IMG/VR virus record: IMGVR_UViG_3300017788_002263
Location: 1-35,925 of that record
Length of the DNA stretch: 35,925 bases
Reading direction: 5' to 3' (one strand)
Source: a virus
A model generated the notes under the pieces. That model did no database searches and had not been told where the DNA came from. It saw nothing but the letters and a program-made list of their open reading frames with translations. The translations under genes and the position numbers were made by a program. This document shows, piece by piece, positions 1-35,925 of this stretch (position 1 is its first letter; the number at the start of each line of letters is the position of its first letter).

Positions 1-334
1 CATCTATCTCCTCCACGAGGTTTTTCAACGCACGCTTCAGGGCTGGTGATGACTCGACAAGCTCCTTGGGATCAATGGACCTCTGGTGAGCCACGACAAT
101 CTGTTGCCGCTCCACCGGCCGCCCGATGATGTAGTTAAGGGCAAGCTCGGCTGCCTTGATCCTGACTCCATAGTCCGGAACCTCGTAGGCACATTGGGCC
201 TTGCCCTCCCATTGGTGCCTTGTGGCCGTCAGGCCGGTTTCGATGGCCTTGACAATCTTCTCACGCATATCTTCGCGGTTGAAGGCTTGCTCCATCCAGT
301 CGTGGACTTTCATCAGTTGTTGGCTTGGTTTCAT
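1..334 (-). CDS. Putative small terminase subunit, partial (3' end beyond the window)
   Basis: This open frame starts at ATG 334 and runs off the left edge after 111 codons without a stop. The protein begins MKPSQQLMKVHDWMEQAF and contains a helical stretch with GLTATRHQWEGKA, then EVPDYGVRIKAAELALNYI and IGRPVERQQ. The pattern 'x-VPD-x-x-x-R-x-x-A-x-x-x-A-x-x-x-x-G-[RK]-P' is familiar to me from short phage proteins annotated as terminase small subunit-like or HTH proteins. That assignment is inference. The start shares four bases (ATGA) with the endolysin stop, so it is translationally coupled to the lysis cassette. If the window is circular, the frame stops 25 bases past the junction with the right end, giving a protein of about 118 residues upstream of the large terminase, the usual TerS-TerL order. 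Confidence 0.65.
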   Translation of the reverse strand, partial: MKPSQQLMKVHDWMEQAFNREDMREKIVKAIETGLTATRHQWEGKAQCAYEVPDYGVRIKAAELALNYIIGRPVERQQIVVAHQRSIDPKELVESSPALKRALKNLVEEID

Positions 335-822
335 AGATATGTCTTTAAGACGACCGAGTTGACCGACCTTTTTTTCCGATAAACACCGTCCCCATCCCGC
401 GAGCCGGCCTCATTGGTATTCCCCTCAATGGTTGTAAGCCAAGGCCCCTGCTGCGCCTCGACGATCCCCGTGTGGGCGATACGGCCTCGCGAAGGAAAGT
501 ATATGCCGAAAACGTCCGCCGGATGCCCGGTGCGGCGTCTTTCACCTCCTTTGAGCCAATCCGGCGACCACGCACTTTTGGGCACGAGGCCTGAGAAGCC
601 CGCTTCTCGGAAAACAAAAAAATTAAAAGCGGCGCACCAAGGGTGCCCAGGACCAAGCCCAACAGACGACAGGACTTCCTCAACAAAGCTCCCAGCATTG
701 TTTCCCTCCTCTACCTGACCCACCAAGGGCCGTGCGACGGCAAGGACGGCTTCCCTTGGGTCTTTTGCTTCGGCTCCCTGTACCCAAGAAGCCAGCAGAA
801 AATACGCCACAGCATATCTCAT
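331..822 (-). CDS. Endolysin: secreted CHAP/NlpC-P60-like peptidoglycan hydrolase
   Basis: The 163-residue protein has an N-terminal Sec-type signal (MRYAVAYFLLASWVQGAEA) followed by a single compact cysteine-peptidase or amidase domain. The catalytic triad can be read directly: Cys63 in PWCAAF, His117 in IAHTGIVE and Glu133/Asn135 in IEGNTN. The GSRDGDGVYRKKR tail is also typical of phage CHAP-like lysins. A longer frame opens at 930, but I chose ATG 822 because it overlaps the preceding stop as ATGA and puts the signal peptide at the N-terminus. Its role is to cleave peptidoglycan cross-bridges or stem peptides during lysis. A signal peptide suggests Sec export, so the adjacent holin may time membrane depolarisation more than release the enzyme. 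The gene is the last of a three-gene lysis cassette. Confidence 0.85.
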   Translation of the reverse strand: MRYAVAYFLLASWVQGAEAKDPREAVLAVARPLVGQVEEGNNAGSFVEEVLSSVGLGPGHPWCAAFNFFVFREAGFSGLVPKSAWSPDWLKGGERRRTGHPADVFGIYFPSRGRIAHTGIVEAQQGPWLTTIEGNTNEAGSRDGDGVYRKKRSVNSVVLKTYL

Positions 823-1163
823 CTCCACCCCAGAAGGCATGTGACCGCGCCGGCGAATAAAAGCCCCCACACGGCCAGAGTGAGCCAGATCCTTTGCTCC
901 GGGCGGATTACCCGCCAATCCTGAACCCACTTTTGAAGATCAATATGTTCGTTGAGGGTCGGCCACTCAATCTGAAGCACCATCCACGCCAGCCAGACCG
1001 CTGTCAGGTAGGCCACGGCTCCTGTAACTAAGCCATGCAAGGCGCCGGTATCGTAACGGCCAGCCGTCGGATCAATGGCTTGGATGAGGTTCCCGCCGAA
1101 CCAAAAGGCCAAAACCCCGATGCCGAGGGAAATTGCCCCCTGGTGATTGCGAATCCAGTTCAC
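819..1163 (-). CDS. Holin-like membrane protein
   Basis: From GTG 1163 the product is 114 residues, with three predicted membrane spans: about 8-27 (GAISLGIGVLAFWFGGNLI), 41-65 (LHGLVTGAVAYLTAVWLAW) and 91-113 (IWLTLAVWGLLFAGAVTC). A short amphipathic segment with IEWPTLNEHIDLQKW lies between the last two. The frame is open further upstream to ATG 1256. I chose GTG 1163 because it overlaps the spanin stop as GTGA, sits about 7 bases after GTGGGGA, and avoids a 97-base overlap in which the upstream residues do not look membrane-like. Size, three spans and position between spanin and endolysin fit a class I holin. No family signature is recognisable, so the function rests on topology and context. 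Confidence 0.65.
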   Translation of the reverse strand: MNWIRNHQGAISLGIGVLAFWFGGNLIQAIDPTAGRYDTGALHGLVTGAVAYLTAVWLAWMVLQIEWPTLNEHIDLQKWVQDWRVIRPEQRIWLTLAVWGLLFAGAVTCLLGWR

Positions 1164-1549
1164 CAGGGTATCCCCACCAGCTTGCGAAGCCCCCAAAGAA
1201 TCGGGCCGCGAGCCGCGAAAATCAAAACCCCAATAAATAGACCCCTCCATATCCAAAGCTCCTTAAGTGCCTTTCTTTGCTTCTGCTTCCAGTAATCGGC
1301 CTTGCCTTGGAGCGTCGAAATCTCTTTTGCGTACTGATCGACAAGCTTCGTGTTGTTGGAGCATGCCTGCTCGGCTGCCGCAAGCTGTTCCTTGGCCTTT
1401 TTGATTGCGGCCGAAACATTCCCAGAGGATGCCCTTTCTGCTTCTTCTAAATAGACCCATGTCCTGTCAAAAGATGGATTCTTAATGTCGGTGGTGGAGC
1501 ACGAGGAAAGCCCTAAAGCGAAAGCGAGAAATGCAAAAACTATTTTCAT
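1160..1549 (-). CDS. Unimolecular spanin-like lipoprotein
   Basis: The 129-residue protein starts with a lipoprotein signal peptide (MKIVFAFLAFALGLSSC). The lipobox is LSSC, so Cys17 would be the lipidated residue anchored in the outer membrane. Residues about 33-95 are Ala/Glu/Lys-rich and predicted to be a coiled coil spanning the periplasm. A C-terminal membrane span (WIWRGLFIGVLIFAARGPIL, about 100-119) is followed by a basic tail. Lipid anchor, periplasmic rod and C-terminal transmembrane segment are the known architecture of one-piece spanins such as phage T1 gp11, which fuse the outer and inner membranes in the last step of lysis. ATG 1549 overlaps the preceding stop as ATGA; ATG 1555 is an alternative that adds two residues. 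Neither start has a strong ribosome binding site. Confidence 0.7.
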   Translation of the reverse strand: MKIVFAFLAFALGLSSCSTTDIKNPSFDRTWVYLEEAERASSGNVSAAIKKAKEQLAAAEQACSNNTKLVDQYAKEISTLQGKADYWKQKQRKALKELWIWRGLFIGVLIFAARGPILWGLRKLVGIPW

Positions 1550-2028
1550 GCGCATGAAACCGACGGGGCTGATCCCGCTGGCAGACCCCCTCCGGCAAGC
1601 GACCCTCCGCTGGAACCGGTATCTTCGTTAAGAATCGTGAAAACCCTTGCGTTTCTTGCATTGTCTTGGGTTATTGCCTTTGAGGAATTAGACTTGGATG
1701 ATTGCGAGGTTTCGCTTTGGCTCTTTATTCCGGATCGGCTCCCTGACTCCGAGCTTGAAGAAACCTCGTTTTCATTGCCTTGCAAAGAATCAGTGGTTAC
1801 ATCGGTCCCGTTGTCATTGATGGCGTCGGAGTCCGAGCTTAGCCGCGAGAGGACCTGATGACCCGTAATGACCTGAATTTCAAATTCTACAAATTCCGGA
1901 AGATCTACCATCATCCCAGCTGCTGGGTTCTGCTGGTTGTTTGATCTTGCAGTGGCAATCCCGCGCCTGACTTCGCGCAGGGTATCGCGGATCACCACGT
2001 CCAGATCGGTGGCAGCCGCTACACTCAT
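1546..2028 (-). CDS. Ser-rich virion-associated protein candidate (paralogue A)
   Basis: This is a 160-residue protein of unknown family. Residues 1-60 form an ordered part containing REVRRGIATAR and then NPAAGMMVDLPEFVEFEIQV. Residues about 62-120 are low complexity, dominated by Ser, Asn, Asp and Glu. The C-terminus is Gly/Ser-rich and ends SVSCA. The same order, with conserved R-R-G-x-A-x-A-R, N-P-A-x-x-M-M-V-D-L-P-E and F-E-I, is found in the gene at 2325-2822, so the two are paralogues. ATG 2028 overlaps the preceding stop as ATGA. The gene lies between connector-like genes and the lysis cassette, where phages often place late virion or host-interaction genes. Function is unknown. The Ser-rich tract is a possible O-glycosylation substrate given the glycosyltransferase in the window, which is speculation. 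Confidence 0.8.
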   Translation of the reverse strand: MSVAAATDLDVVIRDTLREVRRGIATARSNNQQNPAAGMMVDLPEFVEFEIQVITGHQVLSRLSSDSDAINDNGTDVTTDSLQGNENEVSSSSESGSRSGIKSQSETSQSSKSNSSKAITQDNARNARVFTILNEDTGSSGGSLAGGGLPAGSAPSVSCA

Positions 2029-2315
2029 GGATCACCCGGAAACTGTACAACCACAGGAACCCGGAACCGAATCACGCATCCGATGTCATCCTTTTCTGTC
2101 TGAATTTTTGACCCGCTCTGGCTTGAGGATCGGATAACCGAAGATGATCTTGACGAAGAACTTGAGGAAGACTTTGAATTGTTTGTGGTCCCATTCGAAC
2201 TTCCGGTGTCGCTCTGGGTCGAACTTCCTGTTGCGTTTGAATTCCCGGTGTCGGTCCGGCAATTCGCCTCATTGGTTATACTCTGATTAGCTGTGTCAAC
2301 TGCTTGAAAGGCCAT
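2025..2315 (-). CDS. Ser-rich protein with a C-terminal beta-strand tail
   Basis: The 96-residue protein starts MAFQAVDTANQSITNEANC. A very Ser/Thr/Asn-rich tract follows at residues 24-70, including seven consecutive Ser. It ends with a charged and hydrophobic segment (EKDDIGCVIRFRVPVVVQF). It is flanked by the two paralogous Ser-rich proteins and may share only the compositional tract with them. The start is well supported: AGGAG lies 6 bases before ATG 2315 and overlaps the end of the upstream gene. I do not recognise a family. Composition and clustering suggest a surface-exposed flexible linker or fibre, but nothing in the sequence proves a virion location. Confidence 0.75.
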   Translation of the reverse strand: MAFQAVDTANQSITNEANCRTDTGNSNATGSSTQSDTGSSNGTTNNSKSSSSSSSRSSSVIRSSSQSGSKIQTEKDDIGCVIRFRVPVVVQFPGDP

Positions 2316-2324
2316 AATTTACTC

Positions 2325-2822
2325 CTAGCAGGCCGTTGCCCCTGCCGGCACGGTTAACGCACCCATCGCAATCGGGGCACCGGTTGCCCCGGTTTCGTCT
2401 TCGAAGGAGGCAATCTGCCTTCCCCCGCCAGCAGCATTCGCTCGGGTCCCCGCACTTAAGTCCAGGTCTGAATTGCTTTGTGAGTTGGACGACGACTGCG
2501 TTGCCGAACTACTTTCAGAAGAGGAACCTGAAGCTATTAAGGTTTCGCTGTCAAACTCGGAGCCGGCCTGAGATTCCCCTTGCGATTGGGTGCCCGTGTT
2601 CGACGTGGATATGATTCTAGAGAACTCGTTGGCTTGGTAAGACAAAATTGCGTTAATCTCAAAATCAATTCCCTCGGGAAGATCCACCATCATATTTGTC
2701 GCGGGGTTGCTCTGGCTGTCTTGTCTGGCCATGGCGCATCCGCGCCGAATCTTTGAGAGAATCGTATTGATGTCGTTGGCAAGGCGGTTTTGGTCGCCAT
2801 AAGTCAGGGGCATGACGACCAT
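2325..2822 (-). CDS. Ser-rich virion-associated protein candidate (paralogue B)
   Basis: This 165-residue protein is homologous over its whole length to the product of 1546-2028. The shared ordered block is KIRRGCAMAR (about 24-33), NPATNMMVDLPEGIDFEI (39-56) and a following helix. Residues 72-122 are a Ser/Gln/Asn/Thr tract. The C-terminus (EDETGATGAP, then LTVPAGATAC) resembles the paralogue's Gly-rich end and, like it, has a Cys at or next to the last position. ATG 2822 overlaps the preceding stop as TGATG; ATG 2813 is an alternative start. The function is not recognised. Conservation of both ends with divergence of the Ser-rich middle suggests that the middle is a variable exposed linker. 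Confidence 0.8.
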   Translation of the reverse strand: MVVMPLTYGDQNRLANDINTILSKIRRGCAMARQDSQSNPATNMMVDLPEGIDFEINAILSYQANEFSRIISTSNTGTQSQGESQAGSEFDSETLIASGSSSESSSATQSSSNSQSNSDLDLSAGTRANAAGGGRQIASFEDETGATGAPIAMGALTVPAGATAC

Positions 2823-3685
2823 CAGAAGTTTGCGGGCGTCATCACGCGCGACCCGCCTCCGGTTGATTCCTGAAATGCCTTCAGAAGTGATTCAGCCCTG
2901 TCCGAGGACTTGCCGGCTAGGTTCTTATCCCCCTTTTCGGGCCAGTATCTCGTTAGGGCAAGCTCCTCAATAATGAATGGCATGACGAACACGTCCAGGT
3001 CTGTTTCGTTTATGTAAATCGTTACCGGGCTTTGCAGATCAAAGAGCGATAGCTTCTGGGGGTTGATCTGGGCGGTAAAACGGATTGTGCCCTGCGTGTT
3101 GGGTAGCGGGTAAATCCTAAGCAACGCCCTGGCGGATCCGCCCACCGTATCTCCAAGGTTCTCAATCGTGAAGAACTGCGGTTCCCCGCTGAAGTTCACC
3201 AGCTTCACCTGGTCTTCCACAATCGGGGCTTCTGCCAGGTATTCTAGCCTTCGGGTCTCATTCCAAATGATGGACCCCTCCACCCTGCGAATAGGGTCAG
3301 CAAGGGCGACGGCGTCATCATATAGAGTTCCGCTGAAGAGGCCGGACCCAAGATCCCAAGGTTCCCGAAGGGACTCGCCAACCGCCAAGACCTTCTTTTT
3401 CCCTCCAACATACAGGGTGTCCCCGATCCTCGCGGACCCGGAAAGACCACTACCGGCGAAGGTTGACAGCCCATTGGTAAACGTAGCCGTTAGGTTGCTG
3501 GGAGCGGAAACAAAGCTGGAAACAAAAGTGGTCTTACGGCTGGACGGAGCATGGATGAAGTATTTGGAGAAGCCGGTGTTAATACAGCTGACAATAGTTG
3601 CAGCCGCATCGGCCGGGATGGATGCCGGATCGGCTGAGAGCGTCGTGTAGGACAACACCTGTTGGGCCAACTGCATCGATGTCAT
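2822..3685 (-). CDS. Putative head-tail connector or tail structural protein
   Basis: The 287-residue protein has an N-terminal helix (MTSMQLAQQVLSYTT), a long beta-rich region (for example NLTATFTNGLSTFAGSGLSG and ARIGDTLYVGGKKKVLAVG), and a helical C-terminus (ELALTRYWPEKGDKNLAGKS, then RAESLLKAFQES). A beta sandwich closed by a helix near 'Y-x-x-x-A-x-x-L-L-x-A' is seen in phage connector and tail-nozzle adaptor proteins. The gene at 4245-4925 has the same plan. I infer a neck or adaptor role from this and from the position in the head-neck cluster. The start ATG 3685 overlaps the upstream stop as ATGA. A specific family is not recognised. Confidence 0.6.
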   Translation of the reverse strand: MTSMQLAQQVLSYTTLSADPASIPADAAATIVSCINTGFSKYFIHAPSSRKTTFVSSFVSAPSNLTATFTNGLSTFAGSGLSGSARIGDTLYVGGKKKVLAVGESLREPWDLGSGLFSGTLYDDAVALADPIRRVEGSIIWNETRRLEYLAEAPIVEDQVKLVNFSGEPQFFTIENLGDTVGGSARALLRIYPLPNTQGTIRFTAQINPQKLSLFDLQSPVTIYINETDLDVFVMPFIIEELALTRYWPEKGDKNLAGKSSDRAESLLKAFQESTGGGSRVMTPANF

Positions 3686-3903
3686 TGGCCGTGCCTCATG
3701 GTGAAGATGTTGACCACCGCGCTTCCAATCAGGCCAGCGATAGCTCCCAATATGCCGCCCATGGCGGCGATAACCCCACGGATATGCTCAAGGTGATTTA
3801 CCTTCTTCTGCATATCGGCAAGCACATCCTTGTTGGATTCGGCGAGCGTCTCAAGCCGGACAACCCTGGCGTGGATGTCGTTCAGTAAGTCGTGTTTTGT
3901 CAT
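3682..3903 (-). CDS. XhlA-like small protein: coiled coil plus membrane anchor
   Basis: From ATG 3903 the product is 73 residues. Residues 1-50 form an amphipathic coiled coil (HDLLNDIHARVVRLETL and ADMQKKVNHLEHI). Residues 52-68 are a Gly/Ala/Ile-rich hydrophobic span (VIAAMGGILGAIAGLIG). The C-terminus is NIFTMRHGQ. This matches the haemolysin XhlA family layout, in which a short cytoplasmic coiled coil precedes one membrane span. XhlA acts with holins in some phages but is also found among structural genes. A frame opens upstream at 3936, but ATG 3903 overlaps the previous stop as ATGA and is the better choice. It lies apart from the lysis cassette, so it could instead be a small tail or membrane-contact protein. 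Confidence 0.65.
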   Translation of the reverse strand: MTKHDLLNDIHARVVRLETLAESNKDVLADMQKKVNHLEHIRGVIAAMGGILGAIAGLIGSAVVNIFTMRHGQ

Positions 3904-4232
3904 GCGATAGCCCCGGTAAATCCAATAAATGTCCACCAGCCAACAACATAAGTATTGGTAGTGCCTGATGTTACGGCTTCCGTTGTGTCAAAATATGTCC
4001 CAGAACTTCCTGAAGTTAGAAATTGTGATGCGTATGTGCTTGAATATGTTGCAGTCAGGGTTTTGTTAAACGTGGTCGCTCCTGCCGGGATGGTGTAGGA
4101 GGACACGCCAAGCGGAACAAAAGACGAAGACGCATTATACCCGCCAGCTATCCCGCTTGGGTTGACGGACGGGGGGACACCCGCAAGTATGTCTGAAACT
4201 TTGTTATTATTTGGCATGATGACTTGTGGCAT
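3900..4232 (-). CDS. Hypothetical Ser/Thr-rich structural protein
   Basis: This is a 110-residue protein without a recognised family. It starts MPQVIMPNNNKVSDILAGVPP. It continues as Ser/Thr/Tyr/Gly-rich sequence likely to form beta strands (SSYTIPAGATTFNKTLTATY) and ends with a hydrophobic YVVGWWTFIGFTGAIA. The start is well defined, because AAGGAAAGGA lies 4 bases before ATG 4232. The gene sits between two connector candidates, and its Ser/Thr content resembles other proteins in this cluster. A minor head or neck decoration protein is a reasonable guess, no more. Confidence 0.65.
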   Translation of the reverse strand: MPQVIMPNNNKVSDILAGVPPSVNPSGIAGGYNASSSFVPLGVSSYTIPAGATTFNKTLTATYSSTYASQFLTSGSSGTYFDTTEAVTSGTTNTYVVGWWTFIGFTGAIA

Positions 4233-4244
4233 ACGTTCCTTTCC

Positions 4245-4925
4245 TTACGCTGATTCCGTAAGGGTTTGCAACGCGCGGTCATACTCGGACTTGAGTTGAG
4301 GCTCGCGCTGTTTAGATTTGTCGGCAAAGAAGAGGGACGAGGAAGCCAGGTAGCGGGCTATCGGCAAAAGCAGGGTTTCAGCATAGTTGTGGGGAATCGG
4401 AATGCTTGTGGATGGGCTTGCGGAATAGTCGCCTGTGGTGAATGTCGGAGCTTTTAGTGCTACGGCCATATTGAGTACAGCATTAGCCGTTGGCTTCGGA
4501 ACGACGTATATCTTTAGGGATGTCGCGTCCGCCCCGCTGTCCGGCCTCAATGCCTCAATGAAGTAAGCTTGCGGGCTTGAGTTGGCTAAGGCCGTAAGGG
4601 ATCCGGCATAGATGGAGTGAAAGGCGTCAAACTCACCCCGGCTGGAAATGGGCCGAAGTAGGATATTGTCGGAAGCCCGGCGAACTGGGCCTATCACGGA
4701 CTGGATGTCGTCACTTAGGGCGGCGTTGTCGGTATTGGCGTTGACGGTCACGGAAATCTCTTTCCGGGTGTAAAAATCAAGAAACCTATGGCCTTTGGAC
4801 CAAAGGAGTTGCATGGCCGAATTCAGGTCGTTGAAGATCCGGCGACGCATAATCTCGGGTGCGGCGGCGTTGTTTGGGATGCCGAACACCTCGTAGATCG
4901 AGTCAATGGCTTGAGCGACTGTCAT
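4245..4925 (-). CDS. Putative head-tail adaptor or tail tubular A-like protein
   Basis: The 226-residue protein opens with helices (MTVAQAIDSIYEVFGIPN, then RRRIFNDLNSAMQLLWSKG). It continues with a strand-rich middle (KEISVTVNANTDNAALSDDI, LKIYVVPKPTANAVLNMAVA) and closes with a helix carrying HNYAETLLLPIARYLASSS and SEYDRALQTL. This helix-beta-helix plan and the 'Y-D-R-A-L' ending are typical of podovirus adaptor proteins that sit between portal and nozzle. Together with its position just downstream of the capsid gene, this supports a neck role. No strong Shine-Dalgarno is visible. The only G-rich element (GGGAG) lies in the 3' arm of the hairpin at 4937-4965, so translation may depend on that structure. 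Confidence 0.6.
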   Translation of the reverse strand: MTVAQAIDSIYEVFGIPNNAAAPEIMRRRIFNDLNSAMQLLWSKGHRFLDFYTRKEISVTVNANTDNAALSDDIQSVIGPVRRASDNILLRPISSRGEFDAFHSIYAGSLTALANSSPQAYFIEALRPDSGADATSLKIYVVPKPTANAVLNMAVALKAPTFTTGDYSASPSTSIPIPHNYAETLLLPIARYLASSSLFFADKSKQREPQLKSEYDRALQTLTESA

Positions 4926-4936
4926 AAAAGGTGAAA

Positions 4937-4965
4937 GGCTCCCACCGGGGTTACCGATGGGAGCC
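4937..4965 (-). terminator. Hairpin after the capsid gene, terminator or attenuator
   Basis: Bases 4937-4948 pair with 4954-4965 in a 12-base stem with one mismatch and a five-base loop. On the minus strand it is followed by TTTCACCTTTT, an imperfect U-rich tract that runs into the ATG of the next gene. It lies 15 bases beyond the capsid stop. It would lower read-through from the highly expressed capsid gene into the connector genes, or occlude the start of the gene at 4925. Confidence 0.6.
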
Positions 4966-4979
4966 AGTCACTAGGCAAT

Positions 4980-6575
4980 TTAGACAGCCGGGGTCACCAA
5001 GCCCGCGTACTTGATCGCATGCGTCAAGACCACGTAGCTCGGCTGACGACCATCGGGCCGCTGATAAGGAGCCTGACCAAAGATGCTGGTCACGTACACC
5101 TTGCGGACGAATTCGCCGTCAAAGTTCTCTTCGGAACGCTCTCCATCAAGGCTGCCGTATCCGCGGACTGCGGCGTTGGCGCCCAGCATGAAGGACTTCC
5201 CAATCGGAACGCCCCACTTGTTGCACTGGATGATCACGGCACCGGCGGTGATCGCGTTGGCGGCACCGGCCGTGTTGTGGATCTTCGAGTCGGCGAAGGC
5301 CGCATCGAATCCAGCGGGTTCAGTTCCACCAACCAGCGTCTTCCAGCCGGCAAGGCTCTTGACGAAGGTTCCAGAGGTAACGGCACTCGTGCCAAGCACG
5401 GCAGTCAACGTCAGGCGGTTGCCATCGTTGGTGCTGTACTGGGCCAGCGTGTACTTGCCACCCTGAAGGATCAGGATGTAGCCACGATCTGCACCACCCA
5501 CCGTCAGCGAGTCATCTGGGCTGAACCGGTACTTGAAGTTAGTAAAGCACTTGAAGTACGACGGAGAGAAGATGTCGCTGGTGATTTCAGTGCGCTTGTT
5601 GGCGGCTGTGGCGGATCCGCCGCCACCGATCTCAAACACGGCGCGATCCTTGGCAGCCGTATTGAGCTGCGGGAACGAGTCGGTCAGAGTTGCGCCCGCC
5701 GCGTTGTTGGCACCGCCGAAGATGGCGCGGCCGTTGAGCGCGGAACCAACCGGACCGAAACCATCATGGTCAATCGGGTTGTATTCACGGATCACGTGGC
5801 CGTCCACATCGACGTAGCCGCCGGTGAAGAGAACGTTGCTTTCACCTTGGGCAGCGGCAGCAGCGCGAACCGCCGCCAAGTAATTGGCATCAGTCTTCAA
5901 GTTGACAAGCGCCTCCCCGGTGGATGCCAGGATGTAGCGGTTGATCTTGTTCTTGCCGACGTTGCCCACGAGGGCCGGCTTGGCTCCGCGGGTGCGAAGC
6001 TGTTGGCCAGTCCGGATAATCGTGTCGAAGCTGATCGTGTCGGTGCTCACCAGGTCGTCCTGATTCGCGGCCGAGGTGTTGGCAAAGAGATAGTTCTCTG
6101 AGTTGCCCTTGTGGAGGAACAACTTAGCCAAACGCTCGGTCTTGATCCGCCCCAGCCAGTTGCCCAACAGGGTCGGGACGTTTGACTTGAGTTCGGAAGC
6201 GATAGCGATCTTTTCTTCGGTCCGCTTGTTGTAGGAAACGGCGTGACGGAGGAAGTCCACCGTCAGCTGGTAGGAACCAAGGCGGAAGTCTTCCGTCTTG
6301 CCCTGTACCAGTTCGTCGCCCTGCACGCCCTCGCCAAACAGCTGGGACATGGTGCGGAATGTGATTTTGGAGCCCGCGCCTTTGGCAAGGTCACGGATGG
6401 ATTGAACGGCGTAGCTTTCGCTGGGGCCTTCGAACATCTGGAAGAAGTTCTCGGTTGCCTCAGACAGCTGTACACCCTTCCGCCAGAGTTCCGGCAAAAG
6501 CGTGTTATACGCCGTGGAGTTGCTGATCCCGAAATCAGCGAGTCGATTGCTTTCGGGAATGTTTAATGCAGGCAT
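4980..6575 (-). CDS. Major capsid protein, N4-gp56 family
   Basis: This 531-residue protein has the hallmarks of the N4-gp56 (DUF4043) major capsid family. Near the N-terminus there is FFQMFEGPSESYAVQSI, then DLAKGAGSKITFRTMSQLFG with EGVQGDELVQGKTEDF. FLRHAVSYNKRTEEKIA follows, then a long helix with LLGNWLGRIKTERLAK. The C-terminus contains WGVPIGKSFMLGANAAVRGYG and a late TSIFGQAPYQ. The HK97-like fold is known for this family. The middle (about 300-430) has Gly/Ala/Thr-rich loops that may be an inserted surface domain. The start ATG 6575 is preceded by AAGAAAGGTAGG. It sits directly downstream of the scaffold candidate, the usual order. Confidence 0.88.
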   Translation of the reverse strand: MPALNIPESNRLADFGISNSTAYNTLLPELWRKGVQLSEATENFFQMFEGPSESYAVQSIRDLAKGAGSKITFRTMSQLFGEGVQGDELVQGKTEDFRLGSYQLTVDFLRHAVSYNKRTEEKIAIASELKSNVPTLLGNWLGRIKTERLAKLFLHKGNSENYLFANTSAANQDDLVSTDTISFDTIIRTGQQLRTRGAKPALVGNVGKNKINRYILASTGEALVNLKTDANYLAAVRAAAAAQGESNVLFTGGYVDVDGHVIREYNPIDHDGFGPVGSALNGRAIFGGANNAAGATLTDSFPQLNTAAKDRAVFEIGGGGSATAANKRTEITSDIFSPSYFKCFTNFKYRFSPDDSLTVGGADRGYILILQGGKYTLAQYSTNDGNRLTLTAVLGTSAVTSGTFVKSLAGWKTLVGGTEPAGFDAAFADSKIHNTAGAANAITAGAVIIQCNKWGVPIGKSFMLGANAAVRGYGSLDGERSEENFDGEFVRKVYVTSIFGQAPYQRPDGRQPSYVVLTHAIKYAGLVTPAV

Positions 6576-6609
6576 TTTCTAATACCTACCTTTCTTACCC
6601 CTGCAAGCC

Positions 6610-7584
6610 TCAGAGCCTAGCCGCCAGAGCTTGGAGCGTGTCCAAGTCATCTATTTTGGCGATTAGATCCTTCGGTGAAATGTTTGCCGGGGCAGTTGTG
6701 CGTGCGTTACCGCTCGCGATTGGGGGTTTGGTTTGACGCGCAACGCTAGATGAGGGGGCCGGACGATTGGAATTGGGGGCAATCCCAACCGCGTTGGCCG
6801 CCATCTGGGTCAGCTTCCATGGGAGTTCAGGGTCGGAGATGAGGGGGTTCTGCGTGTCCTTTAGGGACTCATAGATCTCGTTCATCTTTGCAACCAGAGG
6901 GCTATTTTTGTCCGAGGCATCGGGGTAGAACTTCACCGCCTTGGCCTTGGCTTCGCTAACCTTCTGGCTGTATTCGACTTGGGCCTTGGACGCTTCCTCG
7001 GCGGCATACCGCTCGGATCTGCGAAGCTCAAGATTCAGGTTTTGAATCTCAAGCTCCAAGTCGGCCGCCTTATCAAACTCAAGGGCGCGGATGGCGTCAG
7101 CTTTTGCCTTGGCACGTTCCGTGATCTTGGTTTCGAGGGTGGCCGGATCCGCCAGCTTCGCCGTCTGTTCGGATTCGCCCTTTTTGACCATCTCCATCGC
7201 CTGGGCGAGTGACAGGTCGGGGTTTCTGGCGCGGATCTGAAGGGCTTTTCGCTCTTCCTCCGACCAGGATCCTACCCGCACTCGCTCTGGAAGAATATTA
7301 GCCTGCGGATCGGGAATTTCGTCCCTAACCTCCTCTGGCTTAACTTCTTCCGGTTGAGCCTCGGCCTTGGGGCTTTGCGCCTCATCCTCGGCCTTTGGTT
7401 CCGGCTGGGGGGCCGGATCCGTGGCGACAGGAGCCTCCTCGGCCTTTGGCTGCTCTACGGCAGTCGAAAGGTTTTGGATCAGCTCGTGATACGCCCGCTC
7501 ATCTAGCGTTGCTACGTCAGGTTTGTTGTTTTGGGTTTGAGTCGTTGGTTGCTCGGTTTGCACCGGAGTATTGGTTTCGCTCAT
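6610..7584 (-). CDS. Putative scaffold (capsid assembly) protein
   Basis: The 324-residue, strongly charged protein has an N-terminal disordered Pro/Glu/Lys/Ala region (residues about 30-100). A helical region with WSEEERKALQIRARNPDLSL follows, then a long Ala/Glu/Lys coiled coil (about 150-235: ERAKAKADAIRALEF, LELEIQNLNLELRRSERYA). The C-terminal tail is basic and Ser/Pro/Ala-rich and ends LQALAARL. Length, composition and position immediately upstream of the major capsid gene match phage scaffold proteins. The frame begins with TTG 7590, but ATG 7584 (MSETNTPVQTE) is the more likely start. I do not see a serine protease motif, so this is unlikely to be a fused prohead protease. Confidence 0.7.
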   Translation of the reverse strand: MSETNTPVQTEQPTTQTQNNKPDVATLDERAYHELIQNLSTAVEQPKAEEAPVATDPAPQPEPKAEDEAQSPKAEAQPEEVKPEEVRDEIPDPQANILPERVRVGSWSEEERKALQIRARNPDLSLAQAMEMVKKGESEQTAKLADPATLETKITERAKAKADAIRALEFDKAADLELEIQNLNLELRRSERYAAEEASKAQVEYSQKVSEAKAKAVKFYPDASDKNSPLVAKMNEIYESLKDTQNPLISDPELPWKLTQMAANAVGIAPNSNRPAPSSSVARQTKPPIASGNARTTAPANISPKDLIAKIDDLDTLQALAARL

Positions 7585-7691
7585 TGTCAAAAGCTCGCCC
7601 CATGTGACTGGGTGGCAACAGGCTGATGGGCTGTGTGCCGCCCATCCTGATCGGCCCTACCCATGAGCATGGCCTCGATTAAGCTTTATGA
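7585..7691. promoter_or_regulatory. Divergent intergenic region with hairpin
   Basis: This 107-base gap separates the minus-strand scaffold gene from the plus-strand island and must hold the start signals of both or of the island alone. I see no convincing -35/-10 pair. It contains a perfect 7-base stem (GATGGGC at 7625-7631 with GCCCATC at 7640-7646, loop TGTGTGCC). Its core GGGCTGTGTGCCGCC recurs at 33698-33712 beside the large terminase stop. There is no U-tract, so it is more likely a regulatory or processing element than a terminator. Confidence 0.45.
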
Positions 7692-8282
7692 ATGGAAAAG
7701 AATTGGGTTGCGAGGCTACAGGGCGAGCTAAGAAAAAGCAGGGAGCGCCCGGGTGACTCGGGATTTGTAAAGCCAGGGATTAATTACGGAAGCGTAGCCG
7801 GCTCATCTGCAAAATTCTACGGGCAGGGGATTCTCAACATAAAAAAAGCAAAATCCTCTAATGCTGCAGTTCCGCTTCTTGTCACCATTGGCCCCAGTGA
7901 TACGCTTCTTCTTCAAACCGGCGGGCTAGTAAATAACATTCCAGTCGCAACCATTTCGGGGACATTCGCAAACAATTCATTCGTGTATATTTCTGTCGCG
8001 TCATCTGCCGGAATTGTCCAGAGTGCGTCTGCCGCAACCGGCTCCCCAAGTTTTGTGCAAACCGCAAGCCAGAACTACCCTCCAACAAGCCTGAATATTC
8101 CAATCTACAAAATGGTTGAAATTCCCGGAGTAGGGGGCGCGCCTAGCATAAAAAAGCTTTTACGCCTGCTTGGAGCAAACAATATCACCATTCAGGCGCA
8201 ACCAGCTCAATGGGTTTGGAGTCCTCCCGACGGGTGCGGAGCAGTTACAGAAATATCGTACGTTTGGTCCGTGTTTTCATGA
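7692..8282 (+). CDS. Putative tail or surface protein, first gene of the plus-strand island
   Basis: The 196-residue protein begins MEKNWVARLQGELRKSRERP, a basic helical segment. It continues as Ser/Ala/Val/Thr-rich sequence with alternating hydrophobic residues likely to be beta strands (VPLLVTIGPSDTLLLQTGG, ATISGTFANNSFVYISVAS). It ends with WVWSPPDGCGAVTEISYVWS. No family is recognised. Its stop overlaps the next start as ATGA, so the two are co-translated. The island reads against all neighbouring genes and looks richer in A+T, which suggests a separately acquired, exchangeable cassette. The start has no strong Shine-Dalgarno; ATG 7692 is the first ATG giving the full frame. Confidence 0.75.
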   Translation: MEKNWVARLQGELRKSRERPGDSGFVKPGINYGSVAGSSAKFYGQGILNIKKAKSSNAAVPLLVTIGPSDTLLLQTGGLVNNIPVATISGTFANNSFVYISVASSAGIVQSASAATGSPSFVQTASQNYPPTSLNIPIYKMVEIPGVGGAPSIKKLLRLLGANNITIQAQPAQWVWSPPDGCGAVTEISYVWSVFS

Positions 8283-10246
8283 TTTTTCTTCTTAACAGAT
8301 TTACGGAGATTATTGAGGACGGGCTTCAATACTCTGTTGGTATCATGGGTACGTCCTACGGCAGCTCAAGTAGCCTTGCAGAAAACAGCTCCGGAGTTTA
8401 TGACTGCACGGGGGGGGCAGGGGCGGTGAACTCATACATAGCGGTGAACCGTGTAACTGGATGCCCCGATGGTGGCACAACCATAATGAATGGCTTTGCC
8501 TCCAATGAATACTATTTTGCGTGCGCTCCTCCTGAAAGGACTTCCACCGAAGAAAGCCTTTTCAGCGTGACTGCCGGTTCGGGCAAAAACAGAAGCACTG
8601 GATTTTTAGCCTCGGAATCATATGCAGATGGTTCAATTACCCTGATTAACACTAAAACAACAACGGCAGACACGACCGGCTCATGCTGCAGTGATTACAA
8701 ATCAGCCAGAAGCACTTACACGACGGACGCAAAGTACACCGTTGGGGTTTATTCCCGAAGTCGCACGGAATTAACGTACGGAGACGGCTGCAATCCATAT
8801 CCAGTCGCATCCTCAAAAATATACAATAAGTGCTGCTTCCCGCGTGTCGGCATTATTGTGGATTTGACTAAAAACACATCGACCTATGTCACGCACTTTT
8901 TCTACCAAACCCTGCAATACGACAGAACAAAGCCTGCAAAATTTGACTATATCATGACAGGTGGAGATGTGCATCCCGGGACTATAGCGGGCCTGACGGG
9001 AACCAAATACTCTCATGAGTCAGTAAAAATCACACAATTAGATGGATTCCTTGATTCATTTATTCCCGGTGTACGCTCTTCCTCATTTTCGTCGACTGCT
9101 TCCAATACCGCTATGTACAAAAGGCCTCAAAGGAAATCATCTACCACGTTTCAAGCCATCGCCTCGGCGACGCTTAGTAACGCGTACTACACAACTCAGA
9201 CTTCTTACGCCCCGCTGGATGTCGGGTCATACACAACAATCGCCGAAATGGGTTTCATGACGCCAATCCCGGCTATAAAAAGCTACAAAACTTCTGGCGA
9301 GGATTTCTTTATTGGATCAGGTGCAACGGTTCGCAATTCGTTTTACGAAGATAACTTTTTTTCAGTATATAAGTATGTTGGTAATTCCAGCGGGTATACT
9401 GACAATGGAGTGAATGGGGAAGCCAACGCAGATACGTTCGAATCTTCTGGTGCGTCCGAGTCGAGGGATAAGCCTACCGCTTATATGGGGATTGGCCGAT
9501 CCTGGTTTAACCTTGGAAACGGGATTACATGGGAACGAACGACCCAGGGGCATCTTTTTGGTTGCCTTTACGGAAATGTTTTTATTACAGGAATTCCGAG
9601 TCCCATGATCTTTTGCACGGAAATAGGAACCGGCCAAAGCGCGATCAAAAGCGTGATGCAGGCAAATCTTGGCGTCGAGGTTGGGCAGCTAACAGATCAG
9701 TGCCAAATTGCAACTGGGAACGTTAGCTATACTGTTTTTAACACAACCTTCACCCAAAGCTCTGCGAAGGGCACCTATTTTTCCCATAATTATGCCGCCA
9801 CCTGGAATGGGTCATCAACCTCCTATGTGGCATCTGGATTACTCTCAAATAACACCTCGTTTACCTTTTCCTCCAGTGAGTCCGGATCCTATCTCTACCC
9901 AATCGTGGACAGCACCAACGAGCCGGTAATCGTGCCGCCGAAAGCATCCGTAACAATTGGTCCTGGATATGTTTCCTCCTATTTCGACTCCGCAGGAAAG
10001 ACACTCACCGCGTCGTCAAAATTTATTTCTCCAGTGGCTTCCTTTCTTGCTGACGGAGGTGCTTTTGCTGGAAAAGACTTTTGTGTGGGATTTGCAGCCA
10101 GCGGGTATGTTGAAAGCCCAGTTGGGGAAGGTCAGGCCTTTTCCGATTGTGGATGGCTTGGTGATACCGGAAACATCTCCGACGAAAAAAGAGACTATCA
10201 ATCCCTTGCGTTGCGACCGGGCATGAAAAAGATGGAGTGTTTGTGA
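8279..10246 (+). CDS. Large Ser/Thr/Tyr-rich protein, candidate tail spike or receptor-binding protein
   Basis: From ATG 8279 (ATGA overlap) the protein has 655 residues. An earlier ATG at 8210 would overlap the previous gene by 73 bases and is less likely. It is rich in Ser, Thr, Tyr and Gly, with many short predicted strands and about 20 Cys residues, including Cys-Cys pairs in GSCCSDYKSARSTY and KCCFPRVGIIVDL. Examples of its repetitive style are SSSFSSTASNTAMY and TSFTFSSSESGSYLYP. I recognise no enzymatic motif. Size, composition and the adjoining small partner fit a tail spike or fibre. The Cys content is unusual for a cytoplasmically assembled phage protein and could mean metal binding or late disulfides. 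It may also be a substrate for the neighbouring modifying enzymes. Confidence 0.7.
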   Translation: MIFLLNRFTEIIEDGLQYSVGIMGTSYGSSSSLAENSSGVYDCTGGAGAVNSYIAVNRVTGCPDGGTTIMNGFASNEYYFACAPPERTSTEESLFSVTAGSGKNRSTGFLASESYADGSITLINTKTTTADTTGSCCSDYKSARSTYTTDAKYTVGVYSRSRTELTYGDGCNPYPVASSKIYNKCCFPRVGIIVDLTKNTSTYVTHFFYQTLQYDRTKPAKFDYIMTGGDVHPGTIAGLTGTKYSHESVKITQLDGFLDSFIPGVRSSSFSSTASNTAMYKRPQRKSSTTFQAIASATLSNAYYTTQTSYAPLDVGSYTTIAEMGFMTPIPAIKSYKTSGEDFFIGSGATVRNSFYEDNFFSVYKYVGNSSGYTDNGVNGEANADTFESSGASESRDKPTAYMGIGRSWFNLGNGITWERTTQGHLFGCLYGNVFITGIPSPMIFCTEIGTGQSAIKSVMQANLGVEVGQLTDQCQIATGNVSYTVFNTTFTQSSAKGTYFSHNYAATWNGSSTSYVASGLLSNNTSFTFSSSESGSYLYPIVDSTNEPVIVPPKASVTIGPGYVSSYFDSAGKTLTASSKFISPVASFLADGGAFAGKDFCVGFAASGYVESPVGEGQAFSDCGWLGDTGNISDEKRDYQSLALRPGMKKMECL

Positions 10247-10764
10247 TATTTCAGTTTTTGGACTCCAGCACATGGGCCTCAAGATGTTTGTATAAGGACC
10301 TGGGCTTTATTCATATTCCAAGAACTGGAGGTACTTACCTATCCAAGAAAATGCTTTTGGGTATTTTTGACCCACTGATGTCGAGAAGTTTTGCCGCTTG
10401 GCATAAAAACCCGTCTGATGTGAGACACGAAAGAAGGGCATGGTTCACGATTGTTCGGAACCCATACGAAAGAATTGCCTCAGAAATGTCGGCTCTCAGG
10501 AAAACCGCAAACGACCTATCGCTGATGAGTCTCCCCGAGGATGGACATTTCTGTCTTCAGGTATCCCTGTCCAGACACGCCGATATTCTTATACGTCACG
10601 AAAATCTCCCCTCTGAAATGAACGAAATGCTTGCACGCCTCAATCTCCCGGCAATTGATTTTTCAGACTGGAAGCCAAAGAAAAGGAATGTTGAAGAAAG
10701 TGTAAAAAAAATCATTCGCTCCCTGTATTCCGAAGACTTTGAAGGGCTTGGGTATCTCCCTTGA
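10243..10764 (+). CDS. Short sulfotransferase (PAPS-dependent, sulfotransferase family 2-like)
   Basis: The 173-residue protein has the two cofactor signatures of PAPS-dependent sulfotransferases. The 5'-phosphosulfate loop is FIHIPRTGGTYLSKKML (PRTGGT at 26-31). The 3'-phosphate motif is FTIVRNPYERIASEM (RNPYER at 72-77). A late IRHENLPSEMNEML corresponds to the family's 'E-[DN]-L' helix, and YSEDFEGLGY at 162-171 is the common 'Y-x-x-D-F-E-x-x-G-Y' ending. The protein is shorter than most cellular relatives, so the acceptor-binding part is minimal. I prefer GTG 10243, which overlaps the previous stop as GTGA and follows GATGGAG; GTG 10237 is also possible. It should move sulfate from PAPS to a sugar or tyrosine hydroxyl. 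The acceptor is unknown, with Ser/Thr/Tyr-rich neighbours or their glycans as candidates. Confidence 0.8.
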   Translation: MIFQFLDSSTWASRCLYKDLGFIHIPRTGGTYLSKKMLLGIFDPLMSRSFAAWHKNPSDVRHERRAWFTIVRNPYERIASEMSALRKTANDLSLMSLPEDGHFCLQVSLSRHADILIRHENLPSEMNEMLARLNLPAIDFSDWKPKKRNVEESVKKIIRSLYSEDFEGLGYLP

Positions 10765-11267
10765 AATCCAGTTTTACAAGCTGCCTCATAACGTACTATG
10801 AGCTGGAAACCACCGGAACAAGGGTTGAGGATACTTGGCTCACGGGATCGACGATTACGGACTCCTGGTCGACCCTGACAAAGCTTCATAGCGCAATAGA
10901 CTCAGCCACGTCTTTTCTTACGGAATCCTATTCAATTAGCAGCCAGTATGCCTCCGCATACCTAACCGGAACCTTTGCCTATACCTCTTCCATCTCTGGA
11001 ATATCAACCAACACAACTGTCGAAACCACCCTGTATTCGGGTACGGATGAATCGGATTCATACACGGACACAACTGAAACCTCATCGACCACGGACAACC
11101 TCACGGCTTCCGTTTCCGGGTCAACGACCAGCACGACCACAACCTCCGGCACTGACTCAACTACGACTTATACCTCGGAGATTGACACAACCGTAACGGC
11201 CCAAAACATTCTCTATACTTACTCCTTCCTCTCGGGCACAAGGGGCGTGCTGTACTTGAATTGGTAG
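10761..11267 (+). CDS. Mucin-like Ser/Thr-rich protein
   Basis: This 168-residue protein starts at TTG 10761, which overlaps the sulfotransferase stop as TTGA. More than half of the residues from about 60 to 150 are Ser or Thr (for example SGSTTSTTTTSGTDSTTTY). Both ends are more ordered: SSFTSCLITYYELE at the start and NILYTYSFLSGTRGVLYLNW at the end. No family is recognised. The last 49 bases overlap the end of the convergent glycosyltransferase gene. The composition resembles heavily O-glycosylated linkers, and its place between a sulfotransferase and a glycosyltransferase is suggestive. No motif proves modification. Confidence 0.7.
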   Translation: MKSSFTSCLITYYELETTGTRVEDTWLTGSTITDSWSTLTKLHSAIDSATSFLTESYSISSQYASAYLTGTFAYTSSISGISTNTTVETTLYSGTDESDSYTDTTETSSTTDNLTASVSGSTTSTTTTSGTDSTTTYTSEIDTTVTAQNILYTYSFLSGTRGVLYLNW

Positions 11268-12274
11268 GACTGGTAATTCCGCTTCCTAATTCTGATATGA
11301 CCGGATGTTTCTTCGCCATTCGGAACAAAGAATGGCTCCCACATGATAAACCCATCTCCTTCCGGTTTGACATGAATTCCGGGGGTTGAGACAAGACATC
11401 CAATCCTTTTTCCGGCCGGGTGCCATTTATTCCATACCAAATAAAGGTCCTGCGTGCCCATCCCTTCGTAGCCACAGAAGTCGGTAATTCTCATTACATC
11501 TCTTCCCCACATGGTGCACCCGAGTCCGCACCAATCGGTGGGCAGAACCGCCCCAAGGCAAGCCGCGCCAGGGTACGCAGCATCCAGCCACCCCCGTTTC
11601 CTCCACTTTTTGGAATTAAGCGAAAACACATTTCCCTTTGGTGGGCATTTTTTGATTTCCTCGCGCAATGCACCCAGCCTCTCCAGTATCTCCTTGGGGA
11701 TTTCACCGGTTTTTTCATGTTTGCTAATTTCCTCTCGCGTCCCCTGCAGATCCTTGAAAAGCTTTTTCGGTAGATTCCTTTCTGATTCTTCAAAGTCCTC
11801 GCAAATATGGTTTCTGGGCGTCCCGCGGCCGCACAGAAATGATCCGTTGAAGTAGGTTGCAGCCGCCACGTCAAATCGGTGAGACTCCATTGGGCATTCC
11901 AGTAGCCATTTTAGGCCACGATAAGAGTCGGGGTGAATAATGACGTCTGATTCCACGGAAAAGTAAATATCTGCATCATTGCGGATAGCCTCGTCCATGC
12001 AGGCCTGCTGAAGGCCGGCAATCAAGACCTGCGACTGCTCCTTGTATTTTTTTCTACTTTCTTGCTCAACCACGCCAGTTTCAATCACCTTTGTCTTAAG
12101 GCCAAACGATTCGGAAACCTTGACTGCCTCGGACACTGTCTCGGCTTTATCGGTGGCAATGATCCAGATGAACTCACCCCCGCACCCCCGAATGCTTCTG
12201 GCGATTGCAGCCGCGCAGTCCGGCATGGCGTACGCGTAGCTTTTGGTGGCGGCCGTAAGAACGGCTGTTTTCAC
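11219..12274 (-). CDS. GT-A type glycosyltransferase
   Basis: The 351-residue protein has a nucleotide-sugar-binding N-terminus (MKTAVLTAATKSYAYAMPDC, then FIWIIATDKAETVSEAVKV). The acidic metal-binding motif is at 108-110 (YFSVESDVIIHPD, a DxD variant). A late GYEGMGTQDLYLVW (about 265-280) corresponds to the 'G-x-E/Q-D' acceptor and catalytic segment of GT2-like enzymes. Residues about 155-215 are a Lys/Glu-rich helical insertion. A His-containing GIHVKPEGDGF near the end could contribute to metal or phosphate binding. It starts at GTG 12274, five bases after the portal stop, with no separate Shine-Dalgarno, so it is probably coupled to portal expression. Its 3' end overlaps the convergent plus-strand gene by 49 bases. 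The likely role is glycosylation of virion proteins or host surface glycans; the substrate is unknown. Confidence 0.75.
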   Translation of the reverse strand: MKTAVLTAATKSYAYAMPDCAAAIARSIRGCGGEFIWIIATDKAETVSEAVKVSESFGLKTKVIETGVVEQESRKKYKEQSQVLIAGLQQACMDEAIRNDADIYFSVESDVIIHPDSYRGLKWLLECPMESHRFDVAAATYFNGSFLCGRGTPRNHICEDFEESERNLPKKLFKDLQGTREEISKHEKTGEIPKEILERLGALREEIKKCPPKGNVFSLNSKKWRKRGWLDAAYPGAACLGAVLPTDWCGLGCTMWGRDVMRITDFCGYEGMGTQDLYLVWNKWHPAGKRIGCLVSTPGIHVKPEGDGFIMWEPFFVPNGEETSGHIRIRKRNYQSYQFKYSTPLVPERKE

Positions 12275-12278
12275 TTAT

Positions 12279-14471
12279 TCATTGGGCTGAACCAGCTGCC
12301 CCGGGATCAAGCGGAACTTGCCGTGGATTACCAACGGCTCCTGCGGGCGCACCCGGGGATCCGGCTTGCCCAAACACCCTGCCGTCTTGGGCCATTGCAC
12401 CAGTAACAGGGAAAGGCTGAATAATCTGCTCGGCCTCGATGACCCCAAGAGCCTTGAGGGACTGGGTATAGAACAAGGAAACCTTTTGCTGAATCTCGGG
12501 CGGCAGGCTATAAAACTGCGTAACCAAGTTGGCAGCTTGAGCATTACTCTGAAGCTGTTGCTCTCCGTAAAAGCGGGTCAGAAGCAGCTTTATGTTCAGC
12601 TCCATGCCCTTTACGTCCTCTGGCCCGATAGTGATGAGGCTCAACGCATCCCCTTCGAGGTAGTTGAAAGCCTCTTTTTTGTCTAAGTTCTTGAGCAACA
12701 ATAAAACCAGCCGGTTCATGATCTGCATCATGGGGGCAAGCAAGTCTTGGACATACTGGCTGAACATCTCTTGGCCCGATGCGTCGATGGAGCGGATCCC
12801 GGTGGCCAGCTTGGAGCTTGGAAGGTTGGCAAAGTCCTGGTCGCCGGCGTTTACAATTCCGGACTCAAGCTGAACAATCTGAGTAAAGTAGTTCAGCATG
12901 AAGTTCAGTTGGTCATTCTTAGTCTCCGGCAGGGCCACATACTCAACGGCATCCTTGGCTGAAAAGCCCGGCCGTAGCGTGTAGGTTCCGCCGTTATTGA
13001 GCACCAGATTAGGGTTCGAGGATCCCTCATAGGTCGCGTCCGGCCGCCAGAACGTGATCCGGCCGCTGGCTCCTTGGGCAAAGTTCAGCCGATTTACCGT
13101 CAGGTCGATGAAGTCTTGGGACGACTTGAACTGCTCCACCGCCCCGATCCCATACCAACGCCCGTCAACGGGGTTCACCCGGAGGACCGTAAACGGCCTT
13201 TTGCCGTCCGGGGTAATGTTGGCCGTGTATTCGTAGAAAATGGCCTTCTCGTTGCGGACATCCAAAAGAAGCATGATTTCTTCCGTTATTCCGTCGCCAT
13301 CAGCGTCATACCGAAGGTAACACTCGGCCACCTCGAGGGACGGCTGGGCTGAGTTATTGACCCCCACCTGGCCTTCTCCGCGCTCGGATCTGGCTTGGCC
13401 TGTTCCGGTCTTGGGGTTTCCACCCTCGTTGGCGGCGAGCCGGATCTGCTCGATGACGCTGCGTATTCTGCTCACCTCCTCTTCTGGATCCTCTGATCCC
13501 ACGCCCTTCTTGCGGTAAAGGTCGGCCAGCTCCATCACCGGAGCGTCGTACAGGTGAGCGCAGAAGTCGGCGTCATCCACCGAGGCCGCCGTAAGCGGGC
13601 AAACAAAGTCTTGAAAATAAACCGGCTCGGCCGCTGGCCCAATGAAAATGTCAGATTTACGTGTAACCAGCTGTTCCATGAAGATCGGGAACAGGGGTTG
13701 CGGGGTTTGCATGTCCCGCTGAAGCACCATCTGGCCGTCTTGACTTGGGATGAACTTGTCGTTTTCCGTGATGAAATCACCGTCAGCCGCCATGATCGGA
13801 TTGCCCTGCCCGTCCACGAGTACCCGCAACAGCTTTTTGAAGATCTGGTCTTTCTGGGTGTAGGTCGTCTTGACCACGCACTCGCCCCGGACAAAGGCAA
13901 TCTGGATGGCCATTTTGAGGGCATCCTTGATCTTCAGGCGGTCGAATTTGAAGCGGGAATACTTTTCCAGCCTATCGGCCACGTTGCGGTCCGAGGCTCC
14001 TTCCGGAAGCACCCCGAACCATGGATCCGTCCCAAGGAAGAATTTCACGGCCCGGGCGATCATTTGCCGCGCAATCCGTCGGGTCAGGGGAACGATTAGG
14101 TTGCTGTGCTCAAAGATCCCTCCCATGGTGAATGGCCGCCAGCTGACGTTGTTCTCGTAGATCCATTCAAATATCTGCCTGCGCCCAAGGAAGGTGTCAT
14201 GGGCCGGGATGCCCGACATGCTGTTATGCCATGCCGCTGACCGGGTGATGTTTCGGCCCATGTCGGCCTCGGTTTCCCGAAGCCTTCTGATGGCGTGGGC
14301 GACCAGGTTCTTTTCCTGATCCGCCGTCAGCAGATAAGCAGTTGAAAAGCTGTTGGGAGCTGGGGTTCCGCCTCCTAGTGCCTCCCCGCCTTCCAGCGGT
14401 TTGGCTTGGTCTATGGCCTTCTCAAGGGCGTCCGCGCTCTCCAATAGCGTATCTATCTGCGTCTCAGCCAT
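12279..14471 (-). CDS. Portal protein
   Basis: The 730-residue protein has the features of a podovirus portal. It has a helical N-terminus, then a conserved RRIARQMIARAVKFFLGTDPWFGVLPEG and KFDRLKIKDALKMAIQIAFV with GECVVKTTY. The core has LDVRNEKAIFYEYTANITPDGKRPF and NPVDGRWYGIGAVEQFKSSQ, then FIDLTVNRLNFAQGASG. The stem helix region is QLNFMLNYFTQIVQLESGIV. The C-terminal barrel is Gln/Leu-rich (YGEQQLQSNAQAANLVTQFY) and ends in a Gly/Pro/Ala tail. It forms the dodecameric DNA gate at one capsid vertex and contacts the terminase, the connectors and probably the giant internal protein. ATG 14471 is preceded by AGGTAGGCGAGAT, ten bases beyond the giant gene's stop. Confidence 0.85.
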   Translation of the reverse strand: MAETQIDTLLESADALEKAIDQAKPLEGGEALGGGTPAPNSFSTAYLLTADQEKNLVAHAIRRLRETEADMGRNITRSAAWHNSMSGIPAHDTFLGRRQIFEWIYENNVSWRPFTMGGIFEHSNLIVPLTRRIARQMIARAVKFFLGTDPWFGVLPEGASDRNVADRLEKYSRFKFDRLKIKDALKMAIQIAFVRGECVVKTTYTQKDQIFKKLLRVLVDGQGNPIMAADGDFITENDKFIPSQDGQMVLQRDMQTPQPLFPIFMEQLVTRKSDIFIGPAAEPVYFQDFVCPLTAASVDDADFCAHLYDAPVMELADLYRKKGVGSEDPEEEVSRIRSVIEQIRLAANEGGNPKTGTGQARSERGEGQVGVNNSAQPSLEVAECYLRYDADGDGITEEIMLLLDVRNEKAIFYEYTANITPDGKRPFTVLRVNPVDGRWYGIGAVEQFKSSQDFIDLTVNRLNFAQGASGRITFWRPDATYEGSSNPNLVLNNGGTYTLRPGFSAKDAVEYVALPETKNDQLNFMLNYFTQIVQLESGIVNAGDQDFANLPSSKLATGIRSIDASGQEMFSQYVQDLLAPMMQIMNRLVLLLLKNLDKKEAFNYLEGDALSLITIGPEDVKGMELNIKLLLTRFYGEQQLQSNAQAANLVTQFYSLPPEIQQKVSLFYTQSLKALGVIEAEQIIQPFPVTGAMAQDGRVFGQAGSPGAPAGAVGNPRQVPLDPGAAGSAQ

Positions 14472-14480
14472 ATATCTCGC

Positions 14481-17400
14481 CTACCTAGAAGCTTTTTCTT
14501 GGGAAGCCTTATATTCCCGTCTGTGCCGCGCGGCTACCACCGCCTGCTTGGCCTCACGATAGAACCCAGAAATCTTGCGTTGAATGACATCCTTCCTGTC
14601 CTCCGAGACAAAGCCCTCGAGGTCGGCCTTGGACAGCACTCCGGGCTGGCTGGAATTCCCGTATAGGTATCCTTTGATTTTGGGCGCGGCCAGCTTCAGC
14701 ACCATGTCGTACTCATCGTTGGTTAGGGACACCCGCTTGCGGAGGTATGGGTCATCAAAGAACCGGTCAGGGCGTGAGAGATCCGGACTCCACACCTTGT
14801 CTGGGTGCTGCTGGTTGTAGTTATCGACAAACTTCTCAAAGTCGGTCTTTCCGTAAACCACTCCCCCTCGGCCGGGAAGTAGCCGGGTGATGGATCTCGT
14901 AACTGGCCCCGCGCCCTCGTATGGAGTCGGGTTAGGGATCTTCATTCCCTCAAAGGTTCTTCGGTCCGGTATGCCAAGCTCGTTCCCAAAGGCCGGGAAG
15001 ATGGAGAACAAGATGGCGTCCATACTCAGAGGCTCTGGGTTGTAAACGTCCTTTTCGTACTCCGGAACACCGCCAAGGGGCTGCTTAAACAGGTTGGGCA
15101 CCAGAATTGCGGAAAGCTTGTCTCTGAGAACCCTTTGCCATCCCACTCCCTGCCCGGGGAACAAGCTGATCAGGTCACGCCATTGCTTGCCGTAGGTTCT
15201 GGTGGCGGGTGCAAGGAAGTAATCCTTGAGGAAGTTAACTGCGGCGCCTGTCGCCAGATCCGGCGATTTGACGCCCTCCCTTAATGAGCGGGAGACGTTG
15301 ACGCTGCCAGAAAGCGCAGTCGCCAAGGGTTCTACTCGGCTGTAATCTACTGAATAATCAGGCACATCCGGATAACCAAAGTTCCTTGGTCGAATCAAAA
15401 TCTTAAACGGAGAGTTCCCGAATCGGGTCGTTCGCTGCCCTCCCGGGGACAAGGGATCCGGCGTTCCGGTGATAAGGAGCCACTTCTTGTCGTCATCATC
15501 ACCGCCCTCGCCTAGACTGTGAAGCAAGGCGGCAAAAACCATCGTACCGATAGAAAGGCTGGCCATTCTTTCGATGATGTCGTCGTACTCCTTGATGGGG
15601 GCATACCTTGTCCTCTTCCCGTCCACCTCGGTTGTTTTTGTGCTGTCCGCAAACCGGAACCCAAGATTCACCACGGCCGGGAGCGTGTAGGATAAACCCT
15701 CTCGGTAGATGTTGAATGGCGATTTGATCAGAACAAAGAATGACTGCATTAGGCGCACAATCCCCCTGAATGGCAAGGTCGTGGCGGCTGCTACCAGGTT
15801 GTCGGACTCCATCCGCGTGGCGAGGGAATCCAGCTGGGTATTGAGCTGTGCAAGTAGAGTCATGGCTCTCCCGCCGGCATCACCCACTGATTTAATCTTC
15901 TGGTCTTCGGGTTCTAGGTCTTGGGTAAAGGTTTCCTTGGTGGCGCGTCGGGCGGCAAGGATCCAGCTGGTGGATCCCACTCCCTCAATCTCCTTTTCAA
16001 TAAAGGAATCCAGTTCCGGCCCGTTTAGCCCGGCTGCTTTACCCAACCGATAGGCATGCGCCCCCACCGCGGTATAGGCTCGGAACATTTTTGAGAATTC
16101 GTCCATTGCCAAAAGGCCACGCAACGGCATCCGGACAATCCGTCCGAGCCTGCCGGGGATCCTGGTCCTCCGGGTTCTTCCGTATTTCTGTAGAAACGCC
16201 CCAAATCTGGTTTGCGGGTTATCGATGTCTTCCATGACTCCGGTGACGCTGTAATCGAAGAATCCGGCTTCCGTTGCCCACGCAAGCCTCGCCATGGTTG
16301 CAGCCCGCATCCAGGCCGGCGCGACGTGCTTCCAGATGTAACCGATTTCCCGACCAACTCCCTTGGCTAGTTCTGGGGTGGTCTTGTAGGCAATCCCCGG
16401 CCGGAATAACGGCACTTGCTGAGGGCTTAGCTGGTCAACTTCGACCTCCTGATGGAATCCGGCCTTGCCGAGGGCGTACACCATTATGCCCTGCATGCCG
16501 CGGTGTGCGCTGACGCTGATCGGTGAGAACGGCGTGGCAAAGACGTTGGCAAGCTGGGTGGCAACCCCGCTGAAGATGCTCGATACGTAAGACTCAAAGA
16601 TTGTTCCATCCAGCGTGGGTCGCCCGGCCTGAATCGCTCTAGCCAGAACCACGGCATGCTCTGGCTTGCGAAGGTCAAACAAGTTGCTTTTGCCTTTCCG
16701 GTCCTTTGATACCCATTGATACTCACCGCTTGGGGTAAGGGTCAGCCCAAGCATATTGTAAATTTCCTCCATCGCCTCCGCCTCGGATAGCGGCTGGTCG
16801 TCAGGGATCCGCTGGGCGAGGATCTGCCTCATCGAAGTGTCGTTTCTGGCGTTCTCAAGAAGTGCCTTGCGAAGCTGGTCGCGGGTCATCCCGGTCTGGG
16901 CAATCTGGCTAAATCTCCGCTTGGCTTCGGCCCGCATGGCATCCATGGCGGCCTTAATGTCGGCCAGCTTGATCTTGGTCTGCTTCGAGACGGAGACCGG
17001 ATCGTGCCCGATCATGATCAGCTCCACGGCCTCGCGCTCCCTTTGGGACAGGCGAACTTGGTCAAGCATCTGGGTGGCCGGCTTGCCGGTACGGATCTCG
17101 GAAAGCTCGGACTCCTTCATCAGCTGTTCCAGATTTGTGCCAAGCCCGGACAGAATGCGGTTCACCTCGGCAAGCCTCGTCTGGGCTTCTTGGGTCAACA
17201 CCTGTTCACGCGTGACCCTGTTCTGAAGGTCCGCGATCTGGTTCTGCATCGCCTCGATTTCGGCATTTCTCTGTTCCAGCACGGCCGAAAGATCCCGCAA
17301 GGCACGAGCGGAAGCCTCCGATTCGCCGGCCAACCCCTGCTGGGATTCGGTCAGGGCATTCCTTTGGCCGATTAAGTCCTCAAGCGTGGCCTGAAGGCTT

Positions 17401-20400
17401 CGGATGTCTTGGCGGGTCTGGGCTTCTGTTGGGTAATACTTCAGATCCATGACCCGGTTGCGTTCTGGCGCCACCATTACCGACATGAGGAATTCCGAGT
17501 TCCTTTGCGCCGGTGTCATCATTCTGTCGTAGCCCGCCCGCAAGGCCCGCCCCTGTTCGGAGCGAATCTCTCGGTACATGTACGCCATCGCGTACGCCTT
17601 ACCGAAGTCCGCGGCATTCCCGCTTACCAACGCGGTTTGGGCCAAGTCGGCCACCAGCTTCATCCCGGCCACGGTGGTTTCGGTGTTTAACGATTGCCCG
17701 GAAAGCACCGCCTCTTGGACGGCGAGCCTACCCTCTGGCGTGGAGAGCATCTGGGTGGCGGCTTCCTCAACTGCCGCATCCTGTTTGACCCCAAGCCCGC
17801 GCTCGAAACGCATCGCATCCATCGCATTGATGAGGTCGCGCTGTTCGGCGGTTTGACCAGGGTTTGCTAGGCTTCTGGCTTCGCCGCCGGTTTCGCCAGT
17901 CTTATAGACCCCGCCCATCGTTTTCATGCCGGACGGCTGAATCCGCAGCTTGCGATACATCTCCATCACTTCGGGGATGTCCTTACCAAGGTCGCCCAAC
18001 AGATCCGCCCGCATGGACATCAGTTCTTCTGGTGTCAGGGGCTTGGGCGTAAGGACCGGATTACCGGCCTCGTCGTAGTCAAGCCTTTGGGCAAACAGGC
18101 TGTCTTGCACCATGGATGGCCGCGTCTCTTGCTCCAAGGCGAACGGCTGAGTTGTCGGGTTCAGCGTGGTCTGGGTGGACATCAGCTGGCCCTCTGGCTG
18201 GTATCCGGACAGCTGGCTCTGGTTGGCGACAAACTCTAGTTGGCGAAGTCGCTTGTCGTTATAAGGCTGGCCGGCATCCCGCAGGGAGCGTAGTTGGTTT
18301 ATTTCGGAAAGTATTTTTCTGGCTCCGCTTGGCTGCTCTGGCCCAATCGTCTGGGCGTTAAGGGCAAACTCCATTTGGGGTGCGATATACTTGGCGGGCG
18401 GTGTCTCGATGACTGACGGCGTGAATGCTGTCGGGCGGTTCGGGGATCCAGCGTACCTCTCGGTGTCAAACAGGGCTTGCTGAACCCCGACACCCGGCAT
18501 CTTGTACTTGGTGGCAAACCTCTCAATTTCAGAGATGCGCTTACGCTGTTCGTCCGTTGGGGTCGGAATGTCGGTCAGTCTCTTGTATTCCAAGGCCATC
18601 GGGTTCTTTTCCCCGCCCTGCTCCGAAGGGGCTATGTCATCGCGGGTGTAGGACTTGACCACTTGCACCATCCCGCGGATCCCGGGCAACCCGGCCACGG
18701 CGGCCGATATGGTCTTGGTGACGGCCCTCCTTGGGTTGTCGATGCCCCTCGTGATCCAGCCTTCCCCATTCAGCCTTGGCCGGATTGAGTATGCCCCCTT
18801 GGTGGTAGTCACCAGGCCGCCCCTTGGCATGGCTTGAATGGTGTTCGTTACCTTGTCTTCTAGCTTGTCGCCGGTGATCCGCTGGGCAAATAGCTCGGCC
18901 TGGGTGGTCGGGGTTGCGGATCTGGACGCAGACTCCCTCTTTCCAACAAGGGTCTGATAGTCGGTGATCGGGATTGCCCCGATGTCCATAAGAGATCCCG
19001 CCGTAGTACCGACTAGGGTTCCGGCCGCCAGATTCCGAACCGCGCCCTTCATATCTCCCCGAAGGTTCAGAAGGTCTGATTCCAACTGGTCGAACCACTC
19101 CATCAGATAATCGTGAGGAGTTTTGGTTAGCCCCTTGGGGACATCCAGATTGGCTATCATGCCCAAGAACTCTGGCCTAGTCATGGTTTCAGCAGAAAAC
19201 TCATCCAAATTCTTGAAGCCATACAGTATCGACATGGCCTTCTTGGTCGGGTCTCCCACAACCCCAAGGATCCGCTGTTTGAATACCGGCTTATTTCCTC
19301 GAATCGTATAGGTCGAATATGCCGAAGGGGCTACGTTCTGTGTTCTCAGCTTTTCTAGCCCAGAAGGGGTAAGAATCAGCTTGCCGTCCGCTTCTACATC
19401 AAGCCCAACCAAGGATCCGGCTGGGCTGGACACAAAGAAGTCGTTGGTCGCCCCGTTCTTATTGACATAAGCATCCAAAGTGTCATTTGGCACTCCAGCC
19501 TTCCCCTGAAGCCCCAGTTCCGTGAAGTGGTCGTAGATCGCCTTTGAGTTGGATGCGTCGATATGGGCAGACATATACAGCCCGCCTGCGTAGCTCGCCC
19601 GGTGCATGGGCAGGGTGATGGAGTAAGAGGCGGTAAGACCTGACCCAAAGATGGCATTCTCAATCGGTTGCCCCGCATCGTCCTTCGCATACTTCAAGGC
19701 CCCCAGATAGGCCTTCACTAGGCTTTGCATTGCTGGGATCGCCCCTGTGGGGTTGTCGGCGTCCATGGGCTGCTTGCTGGCGTAAGTGGTTAGGGCATCG
19801 CGATACTTTGAGCCTGAAATCTCTTGGCCACGACGGGTTGGCCGGAAGTTATTGACGACCTCGCTGGCAATTAGCTGGGCAGTAAAGGCATGGATAAACT
19901 CATGCAGAATGACCCTTGGGCCAAGTTGCCCGGGGTGAAGCCGGATAATCCCCATTGTGAATGGGTCATACTTATCAGAGGCAAAATGCGAAGACTTTAT
20001 GGACTCATCAATCACCACATCAGTATTGGCGGCTCTGCCAAGGAACGATGCCGAATTGGCCTCAATACCACGGACCAACGCCTGTCCAAGCAGCCGGTAG
20101 TACGCCCTGATCGCCTTGTTGTTTTCATTTTCCGGTTCGGCAATTCCGCGGATCAGGCTGATGGCCGGTTGCGGGCCGGATTTCAGGGCCAGAATGGCTT
20201 GCCCCAGCTGGGTATTGGCAAACTGGCGCACCAGATTGGCGGTTTCCGCATCCCCCTCGGCATCGGTGGCGTAAATCCGCTGGGCATTGACGGACATGGG
20301 GCGAACCAACCCCGCCTCCATCGCCAGCCGCAACGCCTTGCTGACGGGCTTCTTGGGCTTGGAATTGGTGGCAAACAGGCTGTTGTCGCCGGCAAAATCC

Positions 20401-23400
20401 TGCAACGCCCGGAGCGCATCGTCGTACATCCGTTGAGCCATCTGCTTGTTGGGACGATCCTTGCCGTCCTCGCCCACGATTGGCGGTAATCCAAACTCGT
20501 CGGCAATCGCCTCGAAAGTCATCCCGCGGTTATGGGCCACAAACACTTGGGCCAAACGCGGATCTATGGTCTGGAATGCGGCCTCCATGTCGCTACGAAG
20601 TGCCTTGGTAAACTCAGTCTCCTCGATGGCCTTGGGCGTGATGATGTCCGGCCCCTCCTCCTCATTGACCGCCGTGGCTCTTCCGGCCAGCACTTCGGCC
20701 ACAGTTTCCTCATCCTCAAGGATCTGCATCCCTTGTTGTTCTGGCGGTTCGACCTCGAACTGGCCGAACTTCTGGTAAGAGGTGAGGACGCTGTTTTTGG
20801 CGGCCTCGACCATGTAGGAAAAAATCTTCTTGGGGATCCCGCCCTCGGGGGCTTCCGATCCCTCCATTTCGGCAAACTTGCCCGGGTCTTGCGTCCGCAT
20901 GACGGCAAGGGCTTTGATGGCCTTGAGAACCCCCGACACCGCCGAGTCTTCGACATACGAGGCATCCATATTGGGGAACATCCGCAGCACCATCCGCACG
21001 GCCGGCGATGGCCCGACGTTGCCATCCGAATCCAAGGTCTGCTGGGTGGCGATCCGGTAGTAGTTCCAAATCTCTGGCGTGATCTCGTCCCCGATCCGCT
21101 GGGCGTGGATCTGTACCGAGCGCGGGCCGGAATAGGCGTAGCCCTCGATAGCCGAACCAGCCGTATCGCTAATCCCAACCGACTTCGCAACCTCTGAGTA
21201 TGGCGTCCAGTTTGGGCCTTCATTGGCGGGCGCGGATTCCATGAAATTTGCCAAATTGTTCTGCGCCCGAAGAAGACCTGCAGAAGACTCGGATCCAAAT
21301 GGATATAAAACCGTATTTGGGCCAATCCGGCTCATCACGTACGCCTGGTTTAGCTCTGACATGGTGAGCGGCCCACGCACCTCTCCACCCTTATCTAGGT
21401 CAGCATAATAGTACCGCTGGGAGTTTTGGCTTGGCTTGCTTTGTGACCGCATCCGCTTGGCGATGTAGTTCCCAGCGTCAAATCCACCCATCTCCACCAC
21501 CACATACGGCCCCTCGGCCGACACCCTCGCGTTGGGAGCAATCTTTTCAAGCTCAGTCTTCACCCCATCCGGCACTCCGGACTCTTCCATCATCGCCATA
21601 TCCGCCAGCTGGTCTTCGACAAGACTGCTTACCGGGATGATGGACTTCAGGGAGTGGGGCGTTTCGATGGCTGTGGCTTCGGTGGTGGCGTATGACAGGG
21701 TAGCCCCGTCCGTGAACACCACTTCGGTTGCGTTATGGTGTCTGGTGATGGTGCTGTTGAGGTAATCCAAAACTTTCTCGGAATCGGAGCGTTGGATCGT
21801 CTCTTGAACGTTCAGAATATTGGAAAGCTTTCGGAGTTGGCTGAATTCGGCCTGATGGGGGACAACGATGCCGGTTGTCTCGCTCCCGTCCTGGTTGGTG
21901 AACCGCATGACGCGGTGGTTCAACTGCTGGCCGAACAGCCTCGTGGCCATGTCGGCCCCCACCAGAGGATTGCCAACAATGACGAAGTGATCCTGTTGCA
22001 TCGCCTTTTGACGCTCTCTGTCGTAAGCCTCGGATACGGCCTGATTCCGCCGGCGATTGTTCATCTTGTTTACGAAGTCTTTTTGGCCTTCTTCCGTGGC
22101 CACCGCTCCTTCTGCCGTCATGGCGTCGATGTCCTCGGTTACGGCCAAGGCTTCGGCAAATGCGTCAATGACCTCTTTCTCGGTTTGGGCGTTCTCCGTC
22201 TTTTCGGATACGTAGGAAAGGATCTCGCGCGTACGTACCGGCGACATCTCGATGATTGTGTTCCCGTCGTAATAGAGACTATTTAGCGTCTTGCCGTCGG
22301 AGAACTTGCGCTTCACCCGGAAGAATCCCGGCCGGTATCCCGCCCGATCCATGGCAAACGACATATACTTTTCACGTAGTCTGAACGGATGGTTCTCCCA
22401 GGCCTTGGCGGCCGCATAGGATTCGGTTTGCCTGAAAGTGCGTAAAAGCGCGGCCTCGGCATCCAGCCCGCCAACCGCGCCGTCCTCCAGCAGGGGCATC
22501 TCTACCCCAAGCTCATTCTGTTCCAGCGGGTTGTTGTTAAACGCCGCCCGGGCTGAGGCCAGCCGTGATAGCGGATTGGCCGACAGAGGAACCGGCATCA
22601 GGTGATTGAACCCTGCGCTCTGGATCAGCATTCGCTGGGAAGCAACCACGTGGGGGTATTTCAGGTTGAGTCTCAACCCTGAAACAAATACCGGCACTTG
22701 GGTATCGTTGATATGATACCAGTAGCTTCCGCCCACTTTCTCGGCCGCATCCGCCACGGCCGCTTGCGCCACCGCCATCTTGCGGGTGATGGCCTGGATA
22801 AGGGAACTCTTGGCCTTCGGGTCAAGGCGGGATCTGGCGGTGATGTAATTTACCCTGTCTTGGAGATACTTTTCGGCCGATTCGTTGTACTTCTGCACCA
22901 GTTGGGCCGTGTCGGCCTTCACCCTATCAATGTCCCTGACCAGCTGCTCAGAGGTCGGCGGCGGGGTCGGGTTGGTGAATCTGTACCGGCGTAGCTGGGT
23001 CGGTTGGGCGGTTCCGATGTCCGGCTCACCCTCCTTGCGTGGGGCGTAAGGGGCCATCCCGGGCATGTCGTCCACCAGCACGGCCTTGTAGTCCATCTTT
23101 TCGGACGTCAGGTTGTAGCGTCCGGCCATCTTCTCGGTTTCTACGATCTCGTTGTATTCATCCCGTACTTGCTCGGAAATTTCAGAGTAGATGTCGAGCG
23201 GCATGATGATGAGCATGTGTTCAAACCTTCGGAACACGTCGCCGTTGCCGGCTCCCTTCATCAAATTCGCCCGGATCTCCTCCTCGTTGGATCCTGGGAA
23301 ATACTCGTTATGACGGCTCTGGAACTCTTGGCGGAAGGTTTCGTCCCTTGCCAACACATTCGCCATCGCAAGGTCGCCGTAGGCATTGTGCATGTCCTCG

Positions 23401-26400
23401 CCAAAGGTTTCCGACATATCCAGCCGCTGCCCTCCGGTGCTTGAGGCTCCGAGGCGGGACATCTTCTTGGCCGTCAGGGCCATGATCCGTTTCTCGGCCG
23501 GCAACTCCTCGGCATAGGCCATATAAAGGTGAGGGGCGGTCAGCTGTCCGGTCCGGTTCACGCGGAAAGCCACCTGCACGGTGTCCACCACGTTGGGGGA
23601 TGGCTGCAAAAGGAAGAACACCCGGTCTTTTTGTGACGAGAACTTGGGTGAGTTATGGGCGTTGATTCCGGTGGATCCCGAGCGGGACACGGCAATCACG
23701 TTTATGTCGTCCATGTTGTTGAACATGGAAAGCGAGGCCATGCGGTCCTGGTCGAGGTCGGTCCTTTTCTCCCTTGTTCCATCCGGCATCACGGTTGCCG
23801 AGCGTCCGGAAATCTCCACGCTGGGGATCTGCACCGATTCCAACTGCTGACGCAGGCTGTCCATTGGGGAAATTCCCAGCCTCCCCAGAACATCCCTTGA
23901 GGATTCGATCATGCTCTTGGCGTCCGCAATCTGTTGAAGAACTCGATCTGCTTCCGCCATCGCGCCCGGGTACTCCTCTTGGGTGCGGTTCAGATCCAGC
24001 CTTTGCCGGAAAAGAGTTGTCTGCCTGCCCTTGGGGCCAACCTTGGCCGTGATGGTCACGTACTTCAGCTTGTCGGTGTAGCGGGCGAGGGCGTCGGCAA
24101 ACGAGGCGTTCTTGGGGTCAGTTTCTAGTGAAACATCGTCCAGCAACTCCTGTACGGCCGCCTCGCCGGTGGCATCGGAAGCCACAAACACCTTCTTGCC
24201 CTGGTCGACCAAGGTTTTGATCTGCTTGGAGATTTCAGGAATCTTTGAGGATAAGACCATTAAATTGGCAATATTGTGGAACTGGGACTTCATCGGATAG
24301 GGATCCACCTTCACCGTCAGGGTCTCTGCCAGTTCTGGCTTGTCCTTGACTAGTTCATTGGCTTTCGCTTTCGCCAGAACAAGCAACGCACCCTTCAGCT
24401 GTTTCATAAACGGCCCGGCTTGGACTTGCTTCAATTCGCCGGCGATTTCATTGGCCGTGTTATTGACCTCGGCAATTTGCGGTCCGGTGCGAAGTGCCAA
24501 AGGAGTGAACGGAACAGGCTTGCCATCGTGGGTAAGACCGCGCTGATAGCGGATATATTCGCCAGCCGAGACAAGGCCTCGGTTCATCAGCTCTAACAGG
24601 GGGTTGGCAAACTTCTTGAGTAGCTGGTTCAGCCGGCGCACAGACGGAATGGCCCGATTGACCGATGTGAATGGGAAATACAACCGCATCGCCTCAAGGT
24701 TTTTGATGGCTGTTCCGCTTGAGAACGCCACGCCCTTGGCTTTCTTGAGGATCCCGCGGGCGACATTGGACGACAGCGAGTCGCCGGTTCCCTTGTGGGC
24801 CTCGTCAATGATAAAGACGGCGTTGGGGGCGAGGGCATTAAGCACAGGGTTCACGTCTTTGAGTCGCGCCTGCTCCCAGGTGGTCATTACCATCGTCTTC
24901 CCGGCGGGCAGCTTCTTGCTGGAAATAATGGAATCAAATTGCGACTTGGGATTCTTGCCCTTGTTGGTCAAAACATTCCCATCACCCATCACAGACTCAA
25001 AGTCCTGGTCGGTGATAAACGGATCCATCTTAAAGCCGAGATCGCGGAAGTCATCCATTAGGGTCGGATACAGCGTCCGCGAGTTGGCCGTGAAAAAGAT
25101 CGGGGTTTGACCACGCAGATGGGCGGCGTAAAGCAGGGCCGCACAGACTCGCCCCTTTCCAATCCCCATCTCGTGACCAATGATGTTGGCCTTGCCTGAA
25201 TCCATGCGATCCAGGGCAGCCGCGATTGTCTCGACTTGCTCCTTGTTGAATCTGGACCCGGCCTTGGGGTTTACGACCTTGTAAAGCTCGGACGGGTTGG
25301 AGAACCCAAGCGCGTTGGACACGTAGCTCTCGAGGCCGCCACGCTCACGATCAATTCTCTCAAGGTTTCTGCGGATCTCGTCCGCAATCCCGACAGGAGC
25401 AAATGTTTTTAGGCTTACTCCGCTGCCCTGAATGACCGGAACCCAAGGAACCTGGGTTTCTAGCCCGTCGCCTAGAGTTCGTTCAGCGTCATTGACGCCA
25501 GCAGTTCGCCCAGCTTCGACTCCCGGTCCTCTCCTTTGGAGCGTGCGAATAGCGCCAAGATTTGGTTGTGCCCCTCCACCGCTCCGCACGCCTGCCGGAA
25601 CAGCATTGTCAGCCACTCCTTGGTTCTCTCCGGATCCTCCGTCAGGTCGTTGATCCACGGATCCTGGTACAGGGCGTCCGCGTCCGTCTTCCACATTCTG
25701 AAGCTGTCCGGGTTGTCCCGCTGCCACTTCACCAGCCGGGGGAACGCCTCCTCCGCTGCCTGTTCGCTGTATTCCTTCACTTGCTCCGGGTTGAGTTCCT
25801 TCTTCACGATTAGAGTCTATCCCTCCTTCTTGGTTGTCGTCAACTCGCTGGGCCATAAGCTCCTGCGGGTCAATTGTTTGTGCTTTAATGTCTGGCATTT
25901 GGTCAAGTTGGTTGACCTTTGCTGTGTCGGTTGCCCATCTTTCCCACGAATCAAGCTCTGCCTGTAAATCCGTGATTTTCTGGGCAACGATTGTTTCGGC
26001 GTTTTCCCCGGTTCCAACCGGGATCCCGCTTTCAGCCAGTATTTTCGCCCTCTGCCCGCTGCTCAGCTTCTTATAGTTTACAAACGCGCTGAGCTGTTCC
26101 TTGAGGTCTTTTTGTTTTTTAGCAGCTTTTTTTGCCCTTTGCTTCATTAGCTCAAAGGCAGAGTCGTCACCCCCAAAAAGATCCCCCTGCGATTCAGAGG
26201 GCCCGCGGTCAGCAAATTTCGCAACCATCCCAGCAATAAAGTTTTTAAGCTCCGCTTGGGTTGTCCTTTCAGAGGTAATCAGGGCCAAGGCTTGCCGCTG
26301 AATCCCCTCGTTTACCGTTCCCGCAGACTTGGGAGCACCCGAAGCGATAATAAATGCCATCATGGGGTCAACCTTCCCCATCAAGACTCCGCTATAAATA

Positions 26401-29400
26401 TCCTCCGTGGCCTCGTTCGCGATTGTGAAGCCCTGCTGCCCCTTGCCGGCCGCCCGCATCAGTCCCCTCTTTTCGGCTTCCTCCATGCTGATCCCGGATT
26501 TTCGAAAATAATAAGCAAAATCCTCAATATCCCCCTGTCCGTCACGAATATTGGCTTCGGCATCTAAGGTTTCAGCTTCAGATTGCCCAAATCCCTCGGA
26601 TTCTTTTTTAATCTCGGTGGGGATAGTGGTTAGATTGTTTCTCTTGGCTAGATCCAGCCGGTGGCGGCCTGTAATAATTTCAAAAACACCGTCGTTTCTT
26701 AGCCAAACAACGACTGGGTTCCTTGGTGTGGGGCGGTATTCACCAGAAAGAGGCTCGACCACGCCAGTGTCTTTATTGGATTTTCTCTTGAACTGCCTTA
26801 TCTTGTCGTTAACGACGATCTTGTTAATTGGGAAATCGACAACTTGGCCCGACGGGATTGCCTTAAGCTCTGAGTCAGTCCTCTTGGGGACGATCTTTAC
26901 CCTCGGCGGTTCTGGCGGTGCAATAGTTCCAACTGCCGGACTTTCTTGAGCAGCTTGGCCGATAACGGGCGGCTCAACTGGACCTTGCGGGACTTCTGGC
27001 GTGGCTTGCGGAACATTTCCTCCTCCTTCTTCCGGCGGTGCGCGGGGCTGGGTTTCGGGTGCTTGTGGCACATTTGGGCCTCTTTGTGCCATCTCCGGCC
27101 TTGGCTGGGATGGCGTGTCGGAAAGCACGTCGTCGATCTCGGAAAGCAAGTCGTTCAGATCCTCGGCCAGCTGCGGGTTGGCCTTGACTAGGCTGTCTTT
27201 AATGGAAAACAAGGCGCGGTAAACCTTGCGGAGATAGTCCGAGATAACCTTGATAATTGTCCGCGAACCGCCGCTCGCTTGCGCGGCCGTGCGAAGAAAG
27301 TTGCGGGCCTCCGTTTGGGGCTGCCCGTAGGTCTTCAGCATTCGGAGCATTTCCGACATAAAGAGGGGCATAGCCTTTACATTCTTTGCCCCAGACATCC
27401 CGACCCGGGTCATGTATTGCTGAACATCGACAATTGTTTTGAATTGGGATTTTACCTCGCCACCGACCATCGCATCTTCTGCGGCCGCTAGGTTTGCCCC
27501 ATCGAGGTTTTTCCTAGGCAGATAAAGGTTGGCAGCTGCCACCACGGACTGCTCCACCGCCTTGTCCTGTCTTGCCACCGCAAATATGCGGGAAAGCATG
27601 TTGGCCCGCTGTTGCGACCAATGTTGGCGGTAGTTGTCCAGGCCTTTCCGCTTTGCGTCCAAAGCACCTTCAGCCAGATCCCCGAGGTGGGCTATTTCCT
27701 CCCTGACATACCGGTTGTTGGCCTCGGGATCCGTGTTCTCCATCCTCATGAAAGACTGTTTGTTTAGGCTGATTCGAAGGGTCTTGTTGTCCGGCTCGAA
27801 ATTCACCGAGGATTCCGCCCCGTCGGAAACAAATCTTACATCCAACCCCTTCGACCCAATCGCCGTCACCAAGTTCCTCATTTTTGACTCAACCGATGCC
27901 CATCGCTCGTCGGGAGTCTTGCCTTCAAGCCTCGCCATCAGGGCCGGGGATCCGGTTTTGGCGCTGGCTTCGGCAATCTGTTGCGGAGTCTTTAGCCTGG
28001 GCTGGTCAACGACCCTCGGTTTTCCGGTGGGTTGCTGTTCCGGCTGGGGTGGAGCGACCTGTTCCGGCGGCTCGCCTCCCCCGCCTTCCGCCTCTGTCGC
28101 TTGCATCGCTTCGGCCGCCCTTTCGAGCGAAACTTTCAATAATTCGGATAAAGTTGGCGTCTGTGAAAAGATATCCTGTTTAATGAACTCCGAGGGGATC
28201 CTCAACCCGTTGGAATCGGTCTGGATGATGGGCATCCCCCGGTATTTGGCTTTCAGCTCCTCCTGTGTGAGGGTGTCCGACTCGAACATTGCCTTGGCGG
28301 CGATAAGCCCGGCGGACTGCCGGTCCAGTCCTCCGTCCACCGGATCGGTTGCCAAGGATCCGATTTCTCTGGCAACTTCCAGCCGTAGCCGCGTCTCGTT
28401 CTGGATCATGGCGGCCAAGTTGGCTCTTTCGGCGTAAATCCTTGCCATCCCGACCAAACGCTCGTTTTGCTCGCCGCTGATGGCCTGTCGAATCCCTTCG
28501 GTTATCTTGGGGCGTAATCTTGGGGGCGGCGCGCCTTTGGCTATGTCTTGGTCAATGGACTGACCCAGCTCGGCCAGCCGGCGTGAGGGCGCGCCCTTAA
28601 TGCTGTCGGCAATCCCCTTCAAGAACTGCGTTTGCTGCTCATCAAGATCCCCGATGACCGGCCCGAATGACTCGGCGGTGGCCGGATCCAGTATCTGCTC
28701 GGTCAGGGAGTCGGCCCAGGTTGACCAACCATTCAAGGGAATATCGTCGGTTGCGGATTTCATGTCATCCGCCTGCTTCTTCAAGCCTCCCGCCGTCATG
28801 GCGTTTTGCGCTCCGGCAACAATGACTGTTCCGCCCCCAATCGCCGCAGTTCCGGCACCACCCGCCCACATGGCGATGTAGACGCTCTTGAGAACGTCCT
28901 GACTTAAGGGGCGGTCGGGGTCGATCTTTTTGCCGTTGATCAGTTCGCCGATGTGCTTGGCGATGGCGTTAGACCAAAACGTCTGCAGCCCCTCCTCCAG
29001 CCCCTCTGTGGCACTTCCGCCCACCAGCGCGAGACCAGCCTTGGCAAACATTCCGCGGAGACTCTGCGCGCTCATGGTCTTCATCTTTTCAAGGAAGGCC
29101 TTCCCCGCTATTTTGCCGAGACCTAGCGTAACTATGTTGCCGGCCTGCTCGAATCCGGCGACCGGGATGGCTTCGGCAAGGGCGACCACGTGATCCGGGT
29201 CTTTTATCCCAGCCTGGATCTGGCTTTGGATGGCCTCGTCATACGCCGGGCCGAAGGTTGTCAGTAGCCCAATCCCCGGGCTGGCGATGGTGGCTCCTAC
29301 ATAAACCGGCAGTTCGCTAAGAACCTTGACCACTTGCCCCACATCGCTCTCCCGGTATTCCGTGCTGGTCGGGGCAAGCCCCATGAACTCCTCGTTGCGG

Positions 29401-31379
29401 ATGGCTTCTTCGTTGGCCTTGGCAGAAGCCGCGGCGCTTTCAAAGAACTCGGCCGATCTCTTGGTTAATTCACCCGAAAACAGCCTGTCGGATAGCTGAA
29501 GTGCTGCGGTGGCAATTGGCCAACGATCAAGCCCCGGCGTACCCTGAACTGTTCCCGCCAGCCCCTTGACAAACCCCGCCAGCCCGCGTTTCTTAATGTC
29601 GTTGGCCGCCGCAAGGTAAATGCCTGACGCAAACTTTTGGTTAAGCTCGAACGCCCCGCGCGCGGCTTGGCGGCCGGTATCCTTGCTGAATAGTTTGTCA
29701 AACCCGCCCTTGAACCAGCTTAATGGGTTTTGGGGCGGCTGACTCGGAGTGCTGGGCTGAGTTGGCTGACCAGGTTGTGGCGGCTGGCCTTCCCCGGGGT
29801 CGATAAACAGAGGCCCTGTGAACGGCTTGCCATCCTCGAGGTTTCTACGTTGCTTGGCTTTTTCGACTTTTGTGGCCGTATCTTGCTCAAGCTTGGTTAG
29901 CCTAGTCTGAAGCTCTTTCTGAATCCTTTGTTCGTTTTCCGTGACAAACTGGCCTTGGACTTTTGCGCTTTCTTGGGCAACGGAAGCCTGTCTGCCAATC
30001 TTCCCAAGCTGGTCGTCCAAGACCTCGATGGCATCGGCATACCCTTGTGCCCGCGCCCGGGTGTTTAACCCGGAACCCTTTTTATTTGCGTCTGCGGCGT
30101 CTGCATCATCCAGTAGCTTGTTGTAGACAGTGGCCAGCCGATTTCTGCGTCCGGCCAGGGTTGAATAACTGATGGACGTGTCCGCCGCCTGCTCGATGAA
30201 TGGCCGTAGGAATTCAGAGGCCTTTTCCTTTGCAAGCCGCCCCTCGGCCTCAATTCTGGCCTTCTCCTTTTGCGAGGCCCGCGTTTCGTAAATAGCCTGC
30301 GGGGTAAGGGTCGCGTCCTTGAACACCTCGGAAAGCGGTAAGACCGGCTTCTGGATGTTGGTTAACCCCTCGCGGATGGCTCCAAGCAGGGGATCCTTTT
30401 CGATGTCCTCCTGTTTGGCTCCTGACTGCAAAAGCTGCTGAAGCCGGTTGTCGTAGATCGACTCACCCTCATCCAGAGACATCTGGGACTGAAGCTCAAC
30501 CTGAAGCGCGCGGTTCCGAATCCTTGCTTGGTTCTTTTCGGCCAGCCTTGCATTGAGTTCAGCAATCTTCTGGTCGCGGGACTGGCCGATTCTCGTGGCC
30601 GCCCCCTGTCTCGTCTTGGCGTCTGCCTTATCCCCAAGCTCTGCCCGCAAGACGGGGTCCATCTTGTCCCCATCCGGCTGCCAATCGGGGATGGGGGTTT
30701 GCGTGAGCGCATCAATCTCAGACTTGAGCGTCTCTGACTCCACATCCAACTGCTGGCCCCTTGCGTCCAGAACTGTTTTGGCAGAACCAAGCTCGTATTG
30801 CCTGTTCTTTCTGACCGTCTCCTTGGCTAGCGTTGAAAGCCCCTGGTCGGAGACGCCCTGTAAATCAAAGGCACTTCCGATGTCCTCAGCCTTCGTGGCC
30901 GCAAACGGCTGGTTGGGGTCGGAGACTCCAGAGTCCTGTTCGCTTGTATATACTCTGTATATCCGTGACGGGTTGGGGAAGTTGGGGTCGTTGGCGTCGC
31001 CCGCCCGATACCTTATGTTCTGCCTTTTGCGTGGCTTGACCTTGCCAGCCTCGTCAATCTGCCTTTTTTCTTCTGTAATGGGATCCTGAAACTCCGATGT
31101 TCCAAACTTAACAGATCTTCCGAACTCGTTGTTTGGTACATAAGTTGGCCGGCGGAACCCGCTTTCATCCTTTTCTGACTGGATCCCGGCCTCTTCAAAG
31201 GCCACCTCGGTTCCGTCGTTGTACGCCCGAACGGCGTCTTTGACTACGCCCTGCTGATATTGCTCAACCGCTCTCGCCTCGCGCCTTGTCCTTGGCACAT
31301 AAGGCTCTGGCTCTGGTCCCCCGAAATTGTCCTCGGGCTTCCCGTCGATTCCAGAGCCGCCAAAATCAGGTAAGCCCAT
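14481..31379 (-). CDS. Giant polyvalent virion/ejection protein with ParB, SNF2/strawberry-notch-like helicase and zincin domains
   Basis: An uninterrupted 5632-residue frame starts at ATG 31379 (GAGGTGA 7 bases upstream). Visible order: coiled coil about 180-515; Pro/Gln linker 526-553; hydrophobic segments 677-860 with a Gly/Glu-rich helix (SATEGLEEGLQTFWSNAIA); degenerate zincin EEIAH at 1227-1231; ParB-like domain about 1500-1620 (GRHRLDLAK at 1571); low-complexity linker 1842-1970; SF2 helicase 2040-2640; a helicase-associated domain near 3128-3300; GYF_2-like domain 3322-3362; HTH about 3606-3670; zincin with HEFIH at 3826; coiled coil 4650-4765; a second HTH 4774-4821; C-terminal phage polyvalent module 4900-5632. 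By analogy with polyvalent proteins and the N4 virion RNA polymerase (about 3500 residues), it is probably packaged and injected to protect or process incoming DNA. It is the largest gene here by far. Proteolytic maturation is possible. Confidence 0.9.
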   Translation of the reverse strand: MGLPDFGGSGIDGKPEDNFGGPEPEPYVPRTRREARAVEQYQQGVVKDAVRAYNDGTEVAFEEAGIQSEKDESGFRRPTYVPNNEFGRSVKFGTSEFQDPITEEKRQIDEAGKVKPRKRQNIRYRAGDANDPNFPNPSRIYRVYTSEQDSGVSDPNQPFAATKAEDIGSAFDLQGVSDQGLSTLAKETVRKNRQYELGSAKTVLDARGQQLDVESETLKSEIDALTQTPIPDWQPDGDKMDPVLRAELGDKADAKTRQGAATRIGQSRDQKIAELNARLAEKNQARIRNRALQVELQSQMSLDEGESIYDNRLQQLLQSGAKQEDIEKDPLLGAIREGLTNIQKPVLPLSEVFKDATLTPQAIYETRASQKEKARIEAEGRLAKEKASEFLRPFIEQAADTSISYSTLAGRRNRLATVYNKLLDDADAADANKKGSGLNTRARAQGYADAIEVLDDQLGKIGRQASVAQESAKVQGQFVTENEQRIQKELQTRLTKLEQDTATKVEKAKQRRNLEDGKPFTGPLFIDPGEGQPPQPGQPTQPSTPSQPPQNPLSWFKGGFDKLFSKDTGRQAARGAFELNQKFASGIYLAAANDIKKRGLAGFVKGLAGTVQGTPGLDRWPIATAALQLSDRLFSGELTKRSAEFFESAAASAKANEEAIRNEEFMGLAPTSTEYRESDVGQVVKVLSELPVYVGATIASPGIGLLTTFGPAYDEAIQSQIQAGIKDPDHVVALAEAIPVAGFEQAGNIVTLGLGKIAGKAFLEKMKTMSAQSLRGMFAKAGLALVGGSATEGLEEGLQTFWSNAIAKHIGELINGKKIDPDRPLSQDVLKSVYIAMWAGGAGTAAIGGGTVIVAGAQNAMTAGGLKKQADDMKSATDDIPLNGWSTWADSLTEQILDPATAESFGPVIGDLDEQQTQFLKGIADSIKGAPSRRLAELGQSIDQDIAKGAPPPRLRPKITEGIRQAISGEQNERLVGMARIYAERANLAAMIQNETRLRLEVAREIGSLATDPVDGGLDRQSAGLIAAKAMFESDTLTQEELKAKYRGMPIIQTDSNGLRIPSEFIKQDIFSQTPTLSELLKVSLERAAEAMQATEAEGGGGEPPEQVAPPQPEQQPTGKPRVVDQPRLKTPQQIAEASAKTGSPALMARLEGKTPDERWASVESKMRNLVTAIGSKGLDVRFVSDGAESSVNFEPDNKTLRISLNKQSFMRMENTDPEANNRYVREEIAHLGDLAEGALDAKRKGLDNYRQHWSQQRANMLSRIFAVARQDKAVEQSVVAAANLYLPRKNLDGANLAAAEDAMVGGEVKSQFKTIVDVQQYMTRVGMSGAKNVKAMPLFMSEMLRMLKTYGQPQTEARNFLRTAAQASGGSRTIIKVISDYLRKVYRALFSIKDSLVKANPQLAEDLNDLLSEIDDVLSDTPSQPRPEMAQRGPNVPQAPETQPRAPPEEGGGNVPQATPEVPQGPVEPPVIGQAAQESPAVGTIAPPEPPRVKIVPKRTDSELKAIPSGQVVDFPINKIVVNDKIRQFKRKSNKDTGVVEPLSGEYRPTPRNPVVVWLRNDGVFEIITGRHRLDLAKRNNLTTIPTEIKKESEGFGQSEAETLDAEANIRDGQGDIEDFAYYFRKSGISMEEAEKRGLMRAAGKGQQGFTIANEATEDIYSGVLMGKVDPMMAFIIASGAPKSAGTVNEGIQRQALALITSERTTQAELKNFIAGMVAKFADRGPSESQGDLFGGDDSAFELMKQRAKKAAKKQKDLKEQLSAFVNYKKLSSGQRAKILAESGIPVGTGENAETIVAQKITDLQAELDSWERWATDTAKVNQLDQMPDIKAQTIDPQELMAQRVDDNQEGGIDSNREEGTQPGASEGIQRTGSGGGVPPAGEVAAGQPGQLQNVEDGRGRPVPGSVDQRPDGGSGENQGVADNAVPAGVRSGGGAQPNLGAIRTLQRRGPGVEAGRTAGVNDAERTLGDGLETQVPWVPVIQGSGVSLKTFAPVGIADEIRRNLERIDRERGGLESYVSNALGFSNPSELYKVVNPKAGSRFNKEQVETIAAALDRMDSGKANIIGHEMGIGKGRVCAALLYAAHLRGQTPIFFTANSRTLYPTLMDDFRDLGFKMDPFITDQDFESVMGDGNVLTNKGKNPKSQFDSIISSKKLPAGKTMVMTTWEQARLKDVNPVLNALAPNAVFIIDEAHKGTGDSLSSNVARGILKKAKGVAFSSGTAIKNLEAMRLYFPFTSVNRAIPSVRRLNQLLKKFANPLLELMNRGLVSAGEYIRYQRGLTHDGKPVPFTPLALRTGPQIAEVNNTANEIAGELKQVQAGPFMKQLKGALLVLAKAKANELVKDKPELAETLTVKVDPYPMKSQFHNIANLMVLSSKIPEISKQIKTLVDQGKKVFVASDATGEAAVQELLDDVSLETDPKNASFADALARYTDKLKYVTITAKVGPKGRQTTLFRQRLDLNRTQEEYPGAMAEADRVLQQIADAKSMIESSRDVLGRLGISPMDSLRQQLESVQIPSVEISGRSATVMPDGTREKRTDLDQDRMASLSMFNNMDDINVIAVSRSGSTGINAHNSPKFSSQKDRVFFLLQPSPNVVDTVQVAFRVNRTGQLTAPHLYMAYAEELPAEKRIMALTAKKMSRLGASSTGGQRLDMSETFGEDMHNAYGDLAMANVLARDETFRQEFQSRHNEYFPGSNEEEIRANLMKGAGNGDVFRRFEHMLIIMPLDIYSEISEQVRDEYNEIVETEKMAGRYNLTSEKMDYKAVLVDDMPGMAPYAPRKEGEPDIGTAQPTQLRRYRFTNPTPPPTSEQLVRDIDRVKADTAQLVQKYNESAEKYLQDRVNYITARSRLDPKAKSSLIQAITRKMAVAQAAVADAAEKVGGSYWYHINDTQVPVFVSGLRLNLKYPHVVASQRMLIQSAGFNHLMPVPLSANPLSRLASARAAFNNNPLEQNELGVEMPLLEDGAVGGLDAEAALLRTFRQTESYAAAKAWENHPFRLREKYMSFAMDRAGYRPGFFRVKRKFSDGKTLNSLYYDGNTIIEMSPVRTREILSYVSEKTENAQTEKEVIDAFAEALAVTEDIDAMTAEGAVATEEGQKDFVNKMNNRRRNQAVSEAYDRERQKAMQQDHFVIVGNPLVGADMATRLFGQQLNHRVMRFTNQDGSETTGIVVPHQAEFSQLRKLSNILNVQETIQRSDSEKVLDYLNSTITRHHNATEVVFTDGATLSYATTEATAIETPHSLKSIIPVSSLVEDQLADMAMMEESGVPDGVKTELEKIAPNARVSAEGPYVVVEMGGFDAGNYIAKRMRSQSKPSQNSQRYYYADLDKGGEVRGPLTMSELNQAYVMSRIGPNTVLYPFGSESSAGLLRAQNNLANFMESAPANEGPNWTPYSEVAKSVGISDTAGSAIEGYAYSGPRSVQIHAQRIGDEITPEIWNYYRIATQQTLDSDGNVGPSPAVRMVLRMFPNMDASYVEDSAVSGVLKAIKALAVMRTQDPGKFAEMEGSEAPEGGIPKKIFSYMVEAAKNSVLTSYQKFGQFEVEPPEQQGMQILEDEETVAEVLAGRATAVNEEEGPDIITPKAIEETEFTKALRSDMEAAFQTIDPRLAQVFVAHNRGMTFEAIADEFGLPPIVGEDGKDRPNKQMAQRMYDDALRALQDFAGDNSLFATNSKPKKPVSKALRLAMEAGLVRPMSVNAQRIYATDAEGDAETANLVRQFANTQLGQAILALKSGPQPAISLIRGIAEPENENNKAIRAYYRLLGQALVRGIEANSASFLGRAANTDVVIDESIKSSHFASDKYDPFTMGIIRLHPGQLGPRVILHEFIHAFTAQLIASEVVNNFRPTRRGQEISGSKYRDALTTYASKQPMDADNPTGAIPAMQSLVKAYLGALKYAKDDAGQPIENAIFGSGLTASYSITLPMHRASYAGGLYMSAHIDASNSKAIYDHFTELGLQGKAGVPNDTLDAYVNKNGATNDFFVSSPAGSLVGLDVEADGKLILTPSGLEKLRTQNVAPSAYSTYTIRGNKPVFKQRILGVVGDPTKKAMSILYGFKNLDEFSAETMTRPEFLGMIANLDVPKGLTKTPHDYLMEWFDQLESDLLNLRGDMKGAVRNLAAGTLVGTTAGSLMDIGAIPITDYQTLVGKRESASRSATPTTQAELFAQRITGDKLEDKVTNTIQAMPRGGLVTTTKGAYSIRPRLNGEGWITRGIDNPRRAVTKTISAAVAGLPGIRGMVQVVKSYTRDDIAPSEQGGEKNPMALEYKRLTDIPTPTDEQRKRISEIERFATKYKMPGVGVQQALFDTERYAGSPNRPTAFTPSVIETPPAKYIAPQMEFALNAQTIGPEQPSGARKILSEINQLRSLRDAGQPYNDKRLRQLEFVANQSQLSGYQPEGQLMSTQTTLNPTTQPFALEQETRPSMVQDSLFAQRLDYDEAGNPVLTPKPLTPEELMSMRADLLGDLGKDIPEVMEMYRKLRIQPSGMKTMGGVYKTGETGGEARSLANPGQTAEQRDLINAMDAMRFERGLGVKQDAAVEEAATQMLSTPEGRLAVQEAVLSGQSLNTETTVAGMKLVADLAQTALVSGNAADFGKAYAMAYMYREIRSEQGRALRAGYDRMMTPAQRNSEFLMSVMVAPERNRVMDLKYYPTEAQTRQDIRSLQATLEDLIGQRNALTESQQGLAGESEASARALRDLSAVLEQRNAEIEAMQNQIADLQNRVTREQVLTQEAQTRLAEVNRILSGLGTNLEQLMKESELSEIRTGKPATQMLDQVRLSQREREAVELIMIGHDPVSVSKQTKIKLADIKAAMDAMRAEAKRRFSQIAQTGMTRDQLRKALLENARNDTSMRQILAQRIPDDQPLSEAEAMEEIYNMLGLTLTPSGEYQWVSKDRKGKSNLFDLRKPEHAVVLARAIQAGRPTLDGTIFESYVSSIFSGVATQLANVFATPFSPISVSAHRGMQGIMVYALGKAGFHQEVEVDQLSPQQVPLFRPGIAYKTTPELAKGVGREIGYIWKHVAPAWMRAATMARLAWATEAGFFDYSVTGVMEDIDNPQTRFGAFLQKYGRTRRTRIPGRLGRIVRMPLRGLLAMDEFSKMFRAYTAVGAHAYRLGKAAGLNGPELDSFIEKEIEGVGSTSWILAARRATKETFTQDLEPEDQKIKSVGDAGGRAMTLLAQLNTQLDSLATRMESDNLVAAATTLPFRGIVRLMQSFFVLIKSPFNIYREGLSYTLPAVVNLGFRFADSTKTTEVDGKRTRYAPIKEYDDIIERMASLSIGTMVFAALLHSLGEGGDDDDKKWLLITGTPDPLSPGGQRTTRFGNSPFKILIRPRNFGYPDVPDYSVDYSRVEPLATALSGSVNVSRSLREGVKSPDLATGAAVNFLKDYFLAPATRTYGKQWRDLISLFPGQGVGWQRVLRDKLSAILVPNLFKQPLGGVPEYEKDVYNPEPLSMDAILFSIFPAFGNELGIPDRRTFEGMKIPNPTPYEGAGPVTRSITRLLPGRGGVVYGKTDFEKFVDNYNQQHPDKVWSPDLSRPDRFFDDPYLRKRVSLTNDEYDMVLKLAAPKIKGYLYGNSSQPGVLSKADLEGFVSEDRKDVIQRKISGFYREAKQAVVAARHRREYKASQEKASR
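14484..16682 (-). other. Giant protein, C-terminal polyvalent-protein module
   Basis: Residues about 4900-5632. The marks are YVSSIFSGVATQLANVFATP (4930), LLAMDEFSKMFRAYTAVGAH (5085), LPFRGIVRLMQSFFVLIKSP (5200) and YSVDYSRVEPLATALSG (about 5341). The same series (a 'Y-x-S-x-L-x-G-P-x-T' start, 'DEFFK', 'PF-x-R-x-x-x-N' and 'Y-S-R-x-E-P-L') closes many phage polyvalent proteins. It is likely a virion-docking or membrane segment. Confidence 0.65.
19155..20102 (-). other. Giant protein, intact zincin metalloprotease domain with insertion
   Basis: Residues about 3760-4075. RVILHEFIHAFTAQL carries HExxH at 3826-3830. The downstream NLDEFSAE (4057-4064) supplies the late acidic residues seen in phage polyvalent zincins. 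About 225 residues separate the two, more than I would expect, and the spacer contains strand-rich sequence that looks like an inserted domain. Confidence 0.7.
21294..21416 (-). other. Giant protein, GYF_2-like domain
   Basis: Residues about 3322-3362. RYYYADLDKGGEVRGPLTMS, then LNQAYVMSRIGPNTVLYPFG, fits the bacterial GYF_2 pattern 'W/Y-Y-x-x-x-G-x-x-x-G-P-x-[ST]-x-x-E-L ... G-x-I-x-P-x-T-x-[VL]'. GYF folds usually bind proline-rich peptides. The giant's own Pro/Gln linker (526-553) is one possible ligand, which is speculation. Confidence 0.55.
23460..25262 (-). other. Giant protein, strawberry-notch-like SF2 helicase/ATPase
   Basis: Residues about 2040-2640. A Q-like motif (RFNKEQVETIAAAL) precedes motif I (GHEMGIGKGR, Lys2075), motif II DEAH (2192-2195) and motif III SGTA (2221-2224). 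Motif V is AVSRSGSTGINAHN (Gly2568 in GSTG) and motif VI is QVAFRVNRTGQL (about 2602-2612). The GxGKGR loop and the context of FSSGTAIKNLEAMRLY resemble strawberry-notch-type helicases. All key ATPase residues are present, so it should be active. Confidence 0.8.
25472..25807 (-). CDS. Nested 111-residue gene overprinted by the giant gene's linker
   Basis: This frame lies on the same strand, one base out of phase with the giant gene, from GTG 25807 to a TAG at 25472. The product (MKKELNPEQVKEYSEQAAEE ... KLGELLASMTLNEL) is balanced, helical and acidic, with four Trp. Its codons end in G or C almost throughout, like the rest of this genome's genes. In the same interval the giant frame reads a Gly/Gln/Pro/Glu/Arg low-complexity linker with many GGA, CGA and GAA codons. 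The nested frame is therefore the better coding candidate. AAGGAGGG lies about 14 bases before the GTG, longer than ideal, and an in-frame TAG stands just upstream. No family is recognised. Alternative: two compensating sequence errors hide a continuous giant frame. Confidence 0.65.
   Translation of the reverse strand: MKKELNPEQVKEYSEQAAEEAFPRLVKWQRDNPDSFRMWKTDADALYQDPWINDLTEDPERTKEWLTMLFRQACGAVEGHNQILALFARSKGEDRESKLGELLASMTLNEL
26520..26882 (-). other. Giant protein, ParB-like domain
   Basis: Residues about 1500-1620. The segment GQVVDFPINKIVVND opens the fold. VWLRNDGVFEIITGRHRLDL carries the ParB/Srx signature G-R-H-R, and AEANIRDGQGDIEDFAYYFR follows, as in ParB-like proteins with 'E-N-x-x-R'. 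In phage polyvalent proteins this domain is a frequent partner of helicases. Nuclease or CTPase activity cannot be decided from the sequence. Confidence 0.7.
28680..31379 (-). other. Giant protein, N-terminal coiled-coil and membrane-active region
   Basis: Residues 1-900. A charged, disordered start is followed by long helices, a Pro/Gln linker, then Gly/Ala/Val-rich stretches (LPVYVGATIASPGIGLLTTF at about 686, MWAGGAGTAAIGGGTVIVAG near 835). Such segments occur in phage ejection proteins that cross the host membrane. This is inference from composition. Confidence 0.5.
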
Positions 31380-31391
31380 GCGTCATCACCT

Positions 31392-31405
31392 CGGGCTTAC
31401 GCCCG
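31392..31405 (-). promoter_or_regulatory. Small hairpin before the giant gene's ribosome binding site
   Basis: On the minus strand CGGGC-GTAA-GCCCG forms a five-base stem with a GTAA (GNRA-type) tetraloop. It ends directly before AGGTGA, the ribosome binding site of the giant gene. It may stabilise the message or tune initiation. It lies in the 58-base gap between the 455-residue gene and the giant gene; I see nothing else there. Confidence 0.4.
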
Positions 31406-31437
31406 GGCCGCTTGGATAGCGGATCCTGATTCCCTGT

Positions 31438-32805
31438 TCATGCCCTGCGCCCGATGGGGCCGGCGTACTTTTTGTTTAGCTGATCCACGCGACTGCGTTC
31501 AGTCGCAACAGCTTTCTGGACTGCGGCTGTCTGGTTTCTCTGTTTTCGGGCCTCTCCTTCGGCATTAAATTTTGCAATCCTCTCATCACGCTCTTGTGGC
31601 GTTTTGGCAGGCTGATTGGTCATCGGGCCAACCGGAACATTTTCCGTTTCGGCAGGGAAGGTGTAGCCCGGCGTGCCGCGCTTGGCGTCGGGGTCCCCAG
31701 CCGGCTGACCCCTTTTCCCAACCGTGTACCTTTCCTCGTAGCCGCCCACCGGAGAAAGGGCTGGGGGCTTGTCCCTTTCTGCAAATGATCTTCCACCGTC
31801 CGGCCCTTGCGGGTTGCCAAAAAACTTTTGGTTTCTGGCTTCGACAGCTGCCTGTTGACCTACCTGCGTGTCGTAGCTCTTTTTTGCGGCTTCTCTTGCA
31901 TCTTGGGCTATGTTTACCTGATTTTGCAGGGCCATTTTCTCGCTGGCATCTCCGGTGAAGTCTTTCGCGCGGATGGCGGCATCCCTCATGTCGTTGGCGT
32001 CTGAAATCCTTTGCGTGTCTAGCCTTGGGCCTTTGGTTGTTTCCTTGACTGGTGTGGTCGAGGTTTGACCCGCAGTGGCGGACGAAGCAGCTTGCCTCGA
32101 CGGCTCTCCGCTGGTCGCCGGAAGCTCGGCCCCAATCGGAACTAGGGCTGCATCACGAGCGGATTGCGCGCTGGGAGGGGTTGCCGCCACATTGTAAGGC
32201 TCGGGCCGGACGCCTGTAGCTTGGTTCGGACTTGGGATCGTAGGCGTTGAGCCACCGCCAGATCCACCTGGCGTAGTAGGAATTTCTTGTATTTTGTTCT
32301 GTGGCTTGCCAAACCTTTTCTGAATTTCGTCAAATCCGCTCTGTGACGGAACAGGGCCGGAATAGCTGTCGTCCGCTTGGATTGCGTCACCCGGAGAGGC
32401 CAGACCAGCAGCGGACATGACCAGGTTCCTCGGCGCACCAGCAGCTCTCTGCTGAAACTTCGCCATTTGTGCGGTTGCGGCATCACGCTCTAGGGCGCTT
32501 GGCGAGTTCATGCGCTCGCGCGCCCGCTGAACGTCCACCTGGCTGCCTCCGCTGTTATACGGAGTGCTGATCCCCAGTGTTTTTGCCAAGGCAAACTCGG
32601 GCGAGGCCATGACCCGCATTTGATTTACGCGGGGACTTACCGTTGCCCGATTCATGCCCTTAATGCGGTTCTGCAAATAGGAAGCTGTAAATTCAGTGCC
32701 GCCAACGCCCGGACCGGCAAACGCGCCCCCAAGGCCGGCAAAGGCATCTTCCTCTGGCCGGCGTCCGCCACCAACCCTTATCATCGGCTCAAACGGTGTA
32801 GCCAT
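31438..32805 (-). CDS. Disordered internal virion protein candidate
   Basis: The 455-residue protein has low-complexity composition throughout: Gly/Pro/Ser/Ala-rich segments around 160-260 (PTTPGGSGGGSTPTIPSPNQ) and Ala/Gln/Lys/Glu helices near 100-125 and 285-335. The C-terminus is basic and ends LNKKYAGPIGRRA. Residues 1-60 are more ordered (FEPMIRVGGGRRPEED, TASYLQNRIKGMNRA). No family is recognised. It lies directly upstream of the giant gene, as do small internal virion proteins in podoviruses, and could be co-packaged with it. The start ATG 32805 shares one base with the previous stop (TAATG). The ending KKYAGP also occurs at the start of the neighbouring 61-residue protein. Confidence 0.7.
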   Translation of the reverse strand: MATPFEPMIRVGGGRRPEEDAFAGLGGAFAGPGVGGTEFTASYLQNRIKGMNRATVSPRVNQMRVMASPEFALAKTLGISTPYNSGGSQVDVQRARERMNSPSALERDAATAQMAKFQQRAAGAPRNLVMSAAGLASPGDAIQADDSYSGPVPSQSGFDEIQKRFGKPQNKIQEIPTTPGGSGGGSTPTIPSPNQATGVRPEPYNVAATPPSAQSARDAALVPIGAELPATSGEPSRQAASSATAGQTSTTPVKETTKGPRLDTQRISDANDMRDAAIRAKDFTGDASEKMALQNQVNIAQDAREAAKKSYDTQVGQQAAVEARNQKFFGNPQGPDGGRSFAERDKPPALSPVGGYEERYTVGKRGQPAGDPDAKRGTPGYTFPAETENVPVGPMTNQPAKTPQERDERIAKFNAEGEARKQRNQTAAVQKAVATERSRVDQLNKKYAGPIGRRA

Positions 32806-32990
32806 TACTCTTGGTAGGCCTTTTTGGTTTTGATCTTGCTGTTCTTTCCGTGCGTGCGGCCAATAAAGGTCTTGGGTTTCGCCATGCCATCCAGAGCGGC
32901 TTTATGTGTCTTGGAAAGTGTGGCGTTAAGAAATTCAGAGCTAGGAACTGAATCTTGTGGCGATGGTCCGGCGTATTTTTTGTTTGGCAT
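32805..32990 (-). CDS. Short basic protein with KAYQE tail
   Basis: The 61-residue product runs from MPNKKYAGPSPQDS through LNATLSKTHKAALDGMAK to a basic tail TKKAYQE. It is rich in Lys and lacks hydrophobic segments. ATG 32990 comes four bases after the previous stop. AGGA, which is part of the preceding gene's KAYQD codons, serves as the ribosome binding site. The function is unknown. A DNA- or capsid-associated internal peptide is plausible from charge and position. The KAYQE end relates it to the two genes upstream. Confidence 0.65.
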   Translation of the reverse strand: MPNKKYAGPSPQDSVPSSEFLNATLSKTHKAALDGMAKPKTFIGRTHGKNSKIKTKKAYQE

Positions 32991-33259
32991 AGAGTTAGTC
33001 CTGATAGGCCTTCCGAGGGTTGATTTTGGGAGGGGCGTCAGCCATGCGAGCCTGAGGCTTGTTCCGATTCATTAGCGGGTTGTCGTTTATTTTTCTGCGC
33101 GAAGGCAGGGTCTTCAAATGATCTTTCCAGTAGCCGTACCGCTTTTCAGAAACATTCATCTTTTTGGCCGCGGAGGCGTCTATCTTGTTAGAAATTTTTT
33201 TAGAAATTTTCTGGCCGATTTCTTCAAATGGTGTCATAGAGTTAATCCTGGTAGGCCTT
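32988..33259. repeat. Two 25-base direct repeats at the junctions of the small basic genes
   Basis: Bases 32988-33012 and 33235-33259 differ at only two positions. Each covers, on the minus strand, the last codons (Lys-Ala-Tyr-Gln-Asp), the stop, a CTCT spacer and the next ATG. A weaker third copy is at 32803-32822. The repeat therefore encodes a peptide tail and supplies the AGGA ribosome binding site of the following gene. Confidence 0.75.
32995..33237 (-). CDS. Short basic protein with MADAPPKI...KAYQD tail
   Basis: The 80-residue protein starts MTPFEEIGQKISKKISNKID. It has a Lys-rich helix (AAKKMNVSEKRYGYWKDHL) and a basic middle (LPSRRKINDNPLMNRNK). It ends with the 16-residue tail MADAPPKINPRKAYQD (65-80). 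The tail is nearly identical to that of the 124-residue protein upstream, while the bodies are unrelated. It starts four bases after the upstream stop with AGGA as ribosome binding site. No family is recognised. Charge suggests nucleic-acid contact. Confidence 0.65.
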   Translation of the reverse strand: MTPFEEIGQKISKKISNKIDASAAKKMNVSEKRYGYWKDHLKTLPSRRKINDNPLMNRNKPQARMADAPPKINPRKAYQD

Positions 33260-33616
33260 TCTTAATTTAATTTTTGGTGGAGCATCAGCCATGCGGGGCT
33301 TGCGCTTGTAGGCCTCCGTCTTTTCAGCGTCTTTGCGCTTCTTGGCAACTACGCCAGCCCCAGCTGCCGCGCCCACCCCAATCGCAACTGCGCTGTCGCG
33401 GAGGTCCTTGATTTTGGGGGCACGACCTATGGAAGATTCTGATATTTTGTACGACTGAAGTTTTTTCAGGTAGTTGTTTATCTCGCTCCGTGGGACAGAC
33501 CCGGGCGCAGCCATTCCGCCCCCACCACCACCGGTCGGGCCTTTGTACGCCCCGCCCATTCCGCCTCCGCCGCCTTGGCCGTAGCCAACGTCAAATTGTT
33601 TGTCGCCTTTTTTCAT
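33242..33616 (-). CDS. Gly-rich small protein with MADAPPKI...KAYQD tail
   Basis: The 124-residue protein has a Gly-rich N-terminus (MKKGDKQFDVGYGQGGGGG and a second run near 30). A helical middle follows (EINNYLKKLQSYKISES), then a short hydrophobic span (AVAIGVGAAAGAGVVA, about 72-87) and a basic region. The C-terminus is MADAPPKIKLRKAYQD (109-124). AAGGA lies 10 bases before ATG 33616. The Ala/Gly/Val span could be a membrane segment or simply part of a flexible coat-associated peptide. The function is unknown; the shared tail links it to the next two genes. Confidence 0.65.
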   Translation of the reverse strand: MKKGDKQFDVGYGQGGGGGMGGAYKGPTGGGGGGMAAPGSVPRSEINNYLKKLQSYKISESSIGRAPKIKDLRDSAVAIGVGAAAGAGVVAKKRKDAEKTEAYKRKPRMADAPPKIKLRKAYQD

Positions 33617-33711
33617 GAGTCGTAGTCCTTTCGGCTAAATACTTTGCTTGGCATCCAGCCAATCTCGAACCAAGCGGATGACCGGCAACCGCTTTTGGGG
33701 CTGTGTGCCGC
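33617..33711 (-). promoter_or_regulatory. Structured leader between large terminase and the small basic genes
   Basis: This 95-base gap holds two overlapping dyads that cannot form together. GCTTGG at 33646-33651 pairs with CCAAGC at 33670-33675, and AAGCGG at 33672-33677 pairs with CCGCTT at 33689-33694. The right edge (33698-33712) repeats GGGCTGTGTGCCGCC from 7629-7643. An alternative-hairpin leader or a processing site is possible. I see no convincing promoter. Confidence 0.4.
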
Positions 33712-35460
33712 CTAACTAAAGGTCGTAACCAGCCGGCTTTTTGACTGCGAATCTACCAGCTTTTGAAGATCGGGCGGGAGGTTCCGGATGGCTTTTGGCT
33801 CGGTATACGGGGTCGCCCCCTCAATCGTTGCCAGCCCGATGGCGATGGCCAGCACGTCGTCGTCATGTTTGCCGGTGGCCGCCTCCGGCCTCCCATTTTC
33901 GGCAATCACAAAACTCCTAAGCTCAGAGACAGCGTGCTTGCAGTAGACATCAATGCCGAACTCCTTCTCATTGTAATCACGGATATGGGAAGCGAGGTTC
34001 TCCACCACCATCCGTCGGGTCTTGTCGCTGGTCTGCCACCCAAGGGCTTTAGATCGCTTGGATTCCCGCAAATTAAAGATTTCCCGCTGATAGATATTTA
34101 GGCTGGCTACCTTCAGTAATTCGATCAGCGCAAGCCCAGGGCCGTTGACTTCTGGAACAATAAGGCAACCTCCATAATACAGGGCAAGCCTTTCAATCAA
34201 GTCGGCCAGAACGTCAATGTCCACCCGGCAAGGCGGCCGGATCCGTGCCACCACCGCATGCCGCACCCACTTGTTCGTGGCGTCGTGGTACCCGGCTTTC
34301 AAAACAAAAACTGCGTGGGCGTCCGGATCTGCCCCGCTGACTTGCGAGCTTCCGGTCATGCAATCCACGGCAATTAGGTAGCGGCCGTAAACTTCGGGCT
34401 GTTCCCAAACGTAAAGCCAACTTTCCGGTTGAGACGTCTTTCTTAAAATTGGCTTTGTGAAGTTGCTCGGGGTGTCCAGCACCCCATACAGCGGCTCCTT
34501 CCTTGCCAGCTGGTCGAGGTGAATCAGCCCATCCTGGTCAAACCTTGGTCGCCCAGAAGTAAGGAAGCAGCTGATCGGGTCGTTGGGGTACTCCTGGTCG
34601 AACTGCTTGTGGTCGCCGGCGCACTTTTCCTTCAGCACCCGCCGCCTCCAAAGGATCTGGCCGTTAGTTAGCTCGTATCTGGTTTTGAGATCTTCCTCGC
34701 GGAAGGTCAGCTCCAGATCGCCCTCGTGGGGTTCGGTGTTTTCCTCAAAGTCGTGCCATGCGGCGAATACCCGAACATACCCGTTTCCGGTTTGCCCCTT
34801 CTTGTAGTCCTCAAACTCCACGGCGTTTTGCCAAGTGTTGTAGAACGCCCCTCCGGCTCCATTGGGGGTGGACTCCTCGATGACGATAGTATCAGGCTTG
34901 GCGGGTACGCAGTTGCGGATGGCCAAGAGGATCTTTTCCCCAGACCGCTCCCCCGCCCTTCGGTAGTGGGCAACCTCCGAGCAAAGCAGGGCTTGTAGGG
35001 TCATGGATCGGCCGGCCCCGGGGTCATTGGCGGTTTCCTTGACGATCCTAGATCCGTGGCTGAATTCCCCCCGGCTTGGGTTATAGGTGTTGCCCCAATC
35101 CAGCGAATCGTTCTCAATATAGCGGTTTGCCATGTTGAAAAGGTTCTGCGACGTGTCCAACTCGTCCCCAATTAAACAGGCTGACACGTTGGGTGCAGAT
35201 CTGACAAAATGGGTTATGACGGCTGACGTTATGGTTGAGCTTCCCATTTGCCGGGGTTTCAGCACCACCAGCCGAATCGGCTTTTTATTGTCCCGCATGA
35301 ACGCAACAATCTCGGCCACCCTGCGCTGAAGGTAGTTGGCAACCGGATTAACCAGCTTGGCATCCTTGTTGAGGATTTTTGTGAATCCCTCCCACCAGAC
35401 AAGGAACTCCTTCCTTGCGATGGCTTGAACTGCTTCGAGCGTTATTTCTTTTTCGGCCAT
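33712..35460 (-). CDS. Terminase large subunit
   Basis: From ATG 35460 the product is 582 residues. The ATPase half has a Walker A variant KPRQMGSST (68-76, without the classical GK, as in other RQ-x-G-x-ST terminases). Walker B is LLCSEVAHY with Glu162, and the coupling motif is IEESTPNGAGG (about 194). The RNase H-like nuclease half has RYLIAVDCMTG (Asp366), VPEVNGPG (Glu437) and GKHDDDVLAIA (Asp cluster 533-535), giving the expected acidic triad. It packages DNA through the portal and cuts the concatemer. The frame extends to 35532, but the start at MAEKEITLEAV overlaps the preceding small gene by only 19 bases and is preferred. Confidence 0.9.
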   Translation of the reverse strand: MAEKEITLEAVQAIARKEFLVWWEGFTKILNKDAKLVNPVANYLQRRVAEIVAFMRDNKKPIRLVVLKPRQMGSSTITSAVITHFVRSAPNVSACLIGDELDTSQNLFNMANRYIENDSLDWGNTYNPSRGEFSHGSRIVKETANDPGAGRSMTLQALLCSEVAHYRRAGERSGEKILLAIRNCVPAKPDTIVIEESTPNGAGGAFYNTWQNAVEFEDYKKGQTGNGYVRVFAAWHDFEENTEPHEGDLELTFREEDLKTRYELTNGQILWRRRVLKEKCAGDHKQFDQEYPNDPISCFLTSGRPRFDQDGLIHLDQLARKEPLYGVLDTPSNFTKPILRKTSQPESWLYVWEQPEVYGRYLIAVDCMTGSSQVSGADPDAHAVFVLKAGYHDATNKWVRHAVVARIRPPCRVDIDVLADLIERLALYYGGCLIVPEVNGPGLALIELLKVASLNIYQREIFNLRESKRSKALGWQTSDKTRRMVVENLASHIRDYNEKEFGIDVYCKHAVSELRSFVIAENGRPEAATGKHDDDVLAIAIGLATIEGATPYTEPKAIRNLPPDLQKLVDSQSKSRLVTTFS

Positions 35461-35597
35461 TGGTAATTGACCGATTTGCCCTGGCCCCCGGAACTTTCCG
35501 TTACCGGCCACCCATACGGAGCCGTTTTCCACATTCCAAAGCTCGGGTTGAGCCTGCGCTTTTCGGACAAAGACTTGGCTTTATTTTTGCGTTTCAT
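35442..35597 (-). CDS. Short basic protein upstream of the large terminase
   Basis: From ATG 35597 the product is 51 residues: MKRKNKAKSLSEKRRLNPSF through a middle GMWKTAPYGWPVTESSGGQG to YQWPKKK. GGTGGA lies 3 bases before the ATG, and the gene overlaps both neighbours by 17 to 19 bases. Many Lys, Arg and Trp residues suggest contact with DNA or with the terminase. A longer frame from 35654 would overlap the upstream gene more and is less likely. The function is unknown. Confidence 0.6.
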   Translation of the reverse strand: MKRKNKAKSLSEKRRLNPSFGMWKTAPYGWPVTESSGGQGKSVNYQWPKKK

Positions 35598-35775
35598 TTT
35601 TCCACCCATCAGCTGGGTCTTGCTTTTTCTTGAATCTGACGCGAATAGCGTCATGCACCTCTGAAACCTCCGTGGTCAGCGCGACCATCGGTTCTCCGTT
35701 TTTGACGTACAGCCTCAGAAATCCCTCGTCCCAAAGGTATTGCATCACTTGAATACAGCGGTCTTCTCGGCTCAT
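35581..35775 (-). CDS. Small acidic/basic hypothetical protein upstream of terminase
   Basis: The 64-residue protein begins MSREDRCIQVMQYLWDEGFL and continues YVKNGEPMVALTTEVSEVHD to a basic end VRFKKKQDPADGWKNETQK. A helix followed by a two-strand hairpin would fit a small winged or SpoVT-like fold, but I do not recognise a family. It is too short for a normal small terminase. The start lies just after the stop at 35779 and has no clear Shine-Dalgarno, so it probably depends on coupling to the upstream frame. Confidence 0.55.
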   Translation of the reverse strand: MSREDRCIQVMQYLWDEGFLRLYVKNGEPMVALTTEVSEVHDAIRVRFKKKQDPADGWKNETQK

Positions 35776-35778
35776 AGA

Positions 35779-35925
35779 TCAATAGATTGCATATTTGTTG
35801 TTTAGGTATATTTCAATTTCCGCGCATTCTTGATTAGTTAGCTGGCGGCTGTATGCCGCTATTTCAGCAATGTAACATTTAGATTGCTGGGTTCCGCTGC
35901 CGTCATTTCCGACATACACAAATGA
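35779..35925 (-). CDS. C-terminus of a LamG/concanavalin A-like sequence (partial, or a 49-residue gene if circular)
   Basis: The frame enters from the right edge and ends at the TGA 35779-35781 after 48 residues. The ending CYIAEIAAYSRQLTNQECAE, then IEIYLNNKYAIY, is the classical tail of LamG-like jellyroll domains ('x-I-A-E-x-x-x-Y-x-R-x-L-[ST]-x-x-E ... Y-L-x-x-K-Y'). Such domains bind glycans in phage tail and surface proteins. If the window is linear, this is the end of a longer gene. If it is circular, the codon before the edge is ATG at positions 3-1, preceded by GGAGG 6 bases away, so this would be a complete small gene or a remnant of a lectin domain. Confidence 0.6.
   Translation of the reverse strand, partial: SFVYVGNDGSGTQQSKCYIAEIAAYSRQLTNQECAEIEIYLNNKYAIY
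35845..35859. repeat. GGCTGTATGCC hairpin, third copy of a recurring dyad
   Basis: GCGGC-TGTAT-GCCGC is a perfect five-base stem inside the LamG-like frame. The core GGC-TGTRT-GCC is shared with 7629-7639 and 33699-33709. Here it also encodes protein, so chance is not excluded. Confidence 0.35.

Follow-up and report, generated by a model that had tools for sequence, protein, structure and literature searches.

Does a phage that encodes a sulfotransferase-like protein and a glycosyltransferase (GT) beside Ser/Thr-rich proteins use these enzymes to modify its own virion? The question is raised by a locus in the IMG/VR virus record IMGVR_UViG_3300017788_002263, a linear stretch of 35,925 bp that was analysed at full length and is called the window here. 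Our best reading is a mobile virion-protein glycosylation cassette, to which an optional, recently acquired sulfation step may have been added.

The phage and its probably exchanged slot

The gene layout of the window is that of a podovirus, with an SU10-type portal and ORFs at the scaffold and major capsid positions. The major capsid protein shows weak similarity to Erwinia PEp14-type capsids, the phage relatives of the terminase large subunit are distant, and a giant protein of 5,632 aa is encoded. No near DNA relative was found among annotated phages, and the portal is encoded in ten IMG/VR loci with 66-95% identity. Promoter and terminator scans of the window gave results no better than shuffles. 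The original prediction described a sulfotransferase and a GT-A glycosyltransferase flanking a mostly Ser/Thr protein, with further Ser/Thr-rich proteins in the structural cluster, and this inventory was recovered (Table 1).

Table 1. Features of the window discussed in the text (S+T, serine plus threonine content)
Feature	Position	Strand	Basis
ser160, Ser-rich protein, candidate acceptor	1546-2028	-	24% S+T
ser96, Ser-rich protein, candidate acceptor	2025-2315	-	34% S+T
ser165, Ser-rich structural-cluster protein, candidate acceptor	2325-2822	-	24% S+T
110-aa Ser/Thr-rich structural-cluster protein	3900-4232	-	29% S+T; homologues in L003, L013, L014
orf196, small conserved partner gene, first in the + strand operon	7692-8282	+	counterparts in sisters
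orf656, hypervariable Ser/Thr/Tyr-rich, putative fibre or receptor-facing virion protein	8279-10246	+	ATGA overlap with orf196; 24% S+T
Sulfotransferase-like protein, 173 aa	10243-10764	+	PHROG 3347 match; PSB- and 3'-PB-type motifs
168-aa Ser/Thr-rich protein, convergent neighbour of the GT	10761-11267	+	46% S+T, reaching 70% in 40 aa
GT-A glycosyltransferase, family without PHROG	11219-12274	-	family alignment; Pfam in relatives; AlphaFold2 fold

In this lineage the cassette is placed between portal and scaffold. DNA similarity to the sister records L003, L004 and L010 (73-79%) ends at about 7.65 kb and returns at 12.29 kb, short stretches within the GT gene excepted. Since this similarity is lost across the slot, the GT is only about 50% identical to its sister counterparts while the portal is 92-94% identical, and the GC content is low (49% versus 57% in the flanks), the sequences are most simply read as a replacement of the entire cassette as a block, together with its GT.

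The four + strand genes of the slot are chained by successive 4-nt overlaps (ATGA, GTGA, TTGA). The sulfotransferase gene starts with the GTG at 10243 inside the second of these, preceded by a GGAG ribosome site (10234-10237), and its stop forms the third with the 168-aa ORF. The first gene, orf196, is 32-35% identical to genes at the same place in the sisters L003, L004, L010, L013 and L014, and in most GT loci an ORF of 170-240 aa precedes the Ser/Thr-rich ORF. No homologue of orf656 was detectable in the sisters, where the slot holds an unrelated single ORF of 877-943 aa. We considered whether orf656 and the 168-aa ORF are a split form of that ORF; the matches were compositional only, with no detectable relation. 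The 168-aa ORF lies between both enzymes, on the strand of the sulfotransferase, and overlaps the convergent GT by 49 nt. Its codon score is near that of genuine genes but is matched by one antisense frame, so that it is likely, not proven, to be coding.

Against an S+T background of 12.2% in reference genes, the binomial test gave P values of 5e-27 for the 168-aa ORF and 4e-17 for orf656, and the Ser/Thr-rich genes of the window lie far above the background of its other virion genes. In the sisters, ser165 has a conserved N-terminus and a variable Ser/Thr linker. The N-terminal part of ser160 resembles ser165, both matching the same sister ORFs, and ser96 reaches 40-46% S+T in the sisters and 60-61% in the L006/L008 group. 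The Ser-rich trio (1546-2822) was also found in the L006-L009 group, which is without this GT family. The 458-aa slot protein of that group, tried as a possible GT relative, showed no relation by hhalign in a comparison that included only three sequences.

A glycosyltransferase family with a hypervariable partner

Taken alone, the GT of the window matches neither Pfam nor PHROG, and neither PHROGs nor a set of 50,697 phage records contains its family. A profile scan detected the family at 42 viral loci and at five in bacterial assemblies, the viral carriers being about 40 uncultivated phage records. At E<=0.1, 15 of the 37 family members, not including that of the window, match Glyco_tranf_2_3 (PF13641), the best with 5.9e-6. 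All 37 aligned members share ExD (E108/D110) and GTQD (273-276); the motifs TD (41-42), GTQDL, DWCGxGCT and HxK are invariant as well. Judged by position, ExD would be the acidic DxD-type metal/nucleotide motif and GTQD the late acidic catalytic motif.

An AlphaFold2 model built from the alignment of the 37 relatives reached a pLDDT of 76; an earlier model from six sequences (pLDDT 49.5) was too poor for use. Compared with the PDB, the model gave Z>=8 with 891 of 998 aligned chains (top Z 16.7 over 171 residues, rmsd 2.6), and its best Foldseek match was the collagen galactosyltransferase COLGALT1 (PDB 9evj, E=3.9e-7). The presumed acceptor region is in part weakly modelled, at residues 144-160 and 223-246. 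By its family and modelled fold only, we assign the product as a GT-A-fold glycosyltransferase.

A Ser/Thr-rich ORF directly adjoins the GT in all 39 readable viral loci, 38 of which were scored and one (L060) read by eye. This ORF measures 436-943 aa in the relatives; in the window it is the 168-aa ORF, with orf656 beyond the sulfotransferase. Of the ORFs next to the GT, the one richer in Ser/Thr was taken as the partner, a slight bias toward the result. In the 38 scored loci it averages 26% S+T, whereas the median of the other ORFs, taken locus by locus, has a mean of 13.5%; it ranks first within its locus in 21 cases and no lower than third in 35. A high Ser/Thr content is common in fibre proteins, and in some loci (18-21% S+T in L003-L004 and L030-L036) the partner is only modestly above other fibre-like ORFs. 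Neither a sequon nor a shared acceptor motif emerged.

GTs that are 93-96% identical often have partners with no detectable similarity to each other (L048/L065, L041/L043, L056/L066, L040/L050). By this comparison the partner is hypervariable and evolves very fast. Moreover, loci of podo- and sipho-type phages, assigned from neighbouring genes (portal/scaffold versus tape-measure-like ORFs), are mixed in the GT tree, and its supported branches force at least five podo/sipho changes. On the evidence of the tree, the GT has moved between the two phage types at least five times, with a Ser/Thr-rich partner kept throughout.

Other sugar enzymes accompany the family. A cupin of the WbuC/FdtA/RmlC type occurs in 10 records and follows the GT directly in L030-L036; in the sisters it is encoded near a DUF3431 gene, a few kb outside the position that matches the left edge of the window. 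GT4 enzymes are found in 11 of 47 records, and in L040, L050, L052, L060 and L066 the GT4 start overlaps by 4 nt the stop of a gene with 45-54% S+T. Taken together, such neighbours suggest that protein glycosylation recurs as a theme in this phage group.

A sporadic sulfotransferase-like protein

The sulfotransferase-like protein matches PHROG 3347, 'Galactose-3-O-sulfotransferase', with E=7.6e-6, and Pfam Sulfotransfer_2 (PF03567) below threshold (E=0.006, 17.1 bits, curated cut-off 22). It has the 5'-PSB loop and 3'-PB motif by which PAPS-dependent sulfotransferases are broadly recognised, in the form of HIPRTGGT and RNPYERIAS (R-N-P-Y-x-R-x-x-S; R-x7-S). The only clear relative, 42-45% identical, is in L003, one of the 12 sister records. 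It keeps these motifs as HIPRTSGT and RNPYQRVAS and matches Sulfotransfer_2 with E=8.9e-4 and 19.9 bits over profile positions 76-252 of 252. In L003 the gene lies outside the slot, upstream of TerL and beside recombinase and fibre-like genes.

A single-sequence search of IMG/VR returned no homologue; with a two-member profile, the matches were limited to L003 and to a weak, partial one. No solved-structure relative was found by sequence. The 37 other viral records with the GT family were without a homologue, and Sulfotransfer_3 was absent from 43 records; these absences are provisional because many of the records are fragments. L070, a betaproteobacterial MAG contig with a GT cassette, has a Sulfotransfer_3 gene shortly after the cassette (28.5 bits, cut-off 27) that is not homologous to the sulfotransferase of the window.

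The sulfotransferase is best seen, from its distribution, as an optional and recently acquired modifier. The idea of a fixed sulfo-glycosylation module was not supported by this survey. The proposed check on co-occurrence of the enzymes with Ser-rich genes came out positive for the GT; sister phages keep the GT and the Ser/Thr-rich genes without the sulfotransferase. Of the proposal that the phage both glycosylates and sulfates its surface proteins, with a charged, mucin-like coat as the supposed result, the first half gained from the constant pairing and the additional sugar enzymes, and the second was weakened by the sporadic sulfotransferase.

Proposed function and known systems

We consider it probable that the GT glycosylates a virion protein, within an exchangeable cassette that spans positions 7692-12274, and this is the best-supported function for the enzyme. 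The GT would be made late in infection and would use a nucleotide sugar as donor. Its acceptors would be the hypervariable Ser/Thr-rich neighbours, orf656 and the 168-aa protein, and possibly the Ser-rich trio too, and the glycan would most likely be O-linked on Ser/Thr. Glycosylation would take place in the host cytoplasm, ahead of assembly. In this phage the glycan may in addition be sulfated by the PAPS-type sulfotransferase, whose gene was inserted into the operon; elsewhere in the group it may be customised by the WbuC/FdtA-type cupin or by a GT4. That GT and sulfotransferase jointly build a sulfo-glycan is possible and much less certain than glycosylation by the GT. We hold with similar reserve, as a tentative and rather unlikely reading, that in a cassette mobile across morphotypes a dedicated GT-A enzyme glycosylates whichever hypervariable Ser/Thr-rich surface protein is its neighbour, with modifiers plugged in, so that this virion carries sulfated glycoproteins.

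The likelihoods of the alternatives overlap with that of virion glycosylation, because those on the sulfotransferase are compatible with glycosylation by the GT. Both enzymes might be unrelated morons in a recombination hot spot, with no joint function. We regard this as somewhat unlikely. In its favour, exchange clearly concentrates in the slot, whose GC is low, and the sulfotransferase is missing from nearly all relatives and located elsewhere in L003. Against it, the GT is placed non-randomly, always beside its partner, the sulfotransferase gene overlaps a Ser/Thr-rich gene by 4 nt on either side, and L070 gained an unrelated sulfotransferase near its own cassette. Another view is that, like TPST or RaxST, the sulfotransferase modifies tyrosines in the fibre-like protein and does so independently of the GT. 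The PSB loop has Lys in many sulfotransferases and Arg in the window protein, as in protein-tyrosine sulfotransferases. Moreover, Tyr makes up 7.1% of the 168-aa ORF and 6.3% of orf656, against a background of 2.8%. However, all slot proteins are enriched in Tyr (mean 6.3%), with or without a sulfotransferase, and the family matches lie on the Gal3ST/Sulfotransfer_2 side, which makes tyrosine sulfation improbable.

Two further readings take the modification away from the virion protein. The enzymes might alter the host surface (LPS or capsule), for example in superinfection exclusion or seroconversion, their position next to a fibre gene then reflecting co-selection with receptor specificity. 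Phage GTs that change the host serotype are known (PMC12619734) and the partner resembles a receptor-facing protein; yet the cassette lies within the virion structural cluster in both podo- and sipho-type phages, GT4 enzymes overlap Ser-rich genes, and a reading by eye of the neighbouring ORFs revealed no membrane-anchored partner of the Gtr kind. We therefore judge this distinctly unlikely. That the GT glycosylates phage DNA is very improbable: such phage enzymes exist, according to work cited in PMC12619734, but the fold neighbours of this GT are sugar, lipid and protein GT-A enzymes, its gene tracks a virion-cluster protein, and hydroxymethylation genes were not noticed in the window, which was read without a dedicated search.

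If glycosylation of the virion protein holds true, morphologically unrelated phages share a swappable protein-glycosylation unit acting on a fast-evolving surface protein, and a target is supplied for phage sulfotransferases, whose role has been stated to be unclear (PMC10580990). By dressing a variable, receptor-facing protein, such a glycan could influence how the phage adsorbs, how stable it is or how it is recognised. Sulfated glycoproteins on this virion, if real, would be the first case of a sulfated glycan on a phage virion. With its small size, the cassette lends itself to co-expression tests.

In the literature library that was searched, no paper joins phage, sulfotransferase, tail fiber and glycosyltransferase. 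The phage sulfotransferases of the Sulfotransfer_2/PHROG 3347 type, for example in Prochlorococcus phage P-SSM7, have the PAPS-binding motif pattern and a C-terminal region in common with the window protein, which is shorter and falls below the Pfam threshold. COLGALT1, a collagen hydroxylysine galactosyltransferase, shares the GT-A fold and has a protein acceptor, but with 12-13% identity and a different acceptor this fold match shows no function. In mycobacteriophages, phage GTs have been linked to glycans of capsid and tail proteins (Freeman et al. 2023, as cited in PMC12619734). Common to both is a phage-encoded GT, for which a virion protein is the probable target here; according to that account, which in its description of this system does not mention sulfation, capsid and tail-tube subunits carry the glycans in mycobacteriophages, whereas here the GT belongs to another, uncatalogued family with a hypervariable Ser/Thr-rich partner and mobility between phage types. 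Bacterial serine-rich repeat adhesins are Ser/Thr-rich surface proteins that are O-glycosylated by the neighbouring GtfA/GtfB and variable accessory GTs (PMC6973325, PMC5207161). They resemble the phage locus in the Ser/Thr-rich protein, the neighbouring GT genes and the variable accessory enzymes, but are cellular and secreted and use GtfA/GtfB, in contrast to a GT-A enzyme without a secretion system. Three things appear to be new here: an uncatalogued GT family, the fact that it is always paired with a hypervariable partner, and its transfer between phage types. Since virion glycosylation in mycobacteriophages and O-glycosylated Ser/Thr-rich adhesins in bacteria are already known, we regard the cassette as a variant of a known theme rather than a new kind of system.

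Glycosyltransferases and their Ser/Thr-rich neighbours

The GT-A glycosyltransferases of a podovirus-type and a siphovirus-type record (L041 and L043) are 96% identical as proteins, and the adjoining Ser/Thr-rich partner proteins are unrelated. A second couple of glycosyltransferase and Ser-rich protein exists within the same phage group: in five records, a GT4-type glycosyltransferase gene shares a 4-nt overlap with the stop of a gene encoding 45-54% Ser/Thr.

The three Ser-rich proteins of the window's structural cluster, found also in the related loci L006, L010, L015 and L021, have conserved ends and a highly variable linker composed of Ser/Thr/Asn/Gly. In the sisters, these linkers carry the repeats SGSNSGSN or TGTNTGTN, and Ser plus Thr reaches up to 60-61% in the Ser-rich proteins of the L006/L008 group.

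Coordinates of the features discussed (bare positions refer to the window)
Location	Feature
L041:6784-7845	GT-A gene, podovirus-type record
L043:9995-11050	GT-A gene, siphovirus-type record
L040:5844-7717	GT4/Ser-rich couple
L050:5856-7423	GT4/Ser-rich couple
L052:1-1598	GT4/Ser-rich couple
L060:343-2078	GT4/Ser-rich couple
L066:6242-7671	GT4/Ser-rich couple
1546-2822 (-)	Ser-rich trio
L007:10086-12067	slot without GT-A gene
L070:10338-11129	Sulfotransfer_3 gene
L021:4714-6157	three-gene stretch
14481-31379	giant protein

Slot content and other enzymes

In the related group without this glycosyltransferase (L006-L009), the slot, an exchangeable block, is occupied by two uncharacterised proteins, one of ~460 aa and one of 203 aa. 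The smaller protein contains a VDGD motif, and its C-terminus is rich in Cys. These may be different transferases. On L070, a phage-like contig from a betaproteobacterial MAG, a Sulfotransfer_3 gene lies a short way downstream of the GT cassette. The sister phage L021 carries consecutive cupin sugar isomerase-like, SET-domain and DUF3431 genes, in a stretch that would correspond to the region just beyond the window's left end.

The giant protein

The window also encodes a giant protein of 5,632 aa with a helicase-like region, which recalls the large polyvalent proteins of phages.

Follow-up and report, generated by a model that had tools for sequence, protein, structure and literature searches.

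The giant gene and its genomic setting

The window, by which we mean the whole stretch of DNA analysed here, is the entire IMG/VR record IMGVR_UViG_3300017788_002263 of 35,925 bases, and we take it to be a genome fragment because it has no end repeats. Its minus strand encodes, in order, the terminase large subunit (33712..35532; PHROG terminase, 9e-13), three small ORFs, a 455-aa gene, a giant ORF and the portal protein (12279..14471; phrog_1216, 1.3e-23), which lies directly downstream of the giant. The giant ORF (14481..31379) is a single frame that starts with ATG, is preceded by a Shine–Dalgarno-like GAGGTG and comprises 5,632 codons, and its product of 5,632 aa and ∼617 kDa contains a single cysteine. 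This position is syntenic, the giant gene being directly upstream of the portal gene in all relatives examined. Elsewhere in the window, a plus-strand block of tail- or host-recognition-like genes (7692–11267) is set inside the minus-strand structural operon, and one gene of this block has a sulfotransferase-like start, FIHIPRTGGTYLSKK. At 1546–2822 on the minus strand lie the genes of three neighbouring small proteins in which long stretches are rich in serine; two of these proteins have a related N-terminal half.

The record of the relative G007 is 64,722 bases long with 123-nt identical ends, which its giant gene crosses. By these ends, G007 is a complete circularly permuted genome of ∼64.6 kb, and the records of several other relatives are 63.8–64.9 kb long. 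Taking this circular relative as the measure, the giant gene occupies ∼26% of the genome. An initial sequence-only reading had given the gene as 47% of the window, a correct figure for what is a genome fragment; the same reading spoke of a small phage, which the size of G007 does not bear out.

A frame of this length might be a misassembly or a fusion of neighbouring genes, a suspicion to which nothing but the unusual length lends weight. Scans of viral contigs, in which the portal and segments of the giant protein served as queries, brought up the relatives, and giants of 2.8–5.7 kaa turned out to be common among the IMG/VR relatives. Contigs from other metagenomes carry full-length uninterrupted homologues of 5,648 (G001), 5,605 (G002), 5,752 (G003) and 5,746 aa (G004), colinear with the window protein at 78–79% identity. 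A second clade (clade B), also colinear, has ∼30% identity to the window protein; its giants are 5,442 aa (G005) and 5,605 aa (G007, read across the permuted contig ends), and two further complete ones are 5,440 and 5,457 aa long. At least eight other full-length ORFs thus stand in separate contigs. Moreover, the gene is under purifying selection, with a whole-gene dN/dS of 0.06–0.08; of 224 windows of fifty codons, 219 stay under 0.5. The few windows of high dN/dS cover residues 1851–1975, the linker before the helicase, and the surroundings of residue 3301; in the linker the locally high ratio appears between G001 and G002 and is possibly an alignment artefact. Because independent contigs carry full-length giants under purifying selection, misassembly is excluded for practical purposes, and we reject it together with gene fusion, leaving it a negligible chance. 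The single uninterrupted 5632-residue protein of the sequence-only reading thus stands, and the misassembly for which that reading had allowed is contradicted by the same gene in independent contigs.

Modules along the giant protein

The coordinates of all modules refer to the minus strand. The conserved N-terminal region (residues 1–350; 30330..31379) aligns with clade B by blastp over residues 22–348 and carries an [FY]xGP motif at residue 19. A further module (residues 670–1420; 27120..29372), recognised by sequence comparison and alignment, is common to clade B and to G012 and G017 and contains a degenerate metallopeptidase-like motif, REEIAH (residues 1226–1231; 27687..27704). Since this motif aligns to HEELLH in G005 and G007 of clade B, this second metallopeptidase-like site looks decayed in the window clade. 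The ParB-like (DdrB-ParB) domain (residues 1505–1660, with GRHR at 1571; 26400..26867) has a weak PHROG match in the window and matches ddrB-ParB at 6.9e-16 in clade B, and the region has 35% identity to Shewanella and Vibrio phage proteins. It is followed by a Strawberry-notch/SNF2-type helicase (residues 1960–2790; 23010..25502) with the motifs GIGKGR and DEAH (2192), which the window protein matches with Helicase_C_4 at 2.8e-17 and ResIII at 6.6e-7; a scan of bacterial genomes with the helicase profile brought up no relative. The zincin-like metallopeptidase candidate (residues 3700–4110; 19050..20282) contains HEFIH (residues 3826–3830; 19890..19904), the only HExxH in the window protein and one conserved in both clades. 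A profile of this region found no match in PDB, and the candidate is defined by its motif.

The early description of one very large phage protein, with a helicase, a ParB-like and a zincin-like part among its domains, was therefore right; profiles recovered the helicase and the ParB-like domain, and the zincin is recognised by its conserved motif but by no structural profile. Its proposed GYF_2-like domain (residues 3323–3356; 21312..21413) is not significant and is rejected (E 0.033; 14.4 bits against a cut-off of 25.8). Nor can its ‘at least eight’ modules be named with statistical support in domain profile searches. LPD38 (PF18857) gave no match in the giant, in a search where the positive controls gave none either.

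Between the helicase and the zincin candidate, residues 3400–3690 (20310..21182) bear a resemblance to sigma-70 region 2 and region 4. The relevant standard comes from three relatives, G020, G018 and G015, in which Pfam Sigma70_r2 scores above cut-off inside the giant frame and is followed by region 4, a finding new here; in G020 the module covers residues 2440–2660. Together these three modules match 79 distinct PDB sequences, of which the best 60 are all sigma factors (top 1.9e-18), and they score 8e-20, 3e-12 and 2e-11 with a profile built from free-standing phage sigma factors. For the window clade, the whole protein was scanned with sigma profiles in 300-residue steps (74 stretches), and residues ∼3400–3700 were the only significant stretch, colinear over regions 2 and 4. 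Residues 3400–3690 reached 71% with the embedded profile (E 3.6e-5), 88% with embedded and free-standing sequences combined (2.9e-6) and 23% with the free-standing profile alone, whereas unrelated stretches reached ∼2% or less with the first two profiles. We read this stretch as a probable divergent sigma-like module, with sigma function as the least certain part of our interpretation. An alternative of real weight, to which we give somewhat less than an even chance, is that it is an unrelated helix-turn-helix DNA-binding region, in which case sigma activity would be found in the relatives and be missing from the window protein. In line with this alternative, the window clade has no Pfam match to Sigma70_r2, the region 4 HMM matches the window protein only weakly (0.0075), and a window-clade profile of the stretch found no match in PDB. 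It accounts less readily for a colinear region 2–region 4 match that is unique among 74 stretches and rises to 88% with the fuller profile, or for conservation of 96% within the clade where the whole protein has 78–79%.

The constant C-terminal module (residues 4450–5632; 14484..18032) is present in every relative compared, and its ∼1,100 C-terminal residues are the only part common to all of them (ORFs of 2,761–5,752 aa). Ahead of it the modules are swapped between relatives, and they include HATPase, MuF_C, ART, a methylase with SNF2 helicase, inorganic pyrophosphatase, ParB and sigma. The giant of G012 (4,525 aa; 410–13984) has a GHKL/HSP90-type ATPase in mid-chain (HATPase_c_3, 1e-11), and that of G023 (3–12728) combines an inorganic pyrophosphatase (InPase, 2.5e-45), a methylase and an SNF2 helicase; gp3 of the Bacteroides phage BS-TP4 has a 45% identical match to the G023 InPase region.

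Inside the constant module, residues 4775–4820 (16920..17057) form a LuxR/NarL-like helix-turn-helix, for which the family profile matched PDB NarL at E 0.03 and several LuxR-type helix-turn-helices. Residues 4900–5530 (14790..16682) correspond to internal virion protein D (IVP-D) of marine T7-like phages by profile comparison, HMM and phrog_6651. Compared with known phages, the C-terminal half of the window protein had no match at 1e-5; matches arose only via G020, which linked the C-terminus to IVP-D of Pelagibacter, Roseobacter and Synechococcus T7-like phages. The module aligns with IVP-D in hhalign at 99.9% (E 6e-38), and an HMM built from marine IVP-Ds alone finds the window protein at 1.7e-8 and G020 at 5.7e-33. 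In addition, phrog_6651 (internal virion protein) is matched by 4 of 14 relatives, with a best value of 1.5e-18. By these profile comparisons, the C-terminal module of all relatives compared is homologous to marine T7-like phage IVP-D, a relationship which is new here, although the giant does not have the full-length IVP-D architecture, as ∼450 of ∼1,230 positions align. Direct homology to T7 gp16 was rejected (hhalign 0.2–0.3%). Because T7 gp16 is not detectably related, the label ‘ejection’ is drawn from the marine IVP-D annotation, T7-like gene order, composition and context.

Cysteine depletion and a proposed route into the host

The window giant has 1 Cys in 5,632 residues where ∼50–60 are expected (P ∼1e-21 to 1e-25). 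Across 19 giants there are 11 Cys in 94,597 residues, compared with 359 in 31,156 in the other complete ORFs of the same phages. Known ejection proteins behave in the same way: N4 gp50, gp51 and gp52 have 0 Cys in 4,294 residues (the N4 virion RNA polymerase, vRNAP, alone 0 in 3,500), P22 gp7, gp20 and gp16 have 0 in 1,309, and T7 gp15 and gp16 have 0 in 2,065, while the other proteins of these three phages have 8–9 Cys per thousand residues. BcepIL02 gp70 (0 in 4,667), the IVP-Ds (0 in 3,639) and the giants of X14 and Vibrio 1.211.A (0 in 2,740 and 2,715) are likewise free of cysteine, and BS-TP4 gp3 has 4 in 5,391. Embedded sigma modules have 0 Cys in 648 residues against 31 in 2,619 for free-standing phage sigma factors, thus the purge tracks fusion, not fold. 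The giant relatives are statistically non-independent of each other, but the proteins of N4, P22, T7 and the Bcep22-like phages appear to have arisen separately. Depletion is not universal among injected proteins, since the polyvalent protein P1 DarB, which passes through a long contractile tail, has 9 Cys in 2,255 residues. Low cysteine is also a property of some scaffolds and coiled proteins, so that the signature, strong where the protein is a giant, is weaker where it is small. Judged by composition, a near-total lack of cysteine is a signature common to the known ejection proteins of short-tailed phages, and it is new here: in the open-access literature we found no earlier mention of cysteine-free ejection proteins (prior notice elsewhere is possible), and the word cysteine is absent from the main text of the N4 preprint (PMC12633501).

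The genes just upstream of the giant are Cys-free as well. These are the 455-aa gene (31438..32805) and three small ORFs of 61 aa (32805..32990), 80 aa (32995..33237) and 124 aa (33242..33616), all on the minus strand and each with 0 Cys; orthologues just upstream of other giants also have none. In the 455-aa gene and the three small ORFs, [FY]xGP motifs were seen 5 times where 0.33 are expected, and in three clades the motif recurs in the giants themselves, at around residue 20. These four genes are candidates for partner ejection proteins, and [FY]xGP could, speculatively, be a packaging signal. The three consecutive small ORFs (32805–33616) have near-identical C-terminal tails, KTKKAYQE, NPRKAYQD and KLRKAYQD.

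Taken together, the giant is likely to serve both as a phage polyvalent protein and as an internal (ejection) virion protein, its whole chain being packaged and ejected, defending the incoming DNA and helping to redirect host RNA polymerase. Packaging, ejection, cleavage and every activity of the protein are what we infer here, packaging being plausible. In the proposed sequence of events, the giant would be made late and be taken into the prohead by means of the conserved IVP-D-homologous module at its C-terminus, which is encoded beside the portal, and the whole chain would then be threaded through the short tail into a new host with the DNA. A Cys-free chain would be selected because it unfolds, crosses the oxidising periplasm and refolds without disulfides. 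In the cell, where the modules would act at once after entry, the Strawberry-notch/SNF2 helicase and the ParB-like domain may guard the incoming DNA against restriction-type defences, a role modelled on the one put forward for DarB/DdrB-like proteins. The zincin may divide the chain into functional pieces, and recruitment of host RNA polymerase to early phage promoters may fall to the sigma-like module. Packaging and threading had at first seemed mechanically puzzling. Volume is no obstacle, as one copy of the giant takes up ∼1% of the space that 64.6 kb of DNA would fill; the mechanics of ejecting a giant protein are an open question for N4 too (PMC12633501).

Whether the chain enters whole bears on a different possibility, namely that the giant is a polyprotein which its own zincin cleaves before or during head assembly, with some pieces ejected and the rest serving structure or assembly. 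The one HExxH conserved in both clades would suit this, and P1 DdrB undergoes processing ahead of packaging (Iyer 2017, PMC5512222), while N4 vRNAP, with a zincin motif of its own, goes into the virion uncleaved (PMC5512222). Since the lack of cysteine spans the entire window protein, which agrees with passage of every part, ejection of the whole chain is the simplest reading, and we consider the polyprotein rather unlikely. More remote still is the idea that the giant is at work in the producing cell only, as a helper in structure or DNA packaging near the portal with the helicase at its core. Location of the gene between terminase and portal would fit such a helper; the IVP-D homology of the C-terminus, the cysteine depletion common to proven ejection proteins and the anti-defence modules typical of injected proteins would not, and we hold it to be very improbable.

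How phage transcription starts before any phage protein is made, and by what means proteins that exceed the tail channel several-fold in size enter a cell, are open questions. A T7-type RNA polymerase (PF00940) was absent from 18 records of the group, some of them fragments, and was found in two T7-like control phages. The family offers a testable answer on early transcription, in that phages without a T7-type RNA polymerase may inject a sigma-like module. We put forward tentatively, at a little under even chances, a wider proposal: that some short-tailed phages inject a sigma factor within a giant ejected protein and so redirect host RNA polymerase before phage expression, unlike N4 with its polymerase, and that whole-chain cysteine purging marks the tail-threaded proteins of podoviruses and can be recognised from sequence alone. 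Cys-free chains over thousands of residues, in the unrelated ejection proteins of T7, P22, N4 and Bcep22-like phages, make up this signature, which is what the family has to offer on the entry of oversized proteins, and if it holds widely, ejected effectors could be called from metagenomes.

Relation to known phage proteins

The giant is not unprecedented, as Bcep22-like podoviruses carry proteins of 4.5–4.7 kaa. It is of a kind already known from the polyvalent proteins (PMC5512222) and the virion-borne Bcep22-like giants (PMC9144972). Like the phage polyvalent proteins described by Iyer 2017 (PMC5512222), it joins disparate domains in one chain, with an SNF2-type helicase, a DdrB-like ParB domain and a zincin motif, next to terminase and portal. 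The helicase, the ParB-like domain and the IVP-D module give it more than the two disparate domains in one large chain by which such proteins are recognised, and its late-gene context beside terminase and portal agrees with them also. The searched text of that study has the N4-type RNA polymerase as a transcription module and no occurrence of ‘sigma’, whereas related giants here have a sigma-70 module and the C-terminal IVP-D module.

The DarB-like giants of Bcep22-like podoviruses, JC1 gp69 (4,515 aa) and BcepIL02 gp70 (4,667 aa), are similar in size and in taking up ∼22% of the genome. JC1 gp69 was detected in purified virions by mass spectrometry with 51 unique peptides (PMC9144972), and BcepIL02 gp70 shares the absence of cysteine. 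Unlike the window giant, whose gene comes before the portal, theirs follow the tail genes, and the C-terminal modules are not detectably homologous (E 0.2). The Bacteroides phage BS-TP4, an isolate, encodes gp3 (PQ571277; 202–16377), deposited as a hypothetical protein, which resembles the window giant in its 5,391 aa, its place directly upstream of the portal gene, a helicase homologous to that of the window (4e-43) and its few cysteines, but the family profile has no match to its C-terminal module.

The N4 virion RNA polymerase is likewise giant and Cys-free with a zincin motif, and it is ejected, solving early transcription from the virion. N4 brings a polymerase, whereas the window group has no T7-type polymerase match and its relatives bring a sigma-like module. 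The marine IVP-Ds (HTVC011P, CRP-804 and S-TIP28; phrog_6651) share with the giant ∼450 homologous C-terminal residues and the lack of cysteine; however, they are ∼1,200 aa long and have no effector modules, and two tested phages encode their own RNA polymerase. As read from the sequences, three features set the present family apart from the known kind: a C-terminus of the IVP-D type, a sigma module carried by related members, and the signature in cysteine content.

Follow-up and report, generated by a model that had tools for sequence, protein, structure and literature searches.

A gene nested in a giant polyvalent-type gene

The window, that is, the whole 35,925-nt stretch of an IMG/VR virus record to which all coordinates refer, carries on its minus strand a giant open reading frame (ORF) of polyvalent type (14481..31379; 5632 aa). 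Entirely within this ORF, and in the +1 frame relative to it, lies a second ORF on the same strand (25472..25807), which starts with GTG and encodes 111 aa. The nested protein is acidic (net charge −7), contains four tryptophans and is predicted to be helical; its coordinates, length and tryptophan content agree with the original prediction, which had called this ORF a gene hidden in a linker of the giant. Over the same bases (25472..25811, minus strand), the giant is read in a different frame as a linker rich in Gly, Gln, Pro and Arg, as had been described, and also in Glu, in which stops are avoided and amino acids are weakly constrained. A Shine–Dalgarno (SD)-like AAGGAGG (25822..25828, minus strand) is located 14 nt 5′ of the GTG, a spacing that is longer than usual, and an in-frame TAG (25817..25819, minus strand) stands four codons 5′ of the GTG, which makes unbroken reading into the nest from upstream in the same frame impossible.

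Downstream, the nest adjoins the first ATPase half of an SF2/Strawberry-notch-type helicase (24744..25250, minus strand; ResIII, with AAA_34 under the cut-off), and a profile match to Helicase_C_4, the C-terminal half of Strawberry-notch-type helicases, is found at 23112..23819 (minus strand). With ResIII and Helicase_C_4 both above the cut-off, the giant contains a helicase of the Strawberry-notch/SWI2/SNF2 type. Weak matches to PHROGs upstream of the nest indicate a ParB-like domain (26604..26864, minus strand), and this stretch has homologues in the giants of Vibrio phage 1.211 and Shewanella phage X14. A motif search detected no adenine methyltransferase motif NPP[FYW] in the window's giant. 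Elsewhere in the window, a 360-aa ORF (5019-6101) overlaps the major head protein gene (4980-6575) in antisense orientation.

Selection on the two frames

An open nested frame is no evidence by itself. When codons were resampled with the amino acids of the giant fixed, the nested frame was open in 19% of the trials for the window and in 8–10% for its relatives, and the same kind of control gave p ≤ 0.05 at only 26 of 123 other loci. Openness was thus rejected as coding evidence, because the residues of the giant linker make +1 stops rare; since long +1 ORFs are mostly non-significant alone, our claims rest on conservation and not on ORF length.

The window was compared with five IMG/VR relatives (L001-L005, the same as G001-G005), with a nested identity of 87–93%. 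Both frames are open over the nest in all five, without a stop in either frame and without an indel in any of the six sequences. A nested frame broken while the giant frame is conserved was sought and seen in none of the relatives (0/5), and no indel that would place the segment in the giant frame occurs across the six contigs. The AAGGAGG, the GTG and the upstream in-frame TAG are kept in 6/6 sequences.

The +1 geometry provides a clean test. The first position of a giant codon is the third of a nested codon, and the second position of a nested codon is the third, or wobble, position of a giant codon; coding by the giant alone should therefore place changes at nested position 2, whereas coding by the nest should place them at nested position 3. 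Within the 336 nt of the nest, variable sites at giant codon positions 1/2/3 number 38/10/8, against 226/142/566 and 150/64/713 in the flanks. Nested wobble sites vary while the giant wobble is nearly frozen: it is variable in 7.1% of the nest codons compared with 69.8% elsewhere, the lowest 112-codon giant-wobble window outside the nest is 48% variable, and the nest contains all three of the lowest giant-wobble windows of the whole giant gene. After these, giant-wobble variation is lowest (27% versus 70%) at 21228-21317, close to where an unlisted TTG ORF (20564-21325, minus strand) begins; this segment could be regulatory or a second overlapping element. Synonymous and non-synonymous changes were also compared in both frames, as the original prediction had proposed, by four-class counting. 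Nested-nonsynonymous changes are suppressed, with substitution rates (nested, giant class) of 0.0042 for N,N and 0.0035 for N,S compared with 0.0205 for S,N; that is, they are about 5–6 times rarer than nested-synonymous changes, regardless of their effect in the giant frame.

In the giant frame, the linker amino acids drift and stop avoidance persists. T is present in 0 of 172 cells in which it would create a giant stop, compared with 40 of 270 elsewhere, and in random synonymous versions with the nested protein given, the probability of an open giant frame is 0.0016 for the window and ≤0.0002 for the relatives, figures that are strong but, with cells non-independent across six related sequences, are not exact probabilities. 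Purifying selection on the nested protein is thus evident from the position pattern and the class rates, and stop avoidance shows that the host frame across the nest is selected too, with weak amino-acid constraint. Taken together, the nested frame is under selection as a protein, and the giant frame at least for staying open. On these sequence grounds, 25472-25807 (minus strand) is almost certainly a real gene, and the giant frame across it is very probably maintained as well.

A family of nested genes in one slot before the helicase

A helicase scan yielded 80 viral loci, to which 80 bacterial loci were added; family totals are counted over 155 loci. In a codon log-odds scan of the viral loci and reference giants, the strongest out-of-frame coding signals mostly corresponded to a +1 ORF right before the helicase, and a nested ORF in this same slot and same +1 frame is present in most of the fused methyltransferase–helicase proteins examined. 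Its carriers are phages (including a Bacteroides phage), cyanobacterial conjugative elements, Desulfovibrio and alphaproteobacteria. The slot usually lies about 80–550 nt upstream of the helicase and sometimes 1–2 kb. In L044, L045 and others, the nest precedes the helicase by 500–1900 nt and other sequence fills the gap; the slot tolerates insertions. In Bacteroides phage BS-TP4, the nested gene (L015:7621-7977) lies within a 5,395-residue giant and is unannotated in GenBank PQ571277. P1 darB was tried as a nest carrier and rejected, as it has no nested ORF with a coding signal.

Thirty-nine viral nested proteins were joined by BLAST (E ≤ 1e-3), and the family motifs are an N-terminal W.P, a central PLT...Y...L..R..R(L/M) and a C-terminal TLE.FL..LYP. 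An HMM built from viral nests only returned 45 matches among 12,063 six-frame ORFs of the 80 bacterial loci, all 45 of them in frame +1 and 44 within a helicase-containing ORF; after iteration, the family comprised 96 members in the 155 loci. Resampling codons with the giant residues fixed lowered the median HMM score from 71.5 to 0.1 bits; because the observed set had partly trained the HMM used in that test, the run of the viral HMM against bacterial ORFs serves as the independent test. Read in the giant frame or in +2, the nest DNA gave no family HMM score.

The dual-coding substitution pattern is also present in independent pairs of related loci. Among 18 cyanobacterial loci, positional entropy at nested positions 1/2/3 is 0.66/0.60/1.02, and that of the giant wobble in the flanks is 1.04–1.24; in the pairs and the 18 loci alike, the giant wobble varies least or nearly least of the three positions within the nest, yet most of all in the flanks. 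An SD sequence of at least 5 nt precedes the first ATG in 26 of 60 nests (43%), compared with a background of about 7%. AlphaFold2 prediction with 27 nests gave two short strands and a helical bundle (pLDDT 92, pTM 0.87), and comparison of the family with Pfam, PHROG and PDB/Foldseek gave zero convincing matches. The net charge has a median of −9 and is negative in 87 of 93 members. Taken together, these data leave little doubt that the slot family is real.

Within one cyanobacterial order, a six-frame genome search that used the nested protein as the query, independently of the helicase, was positive in 26 of 65 genomes. At each of the 31 loci from the genome searches (30 cyanobacterial and 1 from the source alphaproteobacterium), the nest stands in the +1 frame of an ORF that overlaps it. 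This ORF continues beyond the nest into a strict helicase motif at 24 loci and lacks the exact motif at the others, and L212 has a host frame that is short or broken. Among 289 genomes of the class of L115, the family was found solely in the source genome itself, so the gene is patchy in that class. A stand-alone homologue, as envisaged in the original prediction, did not turn up in phage and plasmid records, in the 155 loci or in more than 350 whole genomes (six-frame, helicase-independent). The sole in-frame case is L147 (Leptolyngbya SIOISBB; helicase match at 7001), in which the nest is fused to the helicase. The methyltransferase ORF of L147, in another frame, ends downstream of the nest start, which resembles the outcome of a one-base indel or a naturally split form. 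In L148, the nest-bearing enzyme has a coupling protein, an M23 peptidase and a Prim-Pol in its neighbourhood, a conjugative context. The coupling protein and the enzyme of this cyanobacterial conjugative element (L148:1659-14627) weakly match MADS mad8 and mad2 (PADLOC).

The window's nest agrees with the slot family in place, +1 frame, size and charge: it extends from −416 to −81 relative to the start of the helicase match, and many family members occupy about −500 to −90. By sequence, a link to the family was obtained with none of the family HMM (3.8 bits, a level reached by 12% of shuffles), a subfamily HMM, BLAST and hhalign (E 0.07–0.34), and on sequence grounds we therefore do not count the window's nest among the family members. 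Its only homologues among phages, plasmids, genome_contigs, Pfam, PHROGs, NCBIfam and PDB sequences are its own five relatives; its AlphaFold2 model is weak (pLDDT 69, from an input of six near-identical sequences), and Foldseek against BFVD and PDB returned zero matches. The L075-L099 cluster is one example of slot occupants that escape the HMM but connect to the family by profile–profile comparison (E 1e-4) and have the dual-coding pattern, so the slot holds proteins that have diverged beyond HMM detection. That such HMM-negative occupants proved homologous, and that the window's nest shares the slot, the +1 frame and a similar length and charge, speaks against a convergent origin by linker overprinting or capture of a small gene, with no descent from the family. 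A convergent origin would fit the undetectable sequence similarity, the ParB-like upstream module with no methyltransferase, and the nearest sister helicase clade (L038-L042), which has neither nest nor linker; the missing slot in that clade is compatible both with loss there and with independent gain in the window lineage, and because the helicase tree was made by a quick method and has many open forks, gain and loss counts are not used as proof. We lean towards descent from the slot family, with the window's nest as a fast-diverged occupant, and regard convergence as having an appreciable but minority chance.

Origin, function and relation to known systems

The codon usage of the nested frame in the window correlates with that of the host gene at r = 0.60 and that of the giant frame at r = 0.07, in line with the codon contrast first described, and the nested frame is the more host-like in 71 of 83 family loci (r values compared by size in both cases). 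Codon usage has been set out as a criterion for dating overlapping frames, with the caveat that long selection can give the younger frame genome-like codons (Pavesi review, PMC8227390). By this measure, the nested frame is probably the older and the giant linker the de novo part, overprinted on top; given that caveat, codon usage supports the age order and does not prove it. The overprinting origin that had been suggested for the linker is thus upheld as far as its younger appearance goes, whereas the fusion of two genes is a hypothesis. The nest does lie at a junction of two modules, as helicase homology with L038-L042 starts right at the nest end, but the proposed union of ParB with helicase is specific to the window lineage, and at the other slots the upstream module is an adenine methyltransferase. 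The further idea that such fusions explain how giant proteins grow overreaches, because the same slot is present in nest-bearing enzymes of conjugative elements of about 2,200 residues. Relatives with three separate genes (methyltransferase, small gene and helicase) were absent from the sets searched, and the separate methyltransferase and helicase genes of Bacteroidota have no recognised homologue of the nest and no obvious small gene between them. Many Strawberry-notch helicases of Bacteroidota (L174-L193) are separate genes, several of them beside a methyltransferase-type gene, without a recognised nest. A tentative history would have an old family that exists almost only in overlap, a linker made by reading across it, the enzymes fused and the window's nest as a diverged member; the hosts of this old family would be the methyltransferase–helicase and ParB–helicase proteins used on incoming DNA by phages and conjugative elements.

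We propose that translation of the nested protein starts internally on the giant's own mRNA, by means of the AAGGAGG and the GTG, and that the nest fills a slot just N-terminal to the Strawberry-notch-type SWI2/SNF2 helicase of polyvalent proteins. The giant would cross the nest as a disordered linker on which the chief demand is to contain no stop, and a small acidic protein would be made in cis with a DNA-modifying or translocating enzyme, possibly as its subunit or regulator. A real nested gene with an internal start, occupying the slot and perhaps partnering the enzyme, is the best overall explanation of the sequence data, with a probability of roughly 0.7.

Three other readings of the nest were rejected on the upstream TAG, the three-base period and the six concordant contigs. 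A +1 frameshift from the giant frame, with no internal start, could yield a defined truncated product of the ParB part plus the nest, as the nest closes with a stop; however, the TAG four codons 5′ of the GTG, kept in 6/6 sequences, would confine the shift to the nest or the last four codons before it, and distant members have an SD and ATG at normal spacing, which makes frameshifting very improbable. An assembly or sequencing artefact, in which two compensating indels displace an ordinary stretch of the giant from its frame, might be suspected in a metagenomic contig with an odd-looking, low-complexity giant-frame sequence, but its chance is negligible: the six contigs agree with zero indels, stops close off the nested frame at either end, and the same arrangement recurs in isolate and metagenome assemblies from several phyla. 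Just as remote is a conserved RNA or DNA element that encodes no protein and freezes the giant wobble, which is compatible with the lower overall substitution in the nest but at odds with the strict three-base period in the nested frame, where changes are mostly synonymous, and with the conservation of distant nests at the protein level.

As for function, the context suggests that the nested protein may be a partner or regulator of the host enzyme, to which we give slightly less than even odds. The family protein is conserved, acidic, soluble-looking and tied to one enzyme type in phages and conjugative elements; because conjugative elements make no virion and yet conserve the nest, a virion-only role in capsid assembly is argued against. 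The main rival casts the nested protein as an anti-defence effector in its own right, such as an Ocr-like acidic DNA mimic, which has only its mRNA in common with the methyltransferase–helicase. Strong acidity, in the family as in the window, would suit such an effector, as would host proteins of the polyvalent anti-restriction type (PMC5512222) and a rapid sequence divergence that fits an arms race. We nevertheless consider it unlikely, as Foldseek gave zero matches to known inhibitors and the nest keeps a constant position and frame beside one helicase across phyla, in phages and conjugative elements; this constant place indicates a function tied to that enzyme.

In targeted full-text literature searches, no account of a nested gene of this kind came up, and the family is likely to be previously undescribed; as few subscription papers were covered by these searches, novelty is likely rather than certain. 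Gene finders tend to drop genes nested in longer ones, which accounts for the family having no recognisable Pfam or PHROG entry despite its wide occurrence.

Same-strand overlapping genes with an internal start on the mRNA of the longer gene are familiar from phages, as in phiX174 and lambda Rz/Rz1. The slot nests share this internal-start layout, but they are conserved in one slot of one host-protein type in phages and conjugative elements, and no lysis-type or membrane features are seen in their sequence. The host proteins resemble the polyvalent dyad LPD36–MTase–SWI2/SNF2 of the DarB type (Iyer et al. 2017, PMC5512222): both combine an adenine methyltransferase (NPP[FYW]) with a SWI2/SNF2 helicase, here of the Strawberry-notch type, and both occur in phages and conjugative elements, whereas the giant of the window carries a ParB-like domain and is without the NPP[FYW] motif. 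A term search of that paper turned up no overlapping gene. The nested protein is a defined partner candidate for polyvalent methyltransferase–helicase proteins. The closest parallel in layout to the linker is the polymerase/surface overlap of hepatitis B virus, in which the polymerase spacer overlaps a smaller gene read in a different frame, and for which codon usage led to the hypothesis that an intervening gene was overprinted, fusing the two genes that flanked it (Pavesi, PMC8227390). In both cases, the linker of a multidomain protein runs across a smaller gene in another frame; the slot nests differ in lying wholly inside the host gene, in having no sequence relationship to the viral overlap and in recurring at scores of loci in prokaryotic mobile elements of several phyla. 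The slot family thereby offers a repeated natural case of multidomain proteins built by a linker read across another gene.
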